Under the pieces are notes generated by a model. It was given only the letters and a program-made list of their open reading frames with translations. It was not told the origin of the DNA and made no database searches. Of a stretch of DNA of 38,091 nucleotides, positions 1-38,091 are shown piece by piece. The DNA comes from a virus: the IMG/VR virus record IMGVR_UViG_3300022752_000181, positions 1-38,091 of that record. One strand, written 5' to 3'. A program made the position numbers and the translations under genes. How positions within the stretch are numbered: position 1 is the first letter of the stretch; the number at the start of each line of letters is the position of its first letter.

Positions 1-12
1 GGAGTTGAATGA
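1..12 (+). CDS. 3' end of a truncated array paralogue
   Basis: The first 12 bases read Gly-Val-Glu-stop in the same frame logic as the ends of the paralogous genes that follow (HFGVEE-stop). They also supply the GGAG ribosome binding site of the next gene. I infer that the tandem array continues to the left of the window and that this is the tail of another member. Only four codons are visible, so family membership is inferred from the junction alone. Confidence 0.5.
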   Translation, partial: GVE

Positions 13-278
13 TGAACGAACGAATTAGAGAATGTTGGCTCAAAGCCGCAAGAGAAGATTCTAGCGAGACTTGGGATACACAAGAACAGTTCATTGAACG
101 ATTCGCCGAGTTGATTGTTCGGGAATGTGCCAATGTACTGAGAGCAGAATCCGAAAGACTCTATAAATTATCAGCAGAAGAAAAAGACGAACTCTTTGCC
201 AGTAATTTTGAAATCTGTGCCGAGAAGTGTGTAGATAATGAAGTAGCGATTCGAGAACATTTCGGAGTTGAAGAATGA
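12..278 (+). CDS. Small array-family protein (MNERIRE/FAELIVREC family), copy 1
   Basis: Encodes 88 residues: an N-terminal MNERIRE block, a variable middle, the family core FAELIVRECAN, a longer Cys-containing insert, and the C-terminus IREHFGVEE. There is no signal peptide or membrane segment, and the composition suggests a small, acidic, mostly helical protein. Function is unknown; such proteins are common in uncultured marine phage genomes. Two adjacent ATGs (9 and 12) are possible. I chose 12 because it puts the start 7 bases after GGAG, exactly as in the sister genes, and gives the family's standard N-terminus. The gene overlaps the next one by 4 bases. Confidence 0.8.
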   Translation: MNERIRECWLKAAREDSSETWDTQEQFIERFAELIVRECANVLRAESERLYKLSAEEKDELFASNFEICAEKCVDNEVAIREHFGVEE

Positions 279-439
279 GTAAATTCAGTGAATTACTTGA
301 AGAATATCTAGACGAGCGTGATCGCCAAAATAGCGATTACTATGATAACCGATATATTGGTTCCAAAATTCAAGGCAGAGAATTGATGCAGGAACTAGCG
401 AAAGCAATGGATAAATTGATTCATGGAGTTGAAGAATGA
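275..439 (+). CDS. 54-residue acidic phage protein, MSKFSELL type
   Basis: This short ORF starts at an ATG that overlaps the stop of the previous gene (ATGA) and carries the embedded GGAG site 7 bases upstream. The product begins MSKFSELLEEYLDERDRQN and looks like a charged helical protein. It is not related to the MNERIRE family in its body, yet it ends in HGVEE, encoded by the same bases as the ends of its neighbours. I recognise the general type from marine phages but know no function. The exact fit between flanking overlaps (275-278 and 436-439) is strong evidence that it is a real gene despite its length. Confidence 0.8.
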   Translation: MSKFSELLEEYLDERDRQNSDYYDNRYIGSKIQGRELMQELAKAMDKLIHGVEE

Positions 440-666
440 ACGAACGAATTAAAGAACTTGCCGAACAGGCTGGATGTAAAGTTATGGATGATGGTGAGTG
501 GTATATCCCATCAGCAACAGGTCTTGAAAAGATTGTTTATACTAAAGGAATTGGATTAGAAAAATTCGCCGAGTTGATTGTTAGGGAATGTGCCAATGTT
601 GCGGCAGACCATGAAGCGTTGGACATTTACGAGGAGATTCGAGAACATTTTGGAGTTGAAGAATGA
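436..666 (+). CDS. Small array-family protein, copy 2
   Basis: 76 residues with N-terminus MNERIKELAEQAGCKV, a middle resembling a short hydrophobic/aromatic strand region, the core FAELIVRECANVAADH and the end IREHFGVEE. It overlaps both neighbours by 4 bases (ATGA), and its ribosome binding site GGAG lies inside the Gly-Val codons of the preceding gene, so translation is probably coupled along the chain. Function unknown. Of the copies, its C-terminal half is closest to copy 1. I see no catalytic motif. Confidence 0.82.
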   Translation: MNERIKELAEQAGCKVMDDGEWYIPSATGLEKIVYTKGIGLEKFAELIVRECANVAADHEALDIYEEIREHFGVEE

Positions 667-875
667 ACGAACGAATTAGAGAACTGCTGATTGAGGCTCA
701 TAAACAAACCAGTGGTGGTATCTATAATGGTCATCTTTCTGAATGGACAGAAAAGTTCGCCGAGTTGATTGTGCAGGAATGTGTAGAGATTGTAGAAGAA
801 ACACGATGGATGGTTCCGCCTAGCCAGGAGCAGATTGCGAGAAGCATTAAACAACATTTCGGAGTTGAAGAATGA
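663..875 (+). CDS. Small array-family protein, copy 3
   Basis: 70 residues: MNERIRELLIEAHKQTSG, a linker containing a Trp, the core FAELIVQECVEIVEE, and the end IKQHFGVEE. The arrangement is the same as its neighbours: ATGA overlaps on both sides and an embedded GGAG seven bases before the start. The core is conserved while the region after MNERIRE differs completely from the other copies, which suggests the termini and core are constrained and the linkers are free to vary. No known function. The minus-strand ORF over 627-857 is a shadow of this gene. Confidence 0.82.
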   Translation: MNERIRELLIEAHKQTSGGIYNGHLSEWTEKFAELIVQECVEIVEETRWMVPPSQEQIARSIKQHFGVEE

Positions 876-1063
876 ACGAAAGAATCCGAGAACTTGCTAC
901 TAAGGCTAGATTGTTAACTGGTTGGCCGGTCGGTGAGGTAGAATATCAAAAGTTCGCCGAGTTGATTGTGAGGGAATGTGTTGGCATTGCTGATGAAGAA
1001 ACAAGTTTGCCATATAACTCGTATGGTGAAAAGATTAGAAAACATTTCGGAGTTGAATCGTGA
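872..1063 (+). CDS. Small array-family protein, copy 4
   Basis: The shortest copy, with 63 residues: MNERIRELATKARLLTG, the core FAELIVRECVGIADEE and the end IRKHFGVES. The last two codons differ from the other copies (GVES instead of GVEE), and the next gene starts with GTG rather than ATG, with the same 4-base overlap (GTGA). That change in the junction explains the altered C-terminus. Function unknown; no motif beyond the family core. Confidence 0.8.
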   Translation: MNERIRELATKARLLTGWPVGEVEYQKFAELIVRECVGIADEETSLPYNSYGEKIRKHFGVES

Positions 1064-1272
1064 CCTATGAATTTTGGATTGGCATTGTATTTTGGTGTAT
1101 AGGAAAAGACTGCGGTATGATAACTACTAAACATCCATTTGTTACTAGAGAAGAATGTAAGGCCGCAGTCCAAGAAATGGAAGATAAATTAAGAAAAGAG
1201 CCTACCAAAAAAGATATCATTGACGGTAGATGCGGGGATCACTTAATTACTATCAATCAACCTAGGATATGA
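1060..1272 (+). CDS. Small protein with N-terminal hydrophobic segment and Cys pair
   Basis: 70 residues starting at a GTG that overlaps the previous stop (GTGA). GGAG lies 7 bases upstream, the same spacing as in the rest of the array, which supports the GTG. Residues about 4-14 (FWIGIVFWCIG) are hydrophobic and could be a signal anchor. The pattern EEC in mid-protein and RCGD near the end suggests a disulfide-bonded small exported protein. It is not related to its neighbours. Function unknown; a membrane-associated or periplasmic role is an inference from the N-terminus only. Confidence 0.7.
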   Translation: MTYEFWIGIVFWCIGKDCGMITTKHPFVTREECKAAVQEMEDKLRKEPTKKDIIDGRCGDHLITINQPRI

Positions 1273-1278
1273 TCGTAC

Positions 1279-1515
1279 ATGAACGAACGAATTCGAGAAC
1301 TAGTTAGAGAATCCCATTTAGATGTGTATGGTTTAGGCAAAGAAAGGTATAAGTGGGAATACACTGTTGAAAAATTTGCTGAGTTGATTGTTCAAGAATG
1401 CCTATTATCCCTGGAGCCAGATTTATACAGTAAAGAAATTGATTACGAGTTTGAACAACGATTCTATAAACGGTGTAGAAATAAAATAGTAAAACATTTC
1501 GGAATTAAAGAATGA
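1279..1515 (+). CDS. Small array-family protein, copy 5
   Basis: 78 residues: MNERIRELVRESHLDVYG, the core FAELIVQECLLSL, then a longer tail ending NKIVKHFGIKE. It starts 6 bases after the previous stop rather than overlapping it, and I see no clear GGAG just upstream, so initiation here may be weaker or coupled. Its own end has drifted from GVEE to GIKE but still overlaps the next start by ATGA. Unknown function. Confidence 0.8.
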   Translation: MNERIRELVRESHLDVYGLGKERYKWEYTVEKFAELIVQECLLSLEPDLYSKEIDYEFEQRFYKRCRNKIVKHFGIKE

Positions 1516-1757
1516 ACGAACGAATTCGAGAGTTAGCACGACAGTCTGGGTATCCTATGGTGGATAGCCCAGTATGGAAATCACAATTTGAAAGGTTTAT
1601 CGACACACTTCTCACAGAGTGCCTCACAGCCGCACAGGACCTCCGTGGCTACAGTGGTGTAGGAGAAGATGGCAATCCTTATGATACGGCTAGTTGGAAT
1701 GCCGCATTAACAGCAGTTGAAGAATTGATTAACAAGAGATTAGGAACAACACTATGA
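1512..1757 (+). CDS. Divergent array-family protein, copy 6
   Basis: 81 residues. The N-terminus MNERIRELARQSG and the position of the middle block (FERFIDTLLTECLTAA) match the family, but the core FAELIVREC has diverged and the end is LINKRLGTTL, without the HFGVEE tail. It contains GYSGVGEDGNPYDTASW, not seen in other copies. It is preceded by the ATGA junction and followed by another ATGA overlap with a 30-residue ORF. Unknown function; the most distant clear member of the array. Confidence 0.78.
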   Translation: MNERIRELARQSGYPMVDSPVWKSQFERFIDTLLTECLTAAQDLRGYSGVGEDGNPYDTASWNAALTAVEELINKRLGTTL

Positions 1758-1846
1758 GAGTAGAAGCAGTAGGCATTGCCGCAGGTTGTAGTATTGCGTG
1801 GAACAAAGACGGTGAAAGTCGTCCTTACATTAGTTGGAATATGTAA
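1754..1846 (+). CDS. Possible 30-residue peptide gene
   Basis: This ORF starts at an ATG overlapping the stop of the preceding gene (ATGA), encodes MRVEAVGIAAGCSIAWNKDG and ten more residues ending in YISWNM, and stops immediately before the next ATG (TAA then ATG at 1847). The exact end-to-end packing suggests it is translated. At 30 residues, composition cannot prove this. No function recognised. Confidence 0.45.
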   Translation: MRVEAVGIAAGCSIAWNKDGESRPYISWNM

Positions 1847-2014
1847 ATGAAAAAAATTAAAGCGACCTTTACCACAGATGATGACCTAGAAGTATGTAGG
1901 TGGGAATTTGATCTAGAGTCATTTATGATGGCCACAGAACGAGATAAAGATCAAATCTGGAAGTTGATTAGGGAACAATTCCAAGCATATATTAGACAAC
2001 AGGAAACAGCATAA
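1847..2014 (+). CDS. 55-residue hypothetical phage protein
   Basis: Starts directly after the TAA of the 30-residue ORF with MKKIKATFTTDDDLEVCRWE and ends in QAYIRQQETA. The N-terminal half looks like two beta strands and the C-terminal half like an amphipathic helix (residues about 26-50). Phage-like gene packing and a sensible protein composition support it. No function recognised. It is followed by a 25-base gap before the next gene, the first real spacing in this chain. Confidence 0.6.
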   Translation: MKKIKATFTTDDDLEVCRWEFDLESFMMATERDKDQIWKLIREQFQAYIRQQETA

Positions 2015-2039
2015 GTTAAAATACCAAAGGGAGATTAGG

Positions 2040-2393
2040 ATGAGTGGTTACAATTTGGTTAGACGAATTCATAGCTTAGAAGAACAGTGCCGTGAATTGG
2101 GCCTTATGATGTGCCATAGTCGAAGTGATTATATGAACCAATTTGGTGATGTGGTCGCTGTCAAACCTATAGATCAAGATAGTCTACCTGTATACAGTAG
2201 AGATGCTGAACTGTTCGTTGGCACCTTGGACGCTTTGGAAAATTGGATCAAAGGCATCGACTGGGCACGTAGGTATGACTCAATGTTATTCGGTAATGCT
2301 CACAACGATAAAAGACAGCGTAAAGAACAAGACCATCGCAATCACCAATTAATGAAAATCTTAAAAGGTAGCGATAATGAACACACACCTTAG
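2040..2393 (+). CDS. 117-residue conserved phage hypothetical protein
   Basis: Starts at an ATG after a good ribosome binding site (AAAGGGAGA). The product begins MSGYNLVRRIHSLEEQCREL, then has a region rich in Asp, Tyr and Trp, and a basic C-terminal tail (DKRQRKEQDHRN). It has no Cys motif, signal or membrane segment. The general pattern (helical start, LDALENWIKGIDWAR in the middle) is one I associate with marine phage proteins of unknown role. It overlaps the next start by 17 bases. Confidence 0.75.
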   Translation: MSGYNLVRRIHSLEEQCRELGLMMCHSRSDYMNQFGDVVAVKPIDQDSLPVYSRDAELFVGTLDALENWIKGIDWARRYDSMLFGNAHNDKRQRKEQDHRNHQLMKILKGSDNEHTP

Positions 2394-2592
2394 AAAACTC
2401 GCTGATCGTGCTTCACGAGATATTGACCTAACCTATCCCGGTGATGCGTTCCCTGCTGCTCTGACCAAACTCATTGTAAAAGACCTTATTGAAGAATTTG
2501 GCAAGGTCAAATGGATGGGCGACGATGAAGGTTGGGATAAAGCCATTAAGGCTGTGTCAAAAGAACTCACAGAACGCTACGGTGTGAAATGA
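2377..2592 (+). CDS. 71-residue protein, distant relative of the array family
   Basis: Starts inside the end of the previous gene. MNTHLRKLADRASRD resembles the MNERIRELA start, LTKLIVKDLIEEF sits where FAELIVREC does, and ELTERYGVK resembles IREHFGV. This suggests a remote seventh member outside the tandem block. It overlaps the next gene by 4 bases (ATGA). Function unknown. Confidence 0.72.
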   Translation: MNTHLRKLADRASRDIDLTYPGDAFPAALTKLIVKDLIEEFGKVKWMGDDEGWDKAIKAVSKELTERYGVK

Positions 2593-2825
2593 GTGAGTTC
2601 AGTGATAAACTGGGCAAAAAATTGATTCCGGGTGATGTTGTGGCTTATCCACATCAAAATAAATTAGCACTAGGTGTTGTGATTAGGCTGAATCCCAAGA
2701 TGGTTAGAATAAAAGCCATTGTTAAAAGTAAATGGGGTTCGCCAGAAATTAACAAATATCCAGATGATTGTGTTAAAATAGAAGGTCCAGAAATCAGTAT
2801 GTATCTAATTAAACATTCAAATTGA
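2589..2825 (+). CDS. 78-residue small beta-rich protein
   Basis: MSEFSDKLGKKLIPGDVVAYPHQNKLALGVV reads like a short SH3/KOW-type beta barrel (alternating hydrophobic residues, GDVVAY, GVVIRL, MVRIKAIV). That fold guess is mine, from pattern alone. It starts with an ATGA overlap to the previous gene and is followed within 8 bases by the glycosyltransferase gene. No catalytic residues seen. Confidence 0.7.
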   Translation: MSEFSDKLGKKLIPGDVVAYPHQNKLALGVVIRLNPKMVRIKAIVKSKWGSPEINKYPDDCVKIEGPEISMYLIKHSN

Positions 2826-2832
2826 GGAAAAA

Positions 2833-3552
2833 ATGTCAAATCAAAAACCAAGTGTTTTTATTGCTACTCCTATGTATGGAGGTGTTTGCACAATGCAATA
2901 TACTATTAGTTTATTGGCAGTAACACGTGATCTAAAAAATAATAATATAGATTATGCCTGTGTACTTACAGAAGGTGAAAGTCTTATTACTAGAGGTAGA
3001 AATACTCTCACAAAAGAATTTTTAAATAGTAACTTTTCACATCTTATGTTTATTGATGGAGATATAGGGTTCCAAGAAGATTCAGTAAGAATACTACTTA
3101 ATCATAATGAAGATATTGTTTGTGGTTTATATCCTAAAAAACATATAAACTGGGATAAGATCAAAGACCTTGCTCCTTCTTCAGAAAATAGCTTTGATTT
3201 AGAATTAAATGCTGCTGACATTGTTTGGAACCCAGTTAATGGAGTTTTTTATGATCAAAAAAAATTAGTTGAAATAGCACACGGTGGAACTGGTTTTATG
3301 TGTATACATAGAAGAGTATTTGAAAAACTTCAACCATTAGTAAAAAAATATTTTACCCATTTTGAAGAACTTGCAGATGCAGGATGGACATACGAATTTT
3401 GGAAAACAGAAATTGATAATGGCTTCTTCCTTTCAGAAGATTGGGCTTTTTGTGAAATGTGGAGAAAACTAGGAGGGAAAATATATGCAGACTTATCAAT
3501 TGAGCTAAGTCATAAAGGTACTTATGAATTTAAAGGTCGTTTGGTAGAATAA
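2833..3552 (+). CDS. GT-A type glycosyltransferase
   Basis: 239 residues. The N-terminus SVFIATPMYGGVCTMQYTIS and the later LMFIDGDIGFQEDSV form a nucleotide-sugar binding GT-A pattern, with a DxD-type motif (Asp-Gly-Asp) at about residue 75. A later acidic stretch, FFLSEDWAFCEMWRKLGG, matches the acceptor/base region of family 2-like enzymes. Such genes are frequent in T4-like marine phages, where they may sugar-modify DNA, capsid or host surface molecules; the target here is not visible. Start ATG follows GAGG. The gene is more AT-rich than those before it. Confidence 0.78.
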   Translation: MSNQKPSVFIATPMYGGVCTMQYTISLLAVTRDLKNNNIDYACVLTEGESLITRGRNTLTKEFLNSNFSHLMFIDGDIGFQEDSVRILLNHNEDIVCGLYPKKHINWDKIKDLAPSSENSFDLELNAADIVWNPVNGVFYDQKKLVEIAHGGTGFMCIHRRVFEKLQPLVKKYFTHFEELADAGWTYEFWKTEIDNGFFLSEDWAFCEMWRKLGGKIYADLSIELSHKGTYEFKGRLVE

Positions 3553-3563
3553 GGAAAAAAAAT

Positions 3564-3812
3564 ATGGAAGAAGTTCGCTTGAAAGAATTGGAATTCAGTC
3601 GCTACGAAGAAATCAAAGCATGGTGTCAAGAACAATATGGTCATGGGGCTTGGTGGCGAAAACAACTGGAATCACCTAAGAGCAAATTTAGTTACTTTGT
3701 GGGCGCAGTTACTCCAGAAGAAGAATGGAAACGGGACGGTAAAGGCAGTGCTATCTTTGCTTTTAGGGATGAACGAGAAGCCACTATGTTCAGACTAAAA
3801 TGGGCGTGTTAA
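3564..3812 (+). CDS. LKW-tail family small protein, copy 1
   Basis: 82 residues beginning MEEVRLKELEFSRYEEIKAW and ending in FAFRDEREATMFRLKWAC. The tail pattern (aromatic-x-F, acidic turn, T-M-F-x-L-K-W) is shared with the next genes and with 18372-18656, defining a dispersed paralogous family. The middle is rich in Trp and basic residues. No known function; no membrane segment. A ribosome binding site (AAGGA) precedes the ATG. It overlaps the next gene by 13 bases. Confidence 0.75.
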   Translation: MEEVRLKELEFSRYEEIKAWCQEQYGHGAWWRKQLESPKSKFSYFVGAVTPEEEWKRDGKGSAIFAFRDEREATMFRLKWAC

Positions 3813-4000
3813 AACCCACAGGCTGGAGTATGGTCAGTATGCCTGCGGTTAAGGAAGATGGACATTGGTATGAAATGTATAGATGGGTCAAAGAAAATGT
3901 TCCAAGCAATGACTATAGATATCAAGGTGAAGGTATATTTGAATTCCGTAACCCGCAGGACCTAACCATGTTTCTATTAAAATGGAGTTCAAATGATTGA
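3800..4000 (+). CDS. LKW-tail family small protein, copy 2
   Basis: 66 residues: N-terminus MGVLKPTGWSMVSMPAVKED, then a Trp/Tyr-rich stretch (GHWYEMYRWVKENVP) and the tail IFEFRNPQDLTMFLLKWSS. The tail aligns well with the upstream gene. It overlaps its predecessor by 13 bases and the following interrupted gene by 8 bases. Function unknown. The antisense ORF at 3888-4088 is a shadow. Confidence 0.75.
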   Translation: MGVLKPTGWSMVSMPAVKEDGHWYEMYRWVKENVPSNDYRYQGEGIFEFRNPQDLTMFLLKWSSND

Positions 4001-4187
4001 ATATCGTAAAATTACCGTACCTATTAATAATGGACATGCGGTGTTTATGTTTAAAAAATATTCTGAAACCAGTGATTGGATCTGCCAAATGGAGCCAGAC
4101 ACTATGGAAATATTAGAAGAGTTGTTGGAATGTAATAATGAGCATTGATAAAAAGACACAGAATTTTTACTAAGGTGGGAATCATGA
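3993..4187 (+). pseudogene. LKW-tail family gene interrupted by two in-frame stops
   Basis: From the ATG at 3993 the frame encodes 51 residues (MIEYRKITVPINNGHAVFMF ... LEECNNEH-like end), then TGA and TAA at 4146-4151. Without changing frame it continues as KDTEFLLRWES and a TGA at 4185-4187. That post-stop peptide is the diagnostic tail of the family, and its final TGA overlaps the next gene's ATG (4184) as ATGA, just as real gene junctions do here. I infer that the intact gene ran 3993-4187. The alternatives are that only the 51-residue form (3993-4148) is made, or that the stops are sequence errors or are read through. Confidence 0.65.
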
Positions 4188-4924
4188 ATGTTATTTTTAT
4201 AACCAGCTCAATTTATACTAATAAGAGTATATTTACACCCGTTCAAAGAATCAGTAAAACTGTAAATACATTTAAAAGTATCAAAAAAAAATTACCAAAT
4301 TCTTATCTAATATTCATAGAATCATCTACAAGTGATTTAAATCCTCATTGGAAAGATTTTATAAAAATGTATGTAGATGACTATGTCGAATTATTTGATT
4401 ATAAAGAACTAGTAAAATATCAAGAAATAGCTAAGGATTTAAAACACGAGTTTGTAAAACCTACATTGAATACAGTATTTGGAAAAACAAGAAATTTAAG
4501 CGAATCTTTCGCTATGATAAAAGGATTAGAATATTTTACTAATAAAAAAACATTGAAAAATATTACAAGGTGCTATAAAATAAGTGCTAGATATGTAGTA
4601 AGCGAGTTTTTTAATCCAGCATTTCATTCTAATAATAAATTTACATTTGTGAAAGCTAAAAAAAGTTATCTACCTACAGAAATATGTCAAGTACCGTATT
4701 ATTACAATACAAAATTTTTTAGCTGGAATCCTAAAGAAACTGAATATCTTACCAATATATATAAAAAAGTTTTAAACACACTAATTTTAACTTATATGAA
4801 TAAAAAATACGCAGACATAGATCATTTATTTTGGGAGCACATAGGTCCTGAAAAAATATATCACGTAAATTTTATTGGAATAAAAGGGTATAAAGGTACG
4901 ATTGGACACTTTAGCCACGAATAA
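4184..4924 (+). CDS. AT-rich hypothetical protein, possible glycosyltransferase-like
   Basis: 246 residues from the ATG at 4184, preceded by AAGGTGGGA. A TTG at 4145 in the same frame would add 13 residues but has no such site. The start MNVIFITSSIYTNKS resembles the first beta strand of Rossmann-like glycosyltransferases. CYKISARYVVSEFF in the middle resembles the K-x-S-x-R-Y segment seen in some phage and bacterial sugar transferases, but there is no clear DxD. Lys and Asn are very abundant, and codon use is much more AT-rich than in the small genes upstream, which fits recent acquisition. The function call is weak. Confidence 0.6.
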   Translation: MNVIFITSSIYTNKSIFTPVQRISKTVNTFKSIKKKLPNSYLIFIESSTSDLNPHWKDFIKMYVDDYVELFDYKELVKYQEIAKDLKHEFVKPTLNTVFGKTRNLSESFAMIKGLEYFTNKKTLKNITRCYKISARYVVSEFFNPAFHSNNKFTFVKAKKSYLPTEICQVPYYYNTKFFSWNPKETEYLTNIYKKVLNTLILTYMNKKYADIDHLFWEHIGPEKIYHVNFIGIKGYKGTIGHFSHE

Positions 4925-4938
4925 TCTTTACTCTAGCA

Positions 4939-5154
4939 TTGTTTTTATTAGCTGTGCATAAGGTAGACACTTCTAGTTGGGGTAAATTTCAAGATACTCC
5001 TGTCTTTTATTGTTCTACAACAGATGAATATCAGCCTGTAAAGAATTGGATGATTAAATTCCATATTAAGTATTTTTTAATATCACAAAATAACGATGGA
5101 GTTTATTTTGCGGTTTGTTCAAATTATGATTGGTTTATATTGAGATGGGTCTAG
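4939..5154 (+). CDS. Possible LKW-tail family protein with poor start
   Basis: 71 residues, ending in SNYDWFILRWV, which matches the tail of the LKW family. The best available start is a TTG at 4939 with no convincing ribosome binding site, and the frame is open further upstream. The gene may have lost its true start or may be a remnant. The composition is protein-like (VDTSSWGKFQDTPVFYC). It is followed at once by the strong promoter at 5156. Function unknown. Confidence 0.5.
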   Translation: MFLLAVHKVDTSSWGKFQDTPVFYCSTTDEYQPVKNWMIKFHIKYFLISQNNDGVYFAVCSNYDWFILRWV

Positions 5155-5155
5155 G

Positions 5156-5184
5156 TTGACAAGATTAATCTTTGACAATATAAT
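5156..5184 (+). promoter_or_regulatory. Perfect sigma70-type promoter of the methyltransferase cassette
   Basis: TTGACA at 5156-5161 and TATAAT at 5179-5184 are separated by exactly 17 bases, a full consensus match. Transcription would start near 5191, leaving a leader of about 45 bases to the ATG at 5236. It lies just after the stop of the upstream ORF and just before an AT-rich two-gene unit. Confidence 0.85.
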
Positions 5185-5197
5185 ATATGTATATTGT
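5175..5197. promoter_or_regulatory. Inverted repeat over -10 and start site (candidate operator)
   Basis: ACAATATA at 5175-5182 and TATATTGT at 5190-5197 are perfect 8-base inverted arms separated by 7 bases. They cover the -10 box and the expected transcription start. A near-copy with the same arm length and spacing sits at the promoter at 17042-17070. A repressor binding here would block polymerase; the binding protein is not identified. Confidence 0.5.
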
Positions 5198-5235
5198 TAA
5201 AAAACAGCCCATATATTGGCAACGAGATTAGAAAA

Positions 5236-6444
5236 ATGGCTTCAGTGGAATCCGAGTTTAAAAATTTTTTATTGAAAAAGTTTCATTATCTTAATAAAGA
5301 TAAAATAAAAAGAAAAAGTAAAGGTGAAAGGCCGGTCCATTTAAGATTTTATCGTGGATGCGGGATAGAAACCTTAAAAGAATTTAAATTTTTATTTGAA
5401 AAATTAGATTTACCAATTACTTCAAATGAATCATTTACTGGTTCTCCAGTATACAGAGGACAAGGGTTTGATATAATTTGGAAGAAAAACAAAATTGGTG
5501 TACTTTTTGGACTGTCTAAAACAGGTGTTGAAAGAAAAAAATATACTCCCCAAAACTTAAAATTAAACGGCTTGACATTTTCTGATCCTTCGATTTTCAG
5601 AAATGCAATTATAAAAGGACTAGATTCAGTAGAAGATAATACTGTTTTATACGAATCACTGGTTTCTATGCTAGATAATTTAGAAACTAGTTTACCAATT
5701 AAGACATCAAAGTTTTTAGATCAGAACCTTAACAAAATTACATCAGATTTTGGAGAGATTCTTTCTGCCTATCAATCCTGCCTTTCAGGAAATATAATTT
5801 TCTTTCCTAAAAAAAGCAATAATAATATTGCTGATTATTATGAAAACGAAATACCAATAAGTGCCAAAGGTAGGCTTTCTGGAGGTAAAGTAAATCTATC
5901 AGAGTATAAAGATTTTATAGACAGAGAGAATTCAATTGGTAAGTTTTTTTATGCTATTGCTACACATAACAAAAACGACTTTTTTAAATTTGCTGTAGAA
6001 TTTTCAAAAGAGGCTAAAAAACTATCAGATTGGGTAGGGGGAACGACTGAATCAGATATTCAAAATTATATTTCTAAAACTTCATATGATGATTTCTATA
6101 ATTTAATTTCTAAGGAATTTAAAAATATAGGAGTTCCACTAAAATCAAAAGACCAACGTCCGAGGAAGTTATGGGAGGAAGGGGACACGAATCCATTTTA
6201 TTTCACATTGAATACTGTTATCCATAGGTTTTGGGGAACAAATGCAACTATAGAAATAACCAAAATTGTTTCTAAATTTTTAAATAAACCTAAATTTGTA
6301 CATGTAAATATAGACAAAGGTAATGTAACTACAGAAGAGATAAACTTCAATGATATAAAAGAATGGCAAACTATCTATTGGAGCAGAGCAACCAAGGCTT
6401 GGCATAATTGGATGGCTGTAGAATCTAAAAGGGGACAAAAATGA
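5236..6444 (+). CDS. Methyltransferase-linked protein, weak nuclease-like pattern
   Basis: 402 residues from the ATG at 5236. A TTG at 5194 in frame is unlikely because the promoter would start transcription only about 3 bases before it. Around residues 170-215 it has DFGEILSAYQ, then ADYYENEIPISAKG and a GGK turn. Glu, Asp and a following x-x-K are spaced like a PD-(D/E)xK nuclease core, though the usual ExK is replaced by SAK. The protein is Lys-rich and ends in a Trp-rich stretch (WSRATKAWHNWMAVE). It overlaps the methyltransferase gene by 4 bases (ATGA), so the two are co-translated. It could be a restriction-like partner, a specificity factor, or something unrelated. Confidence 0.6.
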   Translation: MASVESEFKNFLLKKFHYLNKDKIKRKSKGERPVHLRFYRGCGIETLKEFKFLFEKLDLPITSNESFTGSPVYRGQGFDIIWKKNKIGVLFGLSKTGVERKKYTPQNLKLNGLTFSDPSIFRNAIIKGLDSVEDNTVLYESLVSMLDNLETSLPIKTSKFLDQNLNKITSDFGEILSAYQSCLSGNIIFFPKKSNNNIADYYENEIPISAKGRLSGGKVNLSEYKDFIDRENSIGKFFYAIATHNKNDFFKFAVEFSKEAKKLSDWVGGTTESDIQNYISKTSYDDFYNLISKEFKNIGVPLKSKDQRPRKLWEEGDTNPFYFTLNTVIHRFWGTNATIEITKIVSKFLNKPKFVHVNIDKGNVTTEEINFNDIKEWQTIYWSRATKAWHNWMAVESKRGQK

Positions 6445-7460
6445 TTACAACTATTAATGGTGATATGCTAGATCAAGATAATGTAATTAAAGATAACAGC
6501 ATTGATCTCTTGTTAACTGATCCACCATATAATATATCAGAAGGAGGAGCTAAACCTGTTTGGATAGACAAGAAAACAGGAAAGAATAAAAGTAATATTC
6601 ATAGTCAAAAATTCAGTGAAAATTTTGATGATAACTGGGATGCTGTAGAACATGATGCTTTTTTATCTCAAATAGATAGTTGGACAAAATTCTGGTTTAA
6701 AAAATTAAGAAAAGGTGGATCATTTGCTATTTTTATCAGCGATAGATATGTTTCTTATCTTTGGACTGCGATGGAGCAAGCCGGATTTGAACCTAAAAGA
6801 GTTTGGACATGGAAGAAGCCTGCCGCCGTGCCCTTTAATAGAGAAGTAAATCCCGTAAGTGCCTGCGAGTATATACTTTTTGGAATTAAACCAAAAGGAA
6901 AACGAACTTTTAACGCTAATTCTCAAGAAGGTAGTATTGTAGAAAGATATGCCTCTGCTGATAAAATTAGTAGTATTATATATAAAATGGTAAAAGATAC
7001 TAGTGGTCCTTTAGACCTTGACAAAGTTTTTGAAGAGGCAAAAAAGGAATCATATAAAATGTTAAAAGACAGATCTAAAACTGATCATGGATTCATACAA
7101 TGTGTGATTCCAAATACGTTAACATATAGCGGTGGATTAGGAAAAAATAAAATACATCCTACTCAGAAACCAACTGAGGTATTAGAATACTTCATTGAAC
7201 TTTTAAGCAATCCTGGAGATAGTGTTTTAGATACTTTTGCTGGGTCTGGTTCAACTGGAGTTGCTTGTAATTCTACGAATAGAAAATGTATTTTAATTGA
7301 GAAAGACAATAAAATGTATCAACAAATGAAGGCAAGAATAGACGAACTGTCTAATCCTGCAGAACCTTCCCTACCTCTCCATCTATTTGAAACCGTGGAT
7401 GAGCGATCTTCTTACAAAATATTATCAGATAGATCAACAAGGGAACTCTTAATAAAATGA
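6441..7460 (+). CDS. DNA methyltransferase, beta class (N6-adenine or N4-cytosine)
   Basis: 339 residues. The catalytic motif DPPY is at residues 27-30 (LLTDPPYNISEGG), and the S-adenosylmethionine binding motif DTFAGSGSTGVAC follows near residue 262, with KIHPTQKP just before it. DPPY before FxGxG is the permuted order of beta-class amino-methyltransferases. The region between (about 40-220) would hold the target recognition domain, so the recognised base sequence cannot be read off. It transfers a methyl group from SAM to an exocyclic amino group in phage or host DNA. It shares a promoter with the upstream gene and may protect phage DNA from host restriction or act with its partner. Confidence 0.9.
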   Translation: MITTINGDMLDQDNVIKDNSIDLLLTDPPYNISEGGAKPVWIDKKTGKNKSNIHSQKFSENFDDNWDAVEHDAFLSQIDSWTKFWFKKLRKGGSFAIFISDRYVSYLWTAMEQAGFEPKRVWTWKKPAAVPFNREVNPVSACEYILFGIKPKGKRTFNANSQEGSIVERYASADKISSIIYKMVKDTSGPLDLDKVFEEAKKESYKMLKDRSKTDHGFIQCVIPNTLTYSGGLGKNKIHPTQKPTEVLEYFIELLSNPGDSVLDTFAGSGSTGVACNSTNRKCILIEKDNKMYQQMKARIDELSNPAEPSLPLHLFETVDERSSYKILSDRSTRELLIK

Positions 7461-7783
7461 AATACCGCAAGAAACCAGTAGTAATAGAAGCCATTGAATT
7501 CAAATATACAGCCGATGGTATAGTAGAACTCCGCGAGTTTGTAGGTAGTTCATTAGGTCAAATTAAAAAACACAGGCATCCAGATGCTCTAGCAGAAGCA
7601 GAAATTGGTACCTTAGAAGATGGTGTCCATCTTACCGTCAAGCACATCGCCACTGAAGGAGATTTTATCATTAAAGGTGTTCAAGGTGAGTTCTACGCCT
7701 GTAAGCCAGATATCTTTTGGCAAACCTACGATGCTGTTTTGGAGGCCGATGTGGTTGACTTAATCAATACAGATATCTTATAA
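7457..7783 (+). CDS. PGDYG-type phage protein
   Basis: 108 residues. The start MKYRKKPVVIEAIEF and the later GDFIIKGVQGEFYACKPDIF are the hallmark of a common small phage/prophage protein (PGDYG domain family) of unknown biochemical role. In this copy the motif reads EGDFIIKGV. It starts with an ATGA overlap to the methyltransferase gene but has a less AT-rich, more typical sequence, so the cassette boundary is probably here. The 3' end contains a promoter for the next gene. Confidence 0.85.
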   Translation: MKYRKKPVVIEAIEFKYTADGIVELREFVGSSLGQIKKHRHPDALAEAEIGTLEDGVHLTVKHIATEGDFIIKGVQGEFYACKPDIFWQTYDAVLEADVVDLINTDIL

Positions 7784-7784
7784 T
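7755..7784 (+). promoter_or_regulatory. Sigma70-type promoter upstream of the 7820 gene
   Basis: TTGACT (5 of 6 to consensus) at 7755-7760 and TATAAT at 7779-7784 are 18 bases apart. The expected start near 7791 leaves about 29 bases of leader with an AGGAGA ribosome binding site before the ATG at 7820. The promoter overlaps the end of the preceding gene. It lacks the inverted repeat seen at 5175. Confidence 0.65.
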
Positions 7785-7819
7785 AACACTTCCATTAACT
7801 ACTCAGGAGAAATCCTAAA

Positions 7820-8152
7820 ATGAGCAGGCTTGAATATTATCAACGTCCTTTGGTTGCTTTTGATCCGGAGGACGAAGATCATAGAGCATGGTTTCACGAA
7901 TTCCTTATTCGTAAAACTTGGGGTCGTTGTCCAGTTCGCTTTATCTGTCCAGATGAACACGGTCCAGAAGGTCTAGTAGGTGTTGTCATGCGACAATTAA
8001 TTGACTATTATACTAGACAAGAATTTGGCGACACACCAAAGACTGAAGGCATAGTTTTAAAAACTCATGTTCCACGAAAACCTAAATGTGTTGAAATGGA
8101 TCTCAAATTACTAGCACACAAATCAACTCATCTACAAGAGGAATTAAAATGA
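7820..8152 (+). CDS. 110-residue conserved phage hypothetical protein
   Basis: Begins MSRLEYYQRPLVAFDPEDED and continues with HRAWFHEFLIRKTWGRCPVRF and two Cys residues close together (GRCPVRFIC). EEL near the end overlaps the next gene by 4 bases. The composition is typical of a soluble phage protein. I recognise the type from T4-like marine phages but not a function. It has its own promoter and a good AGGAGA site. Confidence 0.75.
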   Translation: MSRLEYYQRPLVAFDPEDEDHRAWFHEFLIRKTWGRCPVRFICPDEHGPEGLVGVVMRQLIDYYTRQEFGDTPKTEGIVLKTHVPRKPKCVEMDLKLLAHKSTHLQEELK

Positions 8153-8535
8153 CTACAATGAAAATTAAACAAGATGTGAGACCAGATAGCAAAACATTTA
8201 TTAAAATAAGAACTGAATTCGAAGGATATCATTATTATCCTAAAGCAGGAGAAATTGATAATAGAATTAAGTTTTTAGAAAATGAACATCGGCATATCTT
8301 CAAAATTGAAGTTAAAATCTCTGTTACCCATCTAGATCGAGAACTAGAATTTTTCTTAGTTAAATGGGCCCTACAAGACTTTATTAAATCAGGTAATCAA
8401 AATCATAAATCTTGTGAAATGATTGCTACTGATATTTTAGAAAATCATCTATTACCTACTTACGGAGAAAGATATTATGAAGTAGTTGTTTCTGAGGACG
8501 GGGAATCAGATGGCATTATTGAATACAAACCTTAA
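8149..8535 (+). CDS. QueD-like (6-carboxytetrahydropterin synthase fold) protein, divergent
   Basis: 128 residues. FEGYHYYP (H28) and NEHRHIF (H47 and H49) are placed like the zinc-binding histidines of QueD/6-pyruvoyltetrahydropterin synthases (H, then H-x-H). SCEMIATDILENHL and VVVSEDGESDGI correspond to the conserved Glu helix and the C-terminal E-x-x-x strand. The catalytic Cys that normally precedes H-x-H is absent (the site reads IKFLENEHRH), so the classical reaction is doubtful. The fold is inferred from spacing and order of motifs, not from a search. QueE is encoded 3 kb downstream, but they are not in one operon. It might bind a deazapurine or pterin precursor. Confidence 0.6.
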   Translation: MTTMKIKQDVRPDSKTFIKIRTEFEGYHYYPKAGEIDNRIKFLENEHRHIFKIEVKISVTHLDRELEFFLVKWALQDFIKSGNQNHKSCEMIATDILENHLLPTYGERYYEVVVSEDGESDGIIEYKP

Positions 8536-8566
8536 ACATTATTAACCACATAGGAAATTAGATATT

Positions 8567-8797
8567 ATGGCATTGCCAAGTTTTATTACTCGCACCCTTG
8601 TTATGAAACCAGAAGTCACCAAAATCTTCAATGATCTAGAAGCATGGCACGATCATTGTAGGTTTGAAATGATTGATTTCAATCCAGCACATCTATACAA
8701 ATCCAAAGAGTATAAAGATTGGGCAAGAGGCAACAATAAAAATGATCGCAAACAGCATCGCCCTTATCGCAATAACAAGCACAAAGAGGCAAAATGA
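8567..8797 (+). CDS. 76-residue basic phage protein
   Basis: Starts MALPSFITRTLVMKPEVTKI, then NDLEAWHDHCRFEMIDFNPA and a highly basic tail (GNNKNDRKQHRPYRNNKHKE). Such a tail suggests nucleic-acid binding, but that is an inference from charge alone. It overlaps the downstream glycosyltransferase gene by 4 bases (ATGA). The site AGGA is about 12 bases upstream of the ATG. No function recognised; similar short proteins occur in marine myoviruses. Confidence 0.75.
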   Translation: MALPSFITRTLVMKPEVTKIFNDLEAWHDHCRFEMIDFNPAHLYKSKEYKDWARGNNKNDRKQHRPYRNNKHKEAK

Positions 8798-9894
8798 CTG
8801 TCTATCTCGTAGATCTAGAAGCAGTAGAAACTCGTTATACAGCACAATGGAAAAATCATGTTCCCAAAATTCTTAAAGAACAAGGACACCAAGTTCATGT
8901 TATCTCTGGTCCTGAAGATATTCCTAGTGCCACTACTCCTGGTGCCTTTCTTAACTTTGGGGGGACTAATATCTATAAGTCTCGCCAAGTTGAAGAGATT
9001 GCTCGTCTTTTTACCACCGGAGCCATTAATCCCAACGACCATTTTGTTTTTACTGATAGTTGGCACCCAGGGATTATAAACTTAAAATACATGAGCAGCC
9101 TCCTTGGCATTCCAGTTAAGATACATGCTCTTTGGCATGCAGGATCATACGACCCTCACGACTTCCTAGGACGTCTTATTGGGGATGCTCCTTGGGTAAG
9201 ACATGCTGAGAAATCATTCTTTCATGCCATAGACCATAATTACTTTGCCACAGACTTTCATATTGAAATGTTTATGCGTAATCTTCTTAACAATGGCATG
9301 GAAACTGAAAACCCGTGGTTTGAAGAAGACGTTCATGACGTATTGGCAGGTAAATTTCCAAAGATAGTTAGGTCAGGTTGGCCCATGGAATATATGGCAG
9401 ACACGCTCAGTCCATATAAGGGTAAGAGAAAGCGTGACCTAATCTTGTTTCCACATCGTATAGCACCAGAGAAACAGGTCGAAATTTTTAAAGATCTCGA
9501 ATTACTATTACCTCAATATCAGTTTGTAATTTGTCAAGAAAAGTCTTTGACTAAGGACGAGTACCACAGTTTATTGGGAGAGGCTAAGATTGTGTTTTCA
9601 GCCAACCTACAGGAAACATTGGGTATTAGTTGTTATGAGGGTGCCTTGTTGGATGCCATACCAGTAGTGCCAGATAGACTAAGTTATAGGGAAATGTATT
9701 ATGAGGGGTTTAAGTATCCCAGTAAATGGACTGAAAGTTGGGACAGGTATCAGATCTACAAAGCAGAACTTTGTCATCATATCATTGTTACCATGACACA
9801 TTATGAAAAACGTGTATCCCAAGTTCAGAAACAAACAGAAGATCTAACCAAGAGATTTTTCTCATGTCAAGCACTACTAGACAACTTGAACTAA
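8794..9894 (+). CDS. GT-B type glycosyltransferase
   Basis: 366 residues. The C-terminal half has the family 4-like nucleotide-sugar domain: LILFPHRIAPEKQVEIFKDL, the strand QYQFVICQE, then ETLGISCYEGALLDAIPVVP, where the conserved Glu-x-x-G/Glu loop would bind the donor phosphate and sugar. The N-terminal half carries the acceptor domain (HVISGPEDIP, FVFTDSWHPGIIN). No signal or membrane segment. The likely role is transfer of a sugar to DNA bases, phage proteins or host polysaccharide; the substrate is not evident. It is translationally coupled to the small basic gene in front. Confidence 0.78.
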   Translation: MTVYLVDLEAVETRYTAQWKNHVPKILKEQGHQVHVISGPEDIPSATTPGAFLNFGGTNIYKSRQVEEIARLFTTGAINPNDHFVFTDSWHPGIINLKYMSSLLGIPVKIHALWHAGSYDPHDFLGRLIGDAPWVRHAEKSFFHAIDHNYFATDFHIEMFMRNLLNNGMETENPWFEEDVHDVLAGKFPKIVRSGWPMEYMADTLSPYKGKRKRDLILFPHRIAPEKQVEIFKDLELLLPQYQFVICQEKSLTKDEYHSLLGEAKIVFSANLQETLGISCYEGALLDAIPVVPDRLSYREMYYEGFKYPSKWTESWDRYQIYKAELCHHIIVTMTHYEKRVSQVQKQTEDLTKRFFSCQALLDNLN

Positions 9895-9923
9895 ATGACA
9901 ACATTCGATTTTGAGAAAATAAA

Positions 9924-10091
9924 ATGAAAATAGGCAGTAAGTGGTATGGCAGCAATGGAGATATGTTTGAAATAGATGATATTAGAGTAATACTGGGTGA
10001 AACCTGGGTATTTTACACTAATACTTTTACAATGAAATCTTATAATTGTTTAAAAGGCGCTTTTGTTCTTAGGTTTAGGCAAATTTCGTAA
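9924..10091 (+). CDS. 55-residue phage protein, MKIGSKWYG type
   Basis: MKIGSKWYGSNGDMFEIDDI, then a strand-rich middle (ETWVFYTN) and the end AFVLRFRQIS. I know the pattern (a small beta-strand protein ending in x-F-x-x-R-F-R) from many phages, without assigned function. It looks like a small barrel of about four strands. The last 17 bases overlap the 3' end of the convergent radical SAM gene on the other strand. Confidence 0.7.
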   Translation: MKIGSKWYGSNGDMFEIDDIRVILGETWVFYTNTFTMKSYNCLKGAFVLRFRQIS

Positions 10092-10932
10092 TCTGTTGAT
10101 CATCAGAATTAACACAGGCTAACATTTTGCAAATTGATGCTTGTGTAGGAAAATTTAAATCATTCCATATATTGCCTAAATGTGTGTTATTACAGGCACT
10201 ACCTGATACCCAACCGTTATAACTGATAAACAATCTTTCTATTCCTGTATTACATAGTTTTCCTGTAAAGCTTGGATTTATTTTTATTTGCTCTTCAAAC
10301 CTTTGAGAAAATGTTGTATTTTCTAAATGCTCAATATCATCTACTAATTGTTGTCCTCTCAACCTGAATAATTGTTCTTTTGTATACTGGTATATTCCAA
10401 CCGTTTGACTAGCCTCTTTGTACAATTCTATTTTGTTTACTTTAATGTCCAACTCGTTTTCTAAACTTTCAGCCTGATTTAAATCTATATCAAAAAAATC
10501 AGGACGTATAGGTTTTATTACATTTATATTTTTATTATTTTTTTGAAATGTTTGAATTATATACTTTATTAAATTAGGGTTTTGCCAATAATGATAAGTT
10601 AAATTTATTTGATCAACATTTGGTTCAATTGCCCACCAATCTAACCATTGATAACCACCATTTGTGTTTAAAGTAATATGTCCTTTATGGTCTTTGCAAG
10701 TTTTTAGAATTTTTACAAATCCGTCAATTTCTAAAGGTTCTCCCCCATCGAATACCCAATTAATAGAGTATTTTAACGACTCAAAATGATCTATTAACAA
10801 TTTAAATTTTTCTAAATACTGTTCTATAGATCTATTTTTTTCACCGTTCCAAAAATGAGAAGGACAATACGTGCATTTAGCAGAACAATAATTATGAAGA
10901 TTCCAATGAATTTTAGTGATAAGTGTTGACAT
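10075..10932 (-). CDS. Radical SAM enzyme with SPASM-like C-terminal Cys region
   Basis: 285 residues on the minus strand, the only such gene within the plus-strand block. The radical SAM iron-sulfur motif C16-x3-C20-x2-C23 (CSAKCTYC) is intact, followed by FDGGEPLE for SAM binding. The C-terminus has four more cysteines (C227, C247, C268, C273) around GWVSGSACNNTHLGNIW, a layout like the auxiliary-cluster SPASM/twitch domains of peptide- and protein-modifying enzymes. No precursor peptide gene was seen next to it. It is divergent from, and shares a 44-base intergenic region with, a 2OG-Fe(II) oxygenase gene. The substrate is unknown; the target could be a peptide, protein or nucleotide. Confidence 0.85.
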   Translation of the reverse strand: MSTLITKIHWNLHNYCSAKCTYCPSHFWNGEKNRSIEQYLEKFKLLIDHFESLKYSINWVFDGGEPLEIDGFVKILKTCKDHKGHITLNTNGGYQWLDWWAIEPNVDQINLTYHYWQNPNLIKYIIQTFQKNNKNINVIKPIRPDFFDIDLNQAESLENELDIKVNKIELYKEASQTVGIYQYTKEQLFRLRGQQLVDDIEHLENTTFSQRFEEQIKINPSFTGKLCNTGIERLFISYNGWVSGSACNNTHLGNIWNDLNFPTQASICKMLACVNSDDQQITKFA

Positions 10933-10954
10933 AAAAAAATATTTATTTTATACT
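10926..10954 (+). promoter_or_regulatory. Strong promoter in the divergent intergenic region
   Basis: TTGACA at 10926-10931 (overlapping the start codon of the minus-strand radical SAM gene) and TATACT at 10949-10954 are 17 bases apart. Transcription would start near 10961 and read the oxygenase gene at 10977. Strong use of this promoter would also interfere with initiation of the radical SAM gene. Confidence 0.7.
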
Positions 10955-10976
10955 GTGTAAAGGATATTTAAAATAT

Positions 10977-11567
10977 ATGAAATATAATTATCATTGGTAT
11001 ATAAACGAAAACTACAAAGACCCAAGTTTTGCATGGCAAGACCTATTAACCAAAGAAGAATGCGATCAAGTTATAGATTTAGGACTAAACAACCCCATTC
11101 CTATGTCTATTGGAAAAACTGGTAATGAACAAACAACAGTTGATGATAGAAAATCTAAAATTACTTGGATGCCTATACTAGATAATAACCATTGGCTGTT
11201 TGAAAAAATTGTTAGGGCAATAAACTACCAAAATAAGAAATGGTGGAATTATGATTTAGACTTTATCGAATCTTTACAATTTACAGAATACGATTCATCC
11301 TATTCAGGATATTATAAAGCTCATACTGATACAATGTATATTCAAAGATTTTCTAGAAAGCTTTCTTTTACTATTCAATTATCCGATCCTACTACATACG
11401 AGGGAGGAGATTTAAAAATCTTCAAATCAGAAGTAAGTGAAGAAACAATTAAAACGCAAGGAACAATAATCTTCTTTCCTAGTTTTACACTACACGAAGT
11501 TACACCGGTGACAAATGGAACTAGATATAGTCTTGTCGGTTGGGTCGTTGGTCCAAAATTTAAATAA
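10977..11567 (+). CDS. 2OG-Fe(II) oxygenase (prolyl 4-hydroxylase/PiuC-like)
   Basis: 196 residues with the iron-binding triad H116-x-D118 (YYKAHTDTM) and H173 (FTLHEVTP). R183 (NGTRYSLVGWVVG) is positioned to bind 2-oxoglutarate. The sequence between (SFTIQLSDPTTYEGGDLKI) is the typical double-stranded beta-helix core. It should use O2 and 2-oxoglutarate to hydroxylate a protein side chain or small molecule; similar genes are widespread in cyanophages and pelagiphages with unsettled targets. It has its own promoter and is AT-rich relative to the QueE gene that follows 24 bases later. Confidence 0.88.
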   Translation: MKYNYHWYINENYKDPSFAWQDLLTKEECDQVIDLGLNNPIPMSIGKTGNEQTTVDDRKSKITWMPILDNNHWLFEKIVRAINYQNKKWWNYDLDFIESLQFTEYDSSYSGYYKAHTDTMYIQRFSRKLSFTIQLSDPTTYEGGDLKIFKSEVSEETIKTQGTIIFFPSFTLHEVTPVTNGTRYSLVGWVVGPKFK

Positions 11568-11590
11568 AAATTTACTAATTTAAAATAAAC

Positions 11591-12448
11591 ATGAGCAAAA
11601 TTAAAATATCAGAATTATTTTATTCAATCCAAGGCGAGGGTCGCTATATGGGTGTACCCTCAGTATTTCTACGTACATTCGGTTGCAATTTTACCTGCGA
11701 CGGATTTGGCATGCCTAGAGGAGAATTATCAAATGAACGGAACTTGGCTGCAGATAGGATTATCCAGTTTAAGCAATATAGAGATCTTCCACTTGTTCAT
11801 ACCGGTTGCGATAGTTACGCTAGTTGGGATCCTCGGTTCAAAGACTTTTCACCAGTTCTTACAACAGATGCGATTGCGGAGGCAATCATCGAAACACTCC
11901 CATACAAAAGATGGATGAGAGAACATCTGGTAATTACAGGTGGGGAGCCTTTGCTGAGTTGGCAACGAGCATACCCTGATCTACTAAATCATCCTAAAAT
12001 GGATGAACTCAGGGAAATTACTTTCGAGACCAACGGCACTCAACGCCTTACTCCTGACTTCAAAGCATATCTACAAGAATGGCGGTGGAAGCATGAAGGA
12101 TTTATTGACAGACAAATTACTTTCAGTGTTAGTGCTAAACTTCCTGGTAGTGGTGAAAAGTGGGAAGAAGCAATCAAACCCGATGTGGTCTGTGATTATG
12201 AATCAGTAGGTTGGACCTATCTCAAATTCGTAGTTGCCACACAAGAAGACATTCAAGATGCTCTCAAAGCCACAATGGAATATCGTGATGCAGGGTTTGA
12301 AGGTGAAGTCTATATGATGCCAGTCGGTGGCGTAGAGAGTGTCTATAGTATGAATAATAAGAACGTGGCCTTGGCCTGTATGAAATATGGTATAAGATAT
12401 AGCGATCGACTACAGGTGCCTCTATTTAAAAACGAATGGGGAACTTAA
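11591..12448 (+). CDS. queE: 7-carboxy-7-deazaguanine synthase, QueE type (radical SAM)
   Basis: 285 residues. ISELFYSIQGEGRYMGVPS is the signature QueE start (substrate-binding Gln-Gly-Glu-Gly), followed by FLRTFGCNFTC and LVITGGEPLLSWQ for SAM. QueE converts 6-carboxytetrahydropterin to 7-carboxy-7-deazaguanine, the precursor of preQ0, queuosine and phage deazapurine DNA. The cluster cysteines appear as C32-x3-C36 and then only C73 (VHTGCDSYASWD). The usual third Cys two residues later is displaced by an insertion of about 36 residues, a layout I associate with marine phage QueE forms. No ribosome binding site is evident. QueC, FolE and a DNA transglycosylase are not in this window. Confidence 0.88.
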   Translation: MSKIKISELFYSIQGEGRYMGVPSVFLRTFGCNFTCDGFGMPRGELSNERNLAADRIIQFKQYRDLPLVHTGCDSYASWDPRFKDFSPVLTTDAIAEAIIETLPYKRWMREHLVITGGEPLLSWQRAYPDLLNHPKMDELREITFETNGTQRLTPDFKAYLQEWRWKHEGFIDRQITFSVSAKLPGSGEKWEEAIKPDVVCDYESVGWTYLKFVVATQEDIQDALKATMEYRDAGFEGEVYMMPVGGVESVYSMNNKNVALACMKYGIRYSDRLQVPLFKNEWGT

Positions 12449-12452
12449 TTCA

Positions 12453-13007
12453 ATGTTAAAATATTATGACCATTTATTAACAGAAGATGAATGTAAAGAA
12501 ATAAAAGATGAATTTTTGTTGTACTTTCAAAAAAACCTATGTAGACATGAATTAGGAGGAGGAGATTTAAAAAATTCATATGGATATTTTAATCTTCCAA
12601 CTTGTTTAAAATATACGTCAAAAATAGAAAACCGTATCAAAAACGATTATGGAAAAAATATTGTTTTTGTCAACAACTATATTAGAGTGTATCTAAATGA
12701 TTCAACAATGGGTCTACACGTTGATAGAGATAATTTGCAAATAACTTTATCTCTTAATATTTTTTCAAATTTAGATTTTGACTATCCTTTATATATATCG
12801 AATACTGAACTAAACCCAGCACATCTACACAATTTATATAATACAAAAGTAGCTGAAATTTATAAAAAAGATTTTACATCTTGGAATACACTAACTGGGT
12901 CTGGTGTGGCTTGCTTGGCACAAAAATATCCTCACTGGCGAGACGATCTCTTCTGTAGAGACGATCAAATGATGATACAGGCATTCTTCCATTGGCACTA
13001 CCTATGA
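12453..13007 (+). CDS. Second 2OG-Fe(II) oxygenase-like protein
   Basis: 184 residues. The iron-binding H89-x-D91 lies in GLHVDRDNLQITLSLNI, after the strand VNNYIRVYLN. A distal His, probably H161, lies in LAQKYPHWRDDL near the C-terminus. This fits the 2-oxoglutarate oxygenase fold, but the distal His and the 2OG-binding basic residue are less certain than in 10977-11567. The two proteins are not close copies. It follows QueE with a 4-base gap and overlaps the next gene by ATGA. AT-rich codon use like the first oxygenase. Confidence 0.7.
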   Translation: MLKYYDHLLTEDECKEIKDEFLLYFQKNLCRHELGGGDLKNSYGYFNLPTCLKYTSKIENRIKNDYGKNIVFVNNYIRVYLNDSTMGLHVDRDNLQITLSLNIFSNLDFDYPLYISNTELNPAHLHNLYNTKVAEIYKKDFTSWNTLTGSGVACLAQKYPHWRDDLFCRDDQMMIQAFFHWHYL

Positions 13008-13483
13008 AAACTTTTTTAAGAAAAATATTTGGCATTGAAGAAATGGAAAAGGCCTTGGCCGAAACCATTAGACTTCAAATGGAAGCACAGGCTAAGATAC
13101 AGGCCGTAGAAGTAGAAAAACAACTCCTACTTAATCAGGCTGCTCAAGAACTAGCAGAAGCAGAGGAAGCTAAGCGAATATCCAAATTAAGTCCAAAACA
13201 ACTAGCCACTGAACGCAAAGAACCGTGGGTTCAAGTATTAGAAACTCACGTTAATAAAGATAATTTAAGAAACGGATTTTTTGAACTTGACTGGAATGAA
13301 TATTTTGTTGTACAATTACGTGAAGCAGGATTCAAAGGAGAAACTGAAGAAGAAATTGTCGACTCTTGGTTCAGTGAACTTTGTAGAAATGTTGGGTCAG
13401 AATCCGGCGTAGATATGGAACGTCGTGGTTCTGGTTATGTTAATCGTGCTCTCCGTGATGACGGGAAAACTGAGGTATCATGA
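13004..13483 (+). CDS. Conserved phage protein with N-terminal coiled coil
   Basis: 159 residues from the ATG at 13004, which overlaps the previous stop as ATGA; an in-frame TTG at 12992 is less likely. Residues about 11-65 form a long Glu/Ala/Gln-rich helix (MEKALAETIRLQMEAQAKIQ and onward), likely a coiled coil. After that comes a globular part with NGFFELDWNEYFVVQL and IVDSWFSELCRNVG. The pattern is familiar from T4-like marine phages, with no known function. It lies in front of the RNase H gene and overlaps it by 4 bases. Confidence 0.78.
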   Translation: MKTFLRKIFGIEEMEKALAETIRLQMEAQAKIQAVEVEKQLLLNQAAQELAEAEEAKRISKLSPKQLATERKEPWVQVLETHVNKDNLRNGFFELDWNEYFVVQLREAGFKGETEEEIVDSWFSELCRNVGSESGVDMERRGSGYVNRALRDDGKTEVS

Positions 13484-14466
13484 CTTATATTTTGGTTGAT
13501 ACTGCCAATTGTTTCTTTCGAGCTCGGCATGTTGTTAGAGGTAATCTCGAAGACAAAGTTGGTATGAGTATCCACACTATTCTGGGCAGTGTTCGCAAGG
13601 CCTGGAAAGACTTTAATGGTAGTCACGTAGTATTTGCATTAGAGGGTCGCTCTTGGCGTAAGGATCATTATGCTCCTTATAAGCGCAACCGCAGTGATGC
13701 TCGTGCTGCTCTTAGCCCAAGAGAAGCAGAAGAAGATCGTGTGTTTTGGGAAACATTTGATCAGTTTAAAGATTTTATTACCAACAAAACAAATACCACA
13801 GTCTTACATCATCCGCAACTAGAAGCAGATGATCTTATAGCAGGTTGGATTGATCTTCATCCTAATGATGATCATGTAATCATTAGTACTGATGGAGACT
13901 TTGCTCAACTCGTTGCACCAAATGTTCGTCAATATAATGGAGTGATGCAGATCACCACTACTCACAAAGGCTACTTCGATGAAAAGGGCAAACCTGTTAA
14001 AGATAAGAAAACAGGAGAAGTAAAGCCTGCTCCAGATCCAGAATGGTTATTATTTGAAAAATGTATGCGTGGAGATACTTCAGATAATATATTCAGTGCT
14101 TATCCCGGTGTTCGTGAAAAAGGCACTAAGAATAAAGTAGGTTTAAGAGATGCCTTCAACGATCGTAATACCAAAGGCTGGGCATGGAACAACCTCATGC
14201 TACAACGTTGGACAGATCATGAAGGACAAGAGCAACGGGTAAAAGAGTGTTATGAACGTAATCGATTGCTATGTGATTTAAGAGCACAACCACAAGAAAT
14301 ACGTGATCTCATGTTTGATGTTATTAACGAAACGATTAACTCGAGAAAAAATATTCCACAGGTTGGTATTCGTCTGTTGAAATTCTGTGCAGAATATGAT
14401 CTACAAAAAATCAGCGAACAGATTAAAACCTATGCTGAACCACTTAATGCGAGGTATACTATATGA
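13480..14466 (+). CDS. rnh: 5'-3' exonuclease / RNase H (T4 rnh-like, FEN family)
   Basis: 328 residues. Metal-binding motifs in order: D7 (ILVDTANCFFR), E55 in FALEGRSWRKD, where many homologues have Asp, then E115-A-D117-D118 (LEADDLIAG), D138 and D140 (STDGDFAQL), and the helix-hairpin-helix region near GDTSDNIFSAYPGV. In phage T4 this enzyme removes RNA primers from lagging-strand fragments and acts as a flap nuclease. The protein is of the family's normal length (T4 RNase H is about 305 residues). It overlaps both neighbours by 4 bases. The gene is less AT-rich than those after it. Confidence 0.88.
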   Translation: MTYILVDTANCFFRARHVVRGNLEDKVGMSIHTILGSVRKAWKDFNGSHVVFALEGRSWRKDHYAPYKRNRSDARAALSPREAEEDRVFWETFDQFKDFITNKTNTTVLHHPQLEADDLIAGWIDLHPNDDHVIISTDGDFAQLVAPNVRQYNGVMQITTTHKGYFDEKGKPVKDKKTGEVKPAPDPEWLLFEKCMRGDTSDNIFSAYPGVREKGTKNKVGLRDAFNDRNTKGWAWNNLMLQRWTDHEGQEQRVKECYERNRLLCDLRAQPQEIRDLMFDVINETINSRKNIPQVGIRLLKFCAEYDLQKISEQIKTYAEPLNARYTI

Positions 14467-14924
14467 ATTTAATATCTAAAGAACTTATTCCAGATAAAGA
14501 ATGGATTTTAAAAGACGGCGATAACAAGATAGGATCTATTCAAAAAAATAAAAAAGGTTACAATTTATATAAAAATGGAAAAAGAATTCAATTCAAGGCC
14601 ATCGACAATCTAGGTATAGAATTACCAAAAAAAAATCTAGAATCTAAAATAGAATTTTCGGAAGTTCACCAAATTTATGAATACCCGTGTAGCTCAAAAC
14701 CGTTTGAACCTATATACAATATAGTTAAAAAATTACCAATTTTTACTAAAAGTAAAAAAAGTAAAAGTCATTTCTGTGCAGGATACTATATAATTCAATT
14801 TAGAAAAGGCTGGGTTAAAAGTTATTGTCCTAAATTAATTACCTTAGAGAGATACCCTTATAAAGGCCCATTTAAAACAGAAACAGAGATGAAATCTGAA
14901 TTAAATAAAATTAATAAATTATGA
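14463..14924 (+). CDS. 153-residue conserved phage hypothetical protein
   Basis: Begins MNLISKELIPDKEWILKDGD. The second half carries YEYPCSSKPFEPIYNIVKKL and SHFCAGYYIIQFRKGWVKSY, followed by LITLERYPYKGPFKTE. The aromatic- and Lys-rich blocks look like a conserved fold, and I recognise this pattern in marine T4-like phages near replication genes, without function. Four-base overlaps on both sides place it in the same transcript as rnh. Three Cys residues with no clear zinc pattern. Confidence 0.78.
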   Translation: MNLISKELIPDKEWILKDGDNKIGSIQKNKKGYNLYKNGKRIQFKAIDNLGIELPKKNLESKIEFSEVHQIYEYPCSSKPFEPIYNIVKKLPIFTKSKKSKSHFCAGYYIIQFRKGWVKSYCPKLITLERYPYKGPFKTETEMKSELNKINKL

Positions 14925-15142
14925 AACCTCTCAATACACTTTACATAGAAGAATTTTTAGAAAAAGCTAAAATTGCTCTGAAAACAAACCAAAAAAATCT
15001 TCAGTTAAGCCAAAAAGAATATACAGATCTTGCAAATAGTCTAGCTATTGTAATGGCAAGATTATCAGGTGAATTAGATAAAAAAATATTTGATACTTCA
15101 AACGAAGTAGTAAAGATTAATTTGGATGGTGGTAAATTCTAA
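14921..15142 (+). CDS. 73-residue helical phage hypothetical protein
   Basis: MKPLNTLYIEEFLEKAKIAL, then NQKNLQLSQKEYTDLANSLA and a final strand ending NLDGGKF. Mostly helical with an acidic/amide character. The sequence motif with TNQKNL and the terminal DGG-x-F is one I recall from marine phages, but no function is attached. It ends 41 bases before a GTG-start gene, and a possible promoter lies in its last codons. Confidence 0.75.
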   Translation: MKPLNTLYIEEFLEKAKIALKTNQKNLQLSQKEYTDLANSLAIVMARLSGELDKKIFDTSNEVVKINLDGGKF

Positions 15143-15149
15143 TCTATAA
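15121..15149 (+). promoter_or_regulatory. Possible promoter upstream of the 15183 gene
   Basis: TTGGAT at 15121-15126 (3 of 6 to TTGACA) is 17 bases before a perfect TATAAT at 15144-15149. The expected start near 15156 precedes a GGAGAG ribosome binding site. The same region contains AATAAATA (15147-15154), which also fits the T4/cyanophage late promoter form NATAAATA, so it could be early-type, late-type or neither. Confidence 0.4.
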
Positions 15150-15182
15150 TAAATATATACGCACTTTTGGAGAGCGTATATT

Positions 15183-15485
15183 GTGAGCAGACCTAAACCC
15201 CAAATATTGATTGAAATCACAAATAAAAAAAATTATAAAACAGATCAAGTTTTAGAAGCTGAAGCTATTTGGGCAGTTTTTTACAAAGACAAACCAATCA
15301 ATCTAAAAACTACAACGAGTATGATAGTACAACAAATAGGCCCCAAATATAAAAAGGTAAGTTTTAGTAATGCAGGACACGCATTTAATCTAGCAGAAAA
15401 ATTAAATAGACAGTATTCTTGTAAAGATTTTTCTGTATACAAATTAACCACAGGCGAGAAGCTTGTAGATGAACCAAAAAGTTAA
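15183..15485 (+). CDS. 100-residue conserved phage protein, MSRPKP type
   Basis: Starts at GTG (15183) with GGAGAG about 10 bases upstream; no ATG in frame nearby gives a better start. The protein MSRPKPQILIEITNKKNYKT, then VLEAEAIWAVFYKDKPINLK and YKKVSFSNAGHAFNLAEKLN, is a conserved marine phage type of unknown role. It has an alternating strand/helix pattern and could be a small alpha/beta fold. The last 17 bases overlap the next gene. Confidence 0.75.
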   Translation: MSRPKPQILIEITNKKNYKTDQVLEAEAIWAVFYKDKPINLKTTTSMIVQQIGPKYKKVSFSNAGHAFNLAEKLNRQYSCKDFSVYKLTTGEKLVDEPKS

Positions 15486-15855
15486 ACTTACTGAATATCT
15501 AATGAACGAAATGGGGCTAGAAAAAACCCCAAAAAGTATCAAAAAATATATATCACTTTGGTGGAAAAATCCTAGGCAAAAAAATAAAGGTGGGCTAAGA
15601 CTTACTGAGTTAGGTTTTAGAGTTATCACTCAGGCAGAAATTAAAAGCTATAAAATTACTCTAGAAAATCCTATTACAAATTTAGAAAATAACTTTATTA
15701 TCTGGTTAGACAATTATTTCAATTGTCCCTTTTATCTTACAAACAAAGAAATTTTTGTATTTGAAGAAAAAACTGCTGTTCAGGCTATTCTTTTTTCTGG
15801 AAATTTAAAAATGTGGCATAAGGCCCACAAAAAAAACAAAGAAAAAACTAGTTGA
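15469..15855 (+). CDS. 128-residue conserved phage protein, LTEYLMNE type
   Basis: MNQKVKLTEYLMNEMGLEKT, then IKKYISLWWKNPRQKNKGGL, LTELGFRVITQAEIK and ENNFIIWLDNYFNCPFYLTN, ending in a Lys-rich tail. I recognise this combination (SLWW, GGLRLTE, IWLDNY-x-x-CPF) from many marine phages. No function is known to me. The KNKGGLRL stretch with surrounding basic residues is compatible with nucleic-acid contact, an inference. The next promoter begins in its last codons. Confidence 0.78.
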   Translation: MNQKVKLTEYLMNEMGLEKTPKSIKKYISLWWKNPRQKNKGGLRLTELGFRVITQAEIKSYKITLENPITNLENNFIIWLDNYFNCPFYLTNKEIFVFEEKTAVQAILFSGNLKMWHKAHKKNKEKTS

Positions 15856-15880
15856 CAACTTCCTAACTTCTCAATATAAT
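15852..15880 (+). promoter_or_regulatory. Perfect sigma70-type promoter of the MoxR gene
   Basis: TTGACA at 15852-15857 and TATAAT at 15875-15880, 17 bases apart, are full consensus. The start would be near 15887, giving a leader of about 42 bases with a GAGAGAAG ribosome binding site before the ATG at 15929. Unlike the promoters at 5156 and 17042, it lacks the downstream TATATTGT arm. Confidence 0.85.
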
Positions 15881-15928
15881 AGAGACTCATAAACAATTTT
15901 TTGTAGTTTAACTTTTAGAGAGAAGCAA

Positions 15929-17014
15929 ATGGCAAAGAAAGAAGTCAGCACTAATCGCACTGTTAGCCCCAATGGTGCCAAGGCAGCGATCCGTAAGGCA
16001 ATGGCTAAAAAACGTCCTATCTTTATGTGGGGCCCTCCAGGCATTGGCAAGTCAGACATTGTCAAGCAGATTGGCGCAGACCAGGATCGTGAAGTAATCG
16101 ATGTTCGATTGAGCCTTTGGGAGCCCACTGACATCAAAGGCATCCCATATTACAACAGCCAAGCTAATACTATGACTTGGGCTCCTCCTTCAGAATTGCC
16201 CACTGATCCAGACAGTAAAGCCATTCTGTTTCTTGATGAGCTGAACTCAGCGGCTCCTGCTACCCAGGCTGCGGCTTACCAACTTATTCTCAATCGTCGT
16301 GTAGGTACTTATATTCTACCCAAAGGTGTAGATATTGTGGCTGCTGGTAATCGTGAGGCAGACAAGGGCGTAACTTATCGTATGCCTGCTCCGTTGGCTA
16401 ATCGTTTTATCCATTTGGAACTTGAGGTAGATTTTGATGACTGGCTTCAGTGGGCTACCCTTAACAAGGTACATGAGCAGGTTGTAGGCTATGTTGGTTT
16501 TGCCAAACAAGATCTCTACGACTTTGATCCAAAGTCAGCAAGCCGTTCATTTGCTACTCCACGTTCTTGGTCATTCGTTAGTGATCTTTTGGAAGATGAC
16601 GATATCAGTGAAAACACGCTAACTGACTTGGTGTCAGGTGCTGTTGGTGAAGGTCTTGCTGTTAAGTTTATGGCTCACCGTAAAGTTGCCAAACAGATGC
16701 CCAAGCCTGAGGACATCCTAGCAGGCAAGGTCAAAGAGTTCACAGTAAAAGAGATCTCAGCAATGTATTCGCTGACTATCTCAATGTGCTACGAACTCCA
16801 AGAGGCAGACAAGAAGCAGGTCAAAGGTTGGGACTCTATGGCAGACAACTTCTTTGGGTTTATGATGGATAATTTCCCAACTGAATTGGTAGTTATGGGT
16901 GCCAAAGTTGCTCTAACTAACTATGCTTTGCCGTTTGACGCCAGCAAGTTGAAGAACTTTGATAGGTTCCACGACAAGTATGGAAAATACATTATCCAAG
17001 CAATGGAAGGATAA
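15929..17014 (+). CDS. MoxR-type AAA+ ATPase
   Basis: 361 residues. Walker A GPPGIGKS at 35-42, Walker B ILFLDE at about 99-104, sensor-1 Asn at about 140 (VAAGNREADKG), and an arginine-bearing segment MPAPLANRF. The insert WEPTDIKGIPYY after strand 2 is typical of MoxR/dynein-related AAA proteins. These form ATP-driven rings that work with a VWA partner to insert cofactors or remodel proteins, and a VWA gene follows after a terminator. Phage CobS-like proteins are the main alternative label, but the pairing fits MoxR better. The gene is less AT-rich than its neighbours and ends at its own terminator. Confidence 0.88.
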   Translation: MAKKEVSTNRTVSPNGAKAAIRKAMAKKRPIFMWGPPGIGKSDIVKQIGADQDREVIDVRLSLWEPTDIKGIPYYNSQANTMTWAPPSELPTDPDSKAILFLDELNSAAPATQAAAYQLILNRRVGTYILPKGVDIVAAGNREADKGVTYRMPAPLANRFIHLELEVDFDDWLQWATLNKVHEQVVGYVGFAKQDLYDFDPKSASRSFATPRSWSFVSDLLEDDDISENTLTDLVSGAVGEGLAVKFMAHRKVAKQMPKPEDILAGKVKEFTVKEISAMYSLTISMCYELQEADKKQVKGWDSMADNFFGFMMDNFPTELVVMGAKVALTNYALPFDASKLKNFDRFHDKYGKYIIQAMEG

Positions 17015-17039
17015 AAAGGGCCCGCAAGGGGCCTTTTTT
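17013..17039 (+). terminator. Rho-independent terminator after the MoxR gene
   Basis: The stem AAAAAGGGCCC pairs with GGGCCTTTTTT around the loop GCAAG, giving 11 base pairs including one G-T pair, and ends in a run of six T. It starts within the stop codon of the MoxR gene. The symmetry of A and T runs means it could also act on the other strand. It separates two units that each have a promoter. Confidence 0.9.
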
Positions 17040-17041
17040 GA

Positions 17042-17070
17042 TTGCTTTATTTTTTGAATGACTATATAAT
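17042..17070 (+). promoter_or_regulatory. Promoter of the VWA gene
   Basis: A perfect TATAAT at 17065-17070 lies 17 bases downstream of TTGCTT (3 of 6) at 17042-17047, immediately after the terminator. The weak -35 box suggests help from an activator or from the adjacent inverted repeat. A leader of about 25 bases with GGAGAAAC precedes the ATG at 17101. Confidence 0.55.
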
Positions 17071-17083
17071 AAGTGTATATTGT
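17061..17083. promoter_or_regulatory. Inverted repeat over -10 and start site, matching 5175-5197
   Basis: ACTATATA at 17061-17068 and TATATTGT at 17076-17083 are inverted arms with 7 of 8 pairs matched and a 7-base spacer. Arm sequences, spacing and position relative to TATAAT are the same as at 5175-5197. This is a candidate operator shared by two promoters 12 kb apart. Confidence 0.5.
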
Positions 17084-17100
17084 AAACAACGGAGAAACAA

Positions 17101-18375
17101 ATGACTTCAGTGATGAAAAGTGAGAAACTCAAAAAAGTAAAATGGGAAGGTAAGACTTTTAATTCTCAAGAGAAGGCACGTATTTTGGATAAACTTATCA
17201 CTGCCCGTGTAGGTTTGCTATTGCGTCATCCATTCTTTGGTAATTTGGCAACTCGTATGCATATGATTGATGCTTCGGATTGGTGCCAGACTTTGGCCAC
17301 TGACGGCAGGAATTTCTACTTCAATTATGGGTTTGTAAATGAACTCAGTCCCAAAGAATGTGAGTTTGGCTTTGCTCACGAAGTCCTACATAATATCTTT
17401 GATCATATGGGCCGTCGTGAAGGTCGTGATCCCATGCTGTCAAACATTGCCGCAGACTATGCCGCTAACCAAATTCTAAAAGATGAGAAGATTGGAACAG
17501 TGCCTACCTGGATCAAAATCTTCCAAGATGACAAGTATCGTGGTAAGAGCTACGAGGAAATCTATGCCGACCTCTACGAGAAAGCAGAGAAAATTGATCT
17601 TGGAGAATTAGGCGAACTCCTTGATGATCACCTTGATGATGAGGACGATGATGGGGACGGCGACTGTGAAAATGGTAATAAACAAGGAAAAGGTCGCCCT
17701 CGTTTGAGCAAAGAAGCACGCCAAAAGATTCGTGACGAAATCAAAGAGGCTATGATTGCCGCGGCACAGAGTGCCGGTGCAGGTAAAGTTCCGGCAGGAA
17801 TCCAGCGTATGATCAAGGACTTAACTGAGCCTAAAATGGATTGGCGTCAGTTATTACGTATGAGTATTCAAAGTATCATCAAAAGCAATTTCAGTTTTAC
17901 TCGTCCAAATCGTAAAAGCCAACATACAGGAGCAGTGCTTCCGGGCATGATGAATGAAGAAACCATTGACGTCAGTGTTGCCATTGACATGAGCGGTAGT
18001 ATCAGTGATCGTCAAGCCAACGACTTCATCAGTGAGGTCAAGGGTATTATGGATGAATATGTGGACTTTAAATTGAACTTGTGGTGTTTTGACACAGAAG
18101 TCTACAACTATGCTGAGTTCTCCGGAGATAACGCAGACGAGATCATGGACTATAAAGTCAAAGGTGGTGGTGGTACTGACTTTGTAGCCAATTGGGAGTT
18201 CATGAAAGAAAAGGGCATTGAGCCCAAACGCTTCATTATGTTTACAGATGGTTATCCATGTGGTGACTGGGGCGACGAGGACTATTGCGAAACCCTGTTT
18301 GTTATCCACGGACCTGAGGGAGGGAATTCTTCTTTAATTGTTGCTCCATTTGGCCAGACTGCCTACTACAAATGA
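17101..18375 (+). CDS. HExxH metallopeptidase-like / VWA protein (DUF2201 type)
   Basis: 424 residues. The N-terminal half has the zinc-binding HEVLH at 93-97 (FGFAHEVLHNIFDHMG) and ISNIAADYAANQIL-like sequence after it (DYAANQ), as in the metallopeptidase-like domain paired with VWA proteins. A strongly acidic Asp-rich linker follows at about residues 175-195. The C-terminal half holds the VWA fold with the metal-binding D296-M-S298-G-S300 (VAIDMSGSISDRQ) and GGGGTDF. Such proteins partner MoxR ATPases, encoded just upstream. The actual target is unknown. Promoter and inverted repeat lie in front, and it overlaps the next gene by 4 bases. Confidence 0.85.
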   Translation: MTSVMKSEKLKKVKWEGKTFNSQEKARILDKLITARVGLLLRHPFFGNLATRMHMIDASDWCQTLATDGRNFYFNYGFVNELSPKECEFGFAHEVLHNIFDHMGRREGRDPMLSNIAADYAANQILKDEKIGTVPTWIKIFQDDKYRGKSYEEIYADLYEKAEKIDLGELGELLDDHLDDEDDDGDGDCENGNKQGKGRPRLSKEARQKIRDEIKEAMIAAAQSAGAGKVPAGIQRMIKDLTEPKMDWRQLLRMSIQSIIKSNFSFTRPNRKSQHTGAVLPGMMNEETIDVSVAIDMSGSISDRQANDFISEVKGIMDEYVDFKLNLWCFDTEVYNYAEFSGDNADEIMDYKVKGGGGTDFVANWEFMKEKGIEPKRFIMFTDGYPCGDWGDEDYCETLFVIHGPEGGNSSLIVAPFGQTAYYK

Positions 18376-18656
18376 GTCTCAATAGAGGGGAAATAAATCC
18401 ATTGAGTGTTCTGAGATTAAGGAAATTAAACTTTATTCCAGAACATTTTCATGTGGTCACTATTGAGCGTGGATTTCGAGATATCAGAAATATAGACCAC
18501 TGGATTGACTATAACTTAAATAGTCGTTATGCTATAGAGCAGTCTGTAGACATCCGAGATAAAACTAAAATTAGTCACGTAATAAAAATTGGGTTAGAAG
18601 ATCCAAAAGAAATTACCATGCTAACATTAGGATGTAAATTTTTATATAATACATAG
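18372..18656 (+). CDS. 94-residue hypothetical protein, possible LKW-tail relative
   Basis: MSLNRGEINPLSVLRLRKLN, a His/Tyr-rich middle and a tail KIGLEDPKEITMLTLGCKF. The tail matches the family pattern (D-P-x-x-x-T-M-x-x-L) of the 3564, 3800 and 4939 genes but has lost the final K-W. It starts with ATGA overlapping the VWA stop. Unknown function. The family link is by eye only. Confidence 0.65.
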   Translation: MSLNRGEINPLSVLRLRKLNFIPEHFHVVTIERGFRDIRNIDHWIDYNLNSRYAIEQSVDIRDKTKISHVIKIGLEDPKEITMLTLGCKFLYNT

Positions 18657-18664
18657 GAGAATAT

Positions 18665-18868
18665 ATGGAAAACACAGAACAAACATCAGAGCAACCTACC
18701 CCAGAACTCACTGTTAACGATCTTAACAATGTCAAAGCAATAATTGAAGCAGCAGTTAGACGTGGCACATTTAATGCCAATGAGATTTCAGGTGTAGGTG
18801 CTGCTTATGATAAGCTAACAACCTTTTTAAATTCAATTTCAAATCAAAAAACAAACACTGAAAATTAA
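18665..18868 (+). CDS. 67-residue conserved phage hypothetical protein
   Basis: MENTEQTSEQPTPELTVNDL, then NNVKAIIEAAVRRGTFNANE and a C-terminal helix ending SNQKTNTEN. The disordered acidic N-terminus and short helical domain (about residues 14-58) match a small protein found in T4-like cyanophages next to structural genes. No function known. Ribosome binding site TAGGAGA lies upstream of the ATG. Confidence 0.75.
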   Translation: MENTEQTSEQPTPELTVNDLNNVKAIIEAAVRRGTFNANEISGVGAAYDKLTTFLNSISNQKTNTEN

Positions 18869-18880
18869 TTAGGAGTTGAA

Positions 18881-19507
18881 ATGAAACATGTCGGTAAAAT
18901 GAAAAACAATTCTGCTAAAATAGCAGTGGCATATAGAACATTGCCGGGTGATTCAGCTAGTGCACTGGTTATTGGAACAAACGGTTTACCAGATAGTCAC
19001 CACGATGCACTAATGAGCTTAATTGAAAGTGATGCAGGACAACAGGCCAATGAATTAGCAGACGTATTAGCAACAAGACGATTTCCAGATGGATCAGTGA
19101 TGTTGGCTTATCTTCATTCTAACGGGCATTTAACAAAGGTTAAAACTTCAATGGTCATCATGACGCCTAACGTAGTTACAACCTTACCACTAGATCAATT
19201 AAATGAATTGATTGCAAAGGATAAAGGGGTTAGTGTAGAAGATCTTGCAGTAAAAGAAGATGGCTCTGCTCCAGTTAAAAAAACGAATAGTGTTCCTCCT
19301 GCAAATAGCCCAGAAGCAAAAAAACTTGTCGAAGAAGCACCATATCATCCCGGATATGAAGGGGCTGTAATTAAAGATGAAAAACCAGTAACCGCAGCAG
19401 ATTTGAGATCAATGGCTGACAAGCTTTTTAAAGAGGCTCAGGCCTTAAGAAAAAAAGCAGAAGAAATAGAGCCAACGAAGAAAAAAACCAAAGTAGCAAA
19501 TGAATAA
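18881..19507 (+). CDS. 208-residue conserved marine phage protein, MKHVGKMKNN type
   Basis: MKHVGKMKNNSAKIAVAYRT, then a fold rich in short helices (HHDALMSLIESDAGQQANEL, RRFPDGSVMLAYL), MSTPNV-like segment TMVIMTPNVV in related copies, here MVIMTPNVVTTL, and a Pro/Lys-rich C-terminus with a coiled stretch (about 175-200). I recognise this as a widespread marine T4-like phage protein of unknown function. Its ribosome binding site GGAGTTGAA resembles the array junctions at the left of the window. It overlaps thyA by 8 bases. Confidence 0.78.
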   Translation: MKHVGKMKNNSAKIAVAYRTLPGDSASALVIGTNGLPDSHHDALMSLIESDAGQQANELADVLATRRFPDGSVMLAYLHSNGHLTKVKTSMVIMTPNVVTTLPLDQLNELIAKDKGVSVEDLAVKEDGSAPVKKTNSVPPANSPEAKKLVEEAPYHPGYEGAVIKDEKPVTAADLRSMADKLFKEAQALRKKAEEIEPTKKKTKVANE

Positions 19508-20387
19508 AAACGAAAAAATATATCTTAATGCTTTACAAAATGTTTTAACGACTGGAGAAAGTAGAAAAGATAGAACTGGAACTGGTACATTATGTAAATT
19601 TGGTCTTACTCTTAGATTTGATCTATCAGAAGGGTTTCCTGCAATTACAACTAAAAAACTTGCATGGAAAGCAGTAGTAAGCGAGCTATTGTGGTTTATT
19701 GAAGGAAGTGGAGATGAATACAGATTACGTGAAATTTTACACGGTAATAGATATTCGGAAAAAACCACAATATGGACAGATAATGCTCAAGCACCTTATT
19801 GGACATCTAAAAGATTACAAAGACATCCAGGAGACCTTGGAAGAATATATGGTGTACAATGGAGACGCTGGCGTAAACCTTTAATTAGAATAAACAAAGT
19901 TGTGTTAGCAAATCACGATCAATTATTAGAATTAGTTGACGGGTTAAAGAAAGATCCAGATAGTAGACGTCATATAATCACAGCATGGAATCCTGGTGAA
20001 CTGGAAATCATGGCATTGCCACCGTGTCATATGATGGCTCAATTCTATGTAAGCAATGATAAAAAACTAAGTTGTCAAATGTATCAAAGATCAGCCGACA
20101 TGTTTCTAGGAGTGCCATTTAATATAGCAAGCTATAGTTTATTCACCCATTTATTGGCACAAGTTTGTAATTACACAGTAGGAGAGCTAATAATAAACTT
20201 AGGTGATGCACACATATATAAAAACCATATTGAGCAAGTTTCCGAACAGTTGACAAGAAATCCATACCCTTCTCCTATACTGAATTTAGATACGTCTATC
20301 ACTGATATAACTAAATTCAGTATGGAAAGTATTAATTTGATTGACTATAAATGTCATGAACAAATTAAAGCACAAATGGCTATTTAA
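19500..20387 (+). CDS. thyA: Thymidylate synthase
   Basis: 295 residues, near the family's usual length. Motifs: RKDRTGTGT near the start, SELLWFIEGS, GRIYGVQWRRW, DSRRHIITAWNP, the active-site Cys (about residue 176) in ALPPCHMMAQFYV, QRSADMFLGVPFNIASYS, and LGDAHIYKNH. It converts dUMP to dTMP with methylenetetrahydrofolate, supplying thymidine for phage DNA. The minus-strand structural operon ends against it, with stop codons overlapping (20384-20387). Confidence 0.93.
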   Translation: MNKNEKIYLNALQNVLTTGESRKDRTGTGTLCKFGLTLRFDLSEGFPAITTKKLAWKAVVSELLWFIEGSGDEYRLREILHGNRYSEKTTIWTDNAQAPYWTSKRLQRHPGDLGRIYGVQWRRWRKPLIRINKVVLANHDQLLELVDGLKKDPDSRRHIITAWNPGELEIMALPPCHMMAQFYVSNDKKLSCQMYQRSADMFLGVPFNIASYSLFTHLLAQVCNYTVGELIINLGDAHIYKNHIEQVSEQLTRNPYPSPILNLDTSITDITKFSMESINLIDYKCHEQIKAQMAI

Positions 20388-21634
20388 ACAACCATTACTT
20401 CTATAATCCCCGTACCGTCCAAGTTGTGTGATTGTAAAGCTTTAGCAAATACAGCGTTAGGACTATCAGATTTTTTAAAAGCTCTTCCGTGTCCGGGATA
20501 ACTTCCACTGGTTACAATTAGATCACCTTTATTAATGTGACTAACCACTTTACAAGGAACCCTACCTTTAAGAGCAATAAATGGGTGTGTATTATGATCA
20601 CCTGCATCCTCATTCATCCTGTAAGCAGGCTTAACACTAACTATACCTGCTACAGATACATCTGCATCCAATTGACTTAAGGTCACGTCATATTTGCCGC
20701 CAATTGATAATACAGTTCCCTCATCATAGGCGTTATCAGCATGATAACGTTCTGCAATGTCACTATAAAAAGCACTGCTAGCTGTGACAAATAAAATATT
20801 AGAACTTGGATTATATTTCATTCCTTCATCAACATAAACAGTACCAGACGTCGCTCCTGATTGTACAAATGTAACATAAAAGGAGGTATTCAATGAAGTC
20901 GTGACAAAATTTAATCCTGAAGTAGATGAAGAGACCCAAGCTCTATCTGCAACAAAAGCTTCTGCCGCAGTTCCCCAAAAATAATTTCCAACTGTTTTTG
21001 TAGATCCGGTGGTAGGATCAGCACCTGTAAGAGTAATACCTTTTACTAACCTGCTAGTTGTTCCAACAATAGAATAGCTGTCATTAGTCGTTACATCATC
21101 GATTACAAAAGTTTTAGAACCAACTACAGCAATAACTTCTTCATCAATTCCTAAAACAGCCTTTATATTATAGATATTCGAACCATCACCTTGCTTTTCT
21201 TTCTCGTATGAACCTATCCAAGATGCTAATTTATCTGCACTACTTTGAGGTCCTACAAGTACAAATTCGTTTCCGTTATAAACATAAAGCTGCTGAGTAT
21301 CACTATTAAACCAGAGATCTCCTTGAACATATTCCTTTGTGTTAATAGGGTTACTACTATTAATATCTAAATTAGCAATACCTTTCCAATTTTCTCCGTT
21401 GTATAACTTTATTTGATTACTTAATGAATCAAACCATAATTGACCTTCAATAGGTTTTGAAGGAGCAGATGAATTACTAAAATTTTCTAATAATTTAATA
21501 AAATTTTCATTTTGAAATTCTCCGTATCCGGCATAATTTCTTCCTACTAAAACAAGGTCTGTTAACTCGTTTATACTTGCGTCTTCTACTATAGCAACAG
21601 TAGACCCATTTGTTTTATTGACAATATATGACAT
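20384..21634 (-). CDS. Tail fibre protein with C-terminal Peptidase_G2-like domain
   Basis: 416 residues. The N-terminal module (NYAGYGEFQNENFIKLLENF, then IEGQLWFDSLSNQIKLYNGE and QGDLWFNSDTQQLYVYNG) is shared with the next two genes. The C-terminus (SDIAERYHADNAYDEGTVLS, then IVSVKPAYRMN and FIALKGRVPCKVVSHINKGD) matches the C-terminal processing/trimerisation domain of many phage fibres (Peptidase_G2-like; cleaved in some families, unproven here). It is the last gene of the minus-strand unit. A good AAGGAA site precedes its ATG. The likely role is host recognition at the tail or baseplate. Confidence 0.8.
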   Translation of the reverse strand: MSYIVNKTNGSTVAIVEDASINELTDLVLVGRNYAGYGEFQNENFIKLLENFSNSSAPSKPIEGQLWFDSLSNQIKLYNGENWKGIANLDINSSNPINTKEYVQGDLWFNSDTQQLYVYNGNEFVLVGPQSSADKLASWIGSYEKEKQGDGSNIYNIKAVLGIDEEVIAVVGSKTFVIDDVTTNDSYSIVGTTSRLVKGITLTGADPTTGSTKTVGNYFWGTAAEAFVADRAWVSSSTSGLNFVTTSLNTSFYVTFVQSGATSGTVYVDEGMKYNPSSNILFVTASSAFYSDIAERYHADNAYDEGTVLSIGGKYDVTLSQLDADVSVAGIVSVKPAYRMNEDAGDHNTHPFIALKGRVPCKVVSHINKGDLIVTSGSYPGHGRAFKKSDSPNAVFAKALQSHNLDGTGIIEVMVV

Positions 21635-21644
21635 AAGTTATTCC

Positions 21645-23348
21645 TTATACTACAGTTATACTATAAGATGCACTCACAACAACTCCTACTGGATTAATTG
21701 CTCTGATCCATGCAGAGCTAACCCCAGTCAAACTAAAGGAAATGCTCGCTGTAGTTGAAGTATTTGCAGTCGAAAAATGAGTAGCATAATTACTAGCTGT
21801 GTAAACTAATTGACCTGCAGAATTATGGGCTAAAATTTGAATTTCAGTAGCAAACCTTGTAATCCCTGAAAATTGTGCAAAAGTATTTGGACTAATTGTC
21901 CCTCCTGCCCACGAGGCTGAAACAACTATAGGATCATTATAAACACTAATTACTCTAGTTTCAGAACTAATTGCACCAGACTCTGCTGTTGCTACAATCG
22001 TTGCAGTGTATCTTCCTTGTGTAGAGGTAGAGAAATTTAGAATATATGAGCTAGTTGACAAGCTTTGGGGATATGAAACAATAGACCCATTAGGATGAAA
22101 ATAATAAACATCTCTATAAGCGACAGTTGATCCTGGTTCTGGATCTGGAGTAAGACTCCATGTAAAATTCACTGCTGTGGTTGTAGACAATGCCGATGTA
22201 GAAGTGGATATAGCTGTTCTTAATAATCCCGTATTTGTTCCTACCCAATTGACATTTCTTAAATAAGGAGGATTAGGCACAGTTACGATATTTGTATTCG
22301 TAGATGTTGTAAAATAAGCAAATCTATAAAGTTCTAATGGTTCCCAATTTTTGACACCACTAATATTTTGAATTAAACTAAATCTTCTTATTGAATAAGT
22401 AGTTGTAGCGGTCGTATATTCACATAAAACACGAACTTCAGACCCTAGTGGATACCCATAAGTTCGAAAAGTACTTGTTGTTTCAACAGGATAAAGCCTC
22501 TTTAGTTCATATTGCAAAGCTGCATTAGCATCAATATAAGATTTATAATCTAATGGGTCTGTTCTAAAATCACCAAATCTGGTTATATTATAATAGGTAG
22601 TAAGATTTTTGTTAGGAGTTAATAACAAATCGCCTTTGAGATATAAATTTCCCTCCATATAAGTATTATTATATACTTTTAGATTCCTAATTACGTTAAC
22701 CCCTTCAACTAAAACATCACTAGCTGTTGAAATTAAGTTATTTGAAGAAGTTGTATAATATTGATAAGTTCCTGTACTTAGTTGAAAAGTTTCTCTAGAA
22801 ACCAATGCTGATGGCCTTCCCCACGAATACAAAACAGATACAAACGAACCTGCACCGGGAGTGGCCCGATTATTATTTGAATTGTCAGTGATTGATCCTA
22901 CCAAAATTGTACTTGTAGTATAAGGAGGTTCAATACCAAATCTTCCCCATTGAGTAGGCATATTAGGTCCTACCACATTCCATCCTTTTTCGGTGGTATA
23001 AACTTTTAATTGTCCATTAGTTTTATCAAACCAATAATCTCCGTTACTGGGATTTATTGGTGGGGATTCTTGGGCAGCACTGTCATATACTGGCTTAAAA
23101 GAATCACCTTTCCATATTTTTAAAATTCCTTCAACAGGATTATACCAAAGTTGACCTACTTGAGGACTTCTAGGAGCTGTACTGTTACTAAAATTAGTTA
23201 ATAACCTTACAAAATTATTATTTAAAATTTCTCCATAGTTATTAACATTCTTACCAACCAGATCTAAGCTAGTAGTTACGTCGTCGACATCACCACTAGC
23301 AACATTAACAAGTATTGTTCCGTTATTATTATAAATTGTATAGGCCAT
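21645..23348 (-). CDS. Tail fibre paralogue with C-terminal Ig-like domains
   Basis: 567 residues. The N-terminal module NYGEILNNNFVRLLTNFSNS, then QVGQLWYNPVEGILKIWKGD and NGDYWFDKTNGQLKVYTTE, parallels the two flanking genes. The middle is rich in Thr/Ser/Asn. The last part (about residues 400-567) reads like tandem Ig-like strands with repeated Ser-Thr-rich patterns, ending in a VSASYSITVV strand. Ig-like domains are common on phage surfaces and may bind host glycans weakly. No catalytic motif. Ribosome binding site is poor. Confidence 0.78.
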   Translation of the reverse strand: MAYTIYNNNGTILVNVASGDVDDVTTSLDLVGKNVNNYGEILNNNFVRLLTNFSNSTAPRSPQVGQLWYNPVEGILKIWKGDSFKPVYDSAAQESPPINPSNGDYWFDKTNGQLKVYTTEKGWNVVGPNMPTQWGRFGIEPPYTTSTILVGSITDNSNNNRATPGAGSFVSVLYSWGRPSALVSRETFQLSTGTYQYYTTSSNNLISTASDVLVEGVNVIRNLKVYNNTYMEGNLYLKGDLLLTPNKNLTTYYNITRFGDFRTDPLDYKSYIDANAALQYELKRLYPVETTSTFRTYGYPLGSEVRVLCEYTTATTTYSIRRFSLIQNISGVKNWEPLELYRFAYFTTSTNTNIVTVPNPPYLRNVNWVGTNTGLLRTAISTSTSALSTTTAVNFTWSLTPDPEPGSTVAYRDVYYFHPNGSIVSYPQSLSTSSYILNFSTSTQGRYTATIVATAESGAISSETRVISVYNDPIVVSASWAGGTISPNTFAQFSGITRFATEIQILAHNSAGQLVYTASNYATHFSTANTSTTASISFSLTGVSSAWIRAINPVGVVVSASYSITVV

Positions 23349-23352
23349 ATTT

Positions 23353-25161
23353 TTAAGTCTTTATGTAGTACCAAATTAAACCATTAGAACAAGTTTGAAT
23401 AAAATTGGGAACATTAAAAAATCCTGGTGCTACAGATCCGTATGTAGTCCCTATAATGTTAAACAATCCTGCATAGGTAGATGTTGAATATGATGATCCG
23501 TTACATGCTAAAAATCCAGATAAGTAACCGCTGGAAACAGCCGTAGAAGTTCCGTATGGAATTATACCACCAGTTTTAATTATATTTGGATATACATCTC
23601 CAAGAAAATTCTGCTTGGTTATCTTTTCTAATTGAGAAGCGGCATTACTGGTATCCAAAACAACAAGACTATAATTTGTGGGTGTTGCAATACTTCCAAT
23701 TAAAACTTGATCACTAATGGCACTTCTATGTAGTGTTGTAGTAAAGTAATAATCGGTTGATCCATCAAATTGATTGACAAAATTAGTTGCAGTGACCTGT
23801 CCTCTTAATACTAAATTTCTTTTCGTTGCTAGCCTTGTAGCGGTTCCGTATAATGTTCCATAAAAATTAGCCTGTGAGGAAGTACTTGCAAATGTAGATG
23901 CAAAAACATTTCTAAAACGTCTACCTGCACTCCCTATATCATATGCATCATTTTTAATTGGATCAACAATTAAACCTTGTCCTATAGAACTTCCTAATGT
24001 TATTCGTCCTGTCAAAGAGCTTACTCCTTGAACTGCAAGGTTGCCTACAACAGATTGATTCTTCATTACATATATACTACCACTTGTAACAAACGAATCA
24101 GTAGCCGTTGAGGATACTGTTAAATTACCTTTAAATCTGCCCGTTCCACCAACTTCTAAAGACGGACTTAATGTATTTGTAATAGTATTAATACCGATTT
24201 TTGGATTTAGAATATCAGATGAATCAAAGAATAGATAGCTATTTCCTTCAATTCCAATTTGAAATATTTTGGAATCATCGCTGAAATTAATTTTTCCCCC
24301 TATTACATCGCTATAAATTTGAACTTCCCCAGGATATAGTGCATTTTTAACAGATAAACCACTTGAACCGTTTATAACAAATGATCCTGTATGAACTTGT
24401 TTTGTAGCAACATTGTTTCTTAAAAAATCCGTAGCCCTTAAAATTCCAGTAGATCCGGTCAACAATCCTTCTGATTTTTGCACAATACCATTATATCTTG
24501 CATTATTTTTTAAACTTAAATTAGTACCAGTACTTAAAGAACTAAAACCATCAATAACTAATCTAGGTGTAAAGGCGTCAAAACTTATAATTTCAACTAC
24601 CTTTCCATTTACCCAATTTAAAATTACTGGAAATTTAATTGGTAATCCAGAAATGTCATTTTTATTGCTTTCAATTTCTAAGGCCTCTGTACCTGTCTTA
24701 TTAAAACTGGTTCCTATAGACGGACCAATTAAACGCCAAGTAGATCCATAACGTATTTTTAATTGAGAATTATTTGTATCAACCCAAACGTCACCTTCGA
24801 CAATAGTTTCTTGATATTGTTCAAATGGATCGTTGGGCTGTTGATATATACCGTTAGCAGATGGCCATCTAGAACTTGTATCGCCCCCATTGTTAACTCT
24901 TAATACTTTTCTATTTTTATCACTTGTATCATACCATAGTTGACCTTCAATAGGGCCTGACGGTGGATAAGGGCTAGCAAAATTTTCTAAAAGTTTTAAA
25001 AAATTTTGTGCAAATGAAAGACCGTAGTTAGCATATCCCGGTCCTACAAAATCTAAGCTGGTATCATAATCATTTTTACCAGATCCAGCTATAGCATCTG
25101 GAACCGATATGGTTTCACTTTTGAAAGGATCAGAATATCTTAAAATATAAGGATTTGCCAT
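23353..25161 (-). CDS. Tail fibre paralogue with C-terminal tail collar domain
   Basis: 602 residues. The N-terminal module FVGPGYANYGLSFAQNFLKL, then IEGQLWYDTSDKNRKVLRVN and GDVWVDTNNSQLKIRYGS, is shared with the two genes downstream. A middle region of repeated GxFxxN-type strands is fibre-like. The C-terminus (GGIIPYGTSTAVSSGYLSGF, LACNGSSYSTSTYAGLF, GTTYGSVAPGFFNVPNF) matches the phage tail collar domain, as in T4 gp12 short fibres. The likely role is tail attachment. The gene follows the 202-residue protein with a 2-base gap. Confidence 0.85.
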   Translation of the reverse strand: MANPYILRYSDPFKSETISVPDAIAGSGKNDYDTSLDFVGPGYANYGLSFAQNFLKLLENFASPYPPSGPIEGQLWYDTSDKNRKVLRVNNGGDTSSRWPSANGIYQQPNDPFEQYQETIVEGDVWVDTNNSQLKIRYGSTWRLIGPSIGTSFNKTGTEALEIESNKNDISGLPIKFPVILNWVNGKVVEIISFDAFTPRLVIDGFSSLSTGTNLSLKNNARYNGIVQKSEGLLTGSTGILRATDFLRNNVATKQVHTGSFVINGSSGLSVKNALYPGEVQIYSDVIGGKINFSDDSKIFQIGIEGNSYLFFDSSDILNPKIGINTITNTLSPSLEVGGTGRFKGNLTVSSTATDSFVTSGSIYVMKNQSVVGNLAVQGVSSLTGRITLGSSIGQGLIVDPIKNDAYDIGSAGRRFRNVFASTFASTSSQANFYGTLYGTATRLATKRNLVLRGQVTATNFVNQFDGSTDYYFTTTLHRSAISDQVLIGSIATPTNYSLVVLDTSNAASQLEKITKQNFLGDVYPNIIKTGGIIPYGTSTAVSSGYLSGFLACNGSSYSTSTYAGLFNIIGTTYGSVAPGFFNVPNFIQTCSNGLIWYYIKT

Positions 25162-25163
25162 GT

Positions 25164-25772
25164 TTATATCCCACTACTTAAACTTTGAATTCTAACCGTA
25201 TAATCAACCTGTATCATTCTATTCAAAGATTTTTGAACAGGATGGAAAATTACATGGGTTATAAGTGAACTTTCTAATGGATTGTTAGAATAAGAAGCCA
25301 AACCTAATTCATCAAATACAAACTGCCCTTCATTATCTGTTTGATTATCAAAAGCATATTGACCTGTTGGTTCTCCGAAGTCTAATAAACAACTGACTAA
25401 AATATCACTGTAATATGTACCTGTCCTATGCCTAACTTCCATAAAATTTCTAGCTGGATCAGGATTATTAATGTCATTAGCATCGACAATTTTAAAATAT
25501 GTTTCGCTATAAAGTCCTGAATTCGACCCTATTGTGTTTGGAGTTCTGTAAGTAATAATACCGGTAGGATCAATTCTGGTGCCTCCGTTGCCAAATTTCA
25601 TAGAATAGATCCAACCTCTATCCTGATGAGCCATTGCTCGTGCCAAACCAATGCTAAAATTTTCATAATGAATAGCATTCCGTTTATTTACAAAAACAAA
25701 ATCGGTTTGAGGATCAAATATCTTAATATGACCTTCTATACTTAATGCCCCATTTTCTATAGATTTTAACAT
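25164..25772 (-). CDS. 202-residue conserved tail structural protein
   Basis: MLKSIENGALSIEGHIKIFD, FSIGLARAMAHQDRGWIYSM, FGNGGTRIDPTGIITYRTPN and LITHVIFHPVQKSLNRMIQV make a conserved virion protein of the T4-like marine phages; I cannot assign it to a named T4 gp. It sits between the fibre genes and the large structural gene, on the same transcript. A short region before it holds AGGATAG as ribosome binding site. Beta-rich, no membrane segment. Confidence 0.7.
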   Translation of the reverse strand: MLKSIENGALSIEGHIKIFDPQTDFVFVNKRNAIHYENFSIGLARAMAHQDRGWIYSMKFGNGGTRIDPTGIITYRTPNTIGSNSGLYSETYFKIVDANDINNPDPARNFMEVRHRTGTYYSDILVSCLLDFGEPTGQYAFDNQTDNEGQFVFDELGLASYSNNPLESSLITHVIFHPVQKSLNRMIQVDYTVRIQSLSSGI

Positions 25773-25790
25773 TTCTTCTATCCTAACACA

Positions 25791-25798
25791 TATTTATT
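25791..25798 (-). promoter_or_regulatory. Possible late promoter motif (NATAAATA)
   Basis: Minus-strand AATAAATA fits the late promoter form seen in T4 (TATAAATA) and cyanophages (NATAAATA). It lies about 19 bases before the start of the 25164-25772 gene, in one of the few spacers of the structural unit. With AT-rich DNA such an 8-mer can arise by chance, so this is tentative. Confidence 0.3.
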
Positions 25799-27442
25799 TT
25801 AGTTCTCTAACCTTAACAATGTAAACCCAACTACCATATTTCTACTTACTATATCTCTGTTCATAACCGACAAATAAATTGTCGAAGTCACAGTATTATC
25901 TGCATTAAATCCCAATATTCCAGGAGTAATCAATCTATTAGATGCAAAAGTCGTCGTAAAAAGCTCATATAAAAGTCCAGACACTGAATTAGGAGCCGCA
26001 CCAAAAGCTCTTCCAGAATCGTTAGATCTCGATGTAGCATCTGTATAAACACGCAACCATACTGGATAATTTACTGTAACCCTAGATAACATCCACGATT
26101 TATAAGCATCAAATTGAATAGTTCCTGTAGTATTAGAAGCTAAATTTGTACTAGTAGTAAATGTTGCTCTACCCGCTAGTATAGGTGTACTAGGTAAACC
26201 AGCTATAAATGATGCGGTTGTATAAAAATTAAAACTAGAAGTTGTTATTGAGGCTAATAATGCTCCATCGCTGCTATAAAAGAAATGATTATCACTTCTA
26301 TGAGCATGAACAACATTGTTTAGATTAAATCTTTCAGATTCTAAATTAGTACCGCTGTTAATTGAAGTTATGATAACACTGCTTCCATGTGTATTAGTTG
26401 AATAATTATCTATAGCTTTATAGTATATTTGTCCAGAATTATACCCAGAGTCTGCTGAATTACTAGTGCCTTGTCCCCTAAAATCTATTCTACCAATTGT
26501 GTCATTTCGTAGTAAAGCGTCTCTCCTTCCGGAAACTCCACTCCTTCTACCAGAAATAAAAGTAATTCTTGTAGTATCGTCTAACGAAACATTATCAGTA
26601 GCAGAGCCTGTAGCATCTTTAGTTACACCAAATAACTTTAACTGAGAATTTACAAAATTTACATTAGATGCACCATGCCCTAGTTGTGTTACTCCGGCAG
26701 CTGTCTGAAGCACAACTGCCTGACCTTTGCTTCCGTCTCCTATATTAATTTCGTTAATAGCAATATTGTCTGCACTTATTGTCCAATTTTGATGAATATG
26801 AGCAAAATTAGATTGCGGTTCTACTATAACATTCTGAGGATATGTTTGTATATGAAATCCAGTACCTGCATTAAATGTTAAATTACCTAACCTTACGAAA
26901 TCTTGAGTTGCATAAAATTGCAAAGAAGCGGTTTCAGTTGTGGTGTAATTTGTACCATCAAAACCTCTACCCTGAATAGATAGTAACCTATCACCTGATT
27001 TGATTACTAAAGGCTGAGCATCAGTACCTCTTGCAAATTGACCTTCAATAAAAACCATTTCAGGATTACGTCCTGCCATGTTTGTTTTATAACCTCTAAT
27101 TATAATTGAAGCAGGTAGTCCTTGAGTTCCGTAACTATTATCTATAAACAGTGTTGCATTTTGAGGTTTATTTACGGGATCTTCTGCAATTGTAATACTT
27201 CTGCTAGCAATCAAATCAACTGCACTGACTGTGCTTTGGATAGAAATAGTTCTAAATGATGGAGAAGAAGCTCTACTTAGAGGTTGATCTAATCCTATTG
27301 AATCAGACATCCAAGTTACAATAGGACCCCAACCAATTCTTCCAGTATTCTGAGTCCCTTGAGAACTTACTCTTTTAACAACTAGAAATTCAGTTAAATA
27401 AGTCGGTGTGCCAACAAATGGCAGGTCAATAGTGCGTGGCAT
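25799..27442 (-). CDS. 547-residue tail fibre-like structural protein
   Basis: MPRTIDLPFVGTPTYLTEFL, then RIGWGPIVTWMSDSIGLDQP and many short strand repeats with Asn, Thr and Ser (IRGYKTNMAGR, VIKSGDRLLSIQG, TITFISGRRS-like segments). No recognised enzymatic motif. Length and composition fit a trimeric beta-helical fibre. The C-terminal part ends in IVSRNMVVGFTLLRLEN. It lies in the structural operon between a large tail protein and the 202-residue protein. Start ATG is preceded by AGGATAG. Confidence 0.7.
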   Translation of the reverse strand: MPRTIDLPFVGTPTYLTEFLVVKRVSSQGTQNTGRIGWGPIVTWMSDSIGLDQPLSRASSPSFRTISIQSTVSAVDLIASRSITIAEDPVNKPQNATLFIDNSYGTQGLPASIIIRGYKTNMAGRNPEMVFIEGQFARGTDAQPLVIKSGDRLLSIQGRGFDGTNYTTTETASLQFYATQDFVRLGNLTFNAGTGFHIQTYPQNVIVEPQSNFAHIHQNWTISADNIAINEINIGDGSKGQAVVLQTAAGVTQLGHGASNVNFVNSQLKLFGVTKDATGSATDNVSLDDTTRITFISGRRSGVSGRRDALLRNDTIGRIDFRGQGTSNSADSGYNSGQIYYKAIDNYSTNTHGSSVIITSINSGTNLESERFNLNNVVHAHRSDNHFFYSSDGALLASITTSSFNFYTTASFIAGLPSTPILAGRATFTTSTNLASNTTGTIQFDAYKSWMLSRVTVNYPVWLRVYTDATSRSNDSGRAFGAAPNSVSGLLYELFTTTFASNRLITPGILGFNADNTVTSTIYLSVMNRDIVSRNMVVGFTLLRLEN

Positions 27443-27443
27443 G

Positions 27444-30035
27444 TTATTCTATCCTTAATATCTTACCAAATTCATTTGTGATAGGTTCAAAGTTACCGTC
27501 TAATAATCTAGGATCTCCACCATAGAAATATGTATCAGGAAGATCAGCTTCTTTTTCTCTAATAAACGTTGTTTGTCTAACATTACTAGTTAATAAAGAT
27601 TCGGTACCTGTCCAAATTTTACCCTTTCTATGGATAATTTCTAATTTTACATTAGATTGAAGTTTGTCTCCAATATTTAACTGAATCTGTTGGGTCAGTG
27701 GCGAAGAAGTTGAAATATAAAAATCAGGACCTATTGTTAGTAATTCTGTAGAAGTTGCATCGTTATACATATATCTTGTTGTCTTGTATAACGGTTTACC
27801 TCCAAATAAAACATTTATTTGGTCTGATAAATTAACATTCAAATCAAGTGTCATCCCATAAGACCCTGAAGTTGTGGCTGTAAATAATGGGATAATATAG
27901 GTAGTTGTATTTGTTGTAAGAGTTGAATAATAATAAACAGTATCAAATGCGCCAGGAATAGTCTGTTGAATTCCCTGATCTACTACTCTTGTTCCGGGTT
28001 CAGATGTATATGATGGAGAAGTTCCTAACGTTCCTCTTCTAAGATCGCTTACAAATCCATCGCCTCTTGAAAAAAATTCAATTCTTTCCCTATCTATTAA
28101 GGCTACACCTGGAATATTTTTTGCAGCATTGGCAGGGCTTAGTCTAAAATCTTCAAACAATTTTATAGAATTTGACTCTTCATTTAAATATTCGGTTAAA
28201 AATGTTGTATGATCCCTAGATAACCTTTTATATGATGATCTGTTATAAAAGTCATTAAAAATTCTATATCCGTATAATCTATTAACACCCTCTGGTTTTT
28301 GTAGAGAAGTAATTACAATTTCTGGAGAATTTTCAAAACTAAATCTATCTGCTAGTTCTACAGTCCTTTGATCTGCCAAGACAACAAAATCATATCTATG
28401 AACTAACGGAATGCCATTAGCATATACCCAAACATAGTTATCATCTATAATTGGCCTAATAAATTTAAACCTTCTACTGGGATTCCACGCATACCTTTCA
28501 GTTTCCATAAACAATCTATCATTAGCATTAAATGTAACGACTCTAACTGTTGATAATGGCTGTACTGATGAAAAATATAAAATATTATTGGCTATATAAT
28601 AATCATATTCAGAGCCTGTATATTTTAAACTTGTGATAGAAATGTATGTACCGTTGGCAAATATACCAGATAACAAGATAATTCTATTGTTGACAAAATC
28701 AAAATTAAAATCATAACCAGTTCTTATTCGTTGCCCGTTAGCGTAGACAAAAATATCATCTATTGTAAAATAATTTGGGGGATATGTAACCCCATTGTCA
28801 AAAAAAGAAAACACGGTCTGAAAATTTTCTAAGATATAATTACTTACATGAGGTGGAACTAAACGTTTCCTGACTGTGTTACCTAAACCTAAACCTATTT
28901 CAACAATGGCCTTATCACTGTAAGGTTGCCAAGACCCCGGAACTTTTAACAATTCAATTGTTTGAGAATTATCAATTGTGTAATAGTTTTCAAAAATTCT
29001 GTTGAATCTTACTTCTTCTGTATCGAAAAACCATGCTTCTAAAAGATGATCTCCTAATGTTAGATTATAAAAATGTAAGGATGCACGATAACTTTGACTT
29101 TGAGTGTCATCTATGATAGTTTTATCCCATTCTCTTTCTATCATATAACCAGAATCAGTGCTTGTAGTAATTTGTTTCACTTCTTGACCATTATCAAGAA
29201 CATAGACATATCTTAAATCATCATAGGACATTAGGCTACCTAAAATTGAAAAATTATTAGTAGCAGTATGAGTAATAAAAACACTATTAGAATCTATTAG
29301 ACCAACACCACCAATTTTAATCATTGAATAACCTGCATAACCACTAACCTCTTGAGGAGGCATGATTATGCTTTTACCTTGAATATAAAATTGATTACTT
29401 GTTGTAAAATTTGTGCTTGTATACCTATTAAAAATTTTATTGTTAAATGTTAAAAAAAATCCTCCGATAGCTTCTTGTATAATAGAAATTTGTTGTGTTA
29501 CTGTGGTTCCTGCAATAACTGGAATTGCTCCAGATATCATTGTACCATAGGTTTCATTTTCTCTTGTATAAACTTCTATCCCTAAACTGTCAGTGGTATG
29601 CCCAGGAACAAATTCCTCAGGCGCATAATCGGAATACGGAGACATAAATTTATCACCATCAATAACAATATCGGCAGTGGCTGTATCTCTAGCATTTGAA
29701 ATTTGGCCATTAGCCCAATTACCTCCAGAAATAGACTTATCTAAAACAGCAGGTTCAAAATCAGTCTTCCAAAATTCGATTGATGGATCAGTAAAAATAG
29801 TACCTGTTATGTTATAACAAACACCTGTATTTAAATTGTTAACCCGTACAATAGCCCTACCTTGTACATAAGTATCATTAATAAGTTGAAACCAAATTGT
29901 TGAACTATTGTTTGGATTAGTAGCAGACAACAAAGTATTATCTACATAAATTGTAGACTTGGCAATTTCAGAACTAGGATTATCTGTATAAATTAATACA
30001 GATCTACTTGTGCTTATCCAATCTACAATTTTCAT
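27444..30035 (-). CDS. 863-residue virion structural protein with repeated VYANG modules
   Basis: The protein holds two similar modules: DDIFVYANGQRIRTGYDFNF then FVNNRIILLSGIFANG, and DNYVWVYANGIPLVHRYDF then ADQRTVELADRF. Each is about 80-100 residues and looks like a small beta domain. Near residue 620-690 a stretch with RERIEFFSRGD and LRRGTLGTSP is typical of phage tail proteins. The C-terminus is rich in Ile/Thr strands. It overlaps the giant gene by 4 bases (30032-30035), so both are on the same transcript. Likely tail or fibre component; exact role unknown. Confidence 0.72.
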   Translation of the reverse strand: MKIVDWISTSRSVLIYTDNPSSEIAKSTIYVDNTLLSATNPNNSSTIWFQLINDTYVQGRAIVRVNNLNTGVCYNITGTIFTDPSIEFWKTDFEPAVLDKSISGGNWANGQISNARDTATADIVIDGDKFMSPYSDYAPEEFVPGHTTDSLGIEVYTRENETYGTMISGAIPVIAGTTVTQQISIIQEAIGGFFLTFNNKIFNRYTSTNFTTSNQFYIQGKSIIMPPQEVSGYAGYSMIKIGGVGLIDSNSVFITHTATNNFSILGSLMSYDDLRYVYVLDNGQEVKQITTSTDSGYMIEREWDKTIIDDTQSQSYRASLHFYNLTLGDHLLEAWFFDTEEVRFNRIFENYYTIDNSQTIELLKVPGSWQPYSDKAIVEIGLGLGNTVRKRLVPPHVSNYILENFQTVFSFFDNGVTYPPNYFTIDDIFVYANGQRIRTGYDFNFDFVNNRIILLSGIFANGTYISITSLKYTGSEYDYYIANNILYFSSVQPLSTVRVVTFNANDRLFMETERYAWNPSRRFKFIRPIIDDNYVWVYANGIPLVHRYDFVVLADQRTVELADRFSFENSPEIVITSLQKPEGVNRLYGYRIFNDFYNRSSYKRLSRDHTTFLTEYLNEESNSIKLFEDFRLSPANAAKNIPGVALIDRERIEFFSRGDGFVSDLRRGTLGTSPSYTSEPGTRVVDQGIQQTIPGAFDTVYYYSTLTTNTTTYIIPLFTATTSGSYGMTLDLNVNLSDQINVLFGGKPLYKTTRYMYNDATSTELLTIGPDFYISTSSPLTQQIQLNIGDKLQSNVKLEIIHRKGKIWTGTESLLTSNVRQTTFIREKEADLPDTYFYGGDPRLLDGNFEPITNEFGKILRIE

Positions 30036-33000
30036 ATTAATCCTTCAACAGAGCTAATTCTACATCTATAAGATCCAGAAACTATAACAGGACCACCAGA
30101 TGTTGTAGATAATTCAATTATTAAATTAAATCCAGCATTGGCAGCAAGTCCTGTACTTGTTGTATATGAACCAGACGCATACCAACCGTATTCTCCTCCA
30201 CTAGTATAAGATTCGGCTGTACTTATTGTAACCCAAGATCCCTGTATTGGTGTAAATCCATTCAGGATTACATCAGAAGATGTAATTGCAGTTGCGAACC
30301 CCGGCCCGGTTACTCTAACATTACCTTGCCATAGGGAATCTGTTGGTTCAACAGTTGCTCTTACATATAAACCACTCAATGCTGCGGAATTAAGTGAATA
30401 TTTTTCATTAGCATCGTTTGGCTTCGTAGATGGACTCATTCCATACGGGGAATTTTCTAAAGCAAATGTTCCAGAATTTAAGATCCTAACTCTTGTAAAT
30501 GCCTTGTTACCTGAATAAGCATATGACCAAAGTTTTTTATTGCCAAAGAATGGAACAATAGAATCTCTTACATCAATGTCAATAAATGTTGATGTATTAC
30601 CAATTAGAGATAATCTCCATGTCTCTAAAGGTTCAAAACCTTCCCCTGCAACGTCAGGCAGTGCACCAATCTTAATTTCTCCAATTTGAAACCCGCTATA
30701 AAATGGCGCACCATCGACCATTACAAAAGTTCCAGTAAAACTGGTTGTAAAAACTCCATTAACCGTTATATCATTGATATTTAAATTTCCTATTTGTTGA
30801 GTAAGTGTCCATGCTATTTGTGTGCCAACTGGTATGTTGATAGTCTTTAAGAAAATGGTTGTTGAGCTACCTTCGTAAATGGAAGTTGCAGAGGAAAATA
30901 ATTGATAAGTTGCTTGACCAGTAATACTGGTATCGATTATGTTAATAGAAGCTGTTGCAACATAATTTGTATTTGTCCCTTGAATAACATTTTGATATGT
31001 CATTAAATTTAGGTATAACTTTTCCAATCCTTCAGTTGTAAAATCTTCTCTTAATTGAATGTTAAAGGTAATAGGAAGATCAGTAGGTTGTTTAATTATT
31101 ATTTCAGTGGTAGGTTGACTGAATACTATTTCGTTATTAATGTTAGTACCGGTAGCAATAATTTGATAAACTCTTCCGTTACTGCCGAAATCGACATTTG
31201 TTGCAGTTGTGGCTGTAATTACAGCATAAATTATATCACCTTCTACTGCACTAGTAACAGGATTACCTTGGTAATCAATCAATGACATACTATAGGTTGC
31301 TGTATTAGATGGTTTTGATAAAAATGTCATACGTTGAGTAGCTACAGGTATTGAACTAGGAGTCCCTGCTGTTATGTAAGAAATAAGATTTAGATCAAAA
31401 AGTTTAGGAGTTGGGCTTGAAAATACAGTGTCGAATGTTGTCAAATTGAAGGATAAAGGCAAAGACAAAGCCGCATTAGTGATAATTCCAGAGAGACCAC
31501 CGGCAAATTCACTTGCGCTCATTCCTGGAGATCCAGGAACATTAGTTATATTGTAGGCAAACGTTCTTCCTAATCCGTAGTCTACATTTAGTCCATTAAT
31601 TACAAAAGTAGCGGTATATCCCTCTGTTATAAATGTTGAAGATGTTTCAAGTGAAAAGTCAGGAAATTTACATTCTCCTACGTAATAATTAAAACTATCT
31701 AATTTTTTATTATTTACAGCCACATCTTGCAAAATACTATAAACTCTAAATGAGCTGGTATTTGTCGTAGTGGCTTCAACATTTGTTAAGATTTGAGAGG
31801 ATTGAATATAAAAACTATTATTAGATTCAATGTTTGTTATAGTGCTAATTTGATTAAATCCAGGGGTAGTAATTCCAGAAATTTCTATAGTATCATTTTT
31901 CCTAATAGATCCAAAAAATGGATTTATTGTTTCAATTCTTACCAAGCTACCAATTGTAGTATTTGTTGAAACAGCGGACCTAATTGTATAAACAGGGGAA
32001 CTTATTATTACTTTGTTCTGAGCAGTTATAATAGATTGAACAATGGTATCTGTTCTAAAAACTTGTCCAGAAGTTACAGTGCTTACATGTAAAAAATTTA
32101 AAACTTGCCCAGGCACTATACCTGCTACGCTGGACAAAACTAATGTAGTTGTGCTTCTTTCTAATGAATTTATTAATTTATTTCTAGCATAAAAATCTAC
32201 AAAATTATCAAAACCTCCTCCATTATCAAATATTGAAGTTGATATTGTCTCCGTTCCTAATAATGGCATTGAATGATTAAAAGGCAAGGCCTGTATTAGA
32301 TTTGCAGGATATTCCATACCATACATCAATAGATTAATTTGTTTCCCAGGCATACTATATGTGGGTTCATAATAGTTTTCAATTCTATCAATTGCATTGA
32401 ATACCTTGATACTTTTTTGAAATATAATTTTTAATTCTTGACCAGCTGCTGGTGCTATGTTATTAAAAACAAATTTACTTTTATTGGTTCCTATTATTGT
32501 ACCATCTGAAAAATCAACTATATTATAGTTTTTACTTAATATTAGTTTCTTTGCCAAAGTCGGAATAATTTTATTCTTATCAGAATCGGCCATAAAAGGA
32601 AGTTCGTAGGCAATTGAAGACCCATCGGTAGTTGTGGTAAAAGTCACAACTTTATCACCAAGTTCTCCAATTCGACTATTTCTATCGAATCTTAAAGAAA
32701 TTATATTTTTTCTAATATTTTGATTTTCTAAAATTACAGAAGCTCTTGCTGTTCTAGTTACTAATCCACCTCCAGTAAAATCTACTTTTACAGGTCCTAT
32801 TACATTCCCAATTAAATTTGCTCCCGGATCAGTAATTACTACCCTGTAAACTTTGCCATTCCTAATATAAGCCTTGGCTTCTGGTAATTTAAATCCTGGT
32901 CCAGTGTTTGCTGCTTGAAAAACTACAATAGGTTGTTGAGTATATCCTTCTCCACCATCTCCTATTACTACCTCTTTTACATAATATGAATAATTAGTTA

Positions 33001-36000
33001 TATAATTTGTATATGGATAATTGTTTAGAATTTTTTGATAGATATTTACTCCACTAAGCTGATTGTTTTCAATTTTTAGTTCAGGTGTTTCAAATCTTTC
33101 ATTGGCTTCATTATAAAATGCAGGCAGATCGAAATCAGTAACATTTAAATCTACTACATCTAGTGTTTCATAACCTGCTGTAAAATTCCTAATTTTTGTA
33201 TGGTAGGGTTTAATTTCCTTGATAAAATCTTCAATATACTCACTATTATCTACCCTGTAGGCAGAAGCTTGATCTAGTTCTGCTATTACAGCTTTTACGT
33301 TAATAAAACTGGTTTTAAATACCCAATCTAGATTTTTTTGTTCTGTCATTGCAAATTTAACAGCATTAAAAAATAATAAATTCCAGTTTACTTTGAGTTC
33401 ATTAACAAATATATCATTTTTTAGTGCATATATGATATTTGTTAGTTCTGCATCAGGAATTTGATCGTATAGGGTTTCGTCTAATGTTAAAATATCATAA
33501 GCATATTGTCCATCTGTTACATTCCATAGTGTTGATTTTAATCTAATCGTTCCTCTTTCACTAAAAATTAAATTATAATCTAAATCAAAATTACCATTTC
33601 CATTGACTTTTTCTAATACAACAAAACGTCCATCACCTACGTTGTTGATTTTGATGTAATCACCTAAAAATACATTTGTTAATTTGTTTAGTTCAAAACT
33701 ATTCTCAATTATAAAATTGAATGCCTTAAACTCTTTAAATTCATTGGCCTTATAATCAATGTATTCCCAATAAAGAGGAGTGTTATAAAGCTGTGTTCTA
33801 ATCTTATACCAATTAAAAAATGTGTAATTAAAATGATAAAGAGTCCATCTATTACCTGCATTTGTATCAATAAGTATTAGAGAAGCATGAGATCTAACCT
33901 TTAGTTCTGGAGAGAATTCATATTGTCCACCTGAATTTTCAATGATAACATTTGTGACTTGTCCAACTGAATTAATAGATGTTTTAAGCACACCAGTATG
34001 AACACCGCTGTAAATTATTTCAACCTTAGGAGGAGACTTATAGCCGTATCCTTGAGAAACAATGGTTACAGACACTATCCTACCATTAATTACATTACAA
34101 GTAAGCTTTGCTTGCTTGAAGAAATCTGTGTTTATTTCCTGTAATTGATCAAGGTCATCTACTACGAAATCATATTCGCCAGTTTCATTGTTAGGAATTT
34201 CTTCTACCTTGTTTAAATTATCAAAATTGTATGTGCCAGTTATAGGAGTGACAGCTAAAAGATCATTTGTAAAATCAATTATACTTCTAATTGCTGCAAA
34301 TCTATTTTTAAATAATGTTTGTCTAGGTCTAATAGATAATCCGTAACTATTCCTTGAATTTAATCCCTTTTCTGGTACCATATTACCTAAACTATCTCTA
34401 CCTAATAAACTATCTATAAGTTTTTTATTAAGCAAATCGTTAGGCATTGAATTTGAATCACCTTCAGATAACAACATCCACTCAGTATGTAATGGATTAC
34501 TATTTTTAAAATTATCATATTGAATGTTAAAACTCGTATTATTGCCAGATATTATTCCTTGACAATTGGCTAATGCAAACGAATTGTGACTCAAAAACTC
34601 TACATATTTCATACCCATCGATAGGGGATCTGAGATATATTGGGCGACCTGAGAGGCTGGCATTTTTCTATTTTTAATGTTAGGTACAATTGATTTGTTT
34701 TTAACCCAAAAATAGTATACATTTTCAAAACTACCTGTAACTGAATTTAATACCTGTTTTACGCTGAGTACGCTGTTATCAGGGTATTTAGGTTGACCGC
34801 TGATTCCTTTGGCCAGACCTTGATTAGTATCGGCAAGATTTGCCCATTCACTGGGAAGATATGAGCTTTTAACCCATTCGTAAACATCTATACTTGCACC
34901 GGGAAATAACTTACCCCAATTATTTTTTTTGAAAACTTCATCACCTTGTTCATACCAAATATATTTGGCATTACTTAGATCCCACCATAGACATCCTACT
35001 TCTTTATCTAACCAATTATTTTCAGTATCTATTGTTAATCCAGTAAGGGCAATACTATAAACAGCAGGATCAACAATAGATTTGTATTTTAATTCCTGTT
35101 CTGCTACTCCAGGAATTTTTCCTTTAAGAGGATCAAATAAATCAAGATAATCTATTAATTCATCCTTCTGTAAATCAATTAAAGATAATTTTCTAATAGA
35201 TTCTATGTCAACTAAAGCATCTTGATTTCTCAAACTTTTCCAAGTTAGACTATTTTCATTTTTAACCTTAAATTGATAAAATCTTGACTTATCGACCTCT
35301 GTAGGAGTATCATTATTAAAAGGAGCTCCTACAAAAATATTTTTAGATGTGCTGACTACCTTTTTACCAAATTGTCCTCCAACAAACATATCTTTGGGAA
35401 TTAATTCTTCTGCCTGAATAAATTTATCATCAAAATTATTAAAAATGTAAGCAGTGCCTGCATCCGGAACACTTGTGATAAACCTAGTTTCCTTGTTATC
35501 AAATGTGGTTTCGCCTATTAATCTTGTTCTATTTTGAAAAAACTTAACAACTTCTGATCTATTTGTCCCTAAAGATGTAATAGCCAATACTTTTTCATCT
35601 CCATTGATAGAAATAGATTCTCCAAATTTTAGATCTGTATCTTGCACAGGATTTTCTAAAATTTGTAAAATCGCATATTCGTCATTATCATTTTTTTTAT
35701 AAACTACTACTTTACCAAAAGTATTAAAAGATGTTGTTGCATTTACTGAACTAACAAACAAAAACTTTCCTGAAGGAGATATCTCCATAGTATGACCGAA
35801 TACTTCGTACTTTTTCAATGGAGAGATAATTGTTTGTTTCCAATATAAATTTTTATCAAATATTTGAATAATACCCGAATATCCATTATTAAACAAATAA
35901 TCAGGGGCTGATATTGCGATATCACTGCCGGATAAAGATCCTACAATTTTATGGCCCCAATTAACTCCGTTTGATAATACAATTGAATATGTACCTTCGA

Positions 36001-38091
36001 CTTTGATAAGGCCGATTGTAGCAGTAGCCTGCCCTATTACACTCATATTACTACCTGTAAAAGTTATCGTAGGCGGTGATGTGTAACCAGAACCTCTATT
36101 GGTAACAATTATATTTGTAACGGTTAGTCCTCCAGGAGATTTTATAGCTACACCAGTCGCTGTTGTTCCACCTGCAATATTAGGTGAAGAAAAGTTTACA
36201 TAAACAAATGAAGAAGTACTAACAGGAGCAGTAATTAGACTTACCTGACCTATACCTGATGTGTTAAAGGCATTTATATTACAATTTTGATCTATTGTGT
36301 ATGCATAAACTGTACCAGAATTTAAACCAGGAGCACCTACTAACAGTGTAGTAGATGAATTTTTATCAACTTGATTTATATAAAGGCTATGACCAAACCG
36401 AGCATTTGTTAAAGTATTTTGAAAGGGCTGAGCCAAAACAAATTTTGTTTGTTCTCCGTTGTTAGTTGAATTACGACTGCTTACCTTAACCACTCCTTCA
36501 CCCGTAGCTGTTCTTGCAGTTATTGTAGAAACAACTAAGGGTACCATTATTGAGGCTGAAGATACAGCACGAATTTTGCTTGCAGCAGGAGCACCTACAA
36601 AAAATAAATCTTTTCCTATATCATAAGCAAGAGAATATCCAAATTCAGTAGAAGTATTAGGTTGACAGTATACATTATCTATACCATTGAGGCTATTTAA
36701 CTTAAAGTCAAAATAAAATTGAATATCATTATTTTTATTTAAAGCGCCAATGTTTACCTTTCCATATTGTACTTCAAAATATCTTCTTGGATAATAAGTA
36801 GGAGCTGATATAACAATGGTTTTAGTGTAATCGCTTGCAAAAATGTCAAATCCAATTTTTTGATAAGGCGGTAAATTTCCAAACCCATATTCTATAGATG
36901 TCTCATAATTTTTTGTTTTTTCTAAAACTTGCCATTTTTTATTAGTATCTTCGTCAACCCAAACTTTACTTCCATAATCATAAAATAAAAATTCTTTGTT
37001 ATTTGATAAATCTTCAAAATTCGAAAATCTTACAGACTGAAAAGAAAACAAACTACCATAGTATTCTAAAACTTCATTTGTAATACTTACGATTTGCGAT
37101 TTAACAGAAAATTGATTTGATTTAGGAATACCTGTAACAATATAGACACCGTCTACCTGAGGACTAAACCTTATAACGGAAATAATATTACCAATTTTTA
37201 AGCCATGATTTAAATCAGTCACAAAGGTAATCTCTGCACCAGGACTACTCACAAACACACCTTTTATTTTTGCCTGTGTTAAAGAATACCTATAAACATC
37301 CCATTCTCCATTTTCTAAGAATCCTAACCAAATTGTGTTACCGTTGGTTAAAAGAGAATTATTTGCTATATCTAATACACTGTTTTTATTATAGGCCGTA
37401 GCATCAACATCTTCTATTCTTACATAACCTGCATTAAGTAATTTAAATAAATTTGTCTTATATGTTCCATCTTCTGTTAGAAATATGGAATTAATATTAA
37501 AATCTTTAGGAGTGATTAATATTTCTTTATTAGAAATATAATGAATCACATCACTAGATTGATTAGAATCTACAATTTTAATGATGTAAGGATTTTCAGT
37601 ATCAACTGCCTCTTCTAAAAGAACTTCTATTTCTTTTAAAGTACTTTCTCCACCATATGCACCTATCCTAAATGCCCATTCTTCTTTTATCTCAATCCCA
37701 GTTAAGACATTTTTATTATATTTTATAATTTTATCTATAGGTTTTTTTGTACCTTTTTCTCGTATAAACCCTTGATAAAATTTGTATTGAGCAGTTTCAT
37801 CAGGAATTAACTTATCTAAATAATTTCTAGAATTAAAACCAATAAGTTGTTTAGCAAGTCTTTGTTGATTAATATCAAAATTATCAATATCTAAACTATA
37901 AAAATCATCAAACTGATTTATCTTGTAATCAAAATTGCTTATCAATTTCTTGACGGGTTTTTTATCTAATAATGTATATTTTGTAAAATCGAAAATTTTA
38001 TCATTAATAATTGAAAACTTAGCAGAATAATATTGCCCATTAAATTGAACAACTTGACTTGGGTAATACCTCCTATAAGGCTCCCAGTCTA
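30032..38091 (-). CDS. Giant tail/adhesion protein with FG-GAP propeller and Calx-beta-like repeats (5' end missing)
   Basis: At least 2685 residues, open to the right edge. A TTG at 37945 is an artificial start, since the same frame continues upstream through DWEPYRRYYPSQVVQFNGQY with no stop. Seven repeats of the type F-G-x-S/D-x ... G/S-A-P (KIGFDIFASD, EFGYSLAYD, RFGHSLYIN, NWGHKIVG, VFGHTMEIS, KFGESISIN, QFGKKVVST) lie about 35.25-36.87 kb, as in an integrin-type beta-propeller. Three GYTSPP-like repeats occur near 36.08, 34.04 and 32.93 kb. The C-terminal 380 residues have Calx-beta-like repeats (TEGYTATFVING, IYEGSSTTIFL, EGFEPLETWRLSL). Likely a long virion adhesin; first gene of the visible structural unit. 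Confidence 0.8.
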   Translation of the reverse strand, partial: DWEPYRRYYPSQVVQFNGQYYSAKFSIINDKIFDFTKYTLLDKKPVKKLISNFDYKINQFDDFYSLDIDNFDINQQRLAKQLIGFNSRNYLDKLIPDETAQYKFYQGFIREKGTKKPIDKIIKYNKNVLTGIEIKEEWAFRIGAYGGESTLKEIEVLLEEAVDTENPYIIKIVDSNQSSDVIHYISNKEILITPKDFNINSIFLTEDGTYKTNLFKLLNAGYVRIEDVDATAYNKNSVLDIANNSLLTNGNTIWLGFLENGEWDVYRYSLTQAKIKGVFVSSPGAEITFVTDLNHGLKIGNIISVIRFSPQVDGVYIVTGIPKSNQFSVKSQIVSITNEVLEYYGSLFSFQSVRFSNFEDLSNNKEFLFYDYGSKVWVDEDTNKKWQVLEKTKNYETSIEYGFGNLPPYQKIGFDIFASDYTKTIVISAPTYYPRRYFEVQYGKVNIGALNKNNDIQFYFDFKLNSLNGIDNVYCQPNTSTEFGYSLAYDIGKDLFFVGAPAASKIRAVSSASIMVPLVVSTITARTATGEGVVKVSSRNSTNNGEQTKFVLAQPFQNTLTNARFGHSLYINQVDKNSSTTLLVGAPGLNSGTVYAYTIDQNCNINAFNTSGIGQVSLITAPVSTSSFVYVNFSSPNIAGGTTATGVAIKSPGGLTVTNIIVTNRGSGYTSPPTITFTGSNMSVIGQATATIGLIKVEGTYSIVLSNGVNWGHKIVGSLSGSDIAISAPDYLFNNGYSGIIQIFDKNLYWKQTIISPLKKYEVFGHTMEISPSGKFLFVSSVNATTSFNTFGKVVVYKKNDNDEYAILQILENPVQDTDLKFGESISINGDEKVLAITSLGTNRSEVVKFFQNRTRLIGETTFDNKETRFITSVPDAGTAYIFNNFDDKFIQAEELIPKDMFVGGQFGKKVVSTSKNIFVGAPFNNDTPTEVDKSRFYQFKVKNENSLTWKSLRNQDALVDIESIRKLSLIDLQKDELIDYLDLFDPLKGKIPGVAEQELKYKSIVDPAVYSIALTGLTIDTENNWLDKEVGCLWWDLSNAKYIWYEQGDEVFKKNNWGKLFPGASIDVYEWVKSSYLPSEWANLADTNQGLAKGISGQPKYPDNSVLSVKQVLNSVTGSFENVYYFWVKNKSIVPNIKNRKMPASQVAQYISDPLSMGMKYVEFLSHNSFALANCQGIISGNNTSFNIQYDNFKNSNPLHTEWMLLSEGDSNSMPNDLLNKKLIDSLLGRDSLGNMVPEKGLNSRNSYGLSIRPRQTLFKNRFAAIRSIIDFTNDLLAVTPITGTYNFDNLNKVEEIPNNETGEYDFVVDDLDQLQEINTDFFKQAKLTCNVINGRIVSVTIVSQGYGYKSPPKVEIIYSGVHTGVLKTSINSVGQVTNVIIENSGGQYEFSPELKVRSHASLILIDTNAGNRWTLYHFNYTFFNWYKIRTQLYNTPLYWEYIDYKANEFKEFKAFNFIIENSFELNKLTNVFLGDYIKINNVGDGRFVVLEKVNGNGNFDLDYNLIFSERGTIRLKSTLWNVTDGQYAYDILTLDETLYDQIPDAELTNIIYALKNDIFVNELKVNWNLLFFNAVKFAMTEQKNLDWVFKTSFINVKAVIAELDQASAYRVDNSEYIEDFIKEIKPYHTKIRNFTAGYETLDVVDLNVTDFDLPAFYNEANERFETPELKIENNQLSGVNIYQKILNNYPYTNYITNYSYYVKEVVIGDGGEGYTQQPIVVFQAANTGPGFKLPEAKAYIRNGKVYRVVITDPGANLIGNVIGPVKVDFTGGGLVTRTARASVILENQNIRKNIISLRFDRNSRIGELGDKVVTFTTTTDGSSIAYELPFMADSDKNKIIPTLAKKLILSKNYNIVDFSDGTIIGTNKSKFVFNNIAPAAGQELKIIFQKSIKVFNAIDRIENYYEPTYSMPGKQINLLMYGMEYPANLIQALPFNHSMPLLGTETISTSIFDNGGGFDNFVDFYARNKLINSLERSTTTLVLSSVAGIVPGQVLNFLHVSTVTSGQVFRTDTIVQSIITAQNKVIISSPVYTIRSAVSTNTTIGSLVRIETINPFFGSIRKNDTIEISGITTPGFNQISTITNIESNNSFYIQSSQILTNVEATTTNTSSFRVYSILQDVAVNNKKLDSFNYYVGECKFPDFSLETSSTFITEGYTATFVINGLNVDYGLGRTFAYNITNVPGSPGMSASEFAGGLSGIITNAALSLPLSFNLTTFDTVFSSPTPKLFDLNLISYITAGTPSSIPVATQRMTFLSKPSNTATYSMSLIDYQGNPVTSAVEGDIIYAVITATTATNVDFGSNGRVYQIIATGTNINNEIVFSQPTTEIIIKQPTDLPITFNIQLREDFTTEGLEKLYLNLMTYQNVIQGTNTNYVATASINIIDTSITGQATYQLFSSATSIYEGSSTTIFLKTINIPVGTQIAWTLTQQIGNLNINDITVNGVFTTSFTGTFVMVDGAPFYSGFQIGEIKIGALPDVAGEGFEPLETWRLSLIGNTSTFIDIDVRDSIVPFFGNKKLWSYAYSGNKAFTRVRILNSGTFALENSPYGMSPSTKPNDANEKYSLNSAALSGLYVRATVEPTDSLWQGNVRVTGPGFATAITSSDVILNGFTPIQGSWVTISTAESYTSGGEYGWYASGSYTTSTGLAANAGFNLIIELSTTSGGPVIVSGSYRCRISSVEGLI

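Follow-up and report, generated by a model that had tools for sequence, protein, structure and literature searches.

Integrin propellers bind ligands, and FG-GAP propellers are already known from other viral proteins, including those of S-TIM5 and Atu_ph07. Propellers of other kinds are found in or at phage baseplates, namely the seven-bladed gp131C of phiKZ (4GBF) and the five-bladed Gp45 of phi11 (PMC4901313). The giant proteins of RaK2, PA5oct, GAP32 and Atu_ph07 are virion proteins of 3300 to 4500 aa, and these, along with a giant protein of Phosso, are homologous to the protein discussed here. The PA5oct homologue is annotated as found by ESI-MS/MS. We describe a homologue that carries an integrin-type propeller and is encoded in the window, by which we mean the whole 38,091-nucleotide stretch of the virus record IMGVR_UViG_3300022752_000181.

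The giant protein and its propeller

The giant protein of the window, P0001, is read from a frame that is open at the window edge, and its N-terminal part is missing (Table 1). It matches PHROG 10938 ("virion structural protein") with an E-value of 1.1e-103, and tblastn with P0001 returned matches in 57 phage records. Near the site corresponding to its first residues, relatives show matches to PF02839 that lie under the curated cut-off (E 1.2e-5 to 7e-3). A single-sequence search of Pfam and PDB with full-length P0001 gave no match, and PF01839 gave none in a search of the record and stayed below its cut-off on the window segment too, so the propeller signal is faint in a single sequence. The FG-GAP assignment of an earlier, sequence-only reading holds through PF14312 (FG-GAP_2), which scores 24.6 bits on the isolated window segment against a cut-off of 23 (E 2.9e-5), and finds no backing from PF01839. 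FG-GAP_2 matches 54 of 62 aligned propellers individually, with a best E-value of 2.4e-14. When a profile of these 62 propellers was compared with all solved structures, integrin alpha chains were the only proteins among the 60 matches listed, with integrin alpha-4 at the top (E 3.2e-14).

Seven FG-type units start at P0001 residues 411, 482, 564, 710, 763, 821 and 906 (window positions 36859, 36646, 36400, 35962, 35803, 35629 and 35374). With half of the family as its training set, a blade HMM gave 7 to 9 hits per propeller in the held-out half, against a mean of 0.29 in shuffled copies. The window propeller, which was among the training rows, has all seven of its units covered, with blade 2 split by an insert, and counts above seven in relatives are consistent with blades split in this way. 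Motifs conserved across the lineage are the N-terminal KVWVD/KWxV hairpin, EGLVKIS in blade 2 and TTFD in blade 6.

Table 1. Features of the giant gene and of the genes that follow it, in window coordinates.
Feature	Position	Strand	Remarks
Giant virion structural protein P0001	30032..38089	(-)	Uninterrupted ORF, 2685 aa, 5' end cut
Cut-off end of CBM5/12-like module	37958..38089	(-)	Residues 1-44, by eye; cut in window
Conserved N-core, N-terminal to propeller	36977..37957	(-)	Residues 45-371
FG-GAP propeller, seven-bladed	35225..36976	(-)	Residues 372-955
Hairpin KVWVDxDxxxKWxVxEKxxN before blade 1	36905..36976	(-)	Present family-wide
Blade 1 (KIGFDIFASD...VISAP)	36647..36859	(-)	FG unit, AF2 model, blade HMM
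Blade 2 (FGYSLAYD...FVGAP)	36401..36646	(-)	FG unit, AF2 model, blade HMM
Blade 3 (FGHSLYIN...LVGAP), bears insert	35963..36400	(-)	FG unit, AF2 model, blade HMM
Variable blade-3 insert with GYTSPP	36014..36256	(-)	Residues 612-692, mostly low confidence
Blade 4 (WGHKIVGS...AISAP)	35804..35962	(-)	FG unit, AF2 model, blade HMM
Blade 5 (FGHTMEIS...FVSS)	35630..35803	(-)	FG unit, AF2 model, blade HMM
Blade 6 (FGESISIN...AITS), conserved TTFD-containing insert	35375..35629	(-)	Family alignment, AF2 model, blade HMM
Blade 7 (FGKKVVST...FVGAP)	35225..35374	(-)	FG unit, Pfam, AF2 model, blade HMM
Conserved C-core	32990..35254	(-)	Residues 946-1700, well-predicted fold
Lineage-variable C-terminal region	30035..31789	(-)	Residues 2101-2685, three Calx-beta-like segments by eye
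Downstream protein, 863 aa	27444..30035	(-)	No family match
202 aa protein	25164..25772	(-)	PHROG 11259, E 7.7e-68
Tail-fibre-like protein, Phage Tail Collar domain	23353..25161	(-)	PF07484, E 8.3e-11

The AlphaFold2 model built from the 62-row alignment has a mean pLDDT of 85 and a pTM of 0.85. Only the blade-3 insert (residues 612 to 692) is poorly predicted, with pLDDT below 50 across most of its length, and the length of this insert differs between relatives. In a Foldseek search, the top match of the model is integrin alpha-V (E 1.1e-12, TM 0.65 by target length), and integrin chains make up all of the best 27 matches. DSSP places the strands of the model in seven groups. Together with the end-to-end match to the integrin head, these groups suggest a closed ring of blades, and the KVWVD hairpin probably takes part in its closure. 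The sequence-only reading had proposed an integrin-type propeller in a giant phage tail protein, with seven FG-GAP repeats between 35.25 and 36.87 kb, the first and last marked by KIGFDIFASD and QFGKKVVST. The PDB profile, AlphaFold2 and Foldseek agree with it on the 35.2 to 36.9 kb region, in which blade 1 is the KIGFDIFASD unit and blade 7 the FGKKVVST unit.

Calcium-binding adhesion modules had been proposed along with the propeller. The window propeller has none of the integrin-type DxDxDG loops and only 3 of the 62 family sequences contain stray matches, so calcium binding by the propeller is not supported. A GYTSPP repeat assigned to the blade inserts is present there as one copy (residue 666, in the blade-3 insert), while the other, GYKSPP at residue 1347, lies outside the propeller. 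The stretch around this second copy (window 33960-34060) matches PHROG 460, "head closure Hc2". As the motif occurs in only 5 of 95 propellers, the GxGYxSPP type looks like a small mobile module within this group of proteins.

The proposed Calx-beta-like domains at the C-terminus fared less well than the blades. PF03160 (Calx-beta) matches the C-terminus of two of five members, with a best E-value of 0.0013, and gives no match in the window, so that the resemblance is a weak one, to which a profile search of PDB did not add. The last ~110 residues of P0001 (window 30035-30370) show 44 to 46% identity to a separate downstream ORF in two related loci, L014 and L019, where the giant proteins themselves are without the window-type C-terminus. 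This is an apparent case of domain exchange between neighbouring genes.

Distribution and inheritance of the propeller

A single-sequence search for relatives of the propeller in viral contigs and phages found none, and the family was therefore reached through a conserved stretch C-terminal to it. This search confirmed 582 viral-contig candidates, of which 80 were kept, and sequence matching the window propeller was present in all 80 loci. Wider sampling from three other starting points showed the propeller to be all-or-none, with 265 loci strongly positive, 59 negative and zero intermediate. Searching by the propeller itself returned only this giant protein; the N-core was present in 80 of 80 loci and the C-core as well in 77, with the other three cut at a contig end. 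Contigs bearing the propeller reach 322 kb (L058), which makes its carriers jumbo phages. Among bacterial genome contigs, an insensitive scan with one short motif gave 214 pattern matches, none of which was confirmed.

A tree of the adjoining core was built after removal of near-copies. It places all 96 propeller-bearing rows on one side of a single branch and all 40 propeller-less rows on the other, which amounts to one change with an SH-aLRT of 100. The segments that flank the propeller are 417 to 1277 residues apart in the propeller clade and merely 25 to 75 apart in many propeller-less relatives, and for this reason we regard the propeller as a discrete, clade-defining module. Other propeller-less giants have longer segments at this site, of ~900 to 1070 residues (positions ~1700 to 3180) without recognised FG-GAP repeats in Phosso and Atu_ph07 (L001, L002), and of about 2100 residues in loci L103 and L286. 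A single gain of the propeller would be the natural reading, with loss also compatible with the unrooted tree, and vertical inheritance within the lineage is the best explanation of its distribution. Median identity to the window within the clade is 43% for the N-core, 28% for the propeller and 50% for the C-core, so the propeller diverges faster than both flanks. Of 95 relatives, only 4 have a recognisable counterpart of the C-terminal 585 residues.

Gene neighbourhood and the baseplate

In most isolates read, the giant gene adjoins a gene annotated as a gp6-like baseplate wedge subunit. A gp6-like ORF stands beside the giant gene in all nine propeller loci checked and is present in 213 of 265 by BLAST; the window's own gene at this position lies beyond the window edge. 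The gp6 annotation is itself weakly supported, with a match to T4 gp6 at an E-value of 0.01 over 78 columns and no match of the neighbour to PDB. Downstream, the 202 aa protein is conserved in the same jumbo phages (60 phage records). In Phosso, Atu_ph07 and PA5oct, the gene of its homologue comes directly after the giant gene or is separated from it by one or two small genes.

Gene order in these phages resembles the T4 series 6-7-8-9-10-11-12. That the carrier is homologous to T4 gp7 was considered and ruled unsupported, with hhalign comparisons of the N-terminal and C-core alignments to T4 gp7 negative. A fold search of PDB with the predicted C-core likewise found no solved relative. Taking these results with the weak support for gp6, we use "gp7-like" by analogy for a position after gp6, not for membership in a family. 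The neighbourhood suggests that the giant protein is located at the baseplate and it is probably a tail-tip protein.

The window holds several other genes of note. At 9-1757 there are tandem small paralogous ORFs with MNERIREL starts and HFGVEE-like ends. Two radical SAM proteins, one of them QueE-like by eye, flank a 2OG-Fe(II) oxygenase at 10075-12448, and radical SAM genes are also found near the tail genes of the propeller-less Atu_ph07 and Phosso. Adjacent genes at 15929-18375 encode an AAA ATPase (AAA_5/AAA_3) and a DUF2201 metallopeptidase/VWA protein, resembling a MoxR-VWA pair.

Possible roles of the propeller

Because the propeller occupies one fixed site and is kept in every sampled member of the clade, it probably belongs permanently to the infection machinery and is not a passing adhesin. 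On balance, we favour a role as a constant protein-protein docking platform. The phage would be an uncultivated jumbo myophage whose gene, placed where T4 has gp7, encodes a giant protein associated with the baseplate, with the integrin-alpha-type propeller held between two conserved segments of the chain. Both chain ends of a beta-propeller lie close together, which lets an existing protein accommodate one as a side domain. On the baseplate exterior, this propeller may dock, for example, a fibre or a peripheral protein whose gene lies just downstream. Host recognition would fall to the C-terminal domains, which vary between lineages. The C-terminus resembles a changing recognition module in being shared with so few relatives, and as a candidate adhesin it ranks above the propeller, being the likelier recognition part.

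Alternatively, the propeller itself may be a receptor- or glycan-binding adhesin with its variable inserts as contact loops, a possibility that we regard as less likely but as the main rival. Ligand binding by integrin propellers offers a precedent, CBM5/12-like modules lie upstream in relatives, and the faster divergence of the propeller and the varying length of its inserts keep the idea alive. At phage baseplates, the propeller cavity of the phi11 receptor-binding protein has been proposed to bind GlcNAc, and the baseplate of phiKZ also has a propeller, gp131C (PMC4901313). However, the integrin metal loops are missing and the propeller is kept without exception in 96 sampled lineages, unlike the fast-changing C-terminus with its 585 residues common to 4 of 95 relatives, which makes the label of adhesin given by the sequence-only reading doubtful. 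Universal presence in the clade and discrete insertion at a fixed position would also suit a purely architectural spacer that has no specific binding partner and serves to fill space or to stiffen the wedge, but the conserved KVWVD/KWxV, EGLVKIS and TTFD motifs suggest specific contacts and such a role is rather improbable. That the repeats arise by chance or from low complexity and form no propeller at all could be argued from the full-length window protein, which alone matches neither Pfam nor PDB. This is contradicted by the integrin profile, the AlphaFold2 and Foldseek results and the blade counts in held-out relatives, and is hardly credible.

Beyond the docking platform that we favour, it is conceivable, if quite improbable, that the propeller is an obligatory moving part that senses a fibre or the host surface, relays the contact to the wedge and triggers sheath contraction. 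If so, an integrin-like signal relay would have evolved in the phage tail of a large jumbo-phage lineage.

Comparison with known systems

The closest solved fold is the propeller of the integrin alpha chains (alpha-V, alpha-4 and alpha-IIb), which like the window propeller is made up of seven FG-GAP units. Identity in the fold alignments is 8 to 14%, and the phage propeller is without DxDxDG loops and embedded mid-protein in a structural protein, whereas that of integrin forms an extracellular head. The fold is of integrin type, but P0001 is not an integrin. In this way, a part of a phage tail protein that is fixed and defines a clade is tied to a classic adhesion-receptor fold of eukaryotes.

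The standalone FG-GAP propellers of S-TIM5 (H6WG31), Atu_ph07 (A0A2L0UZX4) and mimivirus-like and prasinovirus sequences have the same predicted fold by Foldseek. Their identity to the window propeller is below 20%, and they belong to other proteins and are not inserted in a baseplate-associated giant. In the 95 kb surrounding the baseplate genes of Atu_ph07, the "hemagglutinin" gene of this phage was not found. The window propeller matched no PHROG family, and a literature search on FG-GAP propellers in jumbo phages or in phage baseplates found no relevant paper in the library searched. Of the two baseplate propellers, phiKZ gp131C is absent among the listed sequence and fold matches of the window propeller, and phi11 Gp45 differs from its seven units in having five blades and being a trimeric receptor-binding protein.

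The giants of RaK2, GAP32, PA5oct and Atu_ph07 (PHROG 10938) are homologous to P0001 in both N-core and C-core, at about 25 to 40%, and adjoin an annotated gp6-like gene as the propeller carriers do, but they are without the propeller. The laboratory phage 121Q is a further relative that lacks it. The propeller is a simple shared character that marks a widespread uncultivated jumbo-phage lineage. It also lets a constant platform, inserted in these giant tail proteins, be separated from a C-terminus that changes fast. The two are usually lumped, and the C-terminus is the better place to seek host specificity. FG-GAP propellers in other viral proteins and other propellers at baseplates were already known; what is new is that a large clade of uncultivated jumbo phages carries an integrin-type propeller inserted, as an obligatory module, in a giant baseplate-associated protein.
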